Shown piece by piece: positions 1-48,529 of a DNA stretch of 48,529 bases. The DNA lies in NCBI GenBank assembly GCA_030038605.1, contig JASHSU010000160.1:1-48529 (forward strand), in the 5' to 3' direction. Origin of the DNA: Thermoplasmata archaeon. GTDB taxonomy: Archaea; Thermoplasmatota; Thermoplasmata; Lutacidiplasmatales; UBA184. How positions within the stretch are numbered: the first letter of the stretch is position 1; each line of letters starts with the position of its first letter. Both the position numbers and the translations under genes were made by a program. The notes under the pieces were generated by a model. It had not been told where the DNA came from, made no database searches, and was given only the letters and a program-made list of their open reading frames with translations.

Positions 1-205
1 TCACGAGCGGTCGGAGGGTCCGGGTCGCGTCGGCGTAGGGGGGCTCGAACGGCGGCCCTTCCACATGGATGACGCGCGCGCCGAACTCGCCCAGGTACGT
101 CGCGGCCCAAGGTCCCGCGACGAAGCGAGCCGACTCGAGGACCCGCAGGCCCGCGAGGGGGCCGAACGACGGGACGACCGGGTCGGACGACTCCGTACCG
201 GACAC
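1..205 (-). CDS. CaiB/BaiF family (class III) CoA-transferase, N-terminal fragment cut by window edge
   Basis: Minus-strand translation from GTG at 205: MSGTESSDPVVPSFGPLAGLRVLESARFVAGPWAATYLGEFGARVIHVEGPPFEPPYADATRT..., matching the family N-terminal pattern PLxGLRVLxxxxxxAGPxxxxxLxxxGAxVIxVE. TATA-like GGTTATC about 27 nt upstream of the GTG. Not in the ORF track because it is truncated. Confidence 0.65.
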   Translation of the reverse strand, partial: MSGTESSDPVVPSFGPLAGLRVLESARFVAGPWAATYLGEFGARVIHVEGPPFEPPYADATRTLRPLV

Positions 206-294
206 CGTCGCGGAGCGAGGCCGGGCGCGATAACCCGGGGGGTTCAGAACGGAACCTCGGCCACCAAATAGCGCGCCCCCCTCGGTGACCGCAT

Positions 295-1032
295 ATGCCG
301 GAACCGCCGTGGGTGCGACTCGAGGGTGCCAAATTTCGCGACGAACTCACGCGCTACAAACTCGCGAACCACCCATTCGCGACCCACCCGTTCTTCGCCC
401 GGCTCGAGCGCGGTGAAGTTCCCAAGCTGGTGGTGCAGGCCTGGGTCCAGCAGTTCTACCCCTGGCTGGCGTCGGTCCCGATCGCGATGGCCGAGCGGTT
501 CTCCAACTGCTCGTGGGAGCCGGTCAATGACCGGTTCCGCCGGATGATTCTCGACCAGCTCCTGGAGGAAGCCGGGGACCCGAAGGGGAAGGCGCCGGGT
601 CACCCGGAGCTCTGGCTCCGGTTCTGCGAAGGGCTGGGGGTGCCGCGCGCCCAAGTGCAGTCGGCGCCGCTGTTGCCGAACACGATGGTGGCGATCGACG
701 ATTTCCTCTACACGAATCGGGTCCAGCCGTTCTATGTCTCGGCGGCCGGGTCGTCCGAGCCGCCGAACGTGCCCCTGTGCGCCCGTCTGTTGCCGGCCTT
801 CCAGAAACATTACCATGTCGACGACGACCACCTGGAGTACTACCGGCTGCACGTCACGGCCGACGTGGAGCACAGCGAGTGGATCGGGGAGATCGTGGCA
901 AGCTTCGCCTCGACCCCGGAGGTCCGGAAACAGATGTGGGACCAGATGATGCGGGGCTTCTCCATCCACGCCCTGCTCGTCGACGGCGTGCTCGCGGCGA
1001 CGAACGGCGGGGCGCCGCTCAAGTCTAAATAG
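295..1032 (+). CDS. PqqC/TenA/CADD-like heme-oxygenase-fold protein (putative iron-dependent oxidase)
   Basis: 245 aa; contains EEAGDPKGKAPGHPELW and HYHVDDDHLEYYRLHVTADVEHSEW, the acidic/His helix pattern of PqqC/CADD-like proteins. TATA-like AAATA about 27 nt upstream of ATG. Confidence 0.7.
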   Translation: MPEPPWVRLEGAKFRDELTRYKLANHPFATHPFFARLERGEVPKLVVQAWVQQFYPWLASVPIAMAERFSNCSWEPVNDRFRRMILDQLLEEAGDPKGKAPGHPELWLRFCEGLGVPRAQVQSAPLLPNTMVAIDDFLYTNRVQPFYVSAAGSSEPPNVPLCARLLPAFQKHYHVDDDHLEYYRLHVTADVEHSEWIGEIVASFASTPEVRKQMWDQMMRGFSIHALLVDGVLAATNGGAPLKSK

Positions 1033-1034
1033 GG
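1023..1034 (+). promoter_or_regulatory. Candidate TATA element for the aro/trp supra-operon leader
   Basis: TCTAAATAG centred near 1028, about 27 nt before ATG 1055; same spacing as other apparently leaderless genes in this window. Confidence 0.45.
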
Positions 1035-1054
1035 TACAACGGTGGGGACGTGCG

Positions 1055-1123
1055 ATGACGGCACCGGCGCCCCGCGGATCTTGCGGGACGGGCCGGACGG
1101 CCGTCTCCACCTGGCTCTGGTGA
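1055..1123 (+). CDS. Candidate Trp-sensing leader peptide (22 aa) upstream of aro/trp supra-operon
   Basis: ATG...TGA encodes MTAPAPRGSCGTGRTAVSTWLW*. Two Trp codons in the last three sense codons, followed at once by a strong GC hairpin (1126..1150). Confidence 0.45.
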   Translation: MTAPAPRGSCGTGRTAVSTWLW

Positions 1124-1125
1124 AC

Positions 1126-1150
1126 GGGAGGCGCCGGGACGGCGCCCCCC
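1126..1150 (+). promoter_or_regulatory. Strong hairpin in the leader, possible attenuator stem
   Basis: GGG-A-GGCGCC-GGGAC-GGCGCC-C-CCC: 9 bp with one A/C mismatch. GGCGCCGG (1130..1137) is also perfectly complementary to CCGGCGCC (1064..1071) inside the leader ORF, giving two mutually exclusive pairings. Confidence 0.4.
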
Positions 1151-1224
1151 CGTCGTGTCTTCGACCGATCCGGGCGGGACCTCCCGAGCGCTTCCCTCGA
1201 GCGTGACATCACGGAGGGAAAACC

Positions 1225-1977
1225 ATGTACGGCAAGACCGTCCGACTGCGTCGACTGTTCCCGTCGGCCGACCGCCGACTGTTCTCGGTGCCGCTCGACC
1301 ACGCGGTATCGATGGGTCCGATCGACGGACTCGAGGAACTCGCCCCGCTCGCGCGCGACCTGCAAGACGGAGGCGTGGACCTGCTCATCGTCACCAAAGG
1401 CGCCGTCCGGGAGCTCGTGCCGGTGCTCGACCCCAAGACCCTCCTCGGCGTCCATGTCTCCGCGTCGACCAGCCTCGGACCGACCGCGAACCGGAAAGTG
1501 CTCGTCGCCACCGCGGCCGAGGCGGTGGGGCTGGGCGCGGACGTGCTCTCGGTCCAGGTGAACTTCGGTATCCCGGAGGAGGCCGACATGCTCACCGACC
1601 TGGGCCTGGCGGCCGACCAGTGCCGGCAACTGGGGCTGCCTCTCCTCTGCATGGCCTACGTGAAGAAGGACGGCGGCGGCACGCCCGACGAGCTACGTCA
1701 CGCGGCCCGGGCGGCGGCGGACCTCGGTGCGGACATCGTGAAGACCAGCTACCCGGGCTCCCTGGACGAATTCCGCCGTCTGTGCCGGACCACCCCCGTA
1801 CCGGTGCTCATCGGCGGCGGGGTCCGGGTCGAGCCGGAGGCGGCCTTCCTCCGACTCGTCGAGGAGAGTGTGCAGGCCGGTGGGGGAGGGATCTGCATCG
1901 GGCGGAATCTCTTCCAGCGCCGTCCGGTCGCTCCGCTGGCCCGTCGTATCGCGTCGTTGCTCCACGGGGCCTCCTAG
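1225..1977 (+). CDS. aroA': 2-amino-3,7-dideoxy-D-threo-hept-6-ulosonate synthase (archaeal AroA', class I aldolase family)
   Basis: 250 aa FbaB/DeoC-like TIM barrel (LFSVPLDHAVSMGPIDGL, IVKTSYPGS, VLIGGG, GICIGRNLFQR) immediately upstream of DHQ synthase II. GGAGG about 8 nt before ATG. Confidence 0.9.
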   Translation: MYGKTVRLRRLFPSADRRLFSVPLDHAVSMGPIDGLEELAPLARDLQDGGVDLLIVTKGAVRELVPVLDPKTLLGVHVSASTSLGPTANRKVLVATAAEAVGLGADVLSVQVNFGIPEEADMLTDLGLAADQCRQLGLPLLCMAYVKKDGGGTPDELRHAARAAADLGADIVKTSYPGSLDEFRRLCRTTPVPVLIGGGVRVEPEAAFLRLVEESVQAGGGGICIGRNLFQRRPVAPLARRIASLLHGAS

Positions 1978-1986
1978 GGCGCGGCG

Positions 1987-3012
1987 ATGGCGCGTGAGCG
2001 GGTCGTCGTTCGGCCGGTCGCCCACGACCCGGCCGAACGGGCGGCGATCCTGGCCCGCGCTCGCATTCGGGGCTTCCGACGGTTCGTGCTCGCCGAGGCA
2101 GAGGCGGCGGAGAGTGCCGACCCGTCCGAGATCCTGCGCGAAGTCGAGCACGGTTTTCGCGACCCAACCGGCGCCGTGGTCCCCGTCGTTCGAGTCGCTT
2201 CCGAGGCCGAGCTCGCGGCCGCCGTCACGGCCACCGGCGCGGCGGGCACCCTCGCCGTTGAGTGGACGGCCGACCGAGTGATCCCACTCGAGAATGCCGT
2301 CGCCGCCCGCCGGGATCGGTTCGCCCTCTGGACGGTGGCCCGGACTCCCCGGGAGGTCCCCGGCGCCCTGGGAGCCCTCGAACATGGGGCCGACCTGGTC
2401 ATCGTGGAGATCCGGACCCCCGAGGAGATCGACGAACTCGAGCGCCTCGTGGAAGGGCCGCTGCCCGCCGCGCTCGACTGGCAATGGGCGCCACTGACGG
2501 GGGTGGCCCCCGCGGGCGTGGGGGACCGCGTGCTCGTGGACACCACCTCCCTCCTTCGTCCGGAGGAAGGGCTGCTCGTCGGCAGCGCGGCGGCGTACCT
2601 GTTCCACGTTCCCAGCGAGGCCGAAGGCTCGCGATTCAGCCGGCCTCGGCCGTTCCGAGTGAACGCTGGCGCGGCCCACTCCTATGTCCTCCGGCCCGAT
2701 GGAACGACGCGGTACCTTTCGGAACTGGAACCCGGCGACGCGGTACTGGTCGCCACGCCCGACGGTCCAGTCCGATCCGTGCGGGTTGGTCGGATCAAGG
2801 TCGAGCGTCGTCCGCTGGTCGTCCTCACCGTGCTGGACGGGAAGATCTCTCGGACCCTCTTCGCGCAGGAAGCCGAGTCCGTGCGGGTCACGACCGACAA
2901 GGGCCGCGAGTCCACCGCGACCGTTCGCGCCGGGGTACGGATCCGGGGCGTTCGATTGCCACCGGCGCGGCATCTCGGGGTCGCGATCGAGGAGGCCATC
3001 GAGGAACGATGA
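1987..3012 (+). CDS. aroB': 3-dehydroquinate synthase II (archaeal AroB')
   Basis: 341 aa; GDRVLVDTTSLLRPEEGLLVGSAAAYLFHVPSEAEGSRFSRPRPFRVNAGAAHSYVLRPDGTTRYLSEL is diagnostic of DHQ synthase II. Confidence 0.93.
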   Translation: MARERVVVRPVAHDPAERAAILARARIRGFRRFVLAEAEAAESADPSEILREVEHGFRDPTGAVVPVVRVASEAELAAAVTATGAAGTLAVEWTADRVIPLENAVAARRDRFALWTVARTPREVPGALGALEHGADLVIVEIRTPEEIDELERLVEGPLPAALDWQWAPLTGVAPAGVGDRVLVDTTSLLRPEEGLLVGSAAAYLFHVPSEAEGSRFSRPRPFRVNAGAAHSYVLRPDGTTRYLSELEPGDAVLVATPDGPVRSVRVGRIKVERRPLVVLTVLDGKISRTLFAQEAESVRVTTDKGRESTATVRAGVRIRGVRLPPARHLGVAIEEAIEER

Positions 3013-4502
3013 CCGGCCGTCGGCCCCTTCAGGTGGTCACCGTCACCGGCCGGTCCGTCCGCGCGGTACGGAAGGAGATCGACGCGGCTCGACTCTCCGG
3101 GGCGGACCTCGTCGAGATCCGATTCGACCGGTGGAGCCCGGCCGGCCGGCGTCGCGCGGGCGAATTATTCCCGAGCGCGGCGCCGTTGGTAGCCACCTAT
3201 CGGTCCCGGACGGAGGGCGGCGCGGGCGCCGACGACCGTTCGCGCCGCGCGGCGACCCTGTCCGCCCTCGCGGAGCATCCGTTCGCCTATCTCGACCTGG
3301 AGGCCGCACGGGACCGACCGCTGGAGGCGATGGCCGCCAGCCGAGGGGTGAAAGTGGTTCGTTCGACCCACGTGGTCGGCCCGGTCGATCTCGGAGCCCT
3401 GCGCTCCGCCGTCACGGAAGCTCCGCCCGACGGAGGGCTGGTGAAGGTCGTCATCCCCGCGACGCTCGAGGTCCTCGTGCGCGACCTGCTCCCGCTCGTC
3501 GACTCCCTCGCCGACCCCCGCCCGATCGTGCTGGCGACCGGACCGGCGGGCCCGCTCTGGCGGGGGTGGGCGGCTCGGCTCGGGCTTCCCTGGGTCTACT
3601 CGGCTCCGCCGGCGGGAATGGGGAGCGAGCCGGTCGAGAGGTCCCAGTTGCCCGTGGACCGTCTCGCTTCCTTCTTCGCCGCGCCCGACGCACCGATCTT
3701 CGCGGTCGTCGGCCATCCCGTAGCTCATTCGTTGAGCCCTGACATCCACCACGCCTGGATGCGACGGGCGGCGCAGGCGGGATTGTATGTCCCGCTCGAC
3801 CTGTCGACCGAGTCCGAGATGCGGGCGGCGGTGCGAGAACTACCCCCCCGAGGCGTTCGGGGCCTGAACGTCACGCACCCGTGGAAAGGACTGGCGTTCG
3901 AACTGGCGGGCGAGCGATCGGAAGCCGCCGACGTGACACGGCAGGCGAACTGCCTCACCTTCACCGGTTCCGCGATCCGAGCGGACAACACGGATCTCAG
4001 CGCGATCGAGCGTCGATTAGCGGAACTCTCCGACGAGGGGAAAGTGCCCCCCGAGGGACTCTCCGTGCTCGGCACCGGCGGGGCTGCCCAGTCCACGTTG
4101 GCCGCCGCCCGGTCCCGGCACCTTGCCGCGACCGTCTACGGTCGGTCGACCCCGCGCACCGACGAGGTAGCCGCGCGGTATGGGGCGAGGGCGGGTCGAG
4201 TCGAGACCGCATCTCCGACGGGACTTCTGGTCCACGCCACGACCGTGGGGCGCGCCGGTTCCGGTCCGCTCGGACTCCCCCTCACCCGGTTGGTCGCGCC
4301 CGGTGGCCACGTGGTCGACTGGGTTTACGGTGCGGAAGTCCCGGTGGTCGCGGAAGCAGCCCGTGCCGCGGGGGCGACGTACGAGGACGGACGTCGTCTG
4401 CTCGTGTATCAGGCGGCGCTCAGTTACCGAGCCTGGTGGGGCGAGGGTCCGGATGCTGCCTCGGTCGCCGATGTCTTGCGGGAGGTCGGATGCACGGCGT
4501 AG
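3009..4502 (+). CDS. aroDE: Bifunctional 3-dehydroquinate dehydratase (type I) / shikimate dehydrogenase
   Basis: 498 aa fusion. AroD part: GADLVEIRFDRW, RSTH, KVVIPAT. AroE part: VVGHPVAHSLSPDIHHAW, NVTHPWKG, DNTD, LGTGGAAQSTLAAAR. ATGA overlap with aroB'. Confidence 0.9.
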   Translation: MTGRRPLQVVTVTGRSVRAVRKEIDAARLSGADLVEIRFDRWSPAGRRRAGELFPSAAPLVATYRSRTEGGAGADDRSRRAATLSALAEHPFAYLDLEAARDRPLEAMAASRGVKVVRSTHVVGPVDLGALRSAVTEAPPDGGLVKVVIPATLEVLVRDLLPLVDSLADPRPIVLATGPAGPLWRGWAARLGLPWVYSAPPAGMGSEPVERSQLPVDRLASFFAAPDAPIFAVVGHPVAHSLSPDIHHAWMRRAAQAGLYVPLDLSTESEMRAAVRELPPRGVRGLNVTHPWKGLAFELAGERSEAADVTRQANCLTFTGSAIRADNTDLSAIERRLAELSDEGKVPPEGLSVLGTGGAAQSTLAAARSRHLAATVYGRSTPRTDEVAARYGARAGRVETASPTGLLVHATTVGRAGSGPLGLPLTRLVAPGGHVVDWVYGAEVPVVAEAARAAGATYEDGRRLLVYQAALSYRAWWGEGPDAASVADVLREVGCTA

Positions 4503-5344
4503 CCCGTAGCTCCGCCGCATTGACCATCGTCAACGCGCTGCCGACCGGAGTCGGCTGTGCCGTTGGGATCGACCGGTTCGTTACGGTCGAAGTGAGCGCG
4601 GAGGCTTCCCCGCGGGACCGAGTCCGATGCGAACCGCCCGCGTCCGCCACGCCGCTTGTCCTCGCCTGCCTCGCCGAGGCCCGGGCGTGCACCCAGACCG
4701 ACGGGGCGTGGGACGTGGCGGTACGCGTTCGATCGGACATTCCCTCCGGCAAGGGGCTCAAGAGTTCCAGCGCGGTCGCGACCGCGACCCTTCGGGCCGC
4801 CGGCCGAGCCTGGGGGGCGGAACTGGAGCAACTCGAGGCGGCTCGTCTTGCGGCCCGGGTGGGACGAGCGGTTGGGGTCAGCGCGACCGGTGCGCTGGAC
4901 GACGCCCTGGCCGGCCTGGCGTCGGGCTTCGTGACCACCGACAATCGGACGGATACGGTGCTGCGCCGCGACGCGGTCGACCCGGAGTGGACCGCGCTGG
5001 TCTGCGTTCCCGCGGGGACCCACCCGCCGGCCCCCTCGTTGATGGCCGCGTTCCGGAACGTCGAGGCGGAAGGACGGCGTGCGGCGGACGCGGCCCGCGC
5101 GGGCCGGTACGCGGACGCGATGCAACAGAACGGAGCCCTGGTCGCGCGCGCGCTGGGCTACGACCGCCCCGCGTGGAGCGACGCCGTCGTACGAGCCGGG
5201 GCGGTGGCGTTCGGGATCAGTGGCCTCGGCCCCGCCGTCGGGGTCATCGTTCCACGGGACCGGGCCGACACGGCGCTGCACGCGATTCCGCCCGACGCCG
5301 GGGAGCGCTTCCCCGTGCAGTTCGCGCGCGAGGCAGCCCCGTGA
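4490..5344 (+). CDS. aroK: Archaeal shikimate kinase (GHMP kinase superfamily)
   Basis: 285 aa; SDIPSGKGLKSSSAVATATLRA (GHMP ATP motif), GALDDALA; position between aroDE and aroA. Confidence 0.9.
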   Translation: MHGVARSSAALTIVNALPTGVGCAVGIDRFVTVEVSAEASPRDRVRCEPPASATPLVLACLAEARACTQTDGAWDVAVRVRSDIPSGKGLKSSSAVATATLRAAGRAWGAELEQLEAARLAARVGRAVGVSATGALDDALAGLASGFVTTDNRTDTVLRRDAVDPEWTALVCVPAGTHPPAPSLMAAFRNVEAEGRRAADAARAGRYADAMQQNGALVARALGYDRPAWSDAVVRAGAVAFGISGLGPAVGVIVPRDRADTALHAIPPDAGERFPVQFAREAAP

Positions 5345-6606
5345 CCGTTCGTCGGGTGGCTCCGGGTCCCGTTCGAGGAACCCTTCGGGCTCCGCCGTCC
5401 AAGAGCTACACCCATCGAGCCCTCGTCGCGGGGTTCCTGGCCGGCCGGCGGTTCGTCGTCGCACATCCCCTCGACTCGGACGATACCCGAGCCACGGTCC
5501 GGGCCCTCGCGGCCCTCGGGCGACGTACGCGTCGGCGGCGTGGGAGCTGGGTCGTTGAGGGCCGCCGGCTCCGTACCCCGCCCCGGTCTTCCATCCAGTG
5601 TGGGGAATCCGGCACCACACTGCGGTTCGCCGTCGCGCTGGCGGCGACCGAGCCGTGGCCGGTCCGGTTTCGAGGTCGGGGTAACTTGCGTCATCGCCCG
5701 ATGGCTCCCCTGCTCGGGGCCCTGCGCACGCTGGGCGCTCGTGTTGACCCGGGCGTCACGACACTTCCCTTCACCGTTCAGGGTCCCATCGAGGGCGGCC
5801 GCGTACGCGTCGATAGTTCCGAGAGCTCGCAATTCACCTCCGCCCTCTTGCTCGTCCTTCCCACGCTCTCCGCGGACTCGGCCCTGACCCTCACCGGGCG
5901 GGTCGTCTCGGAGCCGTACATTCAAGCGACGCAGGCCGTACAGCACGCGTTGGGCATTGTCTCCCGACGGCGGGGACGAACGTTCCGGATTCCCGGAGGG
6001 CAGTCCGTCCGCGGCCGCCGGTTCGATGTACCCGGCGACGCATCCTCCGCCGCCTATCTGTGGGCCGCCGCCGCATTGTGCGGAGGGCCGGTGACCGTGA
6101 AGGGGATCGACCCCCGGTGGCCCCAAGCGGACCTCGCCGTCCTCGACTTGCTCCGGTCGTCCGGGGCGCTCGTCCACCGGACGGGGAGTTCCGTCACCGT
6201 CCGGGCCGGACGGCGCCGGCCGTTTTCCATCGACCTCACCGCCTCGCCGGACTTGTACCCCCTGGCCGCAGTTCTGGCGGCGGCCGCCCCGGGCCGGTCC
6301 GTGCTTCGCGGGGCTTCCCACGTCGCGCTCAAGGAGTCGGACCGCCGAGCCGAAACGGTCCGCCTCCTCCGGGCCCTGGGCGCCCCCGTGCGAGCGACCT
6401 CGGCGGGACTGGTGGTCGACGGCGGCCACCCGTTCCGAGCGCTCGACCTGCGGGATCTGGCAGACCACCGCCTGTTGATGGCGGCGGCGGTGGCGGCCCG
6501 GGCAGCGAGCGCTTCCAGCCACCTGGGACCGGCCGAAGCCGTCCGGAAATCGTACCCCTCGTTCTGGCATGACTTGGATCACCTGACCGGAGGCGTCGGG
6601 CGATGA
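5341..6606 (+). CDS. aroA: 3-phosphoshikimate 1-carboxyvinyltransferase (EPSP synthase)
   Basis: 422 aa, GTG start; APPSKSYTHRAL, CGESGTTLRF, RHRPMAPLLGAL. GTGA overlap. Confidence 0.94.
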   Translation: MTVRRVAPGPVRGTLRAPPSKSYTHRALVAGFLAGRRFVVAHPLDSDDTRATVRALAALGRRTRRRRGSWVVEGRRLRTPPRSSIQCGESGTTLRFAVALAATEPWPVRFRGRGNLRHRPMAPLLGALRTLGARVDPGVTTLPFTVQGPIEGGRVRVDSSESSQFTSALLLVLPTLSADSALTLTGRVVSEPYIQATQAVQHALGIVSRRRGRTFRIPGGQSVRGRRFDVPGDASSAAYLWAAAALCGGPVTVKGIDPRWPQADLAVLDLLRSSGALVHRTGSSVTVRAGRRRPFSIDLTASPDLYPLAAVLAAAAPGRSVLRGASHVALKESDRRAETVRLLRALGAPVRATSAGLVVDGGHPFRALDLRDLADHRLLMAAAVAARAASASSHLGPAEAVRKSYPSFWHDLDHLTGGVGR

Positions 6607-7688
6607 TGTCGTTCGGCGAACGGTTCCGGGTGACGGTGTTCGGCTCGAGCCACGGACCGGAGGTCGGAGTGACGGTGGAGGGGATTCCGCCCGGCACCCC
6701 GATCGACGCGGAGGCGATCCAGACGGCCCTGGACCGGCGACGACCGGTCGGACGGAGGTTGGCCACCAAGCGCGCCGAGGAGGACCGGCTGGTCGTCGAT
6801 CAGGGCGTACGCGAAGGGCGGGCCGACGGCACGGCGTTCCGCGCCCACGTCGCGAACGAGGATGTGCGGCGCGAGCCGTACGACCGCCTTCGGGACACGC
6901 CCCGCCCGGGCCACGCGGATTATCCCGCCCGGGTCCGGTACGGCCCGGACGCCGACCTTTCCGGGGGCGGGATCTTCTCCGGTCGCATGACGGTGGGTCT
7001 CGTCATCGCGGGGGCGATCGCGCGGTCGATGCTCGCCCCGCGGGGTATCGACCTGCTCGCGTTCACCCGCAGCATCGGGACCGAAACCTGCGCTCCGGCG
7101 GACGACGCCGACCTCTCCGCACTCCGCACCGCCGCGGGCCGGAACGAGGTCGGCGCGCCGGACCCGGTCGCGGCGGGGAGGATGGAAGAGGCCATCGCGG
7201 TGGCTCGCCGAGACGGCGACTCGCTCGGAGGTATTGTCGAACTCCGAGTGGACGGTCTCCCCGTCGGGTTAGGGGAACCGTTCTTCGATTCGGTCGAGAG
7301 CGTGCTCGCGCACGCCCTGTTCGCCATCCCGGCCGTCAAGGGCGTCGAGTTCGGAGCCGGATTCGGTGCGGCCCAACTGCGGGGCAGCGAACACAACGAC
7401 CCGTTCGTGTGGGCCGGGGACCGCGTGCGCACGGCGACCAACCACGCGGGCGGCATCCTGGGTGGCCTTTCCACCGGCATGCCGCTGGTCGCGCGCGTCG
7501 CGGTGAAGCCGACGTCGTCGATCGCGAAGAGCCAGACGACCGTGAACTTGCGGACGCACGAGGCGACGACCCTCGTGGTGACGGGCCGGCACGACCCGTG
7601 TATCGTGCCCCGGGCGGTGGTCGTCGTCGAGCACGTCGCGGCGTTCGCCCTCGCGGACCTCGCCCTTCGCGGAGGATTCCTGGGATGA
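6603..7688 (+). CDS. aroC: Chorismate synthase
   Basis: 361 aa; FGERFRVTVFGSSHGPEVGVTVEGIPPGTPID, RPGHADYPARVRYG. ATGA overlap. Confidence 0.95.
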   Translation: MMSFGERFRVTVFGSSHGPEVGVTVEGIPPGTPIDAEAIQTALDRRRPVGRRLATKRAEEDRLVVDQGVREGRADGTAFRAHVANEDVRREPYDRLRDTPRPGHADYPARVRYGPDADLSGGGIFSGRMTVGLVIAGAIARSMLAPRGIDLLAFTRSIGTETCAPADDADLSALRTAAGRNEVGAPDPVAAGRMEEAIAVARRDGDSLGGIVELRVDGLPVGLGEPFFDSVESVLAHALFAIPAVKGVEFGAGFGAAQLRGSEHNDPFVWAGDRVRTATNHAGGILGGLSTGMPLVARVAVKPTSSIAKSQTTVNLRTHEATTLVVTGRHDPCIVPRAVVVVEHVAAFALADLALRGGFLG

Positions 7689-8761
7689 CGGAGCCGGGCG
7701 TTCCGACGGCGATCCTCGGGGCCAGTGGGTACATCGGTCAGCACTTCGCCCGGCTTCTCGGAGACCACCCGGAGTTCGGCCGGCCGCGGCTGATCACCTC
7801 GGAACGGTCGGAGGGCCGCACCCTGGCGGACGTGTGGCAACTGGCCGAGGCCCCGCCCGGCTCGCTCGCCGACCGGCGATTGGAAGCGGCGTCGCCGGCG
7901 GCCTTGGCGCGGTCGGGAGTTCGCCTCGTCTTCTCGGCCTTGCCCTCGGGGACCGCGGGAACGATCGAGTCGGAACTGGTGCGACGGGGCGTGTCCGTGT
8001 TCACCAACGCCTCCGACCATCGCATGGACGCCCGGGTCCCGCTGATGGTGCCCGAGGTCAACCCCGGGCATCTGGCCCTCGCGGCCCGGCGACCCCGGGG
8101 CCACGGACTGCTGGTAGCGGACCCGAACTGCTCGGCGGCGGGTCTGGTCCTCGCCCTGGCCCCGATCGTGCCACGGCTTCGGCCGAAGGCGGTCCACGTT
8201 ACCACCTATCAGGCGCTCTCGGGCGCCGGGTACCCGGGCGTCCCGTCCCTGGCGATCGCGGACAACGTCGTCCCGTTCATCGGTGGGGAGGAGGAGAAGG
8301 TCGCCCGTGAGTCTGCGCGCATGCTGGGGACCCTTCGGGGGTCCTCGGTCGTGCCCACGAAGGTTCCTTTTGTCGTGCACTGCGCCCGGGTCGGGACGCG
8401 CGAAGGGCATCTCGAAGCGGTGACCGTCGAGACGACGGCCCGGCCGAGCCGGGACGACCTCGAGGACGCCTGGCGAGCATTCGACCCGCTCGCCGGACGT
8501 TCGCTTCCGACGTCCCCCCACCCGCCGATCGAGGTTCGGCGCGAGCCCGACCGACCGCAACCGATCCGGGACCGTTGGGCCGGACACCCCGCCCGCGCTC
8601 GAGGCATGGCGGCCGTTGTCGGGCGGATCCGGTGGGAACCCCCGTACCTTCGTTTCTTCGTTCTCTCCCATAACGCAGTTCGGGGAGGCGCGGGAGGTTC
8701 GGTGCTCAACGCCGAACTGGCCCTCCGGGAAGGCTTGCTCGACCGCGGAGCCCGACGATGA
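7685..8761 (+). CDS. asd: Aspartate-semialdehyde dehydrogenase
   Basis: 358 aa; AILGASGYIGQHFARLL, VADPNCSAAGLVLALAPI (catalytic Cys). ATGA overlap. Confidence 0.92.
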   Translation: MTEPGVPTAILGASGYIGQHFARLLGDHPEFGRPRLITSERSEGRTLADVWQLAEAPPGSLADRRLEAASPAALARSGVRLVFSALPSGTAGTIESELVRRGVSVFTNASDHRMDARVPLMVPEVNPGHLALAARRPRGHGLLVADPNCSAAGLVLALAPIVPRLRPKAVHVTTYQALSGAGYPGVPSLAIADNVVPFIGGEEEKVARESARMLGTLRGSSVVPTKVPFVVHCARVGTREGHLEAVTVETTARPSRDDLEDAWRAFDPLAGRSLPTSPHPPIEVRREPDRPQPIRDRWAGHPARARGMAAVVGRIRWEPPYLRFFVLSHNAVRGGAGGSVLNAELALREGLLDRGARR

Positions 8762-10071
8762 AAGCGCCTCGGGTCCTCAAGTTCGGGGGCGCCTCGCTCT
8801 CCGACCTCGACCAGGTCGTGCGGGACGTCCGGGCGGCCCGGGCGGACCAACGCCCCATTGTCGTCGTCGCCTCGGCTCGCGAGGGCGTCACGGACCGGCT
8901 GACGGACGCGCTGGCCCATCCCCGGTCGGAGGCGCGGCATCGGAGCGCCCTCGCGGCGATCCGGGTCCTGCACCCGGGTCTCTCCGTCGGGGGCCGGCGC
9001 CATCTGACCCGGCTCGCCCGACTTTTCCGCCTGCTGGAGTCCGGTCCCCGCGCCGACGCCCCACTCGCCGACCGGGTCCTGAGTCAGGGGGAGCGGCTCG
9101 CCGTCGACTGGCTGGCGCAGCAGCTCCAGCGGGCCGGAGTCCCGGCCGTGCCGGTCGAGGCGGACCACCTGGGACTCATCACGGACAACACCTACGGGGC
9201 CTCCTGCATCCTATTCGACCGGTCCGGTCCGGCCGTCCGGCAGGGCCTCGGGCGACTGCTCCGGGCGGGTCAGGTACCGGTCGTCACCGGCTATTTCGGT
9301 CGCAGCCTCGAAGGTCGTGTGGCGACCTTAGGTCGCGGAGGTTCGGATTACGCCGCCGCCGGGATCGGAGCCATCCTCGGCGCCGAACGGGTCGACCTGG
9401 TCAAACGCCACGTCGCGGTCCTCTCCGCCGACCCGAACGAGGTGCCGGGCGCCCGCCCGCTACCGGAGCTCTCGTACGAGGAAGCCGAGGAACTCGCCCA
9501 GTTTGGCGCCCGCGTGCTGCATCCGCTGACCATCGAGCCCGCCCGCGCGCACGGTATCGTCCTGCACGTACGCTCGCTGGGTGAGCCCCGGGTCGAGACC
9601 ACCATCGGACCCTCGCAGAGCGGTCGAAGAAATCGCGCTCTCACGGTCCTTCGACCCCTCCGTCTCCTCCGGCTCCGGGTGCCCGGCGGACGGCAACGCC
9701 CCGGCATCGTCGCGGAAGTCTCGGAGCGCCTCGCCTCGGCGAAGGTGAACCTCGTCCAACTCTACACGTCCTCCGCCTTGCTCTGTCTAGTACTTGCGCC
9801 GGAGGAGGTCATGCCCGGACTGCGCGCTCTGGCACCGCTGACACGAGAAGCGGCCGTGATGGTCGAGGGGCCCTTCCGCGTGGCCCTGGTGACGGTCATC
9901 GGGGACGGCGTCCTCTCGGACATCGACCGGATACCGGGGTCGGTCGTCGCCTCGGCGGAAGGGTTCAGTGCGACGCCCCGGGCCCTGTCGGTGGCCGTAC
10001 CCGAGGAAGAAGGGCCGCTCGCCCTACGCGCGTTGCACCGCGTGCTCGTGGAGGAGAGCCTCGCGACGTGA
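8758..10071 (+). CDS. lysC: Aspartate kinase with C-terminal ACT-like region
   Basis: 437 aa; RVLKFGGASLSD, VATLGRGGSDYAAAGIGAILGAERVDLVK, PGIVAEVSERLASAKVNLVQLYTSSALLCLVL. Confidence 0.92.
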   Translation: MKAPRVLKFGGASLSDLDQVVRDVRAARADQRPIVVVASAREGVTDRLTDALAHPRSEARHRSALAAIRVLHPGLSVGGRRHLTRLARLFRLLESGPRADAPLADRVLSQGERLAVDWLAQQLQRAGVPAVPVEADHLGLITDNTYGASCILFDRSGPAVRQGLGRLLRAGQVPVVTGYFGRSLEGRVATLGRGGSDYAAAGIGAILGAERVDLVKRHVAVLSADPNEVPGARPLPELSYEEAEELAQFGARVLHPLTIEPARAHGIVLHVRSLGEPRVETTIGPSQSGRRNRALTVLRPLRLLRLRVPGGRQRPGIVAEVSERLASAKVNLVQLYTSSALLCLVLAPEEVMPGLRALAPLTREAAVMVEGPFRVALVTVIGDGVLSDIDRIPGSVVASAEGFSATPRALSVAVPEEEGPLALRALHRVLVEESLAT

Positions 10072-11264
10072 CCGACCCGTGGTCCGAGTTTGCCGCCGGG
10101 GCCGACGCGGCGGAGTCGGCCGTATACTTCGAGCGGGCGCCCGGCCACGCCGGACGGAGCGGGTATGCTGCCTGGTTCACCGGAAACGAGCCGGGCCATT
10201 CGCTGCATCGGCTCTCCGACCTCCAGGAGCTGGAGCGAGCGGCCGGCGTCCACCTGCGACGCCACCCCCGCGGTGCCGTGATGGGGTATCTGGGATTCGA
10301 CGCCGTGGGCCTCATCGAACCGGTCCTGGGTTCGGGACCGACCGGCTCTCCGTTTCCTCTCGGGGAGTTCTACCTGGCCCCACGCATCCATGCGCGGACC
10401 ACGCGAGGGCGTCCGCGAGAGCCCGAACCCGCCGCCTCTCGGCCCTTGGCCCCGCCCATCGAGGACTCGTTGTCCCGACCCTCCTATCTCCGAGCCGTCC
10501 ACCGTTTGCGCACGGCCATCCGGGACGGTGAGGCGTTCCAGGTAGTGTTGGCCCACCGCCGAACCTGGCCGAGACCGGCCGACCTGCTCGCCAAGGCCGG
10601 ACGTCTCCGCGCTACCGAGCGATTCGCGTTCTTCTACTATCTCCGGTTCGGCGATCGAGTGGTCGTCGGGGCTACCCCGGAGTCGGTCGTCGAGGTCGAC
10701 GGCCGACGGGCGCGGGTCAACCCCATCGCCGGAACGATTCCCCGGGGGCCCCGGGCCGGTCGGGGACCACTGCACCGGGATCGGAAGGAACTCGCGGAGC
10801 ACCGGATGCTGGTCGACCTGGCTCGGAACGACCTGGGCCGCGTCGCCGTTCCGGGCTCCGTCCACGTCGTCGCCACGGAACGGCGCGTACGGTACGCCCG
10901 GTTGGAACACCTCGTCAGCCGCGTTTCGGCCCGGCTGGTCGACGGCACCACTCCCTGGGACGTCCTCCGCGCCACGTTCCCCGCCGGTACGGTCAGCGGC
11001 GCACCGAAGATTCGGGCGACCGAATGGCTGCGCCGCGAGGAGCGGACCTGGCGAGGTCCGTACGCCGGCGCGGTCGGCTGCCTGCGTGCCGGGGGACGGG
11101 GCGATTGGGCTCTCGCGATCCGGGGCGGATTCGCCGCCGGCAACCGACTCTACACGGCGGCGGGCGCGGGCGTGGTCTACGGCTCGCAGCCGGAGCGGGA
11201 GTTCGATGAGACCCTCCTCAAGCTATCTCACGTGGAAACGACCTTGGTCGAGGGTGCGGCATGA
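10068..11264 (+). CDS. trpE: Anthranilate synthase component I
   Basis: 398 aa, GTG start; GDRVVVGATPESVVEV, NPIAGTIPRG, RNDLGRVAVPGSV, FPAGTVSGAPKIRA. Followed by trpG. Confidence 0.93.
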   Translation: MTDPWSEFAAGADAAESAVYFERAPGHAGRSGYAAWFTGNEPGHSLHRLSDLQELERAAGVHLRRHPRGAVMGYLGFDAVGLIEPVLGSGPTGSPFPLGEFYLAPRIHARTTRGRPREPEPAASRPLAPPIEDSLSRPSYLRAVHRLRTAIRDGEAFQVVLAHRRTWPRPADLLAKAGRLRATERFAFFYYLRFGDRVVVGATPESVVEVDGRRARVNPIAGTIPRGPRAGRGPLHRDRKELAEHRMLVDLARNDLGRVAVPGSVHVVATERRVRYARLEHLVSRVSARLVDGTTPWDVLRATFPAGTVSGAPKIRATEWLRREERTWRGPYAGAVGCLRAGGRGDWALAIRGGFAAGNRLYTAAGAGVVYGSQPEREFDETLLKLSHVETTLVEGAA

Positions 11265-11842
11265 GAGTGCTGCTGGTCGACCACGAGGACTCGTTCGTCT
11301 ACAATATCGCCCAGGGCCTCGCGGCTCAAGGGGCCCGGGTAACGACCCTGCGGTCGACGCGCCCTGTTCGCGACGCGCTCCGCTGCGACCCGGACGCCGT
11401 CGTCCTGTCGCCGGGTCCCGGTCATCCCTCCGACCGTCGCTTGACGGCGCTGAGCCGCGCGCTGTTGAAGCGGTGGGACGAGGAACGGCCGTTTCTCGGG
11501 GTGTGCCTGGGCCACCAGCTAATCGGCACCCACTACGGGGCGGTCGTGCGTCCCGGTAGGGCACCCGTCCACGGCGAGGCCGGGCCGGTCGTCCACGACG
11601 GTCAGGGTGTGTTTCGCGGTGTGCGGTGCCCGACCCCCGGGGCCCGATATCACTCGCTCATCGTGGAAGAGCGCGGGCTCCCCGCCTCGCTCGAAATCTC
11701 CGCGCGGGACCCGGACGGAGTGATCATGGGGATGCGGCACCGGCACCGGGCGGTCGAGTCGGTCCAGTTTCATCCGGAGTCGTACTTGACACCCGAGGGG
11801 GGCCGTATGCTGTCCAACTTTCTTCGAGGGACCCGACGGTGA
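11261..11842 (+). CDS. trpG: Anthranilate synthase component II (glutamine amidotransferase)
   Basis: 193 aa; DHEDSFVYNIAQ, LSPGPGHPSD, FLGVCLGHQLIG, VQFHPESYLTPEG. Confidence 0.94.
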   Translation: MRVLLVDHEDSFVYNIAQGLAAQGARVTTLRSTRPVRDALRCDPDAVVLSPGPGHPSDRRLTALSRALLKRWDEERPFLGVCLGHQLIGTHYGAVVRPGRAPVHGEAGPVVHDGQGVFRGVRCPTPGARYHSLIVEERGLPASLEISARDPDGVIMGMRHRHRAVESVQFHPESYLTPEGGRMLSNFLRGTRR

Positions 11843-12873
11843 GTCGGTCCACCCTGGCCCGGTTGCTGGAGGCGAAGCCCCTTCGACCTCGCGAGGCGCG
11901 TACCGTGCTCGACGAGCTCACGAATCCAGCGGCGCCCGAGCTCGAGCGAGCCGCCCTCCTGATCGCCCTCACCTCCCGTCCCGCCTCCGGAGTGGAGTGG
12001 GCCTCCCTGGCGGGGGAGCTCCGACGTCGCGCGGTGCCGGTCGGGGTAGGGTCGGCGCGTCGAGCGATCGACCTCTGCGGCTCCGGAGGTGCCCCCCGTC
12101 CGTCGTTCAACGTTTCGACGGTGAGCGCGTTCGTGGTCGCCTCGGCTGGCGTGCCGGTGCTGAAGCACGGGAATCGGAGCGCTCGCGGACTCTGTGGGTC
12201 GAGCGACCTGTTGGAGGCCCTGGGCCTCCCGGTCACGACGTCCCGCGCGTTCGGCCGGGCCTCCTACCGGGAGGAGCGACTGGCCTTCCTACACGCCCCG
12301 CTCTATCATCCGGCCACGGCGGCGGTCGCCCCGCTCCGCCGGGCCCTCGGGATTCCGACCATCTTCAATCGACTCGGACCCCTGTCGAACCCGGCCCGCG
12401 TCGGCGCGCAGGTCGTCGGCTGGGGGTCACGGGCCGAGGGCCCGGTGGTCCGGGAGGCTCTCCAGCGGTTGGGTGTCGGCCACGGAGCGACGATGACGTC
12501 CGAGGACGGGTGCGACGAATTCTCGCCGAAGCGACCCACCCATCTCGTCGTGTGGCATCATCGCCGGCACCGGACGGTCCGGGTGATCCCCTCGGATTAT
12601 CTGGACCGCGAGGACCGCCACGGGCCGTGGGGACCGCTCGTGCCGCACGAGGCGGCCGAGGAGACCGAGCGGATCCTGGCCGGGGGCGGAGGGGCGCGAC
12701 GGGGATCGGTACTTCTCACGGCCGGCGCGGCCCTCTGGGTGACCGGGCGAGCCCGCACGTTCCGCGCCGGCGTCGAGCGGGCCCGGCTCGAGCTGGACGG
12801 AGGCGGCGCCGAACGTCGACTCCGTCGCCTGCGTCACATCGCCGAGCGTTACCGCGGGGGGGCACGCCGATGA
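11839..12873 (+). CDS. trpD: Anthranilate phosphoribosyltransferase
   Basis: 344 aa, GTG start; DLCGSGGAPRPSFNVSTVSAFVVASAGVPVLKHGNRSARGLCGSSDLLEALG. Confidence 0.93.
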   Translation: MSRSTLARLLEAKPLRPREARTVLDELTNPAAPELERAALLIALTSRPASGVEWASLAGELRRRAVPVGVGSARRAIDLCGSGGAPRPSFNVSTVSAFVVASAGVPVLKHGNRSARGLCGSSDLLEALGLPVTTSRAFGRASYREERLAFLHAPLYHPATAAVAPLRRALGIPTIFNRLGPLSNPARVGAQVVGWGSRAEGPVVREALQRLGVGHGATMTSEDGCDEFSPKRPTHLVVWHHRRHRTVRVIPSDYLDREDRHGPWGPLVPHEAAEETERILAGGGGARRGSVLLTAGAALWVTGRARTFRAGVERARLELDGGGAERRLRRLRHIAERYRGGARR

Positions 12874-13658
12874 CCTCGGGGTTCCTCCGGCACATGGTCG
12901 CGGCCACCCGGGCGGACATCGCCCGCGGCGACTACCTCACGGAGATACCGGAGCGGAAGTACGGAACTCGACCCTCGCTGCGCGCGGCCCTCGTCCGCGG
13001 CACGCTCATCGCGGAGTACAAACGCCGCTCGCCCGGGGCGAGCACGCCGGGCCTACCCCAGGGCTCGGTCGAGACATTCCTGCGGGGGGCGGCGGAGGCC
13101 GAAGCGTACTCGGTTCTGGCCAGCCGACCAGAGTTCGGCGGGGCGCCCGCGGACGTGGCGGCGGTCGCCGCGGCAACCGCCCGCCCGGTGCTGTTCAAGG
13201 ATTTCGTGGTGTCCCCGGTGCAGATCGAGGCGGCCCGGCGCGCGGGGGCGAGTGCGGTCCTGCTCATCGCCCGGCTGGAGGACGCCGGCCTGCTGGACCA
13301 GCCGCTCTCGTCCCTCGCGCAGGTCGCGCACGACCGCGGCCTCGAGGTCCTGCTGGAGTGGCACCGTCGGGCAGAGCTAAGACGCACGGAGGACGTACCC
13401 GCGGACGTGTTCGGAATCAATGTCCGGGACCTCGATACGCTCGAGATTCGGCGGGACGTCGCGGCCGAAACGTTCGCCGCCGCCCGGGACCGGCACCCCC
13501 TGGTCGGGATGAGTGGCGTACTCGGACCCGAGCAGGCCCAGACGTTCTGGGAGGATGGAGCGGACGCGCTGCTCATCGGATCGGAGCTCGCCCGTACGAA
13601 GGACCCCGCGACGTTCCTTCGAGGTCTGAGGCCGGTCGCCGGCCGGAGCGGAGCATGA
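12870..13658 (+). CDS. trpC: Indole-3-glycerol-phosphate synthase
   Basis: 262 aa; LIAEYKRRSPGAS, VLFKDFVVSPVQIEAARRAGASAVLLIARL, LEVLLEWH, FGINVRDLDTLEI. Confidence 0.93.
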   Translation: MTSGFLRHMVAATRADIARGDYLTEIPERKYGTRPSLRAALVRGTLIAEYKRRSPGASTPGLPQGSVETFLRGAAEAEAYSVLASRPEFGGAPADVAAVAAATARPVLFKDFVVSPVQIEAARRAGASAVLLIARLEDAGLLDQPLSSLAQVAHDRGLEVLLEWHRRAELRRTEDVPADVFGINVRDLDTLEIRRDVAAETFAAARDRHPLVGMSGVLGPEQAQTFWEDGADALLIGSELARTKDPATFLRGLRPVAGRSGA

Positions 13659-14302
13659 AGACGTTCGTGAAATTCTGTGGGCTATCGACGCCCGAGACGG
13701 TCGCCGAGGTGCCGGCGGGGGGAGCGGCTGGATTCGTCCTCGACGTACCCACCTCGCCGCGGAACCTGACGCTCGAGCGGGCGACCGAGTTGATCCCGCT
13801 CGTACCGAACGAAGCCGAGGCATGGGCGGTCGTGGTCGACCCGTCGGCGGACCTGATCCACCGGCTCTTCGACGAGGTCGGGGTCGACCGGGTCCAGGTC
13901 TACGGCCCCGTGCCCGAGGGCCTCGATTTTCTGGAGCTGCACCATCTGGTCCCTTCCGTCCCGGTGCCGTCGACGCCGGCGGGCGGGGCGGACCCGACCG
14001 TCCCTCCCGCCGAGTCGTTCCCGCGGATCCACCTCGACGCGGCCGGTGGCCCGGTGCCGGGCGGGAGCGGCACCCGTCCGGACTGGGAAGTCTGCGCTCG
14101 ACTGGTCGATGCGAACCCCGGGCGGAAATTCATTCTCGCCGGTGGATTGACGGCCGAGAACGTCGCGGACGCCCTGGCCACCGTGCGTCCGTGGGGCGTC
14201 GACGTCTCCTCGGGGACCGAGACGTCGCCCGGCCACAAGGATGTCGCGAAGATGCGGGCCTTCGCCGCGGCGGTGCTGGCGACCGAGACGTCCCATGCCT
14301 AG
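13655..14302 (+). CDS. trpF: Phosphoribosylanthranilate isomerase
   Basis: 215 aa; [65 protein letters not shown]. Confidence 0.9.
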
Positions 14303-15455
14303 GCACTTCGGGCCGTACGGCGGCGCCTTCGTCCCGGAAACGCTCGTACCGGCCCTCCAGGAGCTGGACGGTGCCTGGCGCGCCGCCCGGAAGGACCCTG
14401 CGTTCCGGGCGGAGCTCCGTCGTTTGTCCCGGACGCTCGGAGGACGCCCCACGCCCCTGTACTTCGCCGCCCGACTGACCCGCCGGGCGGGGGGCGCGGA
14501 GATCTGGCTCAAGCGGGAGGACCTGGTCCACGGCGGGGCGCACAAGTTCAACAACGCACTCGGGCAGGGTCTCCTGACCCGACGGATGGGCAAGCACCGG
14601 TTGATCGCCGAGACCGGCGCGGGCCAGCATGGCGTGGCGACCGCGATGATCGGCGCGGCCCTCGGTCTGCGCACCGAGGTGTACATGGGTGAAGTCGACA
14701 TGGAGCGCCAACGTCCCAACGTCGACCGGATGCGCTTGCTGGGGGCCACGGTCCATCCGGTCACGACCGGCCGCCGCACGCTCAAGGACGCGATCAACGC
14801 GGCGCTGCGCGACTGGATCGCCAACGTCCGCACGACCCATTACCTGCTGGGTTCGGCCGTCGGGCCGCACCCGTACCCCTCCCTGGTCGCGGACTTTCAG
14901 AGTGTCATCGGCAAGGAGATCCGACGGCAATCGACCGCCGCGTTCGGACGGCTCCCCGACTTGGTGGTCGCGTGTGTCGGCGGCGGCTCGAACGCGATCG
15001 GGACGTTCCATCCGCTCCGACGGACCCGGGTCGAGCTGCTCGGCGTCGAGGCCGGAGGCGTCGGTGGCCGCGGCCCGGGGGCGGCCTCGCTCACGCGCGG
15101 GCGCCCGGGCATCCTCCACGGGAGCTTCTCCTACGTGCTGCAGGACCACGACGGCCAGGTGGCGGAGACCGAGAGCATCTCCGCCGGCCTGGACTACCCT
15201 GGCGTCGGGCCGGAGCACGCCTGGCTCCGGGACACCGGGCGGGCCCGCTATGTGGCGGTGCGGGACCGGGACGCCCTGCGGGCGTTCCACTGGCTGGCCG
15301 AGGACGAGGGGATCCTGCCCGCGCTCGAACCGTCGCACGCGCTGTTCGCCGCGGTCCACGAAGCCCGCCGACGACCCCGGCGCGAACGGATCGTCGTGAC
15401 CCTCTCGGGACGGGGCGACAAGGACCTCGCGGTGGTGACCCGTGCGGCTCGGTGA
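14295..15455 (+). CDS. trpB: Tryptophan synthase beta chain
   Basis: 386 aa; [62 protein letters not shown]. Confidence 0.95.
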
Positions 15456-16224
15456 AGCGCTCGCCGCGGCCCGGCGCGACGGTCCGCTCCTGGTCCCCTA
15501 CGTGTTGGTCGACCGGCGCCGCGCCCACCGCTGGACCGCGCTCGCTCGCGCCCTGCGCGAGGGCGGGGCGGCCGCGGTCGAGCTGGGTTTTCCGTTCTCC
15601 GACCCGATCGCCGACGGGCCGGTCCTGGAGGCCGCGGGCGGTCGCGCTCTGGCCGACGGTACGCGTTGGTCCGACCTGGAACGCGCCGCGCGCGCCGTGG
15701 CTCCGATCCTGCCGACCGCCGTCATGACCTACGCCAACCCGGTCTGGCACCGCGGTCTGGCCCCGGCGCTGGTGCGCCTGCGTTCCTGCGGGGTCAGCGG
15801 GCTGATCGTTCCGGACCTCTCGTACGAGGAGTCCGCCCCCTGGTCCCGCGCCGCCGGCGTCGCCGGCATCGACCTGGTCCTCCTCGCGGCCCCCGGTCTC
15901 GCGTCGTCCCGCGTCGGCCGGATCGCCCGGCGGAGCCGGGGCTTCCTGTATCTGGTGTCCCGGTACGGCACGACCGGCGTGGGGCCGGATCGTGCGTCCG
16001 ACGACCTGGGCCGGCTCGTTCGGGCCGCCCACGCCGCCCAGCCTCGCCTGCCGGTCCTCGTGGGGTTCGGGGTCCACGACGCCGAGTCGGCGGACCGGGC
16101 CCGGGCGACCGGAGCCGACGGGGTCGTGGTCGGCACCGCCCTCGAGCAGCGGATCGCGCGCGGGGACGGGGAGCGCTCGATCGCCCGCTGGCTCCGCACG
16201 CTGAACGGCCGAGCGTCCGACTAG
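15442..16224 (+). CDS. trpA: Tryptophan synthase alpha chain
   Basis: 260 aa, GTG start; [47 protein letters not shown]. Confidence 0.93.
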
Positions 16225-16985
16225 ATCGCGTTCACCAGGAACCCGAGGACGAACCCGACCAGGATGCCGGCGTAGATGATCTGCTGCTTCCGGTAGCTCG
16301 CCTCGGGCGTGTCGGCCGGCCGGAACGCGACGCGGAGCATCGGGAGGATGGAGTAGAGGATCGCGCCGATCGCGAGCGCGTCGAAGACGACGTCGAGCAG
16401 GTCCGAGTTGTAGTAGTAGCCGACCACGCCGCCGATGATCGTCGGCAGCCCGCCGACCAGGAACAGACCCACGAGGACGCCGATCGCCCGCTCGCCCTTG
16501 CCGAGGAGCGGCGCGGCGATCGGGAACCCCTCGGTGACGTTCTGGAGGAAGAACCCGACGAAGATGACGGTGAGCAGTCCGGTGAGGCCCACCGCCCAGG
16601 TGGCGCCGAAGACGAGTCCCTCGGTCAGGTTCTGGAAACCGATCGCGGCGGCCACGACGAGCGCCATCGTCCGCGGGGGGAGCGCACGACCGGGCGTCCG
16701 GTGTTCGATCGCGAACAGGATCAGATAGCAGAAGACGACGGCGAGGACGAACGCGAGGGCGTAGGCGCTGTTCGCCAGGTACGGGCTGGCCGGGTTGGTG
16801 TAGATGATCGTGGCGGCGTCGCTGAAGACGTCCGCGAGCAGGAAGATCAGGATCCCGATCGCGACGGCATTCAACAGGGCGATCGTGCGCGAGGCGATCG
16901 ACTTCGCGAGGACGATCGGAAGCGAGAGGAAGATCGAGAGGCCCATCACCGCCGAGAGGGCGACGAGCTCCGGGAACCCGCCCAT
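16221..16985 (-). CDS. ZIP-family-like metal permease
   Basis: 254 aa, ~8 hydrophobic segments; GFQNLTEGLVFG and LQNVTEGFPIA correspond to the ZIP TM4/TM5 HNxPEG motifs. Confidence 0.8.
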   Translation of the reverse strand: MGGFPELVALSAVMGLSIFLSLPIVLAKSIASRTIALLNAVAIGILIFLLADVFSDAATIIYTNPASPYLANSAYALAFVLAVVFCYLILFAIEHRTPGRALPPRTMALVVAAAIGFQNLTEGLVFGATWAVGLTGLLTVIFVGFFLQNVTEGFPIAAPLLGKGERAIGVLVGLFLVGGLPTIIGGVVGYYYNSDLLDVVFDALAIGAILYSILPMLRVAFRPADTPEASYRKQQIIYAGILVGFVLGFLVNAI

Positions 16986-17008
16986 GCCGCTCGATGGCTG
17001 CCGCCGCG

Positions 17009-17021
17009 GGTTATAAGATAG
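17009..17021 (-). promoter_or_regulatory. TATA box for the ZIP gene
   Basis: CTTATAA on the minus strand (plus GGTTATAAGATAG), about 26-30 nt upstream of the ATG at 16985. Confidence 0.55.
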
Positions 17022-17057
17022 GCCCCGGGGGGGTTCGACGCTTAGGAAGGCGCAGGT

Positions 17058-18122
17058 TCACGGGCGAACCCGCTCGAGCGAAAGGAACCGCACGCGCTCG
17101 GCGGCGCCCACCCCGGCCATAAGGAACTCCTTCCGCACACCCTGCGCGACGCGGACCCCGCCGGCGACCGTGGGCCAACGCGTGCGATGGGAATCCGGTA
17201 CCGCTTGCACGAGGTACCGGGCGTGCGCGTGCTCGGGGTTGCGGGGGTACGCGCGGAAGTGGGCGCCGTACTTGAACCCCGTTTTCACGACGAGGTGGCG
17301 GGCTCGCAGCTCCCGGTAGGCCGCCAGGCGCTCGTCGAACCCCGGGTCGAGTCGTCGGGCCCGGACGTGGAGACGGACGATCGGTACGGGCCGACCGGTC
17401 GTCGTGTCCCGAAGGACCAACTGGCCGGACGCGACGAGGTACGCGGCTTCCAGTAGACTGAGCTCCAGGCGGGCTCCGACCCGACTCCCGTAGGCCAGCT
17501 TCTGTCCGAGCAACTCGGTCGCCGCGGCGTCGTGGACCGTGACGCGGTCCCCCGAGAGCAACCCCTCGGCCGGGGCGGCGAGCGGGGTGGCCGGCAAGGC
17601 CCCGGTAGGGGACGGTCGCCGTACGCGATAGTACGTGAGGTCGGACTCCTCGTCCACGACGGCGAGCAGGAGGACCTTCTTGGCCGACTGAGCCCGTTCG
17701 CCCAGGTCGAACAGCCGCGCCAGGTCGAACGGCTCGCGCTCGCTGATCGCCTCGACCCAGAAGCGGGACGGGGTCTTGTGCAGGGTCCCCCCCCGAGGAA
17801 GGACCGCGAAGGCCACCGGAGGTGTGCTGGCGCGGACGACGTATCCGCGCTGTCGCAGATCCCGGTAGACGAGGTACCGGACGGCGAACCCCGGGTCCCG
17901 ACGGACGGCGTGCCGGAACACGTCGCGCCAGGGGACGGCTCGATCCCGCCCGTCGACGACGGCTACCCGGTCCATCTCCGCGAGGTAGACCGACTCGTAC
18001 CGGTCGAGGACGAGCGCTCCGCCGGACTGAGGGGCGCCGAAGAACCCCTTTCCGTAGATGGCCGACGCCTCGCCGGCGTCCGCGACCCGGACGGTCGCGT
18101 CGTCCTCGAGCCGGCCGCTCAC
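17058..18122 (-). CDS. endA: tRNA-splicing endonuclease (two-repeat, ~355 aa euryarchaeal form)
   Basis: C-terminal catalytic unit VVKTGFKYGAHFRAYPRNPEHAHARYLVQAV...GGVRVAQGVRKEFLMAG carries the expected Tyr/His/Lys; the N-terminal half is a degenerate second unit. GTG start 18122 overlaps the pyrE stop. Confidence 0.88.
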   Translation of the reverse strand: MSGRLEDDATVRVADAGEASAIYGKGFFGAPQSGGALVLDRYESVYLAEMDRVAVVDGRDRAVPWRDVFRHAVRRDPGFAVRYLVYRDLRQRGYVVRASTPPVAFAVLPRGGTLHKTPSRFWVEAISEREPFDLARLFDLGERAQSAKKVLLLAVVDEESDLTYYRVRRPSPTGALPATPLAAPAEGLLSGDRVTVHDAAATELLGQKLAYGSRVGARLELSLLEAAYLVASGQLVLRDTTTGRPVPIVRLHVRARRLDPGFDERLAAYRELRARHLVVKTGFKYGAHFRAYPRNPEHAHARYLVQAVPDSHRTRWPTVAGGVRVAQGVRKEFLMAGVGAAERVRFLSLERVRP

Positions 18123-18670
18123 GACCGTGCCCGCCGCAGGTCCTCGAGCGTCGCCAGGGCTTCCAGCCGGACCCCGAGCGCCGCCAGGCGCTCCACGGCC
18201 CCGGCCTCCCGGTCGATGACGACCAGACACCGGTCGACGAGGCCCCCGGCGGACCGCACGATCTCGACCGAGCGCTGGGAGCTGCCCCCGGTCGTCGACA
18301 CATCCTCGACCAGCAGCACGCGCTCCCCGGGCCGGATCTCGCCCTCGTACGCCTGTCGGGTTCCGTGCTCTTTCGCCGCCTTCCGCAGGATCACGTAGGG
18401 GTGCCGCGTCCGGAGCGCCGTCGCGACCACGAGCGGCACGGCACCGAGTTCCATGCCAGCCAGCCGGTCGACCGTCCCCACCCGTTCGGCGAGGGCCGAC
18501 GCCATCAGGTCGAGCCGCTCGGGGTTCGGCCAGGCTCTCTTCACATCGATGTACACGTCGCTCGTCTCGCCCGAGGCCAGGGTGAATTCGCCGAACCGAA
18601 CGGCCCCGGCGTCCAAGAGCATCGCGACCAGGGCCCCCCGATTGGGCGCGCGCGAGGAGGGTTCGTTCAC
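18119..18670 (-). CDS. pyrE: Orotate phosphoribosyltransferase
   Basis: 183 aa; RFGEFTLASGETSDVYIDVKRA, RVLLVEDVSTTGGSSQRSVE (PRPP motif). Confidence 0.92.
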   Translation of the reverse strand: MNEPSSRAPNRGALVAMLLDAGAVRFGEFTLASGETSDVYIDVKRAWPNPERLDLMASALAERVGTVDRLAGMELGAVPLVVATALRTRHPYVILRKAAKEHGTRQAYEGEIRPGERVLLVEDVSTTGGSSQRSVEIVRSAGGLVDRCLVVIDREAGAVERLAALGVRLEALATLEDLRRARS

Positions 18671-19212
18671 CAGGGCACCTTCTTCAGGCCGAGCTTGAAG
18701 CCGACCCAGTTAAAGGCGGCGTGCAACACGAGCGTGAAGAACAGGAGCCATAAGACCGCCACTACGCTGCCAAAAACGCCCCAGAACAGGGGACGGTAGA
18801 AGACAAGGCCCAGCCCGATCGGCACGAGGACGAACGGAAGCTGGTCCAGCAGGAACGTCCGGGCTCCGCTCGGGACGTTCAGCCGGCGCTTCACGAACGA
18901 GCCGAGGGCGTCGCCCGTCATCGCCCCGAACGAGAGCATCGCACTGAGCGGCACGGCGGCCCAGAGGTTCGGCGCGAGCTGGGGTACGACCTGCCACACG
19001 GGCGGGGCGACGAGGATGAGCCAGGCCAGGAAGAGCCCGAACGGGATCGTGGCGAAACCGGCGAACAGGAATCCGGACCACGTTTTCGACGAGCCCAGCA
19101 CCCTCCGCCCGTCGCGCGGCCAGGTCCGTCCGAAATCCATCGGCGGACCGCGGCCCTTGGGCAGCGTGGCGAAGGCGTTGGCGATGTAGACGGGGATCAT
19201 CAGCCACAGCAC
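18667..19212 (-). CDS. carS: CDP-archaeol synthase
   Basis: 181 aa; LMIPVYIANAFATLPKGRGPPMDFGRTW..RRVLGSSKTWSGFLFA, SFGAMTGDALGSFVKRRL. The N-terminus may extend upstream (PLNPIFASALAVLW precedes in frame without ATG/GTG). Confidence 0.88.
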   Translation of the reverse strand: MLWLMIPVYIANAFATLPKGRGPPMDFGRTWPRDGRRVLGSSKTWSGFLFAGFATIPFGLFLAWLILVAPPVWQVVPQLAPNLWAAVPLSAMLSFGAMTGDALGSFVKRRLNVPSGARTFLLDQLPFVLVPIGLGLVFYRPLFWGVFGSVVAVLWLLFFTLVLHAAFNWVGFKLGLKKVPW

Positions 19213-19255
19213 GGCGAGCGCGCTCGCGAAGATGGGGTTCAGTGGGGTTCCCCCC

Positions 19256-20875
19256 TCACGGCTCGCGGACGAAACGTTCGATCGCGGTCACGACACCCGC
19301 CAGAAGGCGCGGGTCGACGCTCTCCTCCGCATCGTGGATGTTCGACGCCACGTCCATCGACCCGAAGACCAGCGCGGGAAGGGGACCTCCCGTTCGGGCC
19401 GTGAGGCCTCGAATGGCGCTCGCATCCGTGCCGCCATACTCGCCCCGGATCCCGGGCGAGCCGACCGTGTCCGCGAGGATCCGCTGAAGTCGGACGGCCT
19501 CCGGAGCCCCGGGAGGCAGCGCGTAGCCCGCCCGACATCGAGCCGGCGGGGCGTCGATCCGGCCGTGCGGTGCGCGCGCCGCGGCCCCGGAGCGGACGAA
19601 TTCGAGACCGGACCGCAGGCCGTCCTCGAGCTCCATCTCGGGCGTGAGGCGGAGGTCGACCGCGAACGTCGCGACCTCAGAATCGGCTCCGTTGAGCCAG
19701 CCCCGGTCCACCGCGGCCCGGAGCAGTTGGAGGGCGACCGGGACGGGGTTGTGACCCCGGTGCGGGTAGCCGCCGTGGGCTGCCTCGCCGATGACCTGGA
19801 ACGCCCGGGCGCCGGTGGGAACGTTCAGCGCCGTGGCTCCGCCGGCTTCGAATCGGTAGGGGGCGGGAACGACCGAGCGCGCGCGCTCCGGGAGGGCGTC
19901 CAGCTCCTCCGGCGGACCGCCGAAGACCAACGTGACCGCCCGGGCGATCTGGTTGGCCGCGTCGTTCTCCGAGTGCGCCGCGACGAGACGCACGCCCGCG
20001 GGGAACGGCTCATGGGCCGTCACGTCGAAGCGGGTGACCGTCGCCCGGCCCGTGATCACGGGCTCCGGCGCATGTCGCTCGGGCCAGTCCGGTGAGGGCA
20101 GTTCCGATTTCCAGGTTCGGGCGAGCTCGTGCAGCCCCACCAGAACGTCACCGTACGCGAGCGTCTCCCGCAGCGGGACCGGCTGAGAGAAGGAGGCATC
20201 GAGGAACGCGACGCCGCTCGAGCCCGCGATCGCCTCGGGACCGGCGTCCGGGATGAGTACCACGTCGCCCTCCAGGATCCGATCCCGGCTCCCGGAAGGG
20301 AGGGCCTGGTCGTGGTGCTTGACCGCCTCCACACCTCCCTCCCCGCCGGTTTCCTCATCGCAGCAGGCGACCAGACGGACGTTCCGTGGGGGCCTCGGGC
20401 CGTCGGAGAGCCGACCGAGGGCGAGCAGCGACCCGACCACGCCGCTTCCAAGGTCGTCGTTGGCCCCGCGGGCGTAGAGGCGTCCGTTCGACCGGGCGGT
20501 CAGCGTGTGCGGGGGACTCTTCCAACGGACGAGCTGCTCGGCGGGCACCGGGACGACGTCGTAGTGGGCCAGGATCACGACCGTCTCGGACGCTCCGACG
20601 TCCAGGTCCGCGATGACGTTCGGTCGGGGGATACCGCGCCAGGTGCCCGGCACGTCGCCGACGACGGTCGGGTCGTAGACTCGCGTCGTGAGGCCCCGCT
20701 CCCGGGCGGCCCGCACGATCGCGTCGGCGGTCCGACCGTAGTTCGGCTTCTCCCACCGCCCGTGACCGGGGTCTTCGAGGTTGGTCGGAGCGGTCGCCAC
20801 GAGCTGGGTGAGCAGGCGGAGGCCTTCCTCCCCGAGGTAGGTCCGAGGGTCGACGTCCGGACCGTCGGCCGACAC
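19256..20875 (-). CDS. M20 family metallopeptidase
   Basis: 539 aa; VVILAHYDVVPV, ARGANDDLGSGVVGSLLAL, CCDEETGGEGGVEAV, GEAAHGGYPHRGHNP. Confidence 0.85.
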   Translation of the reverse strand: MSADGPDVDPRTYLGEEGLRLLTQLVATAPTNLEDPGHGRWEKPNYGRTADAIVRAARERGLTTRVYDPTVVGDVPGTWRGIPRPNVIADLDVGASETVVILAHYDVVPVPAEQLVRWKSPPHTLTARSNGRLYARGANDDLGSGVVGSLLALGRLSDGPRPPRNVRLVACCDEETGGEGGVEAVKHHDQALPSGSRDRILEGDVVLIPDAGPEAIAGSSGVAFLDASFSQPVPLRETLAYGDVLVGLHELARTWKSELPSPDWPERHAPEPVITGRATVTRFDVTAHEPFPAGVRLVAAHSENDAANQIARAVTLVFGGPPEELDALPERARSVVPAPYRFEAGGATALNVPTGARAFQVIGEAAHGGYPHRGHNPVPVALQLLRAAVDRGWLNGADSEVATFAVDLRLTPEMELEDGLRSGLEFVRSGAAARAPHGRIDAPPARCRAGYALPPGAPEAVRLQRILADTVGSPGIRGEYGGTDASAIRGLTARTGGPLPALVFGSMDVASNIHDAEESVDPRLLAGVVTAIERFVREP

Positions 20876-20884
20876 AGGGACCCC

Positions 20885-22675
20885 CTAGTGCAGCGCGAAC
20901 ACGACGACGAGCGAGCCCGTGAGCAGCAGGAGGAACGTCGCGACGAACATGTACGTGAACATCGACAGGGTGTCCCCGAGCGAGGTCAAAAGGCGTGCGG
21001 TGAAGCCCGGGCCCAACACCGGCACGTCGGGCACTTCCTTGGAAGCGAACCGCATCTCCGCCGGTCCCAGGTCGGACAGGGCCGTGCGCACGGCGTCCAT
21101 CGCCCCACGGAGGAGCGCGTCGGTCGTCAGCCGCTCGCCGACCGGATTGATCCCTCCGTCGACCTCGTGGACGACATGGTTGTCGGTCGTCAACACCTCG
21201 GCGTGGTCCACGACCTGTTCGAGGGCCGCCACCAGGGGCCCACGCCGACCCACGATCAGGTTGTTCCCGTCGATCAAAACGTAGGCGTTCGTGGTGCCGT
21301 GGACTTTCACCACGAGCGCGCGGATGCCGTGGGGACCGATGCCGTCGCGCCCGATGTCGTAGCCGGAGGTGACGCCGACGCCCACCTCGACGGGTCCGTC
21401 GGCCGCCGCCGAGGTCGCGGTCCGGATCGCCGCGGCGGCGTCCGCCTGCAGTTTCGCCGCGGCGGGGGTACCGTAGGTGACGTCACCCTGGCCCTCCACG
21501 TACGAGTTGTGCGCGTCCACGAGCGCGATCCGGGGGCCGCCCGGTTCGGTGAGCTCCCGTACGAGGCGGTCCGCTACACCGTAGGCAATGTCATCGGTGG
21601 GCTCGGGGGCGCGGCTGACCACGACCAGTGCGACGTCCCCGAGGATCTGGGCCCGCGCGTACGAGCCCGGGCCGGGGGCGACGAGCGGACTGCCGCGCGA
21701 CGGGAGCGCGGGCCCCAGGTGACCCAGGAGCTCGCGGCCCGCTGCTCCGACGCGGTCCAGCTCGGCTTGCGACGGGAGGTCCAAGTCGTGGTCCGACGGG
21801 GTGTGAGGAACCAGGACGGTGCCTGCCGCCGGGCCCAGCTGTTCGGCCAGCTTGCGGGGCAGGTCGCTCGCTCCCAGGGCCGCGAACGGACCGGGATGGA
21901 CGGTCGGGAGGGCGACGGTCACAGGCGGCTTGCCCGCCCGAGCGAATTGGAGGAGGCTGACCCTCAGGTCCGCCGGCTGGGCGAATTTGAGGAAGAACGC
22001 CTCCAGCGCCCGGGTCGCGGCCGTGTCCCGCTGACCGACGTGGTCCAGGAGCGGCCGGATCAGGCTCACGCCCGAGCTCTGGAATTCCCGCCGAAGCGGT
22101 CGGTCCGCGGCCCGCAGGAGGGCGGCAGCACAGCCCACGGCGATGAGGGCGATGACGACCATCGCGGCCCCCTCGGCGACGGAGGAGGGGAGGAGCAGCA
22201 GGACGAACAGGGCGTACAGCACGGGCTGCACCAGGGCGACCGGCAGCACGCGGGCGTGGCTCGGACGCGCGATACCGAAGAGAGAGATCTCGCGGAACCA
22301 GAGCAACGGCCCGACCAAGAACGCGGCGAGAAACTCGACCCCGGGCGTGGCGGAGGGGGCGAGGACGAGCGCGAGCCGCCAGAGCGCGGCCAAGGGCAGT
22401 TGGAAGACCAGGCCGGACAGGGCGAGGAACCACGACCGGTGGAACTCGAAACGACCTCCGAGGGCGGCGACCAACGGCGTCGTGAGCGCCCCCGCGACGA
22501 GGGCCGGGAGAAGGAAGACCAGCCACCACCCTTCGAGGAACGGGACGGTCGAGTCGCCGAAGACCAGGGCACTCAGGGGGGCCGCGGCCACCACGGCCAG
22601 GGCGATGGTGACCGCGGGCGACGGTGCCCGGAACAGCAGATGACCCCGCTGTACCCCGGCCTGCGGAGAGGCCAT
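20885..22675 (-). CDS. DUF2070 family archaeal membrane protein
   Basis: 596 aa from MASPQAG; N-terminal TM block then soluble domain (TVHPGPFAALGASDLP, LVDAHNSYVEGQGDVTYG, LIDGNNLIVGRRGPLVAALEQVVDHAEVLTTDNHVVHEVDGGINPVGE) and C-terminal TM pair. The ORF track start at 23080 is antisense to GGGPS and is not accepted. Confidence 0.85.
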   Translation of the reverse strand: MASPQAGVQRGHLLFRAPSPAVTIALAVVAAAPLSALVFGDSTVPFLEGWWLVFLLPALVAGALTTPLVAALGGRFEFHRSWFLALSGLVFQLPLAALWRLALVLAPSATPGVEFLAAFLVGPLLWFREISLFGIARPSHARVLPVALVQPVLYALFVLLLLPSSVAEGAAMVVIALIAVGCAAALLRAADRPLRREFQSSGVSLIRPLLDHVGQRDTAATRALEAFFLKFAQPADLRVSLLQFARAGKPPVTVALPTVHPGPFAALGASDLPRKLAEQLGPAAGTVLVPHTPSDHDLDLPSQAELDRVGAAGRELLGHLGPALPSRGSPLVAPGPGSYARAQILGDVALVVVSRAPEPTDDIAYGVADRLVRELTEPGGPRIALVDAHNSYVEGQGDVTYGTPAAAKLQADAAAAIRTATSAAADGPVEVGVGVTSGYDIGRDGIGPHGIRALVVKVHGTTNAYVLIDGNNLIVGRRGPLVAALEQVVDHAEVLTTDNHVVHEVDGGINPVGERLTTDALLRGAMDAVRTALSDLGPAEMRFASKEVPDVPVLGPGFTARLLTSLGDTLSMFTYMFVATFLLLLTGSLVVVFALH

Positions 22676-22679
22676 GGGC

Positions 22680-23450
22680 TCAGTCGCCGCCACGAGCCCT
22701 CCGCACTTCGTCCAGGATGCCGCGGAACGCCGGTCCGACGCCTTCCTCTTCGGTGATCGTTCCGGTAACGAGAGCGTTCGCGCCGGCCTCGAGCAACTGC
22801 CGGGCCTCGTCGGCCGAGCGGATGCCGCCCCCGACGAGGATCGGGATCGACAGCGCCTCCCGGACCGCGCGGACGATGGGGACCGGCACGGGCGCCGGTG
22901 CGCCGGAACCCGCCTCGAGGTAAACAAACCGCATCCCCAGGTATTGGGCCGCCAGCGCGTAGCCGACCGCCACGTCCGGGGCGTCGCGCGGCACCGCGTC
23001 GACCTCGCCCACCTCGCCCACCCGCATTCCGGGCTCGATGACCAGGTAGCCCAGCGGTATCGGCTCGAGTCCCAGCGCACGGACGGCGGGGGCCGCCTTG
23101 GCGTGGGCTCGTACCACGAGGTCGAGCCGGCGCGAGTTGAGCAGGCTCATGAAGAGGACCGCGTCGGCCTCCGGACTGAGCGAGCCCGGGCCCTCCGGGA
23201 AGATGATGGCGGGCACGGGGACCGCCGTCTTCACGGCCTGAGCGGTGGCGCCCATCTTGGACGGGGTCATCCCGGTCGAGCCACCCAGGAGGATGGCGTG
23301 GCTCCCATGAGCCACCGCCCCGGCCGCGACGCGGCCCGCGACCTCGCTCGGAGATTTGTCGGGGTCGATCAGGGTGAAGTGGATGGGTCCCTCCGCCATC
23401 CGCGCAAGCAGGTAGCGCTCGACCTTCCCCCGATGAGGAGCGCCGGTCAC
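22680..23450 (-). CDS. Geranylgeranylglyceryl phosphate synthase
   Basis: 256 aa; HFTLIDPDKSPSE, ILLGGSTGMTPSKM, YLEAGSGAPAPVP, ILVGGGIRSADEARQLLEAGANALVTGTITE. Confidence 0.93.
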   Translation of the reverse strand: MTGAPHRGKVERYLLARMAEGPIHFTLIDPDKSPSEVAGRVAAGAVAHGSHAILLGGSTGMTPSKMGATAQAVKTAVPVPAIIFPEGPGSLSPEADAVLFMSLLNSRRLDLVVRAHAKAAPAVRALGLEPIPLGYLVIEPGMRVGEVGEVDAVPRDAPDVAVGYALAAQYLGMRFVYLEAGSGAPAPVPVPIVRAVREALSIPILVGGGIRSADEARQLLEAGANALVTGTITEEEGVGPAFRGILDEVRRARGGD

Positions 23451-24295
23451 CGGAACGCCACCGCCAGGAACGCCAGCAATGCGACCGACATCCCGACCTT
23501 GCTCATCGTCTGTTCCCAGTGGAGTCGCCCGGGGAGGTACGCGACCGACAGGACGAAGACCGCGTCCGCCGCGAGGACCAAGACGAGGTAGATAATCCCG
23601 ACGAGGCTCTCCAGGACCAGGATCCCGAGGAACGGCGCCAGACTGAGTACAATGGCGGCGACGACCGCAGCACGGGCCACGCGGCCCGACGTTCGGAGTC
23701 CATACGACTTCGGCAGGGTCGACCGACCGACGTCGCCGGCTACGTCCTCCATGTCCTTGATGACCTCCCGGCTCAGCGTGGCCAGGAACGCCATCCCGGC
23801 GAAGATGACCATCGGTGGTGCGGCGCCGACCGCCGCCCCTCCGTACAGGAACACGAGTCCGGTCAGCAGGCCGACCACGAGGTTGCCGACGAAGCCTCGC
23901 TGCTTGAGGAGGAATTCGTACCCGAGCAGGGCGACGACCGCGACCGCCAGCAGCAGCCCGAGGAGCGGCTCGTGGATCATCACGGGCAGGACCACCAGAA
24001 TCCCGCCGACGAACAACGCCACCACCAGGGCCCGGGCGGTCCGAACCGAGATCGCACCGGTGACGAGGGGTCGGTCCGGATGATTGGTTCGGTCCCCCTC
24101 GCGGTCGAGCAGGTCGTTGAGGACGTTCCCGCCCCCGGTGATCAGCGACGTGGAGACGGCGGCCAGGAGGACCGCCCCCCAGAACGCCCCGTCGAACGGG
24201 AGGCCGGCCCCTCGCCCGGCCAATCCCCCGACGATCGTCCCGGCGAAGGAGACCACGAGGTTGCCCACCCGGACGAGCTTCAGTCCCGGATGCAC
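23447..24295 (-). CDS. Digeranylgeranylglyceryl phosphate synthase-like UbiA prenyltransferase
   Basis: GTG at 24295 preferred over 24382 (MHPGLKLVRVGNLVVSFAG; TATA-like GGTTAATG ~27 nt upstream). GGGNVLNDLLDREGDRTNHPDRPLVTGAIS is the UbiA NDxxDxxxD motif; a second Asp-rich region is present (SREVIKDMEDVAGD). Confidence 0.88.
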   Translation of the reverse strand: MHPGLKLVRVGNLVVSFAGTIVGGLAGRGAGLPFDGAFWGAVLLAAVSTSLITGGGNVLNDLLDREGDRTNHPDRPLVTGAISVRTARALVVALFVGGILVVLPVMIHEPLLGLLLAVAVVALLGYEFLLKQRGFVGNLVVGLLTGLVFLYGGAAVGAAPPMVIFAGMAFLATLSREVIKDMEDVAGDVGRSTLPKSYGLRTSGRVARAAVVAAIVLSLAPFLGILVLESLVGIIYLVLVLAADAVFVLSVAYLPGRLHWEQTMSKVGMSVALLAFLAVAFR

Positions 24296-24318
24296 GCCGC
24301 CCGATGACGGGGCCGCTC

Positions 24319-24326
24319 CATTAACC
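24319..24326 (-). promoter_or_regulatory. Candidate TATA element for the DGGGPS/GGGPS minus-strand operon
   Basis: GGTTAATG on the minus strand, ~27 nt upstream of GTG 24295. Confidence 0.45.
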
Positions 24327-24394
24327 GTTTGGTTGAAGCCGCCGTTCGGCGGGAGGAGGCCGGTCGGTAACGTCCGGACCACCTACGAGCGGCC

Positions 24395-24402
24395 CGTTAT
24401 AT
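24395..24402 (+). promoter_or_regulatory. Candidate TATA element for the M16 peptidase operon
   Basis: GTTATATG centred ~29 nt upstream of ATG 24427. Confidence 0.5.
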
Positions 24403-24426
24403 GGGCGGCCGCACCGCACGGCCCGC

Positions 24427-25746
24427 ATGGCACGGCCGGTCGGCGCCCGCCCTCGCCTGACATCGTTTCGGTTGCCGAACGGGCTGCGGGTTCTGCTCGC
24501 TCCGGTCGCCGGCAGTCCGACGACCAGCGTCTGGGTCTGGTATCGCGTCGGGTCCAAGAACGAACACCCGGGCATCACCGGCGCCTCCCACTGGGTCGAG
24601 CACATGCTGTTCGAGGGGTCGCCTCGGTACGGGAAGGGCGCGATCGACCGCGCGATCGTCCGGGTCGGCGGGGAACTGAACGCGTTCACCGACACGGACT
24701 TTACGGCGTACTTCTCGACCGTGCCCCGGGATCACCTCTCGGTACCTCTGGACATCGAATCCGACCGGATGACCCGGGCCCTTCTGACCGACCGGGAAGT
24801 GGAACGAGAACGGACGGTAATTCACTCCGAGCGCGAGGGGAACGAGAACTACCCCGAGTTCCGGGTCGAGGAAGAGACGTACCAGCTTGCCTTCCGCCAC
24901 CACCCGTACCGGTGGGATGCCCTCGGGCGGCGCGAGGACATCGAGCGCCTGACGCCCGAGGAGCTCCGCGCGTATTATCAGAAATTCTACGGGACCCGCA
25001 ACGCGCTCCTGATCGTTGCCGGCGGGTTCGAGACGCAACCCACGGCGGCGGAGATCCGCCGTCGCTTCCAGGAACTCCCGGCGTCGGGGGCGACGGTGGA
25101 CGTCGCGGCCCGGGAGCCCGAGCAACGCGGCGAACGCCGCAGCGAGCTGACGGGACCGGGGACGACACCGTACCTGCAGGTGGCCTGGCGAGCGCCGGCC
25201 CTGGACGACGCGGCGACGCCGGCCACGATGCTCCTCGACGCCATCCTCGGCGGCGAGTGCCGGCTGTTCTCGGCGGGACCGGGATGGGGCCGCGCCGGGG
25301 AGCACCCCAGCGCCCGGCTGTCCCGGGCCCTGGTCGAGCCCGGCCTGGCGGTGCGCGCCACGAGTGAGTGGCGGCCTCGCGTCTATCCGGGATTGTTCAC
25401 TTTACAGGCCCTCGCCGCCCCTCGGGTGACCCTCGACCGCCTCGAAGCAGCGGTCGACGCGGTCATCGACCGCCTGGCCCTCCACGGTCCTACCGCCCCC
25501 GAGATGGAGGATGCCCGGACCCGCATCCGCCGGGGCGCCGGACTGGCCTACGAGGGTGCGTCGCGCATCGGATTCCGGTTGGGGTACTTCGGGACGCTGC
25601 ACTCCCCGGCATTCGAGGACCGGCTCTATCGTCAGCTCCTCTCCGTCCGCGCGGATGCGGTTCGCGCGCAGGCCCGCGCACTCTTCCGACACGACACGCG
25701 CACCGTGGTCCGGTTCACTCCGACCCAGGGAGGCAGAGATGACTGA
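24427..25746 (+). CDS. M16 family zinc peptidase, catalytic subunit
   Basis: 439 aa; SHWVEHMLFEGSPRYGKG carries HxxEH; downstream ERERTVIHSEREGNENYPE. Confidence 0.9.
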   Translation: MARPVGARPRLTSFRLPNGLRVLLAPVAGSPTTSVWVWYRVGSKNEHPGITGASHWVEHMLFEGSPRYGKGAIDRAIVRVGGELNAFTDTDFTAYFSTVPRDHLSVPLDIESDRMTRALLTDREVERERTVIHSEREGNENYPEFRVEEETYQLAFRHHPYRWDALGRREDIERLTPEELRAYYQKFYGTRNALLIVAGGFETQPTAAEIRRRFQELPASGATVDVAAREPEQRGERRSELTGPGTTPYLQVAWRAPALDDAATPATMLLDAILGGECRLFSAGPGWGRAGEHPSARLSRALVEPGLAVRATSEWRPRVYPGLFTLQALAAPRVTLDRLEAAVDAVIDRLALHGPTAPEMEDARTRIRRGAGLAYEGASRIGFRLGYFGTLHSPAFEDRLYRQLLSVRADAVRAQARALFRHDTRTVVRFTPTQGGRDD

Positions 25747-27010
25747 GGCCCACGACCCGCTCCGGCTCGAGTACGCACGGGGCCCGCACGAACTCCGGAT
25801 CGTTCGTCAACCCCCCGCCGCGGGATCCGTCAGCTTCTCCGCGACGTTCCTGGCCAACGCCGGCTGGGGTTACGACCCCGACGGGCGGGAGAGCGTGGCT
25901 CGCATCACGACCCAGCTCCTCACCAGCGGCGCCGGTACCCGGAACCGACTCCAGCTGGCCCGGTTCCTCGACCGGGCGGGCGGGACCCTGAGCGCCCATT
26001 GCGACCCGGAATCCGCGGAATTGACGGTCTGGGGTCCGATCGGGTCGACCGATGCCCTGCTGCGGGTCCTCGCGGATGCGGTCCAGCGCCCCCGGTTCGA
26101 GACGACCGACCTGGAGCGGGTCCGTCGGCAGGTTCACGAACGTCAGTTGCGGGAACTAGCGCAGCCGTCGCCCCGGGCGGACCGGGAACTTCACCGGGCC
26201 GTCTTCCCGGACGGTCATCCATACCGGACGCAGGGACTCGGCGACCGGCGATCGGTCGACCGCCTCACTCGGGAGGATCTGCGACGATTCCATCGGCAAC
26301 ACTTCCTGTCGGACGGGGGGCTCTTGGTGGTGACCTCCCCCCTGTCCACCTCGGCCGTGACCCTCCGCGCCCATCGGTTGTTCGAGGGCCTCGGCGGACC
26401 GCCGCCGGCTCCGCTCTCCGTCCCGGCGCCCTCCCGCCGGGGGCCTCGAGAGATCGAAGTGGACCTGCCCGGTCTCCGTCAGGTCGAGGTCCGGCTCGGA
26501 GGCGCGTCGATCGCTCGGTCCGACCCGTCCTTCCCCGCCGCGTACCTGGCGGACGAGATCCTCGGCGGGGCCACCCTGCTGAGCCGATTGTTCTCCCGGG
26601 TCCGCTCGAAAGGAGGACTCGCCTACCACGCCTCGAGCCACCTCGAGGCGATGCGGCACGGCGGCTACTGGGTCGCCGAGGCGGGGACCGGTGGCGAGCG
26701 GTGGCGCAAGGTCCTCCCGATGCTGCGCGACGAAGTGGCGCGGATCGCGGAGGAGCCGATCCCCCGATCCGAGTTGGACCTGGTCCGCGAAAGCCGACTG
26801 GGAGAAGTGGCCCTGGCGCTCGAGTCGACGGCGGATGCCCACGAGCTCGCCCTGGACGTGGCGTACCACCACTTGCCCGAGGACCACTGGGTCCAGTGGC
26901 CCTCGATCCTGCGGGCGGTCACGCCGGCGGAAGTGAACCGTGCGGCGGGCGAGGCGCTGAACCGGCACCGGGCCGCGACTGTCGTTGTCGGCCCCATCCG
27001 CGCGAAGTGA
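25739..27010 (+). CDS. M16 family peptidase-like, non-catalytic partner
   Basis: 423 aa; no HxxEH (ESVARITTQLL at the equivalent site); retains RVRSKGGLAYHASSHLEAMRHGGYW. Overlaps the first M16 gene. Confidence 0.85.
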   Translation: MTEAHDPLRLEYARGPHELRIVRQPPAAGSVSFSATFLANAGWGYDPDGRESVARITTQLLTSGAGTRNRLQLARFLDRAGGTLSAHCDPESAELTVWGPIGSTDALLRVLADAVQRPRFETTDLERVRRQVHERQLRELAQPSPRADRELHRAVFPDGHPYRTQGLGDRRSVDRLTREDLRRFHRQHFLSDGGLLVVTSPLSTSAVTLRAHRLFEGLGGPPPAPLSVPAPSRRGPREIEVDLPGLRQVEVRLGGASIARSDPSFPAAYLADEILGGATLLSRLFSRVRSKGGLAYHASSHLEAMRHGGYWVAEAGTGGERWRKVLPMLRDEVARIAEEPIPRSELDLVRESRLGEVALALESTADAHELALDVAYHHLPEDHWVQWPSILRAVTPAEVNRAAGEALNRHRAATVVVGPIRAK

Positions 27011-27071
27011 GACCGAACTTCCTGCTCACGCACCCATACGCACTTATACGCCGCAGGAGGTGCGGAGCCCC

Positions 27072-27317
27072 ATGCCACCGCGCGGGAAACCCGAGATGAT
27101 CCCCCACGGGATGCTCCGCAAGAACATCACCATCACGCCCGAGGAGAACGAGTTCCTCGAGCGGCATCCGGAGATCAATCAGAGCGCGCTGTTCCGACAG
27201 GTCGTGGAGAGCCTCATGCTCGCCGAGCGCAGCCCGGGGGCGGTGGGCACGCAGCCCGTTCGGCTCGGTCGGGCCGTCTATCGCTCCGGCGCGATCATGT
27301 ACCAGAAGCGCCCGTAG
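27072..27317 (+). CDS. Small putative ribbon-helix-helix-like protein
   Basis: 81 aa; KNITITPEENEFLERHPEINQSALFRQVVESLM resembles an RHH beta-strand plus two helices. CTTATACG ~26 nt upstream; GGAGGTG ~8 nt upstream of ATG. Confidence 0.55.
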   Translation: MPPRGKPEMIPHGMLRKNITITPEENEFLERHPEINQSALFRQVVESLMLAERSPGAVGTQPVRLGRAVYRSGAIMYQKRP

Positions 27318-28170
27318 TCGGGGCCGACTCGCCCCGGCGAGAGGCCTCGTTGTCTCGGAGTCGCATTCCGACGCCGCGAAGCGCGACATGGCCGGCGTCC
27401 TCGGCGCGGGCGGAGACCCAACCCTCGGCACCGGGGGTCTGCTCGAACGCGGAACGGGCCGTCTCGGCGTCCAGTTCGCTCAGCGCGTGCCGGGACAGGA
27501 GGTGACCGAAGGCCCATCGCCGCTTCACGGCCAGGTCGGTGAAATGCGGGGCGTAATGTCCGCCGCCGATGGCGAGAGCGACCCGGTCCTTCGGGTCGGA
27601 GGAGAGCTCGGGAATGACCTGAGCGAGGCTCCGGACCGCCTCGGACGGCGGTTCGGCCAGCTCTCCAAACCCGATCTCGACGAACATCGCCGGGACTCCG
27701 AGGGCCGGCCCATGGTGGGTCGCCTCGTAGGTCGCGGACCAGCCGATCCGGACCCCGGACTCCCCCAGTCGTCGCAGCGCGTCGGCCATCCGTAGTGGGT
27801 CGGTGGGGGCGAGGGTCCGGGGCCGGCCCCCGATCTCCGCCTCCGGGCCGACGTTCCCCAGCGGGTGCACGGTCAGACACGGGACGCTCCGCTCGCTGCG
27901 GTGAATGGACGGGAACACCAGCGTCGGGTGCCGGACCGTCAGTCCGGAGGGCAGCCGCCGGTCGAGCTCTTCGTCGTGGATGTGCAGGCCGGGGCGGCGG
28001 AGTACGAGGACGTCCGGCCGGAGCGCGCGGATCGGCACCCCGTCCACGTGATCCCCGGTCGACTCGGGTGTGCCCCAGTGCGCGGAGACTGCGCGCGCCA
28101 CCGGGTCGAGTTCGGACACGACGATCAGGAGCGGTGAAGATCCTGCCGTCCCGTCGCTGGCCGGCTCCAT
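27295..28170 (-). CDS. dtdA: D-aminoacyl-tRNA deacylase (archaeal DtdA type)
   Basis: 291 aa; HRSERSVPCLTVHPLGN, YEATHHGPALGVPAMFVEIG, ALAIGGGHYAPHFTDLA. Confidence 0.88.
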   Translation of the reverse strand: MEPASDGTAGSSPLLIVVSELDPVARAVSAHWGTPESTGDHVDGVPIRALRPDVLVLRRPGLHIHDEELDRRLPSGLTVRHPTLVFPSIHRSERSVPCLTVHPLGNVGPEAEIGGRPRTLAPTDPLRMADALRRLGESGVRIGWSATYEATHHGPALGVPAMFVEIGFGELAEPPSEAVRSLAQVIPELSSDPKDRVALAIGGGHYAPHFTDLAVKRRWAFGHLLSRHALSELDAETARSAFEQTPGAEGWVSARAEDAGHVALRGVGMRLRDNEASRRGESAPTTGASGT

Positions 28171-28293
28171 CGCAGGTCCACTCTATCCCTCCCGGTTCAT
28201 GAGGCCGGCGCGCTCGGCCGGCGTCCGGGCGCCCTTTTCTATGGGACACGGGTGGGTCGACCTGGCCTCGGCCGCCGGGGATTTACCTCGACC

Positions 28294-28836
28294 ATGGTCA
28301 ACATCGAAGACGCACTTCTTTCGGCGACGGTCGCGACGTGGCTGCTCGCGATCGGCACGCTCGGGGTCATGTACTGGCAGACGCGGCAGGCCGGGCGACT
28401 CAACTCCTCCAACGCGGTCATCACCCTGCGCGAGCGGTTCGACAGCCAGCGCATGCGCAAGGTCCGGCGGGTCACGAGCCAGCGTCTGTTGAGCGAAAAG
28501 TTCGAGGAGCTGGCCAACCTCGAGGTGCTCGCCTTCTTCGAGCTCATCGGCGCCCAGACGAAGCGACGGATCCTGGACGAAGAGATGGTCTGGGAGGCGT
28601 TCGGCGGATGGATCTCGGCCTACTACCGGGCGATGCGCGCACCGGTCGACCGGCTGGCGCTCATGCGGGAACGCTCCCACGACCCGCTCCTGTTCAAGAA
28701 GCTCGAGTGGCTCAACGGGCGGATCGACCGGCTCGACCGGAAGTACATGGGGGCCGACTACGAGCCGTCGGTGGCGGCGGTCGACGACACGGCCCTGTAC
28801 CTTCGACTGGAAGCTCGGCTCGAACTGGACGAGTGA
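28294..28836 (+). CDS. Hypothetical protein with one N-terminal TM helix (DUF4760-like appearance)
   Basis: 180 aa; VATWLLAIGTLGVMYWQTRQ then a helical soluble domain. Family call by appearance only. Confidence 0.5.
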   Translation: MVNIEDALLSATVATWLLAIGTLGVMYWQTRQAGRLNSSNAVITLRERFDSQRMRKVRRVTSQRLLSEKFEELANLEVLAFFELIGAQTKRRILDEEMVWEAFGGWISAYYRAMRAPVDRLALMRERSHDPLLFKKLEWLNGRIDRLDRKYMGADYEPSVAAVDDTALYLRLEARLELDE

Positions 28837-28914
28837 GCAGGACCGGGCGGGCGCCGGGGCCTTTGGGTGAGAGGAACGGGGGCGGCCTCCGCTCGGTGGC
28901 ACGACGGCGAGGGA

Positions 28915-29018
28915 TGCTCCCGGCGGGAGTTTCACCGCCGGACGATTCGTCCGGGCGGATTTGAACCCGCGTCAAAGGCTCGAGAGGCCTCTATCCTTGA
29001 CCACTAGACTACGGGAGC
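28915..29018 (-). tRNA. tRNA-Glu (anticodon CUC) with a 31-nt intron at T-loop position 59/60
   Basis: Exon 1 (29018..28960): GCTCCCG TA GTCT AGTGGTCAA GGAT A GAGGC CTCTCGA GCCTT TGAC GCGGG TTCAAA. Exon 2 (28928..28915): T CCCGC CGGGAGC A. Spliced product is 73 nt with perfect acceptor (GCTCCCG/CGGGAGC) and T stem (GCGGG/CCCGC). No encoded CCA. Confidence 0.9.
28929..28959 (-). other. Archaeal tRNA intron (31 nt) with canonical bulge-helix-bulge
   Basis: Minus strand: outer helix GCGGG/CCCGC; 4-bp central helix TTCA/TGAA; opposing 3-nt bulges AAT and ACT; inner helix CCGCC/GGCGG with one bulged C, then GGACGA/TCGTCC. Cleavage AA^T and AC^T yields TTCAAAT. Confidence 0.88.
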
Positions 29019-29144
29019 GTCCCGCCCCCCTATCGGGTCGGCTCTTTGAGCCTTTCGCGAGGCGCGCACGCCGGCGCGCCCGCGATTCCGACCGGCCTCG
29101 GCCGGAGCGAAGCGCCTAAGAGCCCACGGCTCCCTCCTCACCGC

Positions 29145-29600
29145 GTGACACCTCCCGTCAAGGCGCGGAGCGGCCACATCCTGCTGGACGTGAAGGGGTC
29201 GTACATCGACCTGGTCCGGGTCTACCCGGACATCCACCGCCGGGTGGTGGAGATGAACCGGCCGTTTGTCAAGGACTCGGACCCGTTGCTCCCCGACGTC
29301 CTGCTGGACGAGAACCTGCGCGACCTCAAGGGCGACCGCAAGCCCGCCGGTTACAACCGGCCCGACCCGTTCGGTCTGCGGCTTATCTTTCCCAGCGCCG
29401 ACGAAAAGCGGGTCGAGTTCTACTTCACCAAGCCCGCCCGCTGCCAGGAGGTCGTCCAGATCACGGAGCAGGTCTCCGTGCTCCTGCGCCGCCGCTCCAT
29501 CAAGCACACGGTCGAGTACGACCGGTTAAGCCTGGGGCCTCCGCGCGGACTGCCCGGTCTCGGTCCGGCCCCCCCGACCGGGACGTTCGCCGCCGTCTGA
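29145..29600 (+). CDS. Hypothetical protein
   Basis: 152-codon ORF, GTG start, TATA-like CCTAAG ~28 nt upstream, fills the gap between the tRNA and a convergent gene; protein-like (GLRLIFPSADEKRVEFYFTKPARCQEVVQITEQVSVLLRRRSIKHTVEYD). Confidence 0.6.
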   Translation: MTPPVKARSGHILLDVKGSYIDLVRVYPDIHRRVVEMNRPFVKDSDPLLPDVLLDENLRDLKGDRKPAGYNRPDPFGLRLIFPSADEKRVEFYFTKPARCQEVVQITEQVSVLLRRRSIKHTVEYDRLSLGPPRGLPGLGPAPPTGTFAAV

Positions 29601-29603
29601 CGC

Positions 29604-32600
29604 TCACTTCGGCGGCGCTCGGCGGAACGGCCAGAACGGCGTCGCCCCCGACTCGGCCGGGGCGTCGGAGGGCGGTGCGCTCTCGGTCGTCGTGGTCGGC
29701 GGCGCGGAGTCCTTGGCGGCCGCCGGCGCCGGGGTGGGCGCGACATGCCCGTCACTCTGCAGCCGGGCCAGGGCGTCCCGCGCCTTGGCCAGGGCGGCCG
29801 GGTAGTCGGTCTCCCGCAGCCGGACCGACTCGGCCAGCAACGCCCGGGCCTCGGACGTGTCGACCCGACGGTCGGCGGCGCGGCTCAACGCCGCGTCGAT
29901 AAGGTAGTGCAGATTCATGAGCTCGCGATGGAGCGACTTGCGCAGCGCCAGTTCCTCCTCCGCCGCGAGCAGCTGACGCGCGGCGTCCAGGTGCTGGCCC
30001 GACTTCGCCAGGGCACCAAAGGCCTCGTACCGTTCCCGGACCGGACCGACGCTCACCCGGAGCCCGTCGGCGGCGAAATTGATCTCCGTCAACAGGTCGG
30101 ACTGTCGGCGCGTGAACGGTTCGACGATGGCGTGCTCGAGCGCCTCGGTGGCCCGCCGGAAGAGCGCCTCGCCCTCGGCGAGTCGCCCAGCGTCCAGCGC
30201 CACGCGGGCCTCACTGAAGGTCTGCATCACCGGCGTCGTGTCCACCCCCAAGCGCTCGCCGACCCACAGTCGCTCCTTGAGGGTGCGCAGCCCGCCCTCC
30301 AAGGCGTCCTTCCGATGCTTGCGCGCCGTGTCGAGCTCGCCGCGAAGCAGGGCGAGCGCGCCGACGAAATCGCCACGGCCCCGGAGCGTCGCGAGCTGAC
30401 CCGCGATCTCGTTCCGCCGGGCCCGCTCGGTCTCGCTGGGCGTCGGACCCCGTCCGAACTCGGTCTCGACCTCCCGCCACCGGCCCTCGACGACGGACTC
30501 GAACGCCTTGCGACTCGCGTTCTGCGCCCGCCCGACCGCTTCCCGGGCGATCTTCCACTCGCGGGCCCGTAGCGCAGCCTCCGCCTCCATGACGACCGCC
30601 TCGACCGGGTCCACCTCGGTGGTCAGGCCCTCCTTGCGCGCGCTGTCGACCAAACGGCGGAGCTCGCCGACCGGGCCGGCGAACAGGCGTTCGATCGCCC
30701 AGCGGCCCAGCTCGGTCGCCTCGCGCGACGCCCGGATCGCTTCCGGATACGCTCCCTGGCTCATCAGCCCGCGCGCCTCGTCCACCCGCTGCTGGGCCTC
30801 CTGCGTGTTGGCGCCGAACCCCGTGGCCTCCTGGACCTGGGACTCGGCCGCTCCGAAGGCCTCCATCGCTCGGCGGTGACTTTCCCGGCCCGCGACGAGA
30901 CTGTCGGTCGCCAGGATCGCATGCTCGAGCACGTCGGGGAACGCTCGCTTCTCCAGGAACTTGCGCGCGGTCGCCATCTCCTCGACGGCGTTCGGGACGA
31001 CCACCCCTTCCTTCGCGGCGAGGGCGAGCGAGCGCTCGGCCGCCTCGATCGAGCCCTCGGCGATCCGCCGCTGGAGCTCGGCCCGCTCCAGCTCCGCCTC
31101 GCTCTTGGAGGCGAACTGTACGGCCTCGACGGGGCGTCCCTCGTCGAGCGCCATCCGGGCCTGGTGCAGCAGGTTCTCGGCGACGGTGGTGTCGCTGCCC
31201 TCGTTCCGCAGCCGAGTGACGGTCGCGCGGAACCCGGCGAGCGTCTTGGACACATGATGGTAGGTCGCCTGCAACACCTCGCGCTCGAGCGGACCCCCCA
31301 GCTCGATGGCGCGCGCGTACTCCCGGCGTCCCAGCGCGGTCTCCACCTGCTCCATGGTCGACCGGGCCACGCCCAAGTCGACGCGGAGGAGCTCGGCCTG
31401 AGCGATCGCCTCGCGCGCCCGCTTGGCCACCCGTTCCGCGTGCTCGACGAGCCCCCGCGTGCCGACGAACTCCGCGCGCGCCGCATCCAGGAGCGCGGCC
31501 GCCCCGACCGGTACCGGTAGGGCGATCCGTCGGCGCGCCTCCGCGAGCGGGGCCACGATCCGGTCCAGGTCGACGCCGGCGCCGCGGGCGATGTCCAGGT
31601 CGCGCTCGAGCGAGCGGAGGTTCTCTTCCAGGATCGGCACGAGAATGGCGATCAGGTCGTCGTGCAACTGGCGGGTAGCGGTCCGGGTCGCTTCGGCCGG
31701 TGCGGTCGGTCGCTCCGTGCGGATCCCCTGCAGCCGGTGCCCGAACGGGTCCATCGGCGCGGACAGGCGCCGGCCGTCCTCGAGCAGGCGCTCGACCTCC
31801 CCGATCAACCGGTCGGTCTCGGCGCGGGCGGCCCCCTCGTGGAGCCGCTGCTGAACGGCCTGCAGCGTCGCCCGGGCGGCGTCAAAGTCGAGCGACTGCA
31901 CCGCCAGACGGACGGAGCGGATCGGCTCGTAGAAGGGCTCGGGGTCGACGCCGAGCTCGCGCAAGTCGCCGAGCTGCTCCTGAGCCGCCGCGACCTCCTC
32001 GACGATCGACTGGGCCAGGGTCCGGGTGCGGATCGAGTTCTCTTCCAGCGTCGACGCCAGCCGGTAGGCCTCCGCGTAATGTCCGGCGCGGGCCGCCGCC
32101 TGGGACTCCTCGAGCGCGGTCCGGAACTGACCCAGGTCGAGGCCGAGCGTCTCGAGCTCGACGAGCGCCAACTTGGCGTGGGAGATCGCCTCCTCGCTGC
32201 GCAGCAGCTGTTGCTGATGGGCGCGGGTCCGGATCTCCTGGGAGGCCCGGGACGCCTTGACGAAATCGCCCATGTTGAAGATCTGCTGGACCTCATCGAT
32301 CTGGTGCTGGATCTCGTCCCCGGGGCCGCCCATCGCCTCCAGCACCCGGCGCTCTTCCTCGAGCAGGTCGACCAGCGCGCTGGCGTGGACCGCGAAGACG
32401 GAGGCGAAGTCGCGCTCGGCCTTGCGCAGCGACTCGATCGAGTTGACCAGGTCCTCCTTCACCCGGAGCGTGACGTCCGCGTCCGCGAGCAGCCGCCGCA
32501 CCGGGGCGGTGAGCGCGTCGTCCGGGATGTCGACGAATCCGGCCTCCATCTCCTGCACGCGACGGGCGACGTACGGGGTCGCGGCGATCCGGAGTTCGAC

Positions 32601-34160
32601 CTCGACCCGGGCCAACTGCTCGGCGCCCCCGGCCAGGTCGCCCTGGTCGAGCAGGGTACGAACTCGGTCGAGCGAGGCCGACGTCTCGGCCGGGAGGAAT
32701 CCGTGGTCCTTCGCGTACTCGCGCACCCGGTCGAGGGCCGTCCAGCGCTCAGTGTAGTGGGTGAGCGCCTCGCGTCCCAACCGGACGACCGACTCCCGTA
32801 GGAGCTTGCGGGCGTCGTGGACTTCCGCACGGTCCAGGTGGGCCCGCGCTTTCGACAGGGTCGCATCGAACCCCTCGGAGGAGAAGCCGGAGTTGTGGAA
32901 ACGCCCGACCATCTCCTCGAGGGCCTGCAGCTCCTCGCGCGCGGCGTCGAGGTCCTCCGTGAGCTGGGTGACGCGGTCCGCCGCCTCCTGACTCGCCGCC
33001 AGGGCCTCGGAGTAGATCTTGAGACGGAGCGCCTCGCGCGCCCGGTTCATCGCCGCGAACACTTCGGTCGGGTCCCGACCCAGGCGACGGGCCTCGGTGA
33101 TCCGGGGCCGAACCTCGTCCAGGAGGGCGGCGACGACCGCGACGATCGGCTCTTCCGCCTTCGCTCGAGCCTCCGCTAACAGTCCGGGAATCTCGCCCGC
33201 CGGTGCGAACGGAAGTTTGGCCAGCGCCGCGTCGACGGCGACCCGGGCCTCGGTCGGGTCGGTACCGTACTCGGGCAACGCATCCAACGAGAGGCGCAGC
33301 GAACCGAGGACCTGGGCCGTTCGCTCACGCAGGGCTTCTCCGAGGCGTTCCATCGCCCCGTCGATCGCGGCCACGGTCTCGGGCCAACGCTCGGGGGGCG
33401 CCCCGGCATCATCGCGCAGGGCGGCCTCGAGCTCCGCGGTCGATGCGCCGTGCTCCTTGGCGACGGTCAGTCGCGCTTCGGCCGCCGAACGGGCGGTGTC
33501 GTGCTTGGCCTTGGCCTCGGGTAACTGGTCGCGTTCCAGGACGAGCAGTTCGTTGATCGCTTCCGCGACCCGGCCCTCCTTGGCGGGCTGCACGGCCGCA
33601 TCGACCTTTCGCCGGAACGTGTCGAGCGCGTCCCCGGTCAGGCCGGCCCATTCGGCGAGCGCCTTCCCCCGGGCCTGGGCGACGGAAATGTTGTCCGCGC
33701 CGACTTTGGCCAGCTCCTCCTCAACGCGGAGCAGTCGGGCGACCATATCCGGCCAGGTTCGGTCCGGCCCCGGCGTTCCCAGCGCGGCGATCTCGTCGCG
33801 CAGGGTCGGCGATACGGACACCCCCGCCGCCGTCAGCCGGACGACCGACTCGTTGGTCTTCTCGCGACGGGCCTCCAGCGTCGGCGGGACCTTGGTCGCG
33901 AGGTAGTCGAGCAGCGCCCGGGCCTGGATCTCGACCCCCTCCCAGTCCGAGCGACGTACCAGTTCGTGGAGCTGCCGGGAACGTTCGGGAACCTCGGGAA
34001 GCACCAGGCCGAGGCGCTGAAGCTCGGCGACCCGCTCGTCCGCTTCCTTCTGGAGCGTCTCGCCGGCCTGCCGCTTGCGCTTGAGTTCCTCGGCCTTCTC
34101 CTGGAGGATGCGGGTGAGACGGGACGACGGGACCGCCCCCATCCCTCCCGGACCTGACAT
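29604..34160 (-). CDS. Giant all-helical repeat protein (1518 aa)
   Basis: Single long ORF; degenerate ~50-60-aa unit (GvD...v...l.eAr.AL..g.y.eA......A) recurring at least 10 times; Pro/Thr/Ser-rich C-terminal tail ending GATPFWPFRRAPPK. Confidence 0.85.
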   Translation of the reverse strand: MSGPGGMGAVPSSRLTRILQEKAEELKRKRQAGETLQKEADERVAELQRLGLVLPEVPERSRQLHELVRRSDWEGVEIQARALLDYLATKVPPTLEARREKTNESVVRLTAAGVSVSPTLRDEIAALGTPGPDRTWPDMVARLLRVEEELAKVGADNISVAQARGKALAEWAGLTGDALDTFRRKVDAAVQPAKEGRVAEAINELLVLERDQLPEAKAKHDTARSAAEARLTVAKEHGASTAELEAALRDDAGAPPERWPETVAAIDGAMERLGEALRERTAQVLGSLRLSLDALPEYGTDPTEARVAVDAALAKLPFAPAGEIPGLLAEARAKAEEPIVAVVAALLDEVRPRITEARRLGRDPTEVFAAMNRAREALRLKIYSEALAASQEAADRVTQLTEDLDAAREELQALEEMVGRFHNSGFSSEGFDATLSKARAHLDRAEVHDARKLLRESVVRLGREALTHYTERWTALDRVREYAKDHGFLPAETSASLDRVRTLLDQGDLAGGAEQLARVEVELRIAATPYVARRVQEMEAGFVDIPDDALTAPVRRLLADADVTLRVKEDLVNSIESLRKAERDFASVFAVHASALVDLLEEERRVLEAMGGPGDEIQHQIDEVQQIFNMGDFVKASRASQEIRTRAHQQQLLRSEEAISHAKLALVELETLGLDLGQFRTALEESQAAARAGHYAEAYRLASTLEENSIRTRTLAQSIVEEVAAAQEQLGDLRELGVDPEPFYEPIRSVRLAVQSLDFDAARATLQAVQQRLHEGAARAETDRLIGEVERLLEDGRRLSAPMDPFGHRLQGIRTERPTAPAEATRTATRQLHDDLIAILVPILEENLRSLERDLDIARGAGVDLDRIVAPLAEARRRIALPVPVGAAALLDAARAEFVGTRGLVEHAERVAKRAREAIAQAELLRVDLGVARSTMEQVETALGRREYARAIELGGPLEREVLQATYHHVSKTLAGFRATVTRLRNEGSDTTVAENLLHQARMALDEGRPVEAVQFASKSEAELERAELQRRIAEGSIEAAERSLALAAKEGVVVPNAVEEMATARKFLEKRAFPDVLEHAILATDSLVAGRESHRRAMEAFGAAESQVQEATGFGANTQEAQQRVDEARGLMSQGAYPEAIRASREATELGRWAIERLFAGPVGELRRLVDSARKEGLTTEVDPVEAVVMEAEAALRAREWKIAREAVGRAQNASRKAFESVVEGRWREVETEFGRGPTPSETERARRNEIAGQLATLRGRGDFVGALALLRGELDTARKHRKDALEGGLRTLKERLWVGERLGVDTTPVMQTFSEARVALDAGRLAEGEALFRRATEALEHAIVEPFTRRQSDLLTEINFAADGLRVSVGPVRERYEAFGALAKSGQHLDAARQLLAAEEELALRKSLHRELMNLHYLIDAALSRAADRRVDTSEARALLAESVRLRETDYPAALAKARDALARLQSDGHVAPTPAPAAAKDSAPPTTTTESAPPSDAPAESGATPFWPFRRAPPK

Positions 34161-34294
34161 GCGTCCCTTCTCCGAGCCCCGGCCTGCGAAGCCACGGGGC
34201 CTCGAAGATTCCGGTGCTCGATTGATGCCCGGCCCCCTTTATTAATCGAACGAGATACTCGCCGTCCACCGGCGAGCCGTCCGGTCGGTTCGGA

Positions 34295-34681
34295 CTACGT
34301 CCGGGAGATCTGGCGCCGGCCCATGGCATCCAGGTACTGGACCTCACCGCCCGGGGAGATCCGTCCCTTCGTTTCCTCGTCGATGGCCAGGCTGAACGTC
34401 TCGTAGTTCTCGAGGTCCATCAGCTGAACCTCGGTATCGGTCATCGACAGCACCTGGGCCTGCCGCTTGCCGATCATCGGCACCTGCACCTTGTGAGTCA
34501 CCGGAAAGACGACACTCCGCTTGCGCTGGTCGAACAACCCGACCGCGTCGATGCGGGCTTTCGCTTCCCCGTGCTTTCCCGGTTTGGAGGTCTGGATACT
34601 GAGGATACGGCACGGCTCCTCGTCGATGAGCATGTAGCGCCCCTCCTTCAGCTCGCGAACTTCCTGCTGGGTCCAGGCCAT
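34295..34681 (-). CDS. Translation initiation factor aIF5A
   Basis: 128 aa; EVRELKEGRYMLIDEEPCRILSIQTSKPGKHGEAKARIDAVGLFDQRKRS with the hypusination-loop Lys (PGKHG). Confidence 0.95.
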   Translation of the reverse strand: MAWTQQEVRELKEGRYMLIDEEPCRILSIQTSKPGKHGEAKARIDAVGLFDQRKRSVVFPVTHKVQVPMIGKRQAQVLSMTDTEVQLMDLENYETFSLAIDEETKGRISPGGEVQYLDAMGRRQISRT

Positions 34682-34797
34682 CGGAATTCTCCTCGAGGGT
34701 GCGGGGACGACCTCGGGGGGATAAGAGTTGCGTGCGCGGGGGCCGCACCGGCGCTCGCAAACTCGACCCGAGGGTTTATTCCTCGCACCCTCCCTCA

Positions 34798-37700
34798 ATG
34801 GGTACCGCCGCGCGGGTCGGTTGCATGGGGGTCCTCGCGGAAAAGTACCGACCGAGCGAGGTCGAACGGGCGGCCCGGGAACTGTGGGCCACCCGGGGGT
34901 GGCCCCGACCGGACGGAGTCATCGGACGCTCGACGGCGCCGGTCGTGCGGCAGTACCTCGGCTCGTTGTTGCCCGGCGACGACCCCGGGCTCGTCGCATT
35001 TCGGTCGGTGGCCGCCGACGCGGACGCCCGGTATCTCGGGCTCGCCGGCCGTCGCGCGCTCGGGACCCTTCGCCGGGACTTCGACGGAGAGGAACCGACC
35101 GGTGCCCTGCTCCAGGGACTGTCCGTCTGGACCGGCGGCAGTGCCGGCAGCCCCGTCGACACGGGGGACCGGCACGCTGGGATCGAGACCCTCCTGGGCC
35201 GGATCGCGGCGTTGGGTCTCGTGGTGACCCGGGACACCTCCCTTCGTATCTGCCCCTCCTGCGCGCAGGCGCGCACGCCCGAGCGGATCATTTACCAACA
35301 GGAGGAGGGGGATGCGTACCTTGTCCGATTCCCTCTCCCGGTCACCGAGGGGGTCGTACATGCCCTGGTTTGGGTCGACGCGCCCTGGCGTCTCCTGGGG
35401 GCCAGTGCCCTCCTGGTAAACCCGACCCTGCCGTACGTGGTCGCGCGGTACCGACGTCGTGGCGTGGACGAGCGGATCCTCACGTCGCGCGCCTCCCTCG
35501 CTCGGCTGCTCGAATGGCTTCCGGGCGGTGAGGTCGAAGTCATGGAGGAGGGGAACGGGACCCATTGGCAGGGGCGCGCCTACCAGTACCCCCTCCGCCA
35601 CGAGTTCCCCATGGGCGGGGAGTTGAGTCCTCCGTCCGGGACCGTCCTGGCGGTCCCCGACGTGACCGACAGCGGTACGGGGATCGTGCCGTTGGTGCCG
35701 GGGCACGGGGGCACGGACGCCCAGATCGCCGACCGTCTCGGCATCACGGGCTGGCCCCTGGTGACCCCCCGCGGACAGCTGGACTTCAACCTCGCGCACA
35801 AGTACTCCGGTCTCGACCTGACCACCGCGAACGAGTTCGTCGCGCGGGACCTCGCCGAGAACGGTGCCCTGTTCGCCCGGCTGCGGGTGCGTCGGGGCGT
35901 TCCGCATTGTGCCCTGTGCGGCACCGCGCTCGTCTGGGCCCCCGGTCGGGCCTGGTGCCTCGAGCCGACGCGGTTGCCGGCGGAGCGCCGGGACCTGTAC
36001 CGACGTCTGTTACCGCACGACCCTCCCGTCGGTCAGGTCGAGGTCGCCGCCTGGCCGGTGAGCGAACCCCAGACGGCCTCGCCCGGTCCGGGCGTCGTGT
36101 CGCTGCTCGAATGCCCGCAGTGCGAACGGCTCGCCCCACTGTCCGCCGGACCGGAGTGCACCTGCGGCAACCATCGCAACCCGGTGGCCCGTCGACTGCT
36201 CCCGTCGATCGCGGGAGCGCTCGGCGCCTGGGCCCGGTTCGACCCGTTTCCCCCGGGCGATTCTGCCTGGCTGTACGTCAACGAACGTCGGCGCGCTCCG
36301 GCCGTCGTCCATCACCTGGCGGCCATGTCGGGGGTGAGCGGGGCGCCGAACGACGTCGGCCTCACCCTGCTCCCCGGAGTGCCGGAAGGCGGGATGCCCG
36401 AATTGGTCGCCTCGCTCGGGGCCGATGCGGTCCGAGCCGCGCTCGTCCGCGGAGAACGTCGGGAAGGTTCCGGCCCGACCTTCCCGGACCGATGTGCGCA
36501 GGAGGCCCGCCGTCTCGAACGGTTCTGGTCGGTCGCTCGTGACACCCTCGACCGGTGCGACGCCGGTATGTTGGCGACGTTCGCCCAACCGATCGCCGGG
36601 TCGCTCGGCGAGCTGGAGACCGAGGACCGGGCCCTCCTCGCCCGGTGGGAGCGGGTTCGACTGGCCGTACTGGCCGACTACGATCACCAGGCGGCGGGCG
36701 CCGCCTACCGCGCGCTGGCCCGATTCATGGCGACCGACCTGGAGGAGTACGTCGCTCGCGTCCGGCCCCGCCTCGACCGCTCGGCGACGACGCCGACGCG
36801 ACGGGGAGCCCTACGAACGCTTCACCATGTGCTGAGGGGCATCACCATCGACCTGGCGCCCGTCGCTCCGCATATCGCGGAGGTCGTGCACGGGGCTCTC
36901 GTCCCCGGGCGGACGAGCCTGTTCGAGACCTCGGTCGACCCGCTGGACTCCGCCGTGCTCGACGAGAGCTCGATGAAGGCGTGGGACCGATGGGGCTCGG
37001 TCGAGCGAGCGATCGCCCGATTCCGCCGGCGGGTGGGTCTGGCCCCATCGACGGCGATCCCGGCGATCGTCGCGGTGGCCCCCAACGACGAACTGGCCGC
37101 CCATCTGCGCTCGGACCGGTCGACGGTGCAGCGCCTCGCTCGCGTCACGAAGTTCGAGGCGTTCGGCCCCGGGACCCCGTGGACCGGCCGCCAGCGAACG
37201 TTGGAACCGGTCCTGTCCGAGATCCAGCGGGCCTATCCGACGGAAGCGAACCAGATCCTCCACCTCCTCCGACGCATGCCGGCTCGAAAACGTGGGGAGG
37301 CCGCGACGGGGGAGGAACTGTCGGTCGTCATCCACGGCCTCTCCCGACGGATCCTCCCTTCGATGGTCCAGTACACGGAGACGCTCCCCGAACGGTTCGT
37401 GCCGATACCGTGGGAGCTGGGCGAACTGTACGCCGAGCTGCCCGCACCGCAGCCCGTTCCCAAGCAGGTGCCGCCTCCGGTCTCGCCCGATGCGTTCCGC
37501 CTGCTCGCCCGCGTGGAGCGGGCACTCCGACGCGCGTCGGCAACCGAGGGGTACCGCCCGGGGCCGGTCCTCGTCGCCGTCGTCGACCCGCTCGCCAGCG
37601 AACTGCGCGCGTCGGCGACCGTTCTCGCATCCTTCCTGGGTGTACCGGAAGTGCGGGTCGTGGACCCGAGCGCCGAGGTTCCGGGCCCGAAGGAGGTGTA

Positions 37701-39777
37701 CGGACGGACTCGCACGGGGGTTCGCTGGTGGGCCCAGCTGACCGGCATCCCGCCCCGCCCTCGGCGCTCCAAGCACCGGGCCCTTCGCCCCCGGATGCCG
37801 CGGGTGCGCGCCGGAAAGTCGCTGGGGGGTATCCTCGGAGGGGACGTCGATTACGCCAGTGACGAAGAAGTCACGAAGGTCGAACAGATCCGCTCCCTCG
37901 CGCAGGAGTTGGACGGCGTCCTCGGAGCTCCGCTCCTGGGACCGACCAAGATCGCGACCGCTTGGGCGGCGGGTTTTCGGTCGACCGACGATTTCCGCGC
38001 CGCGCCGTTCGAACGGATCGAGCGGTTGCGCGGCTTTGAGCGACCGATCGCCGACCAGTTGGTCCGAAAGCTCGGCGGCGTCGTTCCGCCACCGGCCGCT
38101 CGGCCCCGGAGGACGCTGACGGCCCTCCCGCCTCCTTCGGACGGGGGCCCGGGGCTGCCCGAGGTACGACACTATGCGGAGGACTCGGTCCCCGTTCCTC
38201 CGCCCCCATTCGCCGGGCTGTCGGTCGAGCGTCCCGCGCCGAGCCCGCCTCCCGGCCGCCTGCGAACCTCGCCCGCTGCGACGGTTCCTCCCGTGCCGGC
38301 GATCAAAGCCTCGATGCCTGTACCTCCCGCGCCGCCTTCCGGTCTCGAGGAACCGCCGGTCGAGAAGGTGCCGTACGTCGCTCCACCCGTGGACTCGCCT
38401 CAGGATTCCGCGCCGGACGCAATGGCCGTCGAGCCGGCGCCACCGCCTCCCGCGGAGCCCGCGGTCGCCGACTCCGCGACCTTTTCCGCAGCGCCGGCGG
38501 CACCCCAATCTCCCGTCCCGGTCCCCGAGAACGCGCTCGAGCCGGCGGCTGAGGTACGACCCGACGACGACCCTGACACGTCAGCGCCCGGAGTGCCCCT
38601 CACGGAGGATTTGCCGGCCCCTCCTTCGACCGAGATTACCGCGGAATCCCCATCGCCTCCAGTCCCGCTCGAGGCGATGGCTCCGCCGTCGATCGAGACC
38701 GCGCCGGAGGCGCCCTCGCCGACCGCGTCGACCCCGGGGCCCGAGGACCGTCCCGAACCGGCGCCCGGAGTTACGGAGTCCGACCGGGCGGCCGAGGCCA
38801 ACGTCTCGGTCGAAGGGATTCCTGCCGAGCCGGGGGCCCAACGGGTGGACGCGCCCCTTCCGCTCGATGCTCCGACGACCCCCGAAGGACCCTCGGACGA
38901 GACTGTGAGCCCCGCGCCCACGCCTCGGGAGGTCACGCCCGAGCCGAATCTCGAAGCACCTCCGAACGTCGATCCGCCCGATTCTCCGGCGGCGTCAATC
39001 GACCCGACGGTGCCTCCGGAAGTAGTGGCCGAACCACCACCCTCACCGCCCGCGGAGCCCAGTGAGGCCGCAGTCCCCCCTGATGCGACCCTGGCGGCCG
39101 AGGCTCCCGTTCCCGGGCCCGCCGAGATCGACGCCCCGGCGTCCACGGTCGAGGTCCCAAGCTCGTCGCAGGACGAGCCGGTGCCAGAGGCCGAGGGAGG
39201 CACCGACGTCACCCCCGCGGTTCCGGAGACGGTCACGGTGACGGAGCCTCCGCCCTCGCCACCGGACCTTCCCTCCCCACCGCCGGAAGTGCTGCCGGTT
39301 GCCCCTCTGCCTCCTCCGACCCCGATCGGTGGAATCTCCCTCATCGTGGCCCCGTCCTACCTGCCCGCCTTCTCGCAGTTCCTCGAGGCGACCGCGGCCG
39401 GTCATCGCGGACTGTGCGTCGTCCGCGAATCCCCGGATCGACTGAGGGCCCACGTCGGACCCCGGCCGGTGGAGATCTATTGGCTGACGAACCTGGGCCG
39501 GGGCCTTACCCTACGTCCGAACGACCTGGAAGCATACGGTGCGTTCCTCCAGAAGGCCGTCGAGCAGGACCGGATCACGGCCGTGTTCCTCGAGGGGATC
39601 GAATACCTCACGCGGGTTCACGGGTCCGAACGGATCATCGAGCGCCTGAGCGCCTTCCACGTCCAGGCCCAGGCCCATCAAGCGCGCGTGTGGGTGTATC
39701 TCCATCCGGACCTGCTGCCGGCCGCCGACCTCGCCCAGTTCACGGCCGCCTTCGGCGGCGCCGCCTCCGCCGATTGA
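34798..39777 (+). CDS. IleRS-like pseudo-synthetase fused to HhH, Pro/Ala-rich linker and C-terminal DUF835
   Basis: 1659 aa. IleRS-like: EKYRPSEVERAARELW; CP1-like LVWVDAPWRLLGASALLVNP, GTGIVPLVPGHGGTDAQIADRLGI; Zn-like PHCALCGTALVW; anticodon-domain-like DYDHQAAGAAYRALARFMATDLEEYVARVRPRL, LAPVAPHIAEVVHGAL. HhH-like: LLGPTKIATAWAAGFRSTDDFRAAPFERIERLRGFERPIADQLVRKLGG. DUF835: GGISLIVAPSYLPAFSQFLEATAAGHRGLCVVRESPDRLRAHVG...YWLTNLGRG...LEGIEYLTRVHGSERIIERLSAF. HIGH and KMSKS not found. Confidence 0.8.
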   Translation: MGTAARVGCMGVLAEKYRPSEVERAARELWATRGWPRPDGVIGRSTAPVVRQYLGSLLPGDDPGLVAFRSVAADADARYLGLAGRRALGTLRRDFDGEEPTGALLQGLSVWTGGSAGSPVDTGDRHAGIETLLGRIAALGLVVTRDTSLRICPSCAQARTPERIIYQQEEGDAYLVRFPLPVTEGVVHALVWVDAPWRLLGASALLVNPTLPYVVARYRRRGVDERILTSRASLARLLEWLPGGEVEVMEEGNGTHWQGRAYQYPLRHEFPMGGELSPPSGTVLAVPDVTDSGTGIVPLVPGHGGTDAQIADRLGITGWPLVTPRGQLDFNLAHKYSGLDLTTANEFVARDLAENGALFARLRVRRGVPHCALCGTALVWAPGRAWCLEPTRLPAERRDLYRRLLPHDPPVGQVEVAAWPVSEPQTASPGPGVVSLLECPQCERLAPLSAGPECTCGNHRNPVARRLLPSIAGALGAWARFDPFPPGDSAWLYVNERRRAPAVVHHLAAMSGVSGAPNDVGLTLLPGVPEGGMPELVASLGADAVRAALVRGERREGSGPTFPDRCAQEARRLERFWSVARDTLDRCDAGMLATFAQPIAGSLGELETEDRALLARWERVRLAVLADYDHQAAGAAYRALARFMATDLEEYVARVRPRLDRSATTPTRRGALRTLHHVLRGITIDLAPVAPHIAEVVHGALVPGRTSLFETSVDPLDSAVLDESSMKAWDRWGSVERAIARFRRRVGLAPSTAIPAIVAVAPNDELAAHLRSDRSTVQRLARVTKFEAFGPGTPWTGRQRTLEPVLSEIQRAYPTEANQILHLLRRMPARKRGEAATGEELSVVIHGLSRRILPSMVQYTETLPERFVPIPWELGELYAELPAPQPVPKQVPPPVSPDAFRLLARVERALRRASATEGYRPGPVLVAVVDPLASELRASATVLASFLGVPEVRVVDPSAEVPGPKEVYGRTRTGVRWWAQLTGIPPRPRRSKHRALRPRMPRVRAGKSLGGILGGDVDYASDEEVTKVEQIRSLAQELDGVLGAPLLGPTKIATAWAAGFRSTDDFRAAPFERIERLRGFERPIADQLVRKLGGVVPPPAARPRRTLTALPPPSDGGPGLPEVRHYAEDSVPVPPPPFAGLSVERPAPSPPPGRLRTSPAATVPPVPAIKASMPVPPAPPSGLEEPPVEKVPYVAPPVDSPQDSAPDAMAVEPAPPPPAEPAVADSATFSAAPAAPQSPVPVPENALEPAAEVRPDDDPDTSAPGVPLTEDLPAPPSTEITAESPSPPVPLEAMAPPSIETAPEAPSPTASTPGPEDRPEPAPGVTESDRAAEANVSVEGIPAEPGAQRVDAPLPLDAPTTPEGPSDETVSPAPTPREVTPEPNLEAPPNVDPPDSPAASIDPTVPPEVVAEPPPSPPAEPSEAAVPPDATLAAEAPVPGPAEIDAPASTVEVPSSSQDEPVPEAEGGTDVTPAVPETVTVTEPPPSPPDLPSPPPEVLPVAPLPPPTPIGGISLIVAPSYLPAFSQFLEATAAGHRGLCVVRESPDRLRAHVGPRPVEIYWLTNLGRGLTLRPNDLEAYGAFLQKAVEQDRITAVFLEGIEYLTRVHGSERIIERLSAFHVQAQAHQARVWVYLHPDLLPAADLAQFTAAFGGAASAD

Positions 39778-39856
39778 GTCGGTCATCCCGGCCCGAACGG
39801 GTCCGGGGTGGGAACGGAAGGGGTTGGGTAACGACCGAGGTCGTCCGTCGATCCGC

Positions 39857-40435
39857 CTACGGGCAGGTGCCCACGGCCGAGCACTGCTGGCTGACCTGGG
39901 TCACGCTGTTCAGCGTGATCGTGGCCGTCGCGGGCGAACCCAGGTCGTAGTAGAGGACGAACGTCTGCGCCGTCCCCGGCACGGTGGTCTGGGTCTCCAC
40001 GTACACGACGACAGTGGTGACGGTCGGCACCGTGCCGGTGGAGACCGAGATCTGCATCTCGACCTCCGTACTCGCCGGGGCGGTGGTCGCCTCGGTGAAC
40101 TTCCAGTAGTGGGTGATGTCGTTGACCGTCGGCGCGTTGATGGAGTAGCTCGTACCCGTCGCGGCCAGCACGGTGGGCGTGGCGGCCGTGGTCGACAGGG
40201 CCGTCGGCGTGCCCGTCTGGGTCGTGACGCCGGCCGATGCTTCGGTCCAGTAGGTCAGTGCCGCCGTGCCGTGGTAGACTCCGGCACCGGTCTCGGTGGG
40301 GCCCTGGGTGACCGCGAAGGACGCGGCCATGACCCAACTGCCGCCGATGACGAGCAGGGCGACGATCGTTCCGCCAAGGACGTGACGTGGTTTCAGTCGT
40401 GGTGTGCTGTGGTTGGAGGTGTTGGCGTGAGCCAT
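39857..40435 (-). CDS. Small membrane-anchored/secreted protein, paralogue 1 of 3
   Basis: 192 aa; N-terminal TM/signal (HVLGGTIVALLVIGGSWVMAASF), beta-rich, ends QQCSAVGTCP. A6 tract ~22 nt upstream as possible TATA element. Confidence 0.7.
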   Translation of the reverse strand: MAHANTSNHSTPRLKPRHVLGGTIVALLVIGGSWVMAASFAVTQGPTETGAGVYHGTAALTYWTEASAGVTTQTGTPTALSTTAATPTVLAATGTSYSINAPTVNDITHYWKFTEATTAPASTEVEMQISVSTGTVPTVTTVVVYVETQTTVPGTAQTFVLYYDLGSPATATITLNSVTQVSQQCSAVGTCP

Positions 40436-40544
40436 CCCGGTACCTCGCCCGCATTTTTTCGGGTCCGTCTACTTGAACCTGCTCCCGAGTAGGAACCCCG
40501 CCGGACCTGAGACACGGACCCGGCCGGCCCCGGCGGGCGGCCGC

Positions 40545-41120
40545 TCAGGGACAGTGCCCGACCGAGGTGCACACCAGGACGTCGACCTGCATCGTCTGGA
40601 TGGTGACCCCGCTCGGCCCGAACGACCCGGCGTCCCAATAGAGCGTGAACGTCAACGCGGCCGTCGGGTGGGTCGCCTGCGTTTCCAAGTACACCGTCTC
40701 GAGGACGGCGGGTCGGCTCAGTCCGTCGGTGAACCGCAGTTCCAGTTCGGTCGCGAGCGAGCCGGTCGTGCTTTCGGTGAACGACCACCGTACCGAGACG
40801 TTGCCGGCGGTGGACGGGTTGATGCGGTAGCTGGCCGACGTGACCGGCAGGAGCGTCGGGATCGCCGCGGTCACGGAGGCGGCCCCGGGGACCGGGGTCG
40901 GGATGTGCCAGATCTGGGTCGAGGCCCAGACCCAGTAGGTGGGCGTTGCTTCGCCGACATCGGCACCCTGGCCCTGCTCCGTCGCGCCCGGGCCGACCGT
41001 GGCCGGGGCGGCGCCACCCAGCCCGAACCACACGAACGACACCAGCAGCCCGACGGCGACGAGGACCCCCACCGTGAGACGACGCGGTGGCCGGCGGAGA
41101 GGGAAGGACCGGGCCGTCAT
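40545..41120 (-). CDS. Small membrane-anchored/secreted protein, paralogue 2 of 3
   Basis: 191 aa from MTARSFPLRR (ATG at 41120 overlapping the upstream stop); N-terminal TM; shares YRIN, WSFTEST, TELELRF, YLETQ, FTLYWD; ends VCTSVGHCP. Confidence 0.7.
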   Translation of the reverse strand: MTARSFPLRRPPRRLTVGVLVAVGLLVSFVWFGLGGAAPATVGPGATEQGQGADVGEATPTYWVWASTQIWHIPTPVPGAASVTAAIPTLLPVTSASYRINPSTAGNVSVRWSFTESTTGSLATELELRFTDGLSRPAVLETVYLETQATHPTAALTFTLYWDAGSFGPSGVTIQTMQVDVLVCTSVGHCP

Positions 41121-41707
41121 GGACAGGTCCCTACCGCCGGGCAGACAAGGGACACCTCCAGCTGATTGACCCAGGTGACCCCGGTCGCCTGGCCGGAATC
41201 CCAGTAGACGGTGAACGACAGTGGGGCCCCGAGGGCCCGGCGCTGGGTCTCGATGTAGGCCGTGGCCGTCACGGACGTCGTGGCTGTCCCGAAATGGTAC
41301 TGGAGGACGAATCGGAGCTCGATCTCCGTCGAGAGGGCGATCCCGACGGTCTCGTTGAAGACCCAAACGAGGGCCTGGTCCCCTGCCGTGAGCGTGTTGA
41401 TCCGGGTCGTGCTCGAGAGGACCGGCAACCGGGTCGGGGCCGTCGCGGTGCCGCTCCACAGTCGCACCACGCCGGCGGGGGACGTCCCCGCGAGTGAGCC
41501 CACCTGTTGCCACTGCGGCAGGAAGTCGGTCGGAGCTTGAAGGCCGGCCAGCGTCTCGGTGGAGTGGATGACCTGGAAGTGAGCGCCCAGCCCGACACCG
41601 GTGAGAGCGAGGAGGACTGTCACGACGGCGGTGAGCGCTACCGCATGACGTCGGACGTACCTCGCCCGGGTACGGCGGGCCCCGGGCCCCCCGCGACGAA
41701 ATCGCAT
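41117..41707 (-). CDS. Small membrane-anchored/secreted protein, paralogue 3 of 3
   Basis: 196 aa; N-terminal TM (AVALTAVVTVLLALTGVGLGAHF); shares RIN, WVFNETV, TEIELRF, YIETQ, FTVYWDSG; ends VCPAVGTCP. Confidence 0.7.
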   Translation of the reverse strand: MRFRRGGPGARRTRARYVRRHAVALTAVVTVLLALTGVGLGAHFQVIHSTETLAGLQAPTDFLPQWQQVGSLAGTSPAGVVRLWSGTATAPTRLPVLSSTTRINTLTAGDQALVWVFNETVGIALSTEIELRFVLQYHFGTATTSVTATAYIETQRRALGAPLSFTVYWDSGQATGVTWVNQLEVSLVCPAVGTCP

Positions 41708-41821
41708 CGACGGTCGGAACGAGAGTCTCGGTCCTCCGAGGACCGGCGCGGTGTCTCGGGAGATAACTCCTTCTCGGGAGTGGAAGCGCGCTCGGCGGCG
41801 CCCGGACGTCCGACAAGGCGG

Positions 41822-44224
41822 TCAGCCCGAGCCCGAGCCCGGGCCCCCGTCGGACCCTGGCTCCTCGGCGGAGTCACTCGGGGCGTCGGCACGGTCGGTG
41901 GGCGTCGTCCCTCCGCGACGACGGGCCCACGCGAAGACCCCAACGATCGCCACCGCCGCGACGGCCAAGGCGGCCGCCAATTCCTCGGTCGAGGTCCCGA
42001 GGGTCGCCGTGCCTCCCGAACCCGGGGCGGGGGTCGAGACGACGAGGGTGCCGTTAGCGGTCGCCTCCACGCCGAGGGAGTCCCGCACAGTGAGCGTGAG
42101 GTTGAAGGTCCCCGCGGACTCCATCGTGCAGCTGAAGTTGCCGGACGCCGACGCGCACCCGGTGGGAAGCCCCGTCCAAACGGACGTATACGGCGGTGAG
42201 CCGCCGGCGATGAGGTAGCCGAACGTCACTTGCCCTCCGGGAAGAGCTGGGTTCGGCTGGATCTCGAAGTCCGTGACCTGGAGACGGGAGCTGACGGAGA
42301 CGTTGGCCGTGGCCTTCGTCAGCCCCCCGACGCGGTCGGTCACGGCCACGGCGACCGAGAACGTGCCCGGCGCGGAGGGCCGGCAATTGAAGAGGGAGGC
42401 ATTGGCGCTGACGCACCCGGTCGGCAGGCCCGAGTAGTCGAACGTCAGCGGCGGGATCCCACCCAGGACGGTCACGTTCACTGTCAGCTCCGTCCCGACC
42501 TCCGCGGACGTCGGCGTCACGACGAACGCCAACAGGTCCAGCCGGGGGACGACCGACAGGTTCATCGTGACCACGATCCCCGGACCGCCGGAGGCGTCCG
42601 TGACGTTCACCGAAACCGGCCACACACCCGTAGCGTTGGCCGTGCACTCGAAGGCGAGAACGTTCCCGGGAGCGCACCCTGGCAGGCCGACGGTCCACGC
42701 CGCGACATAGGGGGGCTGGCCCCCCGAGACGTTGACCGAGAACGGTACCGTCGCGCCGACGTAACTGTACGCCGGAGCCAGGGGACCCTGGACCTGCAAC
42801 GCCTCGCCGACCGTGAGGATCGCGGTGGCGTTCACGACCGCATCGAGCGTATCGGTCACCGTGACCGTCAGCTCGAACGTTCCGTCCACGGTCGGCCGGC
42901 ACGGAACCACGGCCACGTCGAGGCTCTCGCATCCGGTCGGAAGGCCCGAGTAGCGGTACTGGTAGGGAGGTGCTCCTCCGGTCGGCAGGGTCGTCAGGGT
43001 GGACGTGTTGCCCAGGTCGATCGACGACGGATCGACCTCCAGCGAGGCCCCGAGCGGGGTCGAGCCGAAGATCCACGTCTGTGCATCGTACCCGCCCGAG
43101 AGGTAGAGCAGGTCGTTGTCGGCCCCGTCCCACACGGCGAGCGGGTCGTAGCCGACGTCCGGGGTCGCCGGCAGGGACGCCGTCGCGTTGACCCATCCGG
43201 CGGGACCGAAGTCCCACTGGAGGTAGCTCACCGTCCCGTTGGCCGCGTAGAGGTACGGAGGGGCGATGAGGTCGATGAGCTCGCCCGTCAGGTTGTCGTA
43301 CGCCATCACCTGGACCGTACCGGTCGGGATCGGTGGTCCGCTCGTCAGGTTTCGAGTCCACTGGCCGTCGGAGAACTCCCAGGTCTGATTGGTCGCGTTC
43401 GCGTACCCTGGGCCCGGCAGCGAACCTCCGAAAAACACGACCGCGTTGAGCGCCGGGTCGTACGCGAGGACACTGTCCGCGCCCGCGGGACCCGGAGGGG
43501 GCGTGCCGGCGGACGACGTGAGGTTCGTCCAGCTGCCGTTCGAGAACAGCCAGGTCTGGGACGCGTTGACCGGCCCCACCGGATCGATCAGGAGCACCCC
43601 GTTCGCGCCGGGGTCGCTGGTGAGGATCGGCTGGTCCGTGGGGGGAGGCGACCGACCGAGTCCGGAGGTGAGGTTCGTCCAGCCGGAGGCGGTGCGGGCC
43701 CACGTGGCGTTCGTGGGGATCGTCAGCCCGGTTTCGTGCGGGATCGGTGCCCCGCCTCCGAAGGCGATCAGCTCGTTATCGGAGGGGTCGTACCCGAGCC
43801 CCGCGGACTGTTGCGCGACCGCCTTCGTCGGGTTCGTCCAGTTGTAGTTGCGGTAGTCGTATTCCCATCCCGTGCTGAAGGACGAGTTGTAGGTCAACAG
43901 GATCGTGGTGTTCAACGCCGGGTCGAACGCGATCGACCCCCCGTAGGTCGGCCCGGGAGCGAGGACGCCGAGGCCGCTCACGTTCGACCAGAAGCTCGGA
44001 CCCGCGTCCGGTCGGACTCCCCGTCCGGACTCCGGGGTGGACCGAAGGGTACGGGCCCACGGGGAGGCGCGGTTCACCGATGGTGCGATACCGTGGGAGG
44101 CGACCGAACCCGGGGTCACCACCAGGGCCCCGACGATCAGGAGGAACGTTAGGCCCAACACCGCGAGGGTGCCTCCCCCGCTGGAGGTGAAGCGCCGGCC
44201 GGGAGCCGAACGGCGAGCCGCCAT
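41822..44224 (-). CDS. Cell-surface protein: kelch/beta-propeller-like N-half, four PKD/Ig-like repeats, C-terminal TM anchor
   Basis: ATG 44224 (MAARRSAPG + signal/TM). FDPALNTTILLTYN / YDPALNAVVFFGGS / DNDLLYLSGGYDAQTWIFG repeats; four GLPTGC-like repeats with a second Cys; C-terminal AAALAVAAVAIVGVFAWARRR. Confidence 0.8.
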   Translation of the reverse strand: MAARRSAPGRRFTSSGGGTLAVLGLTFLLIVGALVVTPGSVASHGIAPSVNRASPWARTLRSTPESGRGVRPDAGPSFWSNVSGLGVLAPGPTYGGSIAFDPALNTTILLTYNSSFSTGWEYDYRNYNWTNPTKAVAQQSAGLGYDPSDNELIAFGGGAPIPHETGLTIPTNATWARTASGWTNLTSGLGRSPPPTDQPILTSDPGANGVLLIDPVGPVNASQTWLFSNGSWTNLTSSAGTPPPGPAGADSVLAYDPALNAVVFFGGSLPGPGYANATNQTWEFSDGQWTRNLTSGPPIPTGTVQVMAYDNLTGELIDLIAPPYLYAANGTVSYLQWDFGPAGWVNATASLPATPDVGYDPLAVWDGADNDLLYLSGGYDAQTWIFGSTPLGASLEVDPSSIDLGNTSTLTTLPTGGAPPYQYRYSGLPTGCESLDVAVVPCRPTVDGTFELTVTVTDTLDAVVNATAILTVGEALQVQGPLAPAYSYVGATVPFSVNVSGGQPPYVAAWTVGLPGCAPGNVLAFECTANATGVWPVSVNVTDASGGPGIVVTMNLSVVPRLDLLAFVVTPTSAEVGTELTVNVTVLGGIPPLTFDYSGLPTGCVSANASLFNCRPSAPGTFSVAVAVTDRVGGLTKATANVSVSSRLQVTDFEIQPNPALPGGQVTFGYLIAGGSPPYTSVWTGLPTGCASASGNFSCTMESAGTFNLTLTVRDSLGVEATANGTLVVSTPAPGSGGTATLGTSTEELAAALAVAAVAIVGVFAWARRRGGTTPTDRADAPSDSAEEPGSDGGPGSGSG

Positions 44225-44320
44225 GTGGCCCCCAAACCGCCCTCGTTCTTCTCCTCTTGCGGCGCGTGCCCCCATGAAGACGCGGGTTGATGTAGCGCCG
44301 GCGCGCACGTCGGGTCGACC

Positions 44321-45391
44321 GTGGCCGGTGGTTTCGCCCGACCTCCGGGGACCTTCGGGTCCCGGCTCCTCGCGTTCTTCCACGCCCATCCGGTCGTTGC
44401 GCTCGCTCTGCTGACTCCCGGGATCCCGGAGTATCTGTCGACGTCGAGCTCCCTGCTGAACGCGGTCGTGGACCCCGCCTTCTTCGTGCTGCAGCTCGCC
44501 ATCAATGTGGGCCAGTACACGGCCGGCGCCCTGCTCGTGCGGGAGGCGATGATCCGGTGGAGGAAGGGCTGGGCGACCGTCTTCCTGCTCGGCGCGGCCT
44601 ACGCGATCACGGAGGAGGGGCTGGGCGACAACACGTTCTTCAACTCGAATCACGGCTCGGACGGCGTCCTCGGCGTCTTCGGTCACTACGCCGGCGTCAA
44701 CTGGGTCTGGGCCACTGGGGTGCTCGCCTTCCACGTGGTCTACTCCATTGGGTTGCCGATCGTCCTCCTCGGTCTCGCCCTGCCGGAGACCCGTGGCCGC
44801 TCGCTGCTGGGCGGTCGTGGGGTCTGGGTCGCCTTCGCGGCCCTCGGGCTGTCGACCGCGACCGAGACCTTCCTCGTGTGGTCCGAGTTTCACTTCTGGA
44901 TGGGCACTCCGCTCTTGGTCGCGAGCGGCGCGGCGATCGCCGTCCTGGTCGTGCTCGCACGGCGCGTACCATCCGATGGGCTGTCCCCCGCGCGGGTCCG
45001 GCCCACGGGGACCGACCGGGAATTCTTCGCCGTGGGGTTCTTCTTCTTCCCACTGGCGTTCCTGTGGGAGTACGGGTTCACGTCGACGACGATCCCGCCG
45101 GCGCTGCTCATCGGCGCGGAGGTGGTGACCTTCGCGGTGCTGCTCTCCCAGGTACGCCGCGGCGTCGGAGGGGTAGGGAACGAGCCACTCCTGGTTCACC
45201 TGGCCTTTGGGTTCGTCGTCTGGCAGGCGGTCTTCGGCGTTCTCCTCACGCTCGCTCTGCCGTACACCCTTCCGCTCGTCGCCCTGGTCTTCCTGTTCTT
45301 CTTCCGCCTACGACGGGCCTACGCACCCGCTCCGGCCTTCGACCCCCCGGTGCGCCCCCTCGACGCCGTCCCCGGTCCGCCGGGGCTCTAG
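44321..45391 (+). CDS. Polytopic membrane protein of unknown function
   Basis: 356 aa, GTG start, ~9-10 hydrophobic segments; AITEEGLGDNTFFNSNHG in a loop. Confidence 0.65.
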   Translation: MAGGFARPPGTFGSRLLAFFHAHPVVALALLTPGIPEYLSTSSSLLNAVVDPAFFVLQLAINVGQYTAGALLVREAMIRWRKGWATVFLLGAAYAITEEGLGDNTFFNSNHGSDGVLGVFGHYAGVNWVWATGVLAFHVVYSIGLPIVLLGLALPETRGRSLLGGRGVWVAFAALGLSTATETFLVWSEFHFWMGTPLLVASGAAIAVLVVLARRVPSDGLSPARVRPTGTDREFFAVGFFFFPLAFLWEYGFTSTTIPPALLIGAEVVTFAVLLSQVRRGVGGVGNEPLLVHLAFGFVVWQAVFGVLLTLALPYTLPLVALVFLFFFRLRRAYAPAPAFDPPVRPLDAVPGPPGL

Positions 45392-45434
45392 GCCCCGCGT
45401 TCGAGTCCGAAAAGAAGGCGGGGAAGGGGTTGGT

Positions 45435-45456
45435 GCCGGGACCGACCGGTCCCGGC
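45435..45456. terminator. Perfect hairpin between convergent genes (possible bidirectional terminator/processing element)
   Basis: GCCGGGACC-GACC-GGTCCCGGC, 9-bp perfect stem in the 82-bp gap between convergent stops. Confidence 0.3.
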
Positions 45457-45473
45457 CCGGCGGAGACGCCGCC

Positions 45474-48029
45474 CTACGTGTAGTGGAGCGTGACGTGCGT
45501 GTTCGCTCCGTTCACGAGGAACGCCGAGGGCGCGGGCGCCGTGTAGCCGGTGACCGCGCCGGGGTAGACGCCCCAGGCGCCGTTCGGCAGCCAGTACTCG
45601 ACCGCGCTCGAGGTCGTCGTCTGCGTGTATCCGTTGATGGTCACCGACCAGGCCGTGCCGCTCGCCAGGCCCGTCTCATGGACGTAGACGCGGTAGAGCG
45701 TCAGGGTCGTGAGCGGCAACGCGTCGCCGCCGGTCCAGATGTTGCCACCGTTGTTGTACCGGACCCCGTACGGGTCGGTCGCGGTCCCGTAGTTGGACCA
45801 CTCGTTGCCGCCCTCGTAGCTCAGCCCGAGGATGTTGCCCAACAGGTGCCAGCCGTTGACCGTCCGGACGTCACTCGCCGACTGCGCGTGCACGTTCCAG
45901 GTGTCCGACCACGGCGCGAACCCTCCCACGTAGAAGTTCTCGGGGAGGAGGAACGCCGTGTTGGGGGTCAGGAAGGCGTTGTTGTAGATCGTGTCGTGCG
46001 ACTCCCACACCCACAGGCCGACCGGGTCCAGGTTGTTGAGCGCGGCGCCGGGGTTGGTCTCCGTGACGTAGGTCGGGACGAAGACGTTGCCCCAGATCAC
46101 GTTGTTCCCGCCCAACCCGGTCGCGTCCACCGTGTTGATCCCGTTCCCCTCATCGAAGAACGTGTTGCCCGCGATCAGGTCGTGGCTCGAGTCCCACAGA
46201 TAGACCGCCGCCGGCTCGCCGAACGAGGCGGCGTTGTAGAACCAGCCCGAGAGCGCGTCATTGGCCACGATCGACACGTGGGTCGCGCGGTACAGCTCGA
46301 TGTTGAGGTTGTTCGCGGTCGGGGTCCCGAAGTTCGTGGTCGGGTAGACGACGGAGAAGCTCGGCATGTTGTACACGTTCACGTACGCGCTCGTTCCCAA
46401 CAGGTAAATCCCCGGGAAGACCGGGAACAGATAGTCGTTGAACGAAGCGAACAGCGGGTCGATCGTCGCTCCGTTGTTGACGAGGTAGTACGGGTTGGTG
46501 TACGTCCCGGCGCCTCCGGGGATGGAGATCGCCGCGAGCTGGCTGTTCGACTCGGCCCAGAGCGGGGTGTAGACGCCCTCATCGGTATTCCAAGCCAAGG
46601 CCACGTTGAGAGTGACCGAGGACCGGTCCGCCACGTGCGCCGAGACGGGCGTGTAGTCCGACAGCATGAACTCAAAGCTGTAGGAGCCCGGGCTCAACCA
46701 GTACGTGGTCGCACCGCTCGTCGCGGTCGGACCCCACGCGGCCAGGGCGCTGTTGAACTTCGACCCCTGGCTCGCCCAGACGAAGGCGTTCGTCGGGGAG
46801 AGGTTGACCGTGACCGTCTCCTTGCCCTGGTGCGCGCCTTTGATGCCCCAGAGCGGGTAGAGGATCCCCGGACCGGAGTTCAACTCCGCGATCGGGTGCG
46901 AGCCGAGGGTCGCGTACTCCGCGATCCCTTCGGATGTCTCGCCCGTGTCCGTCCCGAAGTCGTAGGCGGCCGGGACGGGCTTCATGGTCGCGCTGCCGTT
47001 GGGCAGCGTCCACAGGCCCATCGAGCCGGAGATGCCGAACAGGGTCGTGGTCGACCCGCCGCCTGGTCCGCCGAGCATGATCTCGGCGTCGTTCAGCAGG
47101 AAGCCGGTCGGGTCCGCGAACTCCCCGTTGATCTGGAACGAGGGGGCCGGGGCGGCGGAGGTCGGCGGGGCCGCGCCCGAGGAGTTGAACTCCACCTGGT
47201 CGAACGAGCCCGAGATCGTTCCCGACGTGCTCGTGACACTGTAGTTGAAGAACACCGTCGGGCGGTCGTTGACGACCGACGCGTTGTTCCACACCGATAC
47301 CGTGAACGGCGTCGAGATCGCGAAGGTGGGTCCGCCGGCGATGTAGACCTCGCCCCCCTCGACGAAGCCGTGGCCGCTGTAGATCGCGTTGTAGCCCATG
47401 AAAGTCGCCGGGCTCGAGAAGTTCCAGATGTTGTTCTCGAACGAGAGCTCACCGAGGACGGGGTTGTAGATCGGGACGTTCTGGATCCAGTACTGGTAGA
47501 CCGGGTCACCGAGCACATCCGTGCCGGTGAGGACGGTGTTCAGCTGCATCGTGAACCCGTCGGGGTCGGAGGACGTGACGTAGACCGGGTTCACGTTGTT
47601 GAGCGTGACCGAGCCTTCGACACTGGCCGTGTACGAGATCGTACCGACGTTGACGCCGCCGACCTCCTGGACCCCAAAGTCACCCAGGCCCATCGGGGCC
47701 GGAGCGACGTCGTAGAGGGGCGAGATCGTGTTGCCCGACTGGGTGAAGTGCTTGCCGAAGTTCGGGAGGAAGACGTCCTTCTCCGACACCCCGGCGTTCT
47801 TGAGCACCGAGAGAATGTGACTCTGCGCCGACGTCAGCGTTGACGCCGGCGTGCTCGGGGCCGCGGGGGCGGCGGCGACCGAACTGGGGACCGCCGCCGG
47901 GGCGACGACCAAGCTCTGGGGACCCGCGTGCAGGCCCGACGCCGCGGGGGTCGCCGACCCCGTCGGGACGAGCATGAACACGGCGATTGCGACGACCACA
48001 AGACCGACCCAATGCCAGTTATACGCCAT
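45474..48029 (-). CDS. Thermopsin-family (peptidase A5) secreted protein with extended C-terminal domain
   Basis: 851 aa; signal segment; YDVAPAPMGLGDFGVQEVGG, YQYWIQNVPIYNP, ENNIWNFSSP; beta-helix-like NNVIWGNVFVPTYV / HDTIYNNAFL; C-terminal HETGLASGTAWSVTINGYTQTTTSSAVEYWLPNGAWGVYPG module. Confidence 0.85.
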   Translation of the reverse strand: MAYNWHWVGLVVVAIAVFMLVPTGSATPAASGLHAGPQSLVVAPAAVPSSVAAAPAAPSTPASTLTSAQSHILSVLKNAGVSEKDVFLPNFGKHFTQSGNTISPLYDVAPAPMGLGDFGVQEVGGVNVGTISYTASVEGSVTLNNVNPVYVTSSDPDGFTMQLNTVLTGTDVLGDPVYQYWIQNVPIYNPVLGELSFENNIWNFSSPATFMGYNAIYSGHGFVEGGEVYIAGGPTFAISTPFTVSVWNNASVVNDRPTVFFNYSVTSTSGTISGSFDQVEFNSSGAAPPTSAAPAPSFQINGEFADPTGFLLNDAEIMLGGPGGGSTTTLFGISGSMGLWTLPNGSATMKPVPAAYDFGTDTGETSEGIAEYATLGSHPIAELNSGPGILYPLWGIKGAHQGKETVTVNLSPTNAFVWASQGSKFNSALAAWGPTATSGATTYWLSPGSYSFEFMLSDYTPVSAHVADRSSVTLNVALAWNTDEGVYTPLWAESNSQLAAISIPGGAGTYTNPYYLVNNGATIDPLFASFNDYLFPVFPGIYLLGTSAYVNVYNMPSFSVVYPTTNFGTPTANNLNIELYRATHVSIVANDALSGWFYNAASFGEPAAVYLWDSSHDLIAGNTFFDEGNGINTVDATGLGGNNVIWGNVFVPTYVTETNPGAALNNLDPVGLWVWESHDTIYNNAFLTPNTAFLLPENFYVGGFAPWSDTWNVHAQSASDVRTVNGWHLLGNILGLSYEGGNEWSNYGTATDPYGVRYNNGGNIWTGGDALPLTTLTLYRVYVHETGLASGTAWSVTINGYTQTTTSSAVEYWLPNGAWGVYPGAVTGYTAPAPSAFLVNGANTHVTLHYT

Positions 48030-48059
48030 GGCTAGACCTTCGGTCGGCCGAAGAACAGG

Positions 48060-48095
48060 TCCGAATTATACCGCTCGTATTGCGCATATAGACGT
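48060..48095 (-). promoter_or_regulatory. AT-rich promoter region upstream of the thermopsin gene
   Basis: Contains GGTATAATTCGG and TATATGCGCAATACG on the minus strand in an otherwise very GC-rich region. Confidence 0.35.
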
Positions 48096-48206
48096 AGCCA
48101 TACGCATGTACCCGAGAGAGCGACGGGCCACCGAACGACCCCCTGGGAGCGGTCACGGGGTCGTCGCCGAACCGACCCCGTCCGAGCGCTCCGGCGACGA
48201 CCGTGG

Positions 48207-48529
48207 TCAGCTGTCGGAGCGCCCGGGCGCTGTCTCGACGTGCCCCACGACGACGCTGGCCAGCACGAGCGCCGCGGCCGGGACCACGAGCAGGACCGCG
48301 ACGGCGGTGGCGAGACCGACGACCGAAGCGTAGCCGCCGAACGGGGACCCCGACGTGAGCGCCGAAGCTACGGTCCGCAGGTAGTAGTAGAGCGTCACTT
48401 GCGGAATGTGACCGGGAAACAGCCGGAGCACGAACTCCCACAGGAACGCGTAGACGAGACCGACGACGACGGCACTGGGCGTGACCAGCCCGATCAGCAG
48501 GTACACGGCCAGGTAGGCGATCGAGCCGA
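48207..48529 (-). CDS. ABC-2-type permease-like membrane protein, C-terminal fragment cut by window edge
   Basis: Frame stays open past the annotated GTG to the edge (GSIAYLAVYLLIGLVTPSAVVVGLVYAFLWEFVLRLFPGHIPQVTLYYYLRTVASAL), followed by a final TM; resembles the C-terminus of ABC-2 permeases. Confidence 0.55.
   Translation of the reverse strand, partial: GSIAYLAVYLLIGLVTPSAVVVGLVYAFLWEFVLRLFPGHIPQVTLYYYLRTVASALTSGSPFGGYASVVGLATAVAVLLVVPAAALVLASVVVGHVETAPGRSDS

Follow-up and report, generated by a model that had tools for sequence, protein, structure and literature searches.

A conserved isoleucyl-tRNA synthetase paralogue without HIGH and KMSKS, fused to HhH and DUF835 domains, in soil archaea of the order Lutacidiplasmatales

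What is the role of a second protein built on the plan of an isoleucyl-tRNA synthetase (IleRS) when it carries neither ATP-binding motif of the enzyme and ends in a DUF835 domain? The question is raised by one uninterrupted frame on the + strand (34798/34825-39777) of a 48,529-nt stretch of DNA, referred to here as the window. The whole gene (34825..39777, +) comprises a pseudo-IleRS body, an HhH domain, a linker and DUF835, and encodes 1650 aa from the ATG at 34825. Translation probably starts at this ATG, with ATG 34798 as the alternative, because Met1 is near-invariant across the alignment of pseudo-IleRS orthologues and a TTTAT element lies about 50 bp upstream; given the position of this conserved element, about 34775, transcription would be expected to begin at or beyond ATG 34798.

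The N-terminal part (34825..35214) aligns with the HIGH half of the IleRS catalytic Rossmann fold. It is followed by a CP1 (editing-type) domain with zinc knuckles (35215..36174), which is the best conserved region, a remnant of the second catalytic half (36175..36504) with LLPGVPEGGMPELVASLGADAVRAAL in place of the KMSKS stretch, an anticodon-binding-type helical domain (PF08264; 36505..37104) and an IleRS C-terminal-type region (37105..37854), all on the + strand. The IleRS-like order that a sequence-only reading had assigned to the first ~900 aa agrees with the alignment to IleRS, which extends over about 860 residues. A profile built from 21 orthologues matched solved IleRS structures at up to 4.5e-51; the match is weak in an N-terminal stretch and strong in two others, profile positions 96-437 (CP1) and 529-859, the last taking in the first part of the C-terminal-type region. 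Profile-profile comparison with the same genome's own IleRS gave E 7e-37 over residues about 9-768 of P0002. Pfam Anticodon_1 matches P0001 at residues 610-755 (3.2e-12, 47 bits), which is only suggestive of tRNA binding. The NCBIfam ileS model TIGR00392 is also matched (1.7e-27), but the score of 96 bits falls far short of the equivalog cut-off, 621.4. Homology to IleRS, a class Ia synthetase, is evident in CP1, in the anticodon region and in some of the C-terminal region, and by sequence the body derives from an IleRS. An AlphaFold model of the ~1100-residue body, built from 4 sequences only, has a pLDDT of 39.

The three elements beyond the body had been recognized previously, and their limits are adjusted here. 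The HhH domain occupies about 37861..38094 (+), not ~37880..38085; this stretch of the profile matches the HhH of eL32, PolX and Hel308-type proteins, and pLDDT is mostly 76-87 over residues 1021-1090. The Pro/Ala-rich low-complexity linker, formerly put at ~410 aa (~38089..39327), is refined to 416 aa (38095..39327, +) with 29% Pro and 15% Ala; orthologue linkers are 71-585 aa long and contain 19-41% Pro. DUF835 (39328..39774, +) extends beyond the earlier end at ~39756. Its Pfam match (PF05763) covers residues 1532-1641 at 9.5e-11 and 42.1 bits, against a gathering threshold of 33.1. In a model of the domain from two sequences (pLDDT 81.5), the best Foldseek match was FlaH (ArlH) of Sulfolobus acidocaldarius (4yds, E 2.2e-5, TM 0.65 on the query), followed by many KaiC entries. 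No Walker A motif (GxxxxGK[ST]) was seen in the DUF835 domain alignment of the orthologues. DUF835 is thus predicted to share the fold of ArlH/FlaH and KaiC, lacking the ATP pocket, and has been classed as an inactivated KaiC (PMC5847659). In that account of archaeal signalling proteins it serves as a building block of regulators in Thermoplasmata and methanogens, which is a point of likeness; its listed fusion partners are REC and PAS domains and none is a synthetase body, unlike the partner in pseudo-IleRS (PMC5847659).

The N-terminal ATP-binding position, where HIGH had been reported missing, is occupied by GDDPGL in the window protein, and HIGH is absent in 54/54 orthologues. GWDxHGLPxE has likewise gone from the N-terminal part. 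The KMSKS position, also correctly described as altered, aligns with a stretch beginning LLPGVPEGG, and no K[MLF]S[KR][ST] pattern occurs in any of the 54. By comparison, the true IleRS of the same family have HIGH in 41/45 and KMSKS in 40/45, with some of the remainder partial or variant. Class I synthetases require HIGH and KMSKS for adenylation, and the suggestion of a catalytically dead synthetase stands to this extent, that the alignment predicts loss of adenylation throughout the 54 orthologues. The sequence-only reading had also called for a search for a second, complete ileS; one is present in the same genome on another contig (C64:41671-44124, 778 bits), and a complete ileS accompanies pseudo-IleRS in relatives too. 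There can be little doubt that the gene encodes a conserved, adenylation-dead IleRS paralogue.

Orthologues, 33 to 77% identical to the window protein, are found in 71 of the 106 genomes of the order Lutacidiplasmatales and are confined to three genera of one family (g1, 60 genomes; g5, 5; g6, 6). A phylum sample of 390 genomes contained them only in that family (12 genomes at threshold). The archaea of this family come from soil. Among the relatives, those with names are contigs from two MAGs, AcS1-45 and SubAcS13-64, both of which appear in the Lutacidiplasmatales genome table of PMC9287336. All 37 orthologues whose 3' end lies inside the contig have DUF835, and the fusion, whose survey in relatives had been proposed, is therefore conserved. 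The dN/dS ratio (NG86) of the folded parts was 0.06-0.24 between the window and L009 and 0.12-0.43 between the window and L042, with HhH highest in the latter. CP1 with its zinc knuckles (0.09 and 0.12, respectively) and DUF835 (0.08 and 0.13) were among the lowest, and the linker gave 0.42 and 0.23 with dS near saturation. The zinc knuckles, CP1, anticodon-type domain, HhH and DUF835 are under purifying selection.

A recent duplication of the family's own ileS is disfavoured as the source of the gene. The pseudo-IleRS profile reached 137-267 bits on IleRS sampled elsewhere in Thermoplasmatota (about 190-267 for the best subtype), compared with 124-188 bits on the family's own IleRS. In the tree the own IleRS formed a 100/100 clade separate from the pseudo group; the AU test against joining the two was borderline (p 0.059), and long-branch pull is possible. 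At least two IleRS subtypes are spread over the families of Thermoplasmatota in the phylum sample (L161-L190); the IleRS of the window's family is one of these, and pseudo-IleRS scores nearer the other. The gene may descend from an ancestral IleRS that was displaced, an attractive idea but not a proven one.

Immediately upstream, the gene for aIF5A (initiation/elongation factor 5A; 34295..34681, -) is divergently oriented. This arrangement recurs in every orthologous locus with upstream sequence (L031 and L037 stop at the contig edge before it). The 143 bp intergenic region (34682..34824) contains two TATA-like elements, TTTAT near 34775 (+) on the pseudo-IleRS side and ATAAGAGTT (CTTATC on the - strand) near 34720 on the aIF5A side. 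In most loci the region is 130-185 bp long with TTTAT and ATAAG elements, which may represent two divergent TATA boxes.

Downstream of aIF5A is the gene for a protein of 1518 aa, CC1518 (29604..34160, -), which matched nothing in Pfam or, by sequence, in the PDB. Visually, it has a long stretch of ~40-50 aa repeats of helical appearance. Seven g1 genomes (86-97% complete) that have no pseudo-IleRS are also missing CC1518, with aIF5A present. On the ileS tree there are at least two separate co-losses of pseudo-IleRS and CC1518 among the better-assembled genomes; an independent-pairs sign test of co-loss, resting on only two to four independent events, was not significant. Five g1/g5 genomes with CC1518 only (G080, G017, G088, G054 and G069) are apparent exceptions to co-loss, explained by the position of the CC1518 gene at a contig end. 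CC1518 occurs without pseudo-IleRS in genera g2, g3, g4 and g7 and is therefore probably the older of the two. In most g1 and g6 genomes CC1518 ends in (F/I/L)WPF(R/K)R after a Pro/Ala-rich tail; among the copies read, the WPFRR-type motif is missing in those from genera without pseudo-IleRS and in those of g5. The motif is a possible dock for pseudo-IleRS, the match in occurrence being partial in that g5 copies are without it. One genome (G041) has two diverged pseudo-IleRS copies (G041:C20 and G041:C58; L050 and L028), each adjoining its own aIF5A and CC1518; these could be due to duplication or a mixed MAG.

Within the body, the strongest constraint falls on residues 151-400, the best conserved part of the family alignment. 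The Zn-like Cys pairs seen earlier are near-invariant: C143, C146, C362, C365, C430, C433, C445 and C447 (P0002) lie at the IleRS zinc positions and each is conserved in at least 96% of 51 alignment rows. The changes from TTTPWTLPAN to VDAPWRLLGA and from the editing-site His to Pro, both noted in the sequence-only reading, hold up in the alignment with IleRS. The pocket residues (D185, W188, R189, H294 and D298 of P0002) were mapped in the present analysis to E. coli IleRS numbering in the 51 rows; the roles of T241, T243, T246, H333 and D342 are those given for the E. coli enzyme (PMC9023258). D342 and W245 are kept in 51/51 rows, T242 is replaced by Asp (50) or Glu (1), T246 by Arg (28) or Lys (23), and H333 is never His (0/51). 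T241 is Thr in 25/51 and Val in 22, including the window's copy, and T243 is retained in 1/51, being mostly Ala. The editing-hydrolase set T241/T243/H333/D342 is therefore incomplete in the family. Since retention or change is uniform at D342, T242, T246, W245 and H333, the pocket has been rebuilt rather than left to drift. Standard editing seems unlikely, given the frequent loss of T241 and the large basic side chain at the T246 position. Retention of Asp342 would also fit residual hydrolytic activity.

At roughly even odds (about 0.5), the dead paralogue is a regulator or scaffold that binds tRNA or aminoacyl-tRNA and is tied to translation through aIF5A and CC1518. Binding would be by the anticodon-type domain, CP1 and HhH, all retained domains of tRNA-binding type. 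With its acidic T242 position (Asp/Glu), its basic T246 position and Asp342 retained, the CP1 pocket would no longer hydrolyse Val-tRNAIle but would recognize the 3' end or else a small charged ligand. The tethered DUF835, an ATP-pocket-less KaiC/ArlH-like fold, would relay the bound state to a partner. Synteny and co-loss suggest that expression is coupled to that of aIF5A and that CC1518 is a functional partner; because of this coupling and partnership, the output may concern elongation or ribosome stalling. A more elaborate version is a translation-surveillance module of Lutacidiplasmatales, in which a displaced ancestral archaeal-type IleRS has become a sensor of aminoacyl-tRNA state; on ribosomes that are elongating or have stalled, its tethered, inactivated KaiC domain would carry the signal to aIF5A and to CC1518 as a scaffold. 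This version is speculative and, as a whole, improbable.

Alternatively, the IleRS fold may be a protein-protein scaffold for CC1518 and/or aIF5A with no RNA binding. In its favour are the co-occurrence with CC1518, the Pro/Ala-rich stretches in both proteins, and a faster evolution of the HhH, anticodon-type and C-terminal parts than of CP1 and DUF835. It is rather unlikely, however, as the HhH and anticodon-type domains are retained throughout the family alignment, and four genera have CC1518 without pseudo-IleRS.

A second alternative is that only the synthetic site is dead, and that the CP1 site still acts on aminoacyl-tRNA as a free-standing trans-deacylase or an SbzA-like transferase. 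Conservation is highest in the CP1/Zn region; Asp342, with its role in hydrolysis, is invariant and T241 persists in about half of the rows (25/51), while His333, which guards cognate Ile-tRNAIle against hydrolysis, has gone from every row. The E. coli IleRS variants H333A and T246A/H333A hydrolyse Ile-tRNAIle in trans (PMC9023258), and this therefore keeps an enzymatic role alive. SbzA of Streptomyces is a further likeness, being an IleRS homologue that occurs beside a true IleRS and functions outside translation, moving Ile from Ile-tRNA to a metabolite (PMC6331615). SbzA retains slightly changed HIGH and KMSKS motifs, however, and is encoded in an antibiotic cluster (PMC6331615); pseudo-IleRS has neither motif, and no small-molecule biosynthetic cluster was seen directly around its gene. 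In addition, the residue that positions the 3'-OH, T241, is replaced by Val in 22 rows including the window's copy; every row has Asp or Glu at T242, most have Ala at T243, and T246 has given way to Arg or Lys, which are bulky, and not to Ala. An active CP1 site is unlikely.

The constant divergent pairing with aIF5A could also indicate an enzyme that modifies this factor, by analogy with PoxA/EpmA, a LysRS paralogue that aminoacylates EF-P and so offers a precedent linking a synthetase paralogue to the EF-P/IF5A factor (PMC9437257). PoxA/EpmA is a class II protein with active adenylation; pseudo-IleRS shares the gene pairing only, and its ATP-binding motifs, expected of an adenylating active site, are missing. 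The modified-lysine loop of aIF5A, KPGKHG, is intact, and deoxyhypusine synthase (DHS) is present in 24/24 genomes tested, with or without pseudo-IleRS. The dead ATP motifs and the presence of DHS make an EpmA-like modification very improbable. In most genomes of the family the DHS family (PF01916) gives two matches of unequal score, those in the window genome being G000:C43:1974-2816 and G000:C141:4495-5379.

The ordinary explanations, namely the genuine IleRS of this organism, a pseudogene in decay or an artefact of assembly, have nothing of weight in their favour beyond the 77% completeness of the MAG, and can be rejected on the second ileS, the 37/37 DUF835 count, dN/dS well under 1 and an architecture and gene neighbourhood shared by dozens of MAGs.

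The known dead synthetase folds that serve as regulators are mainly from class II enzymes and eukaryotes. The HisRS-like domain of GCN2 is such a case, a dead synthetase fold used as a tRNA sensor and fused to a signalling module. GCN2, however, is eukaryotic, with a class II HisRS and kinase output, whereas pseudo-IleRS joins a class I IleRS to DUF835. Archaeal cases are LeuRS-I of Sulfolobaceae and LeuRS2 of Halobacteria, duplicates of a class Ia synthetase in organisms that also have a working copy, for which roles outside protein synthesis have been proposed; LeuRS-I has a disrupted CP1 and no aminoacylation (PMC9437257). LeuRS-I still makes leucyl-adenylate, LeuRS2 still aminoacylates weakly and, in the review text covered, a DUF835 fusion is described for neither, whereas pseudo-IleRS is IleRS-derived, without HIGH and KMSKS, and has one. 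No description of an IleRS body joined to HhH and DUF835 was found in the literature searched. Of the cases reported, LeuRS-I, LeuRS2, SbzA and PoxA come closest, and none combines the double loss of ATP motifs with this architecture. Pseudo-IleRS is a clean class Ia archaeal example, with dozens of orthologues, a fixed architecture, a rebuilt pocket and linkage to aIF5A. It offers a direct way to test the conversion of a synthetase to a sensor or scaffold, and a handle on DUF835 function and aIF5A partners in uncultured archaea.

On the 3' side of pseudo-IleRS, overlapping ORFs at 39857-40435 (-), 40545-41816 (-, C-terminal part) and 41117-41707 (-) encode small proteins that are related to one another and have a hydrophobic stretch in the N-terminal part and a C-x-x-V-G-x-C-P-like ending; two of the three have relatives in the same place in L009 and L042. 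Elsewhere in the window, the region at about 1225-16221 (+) resembles, by N-terminal sequences only, an archaeal aromatic amino-acid (shikimate/tryptophan) cluster.
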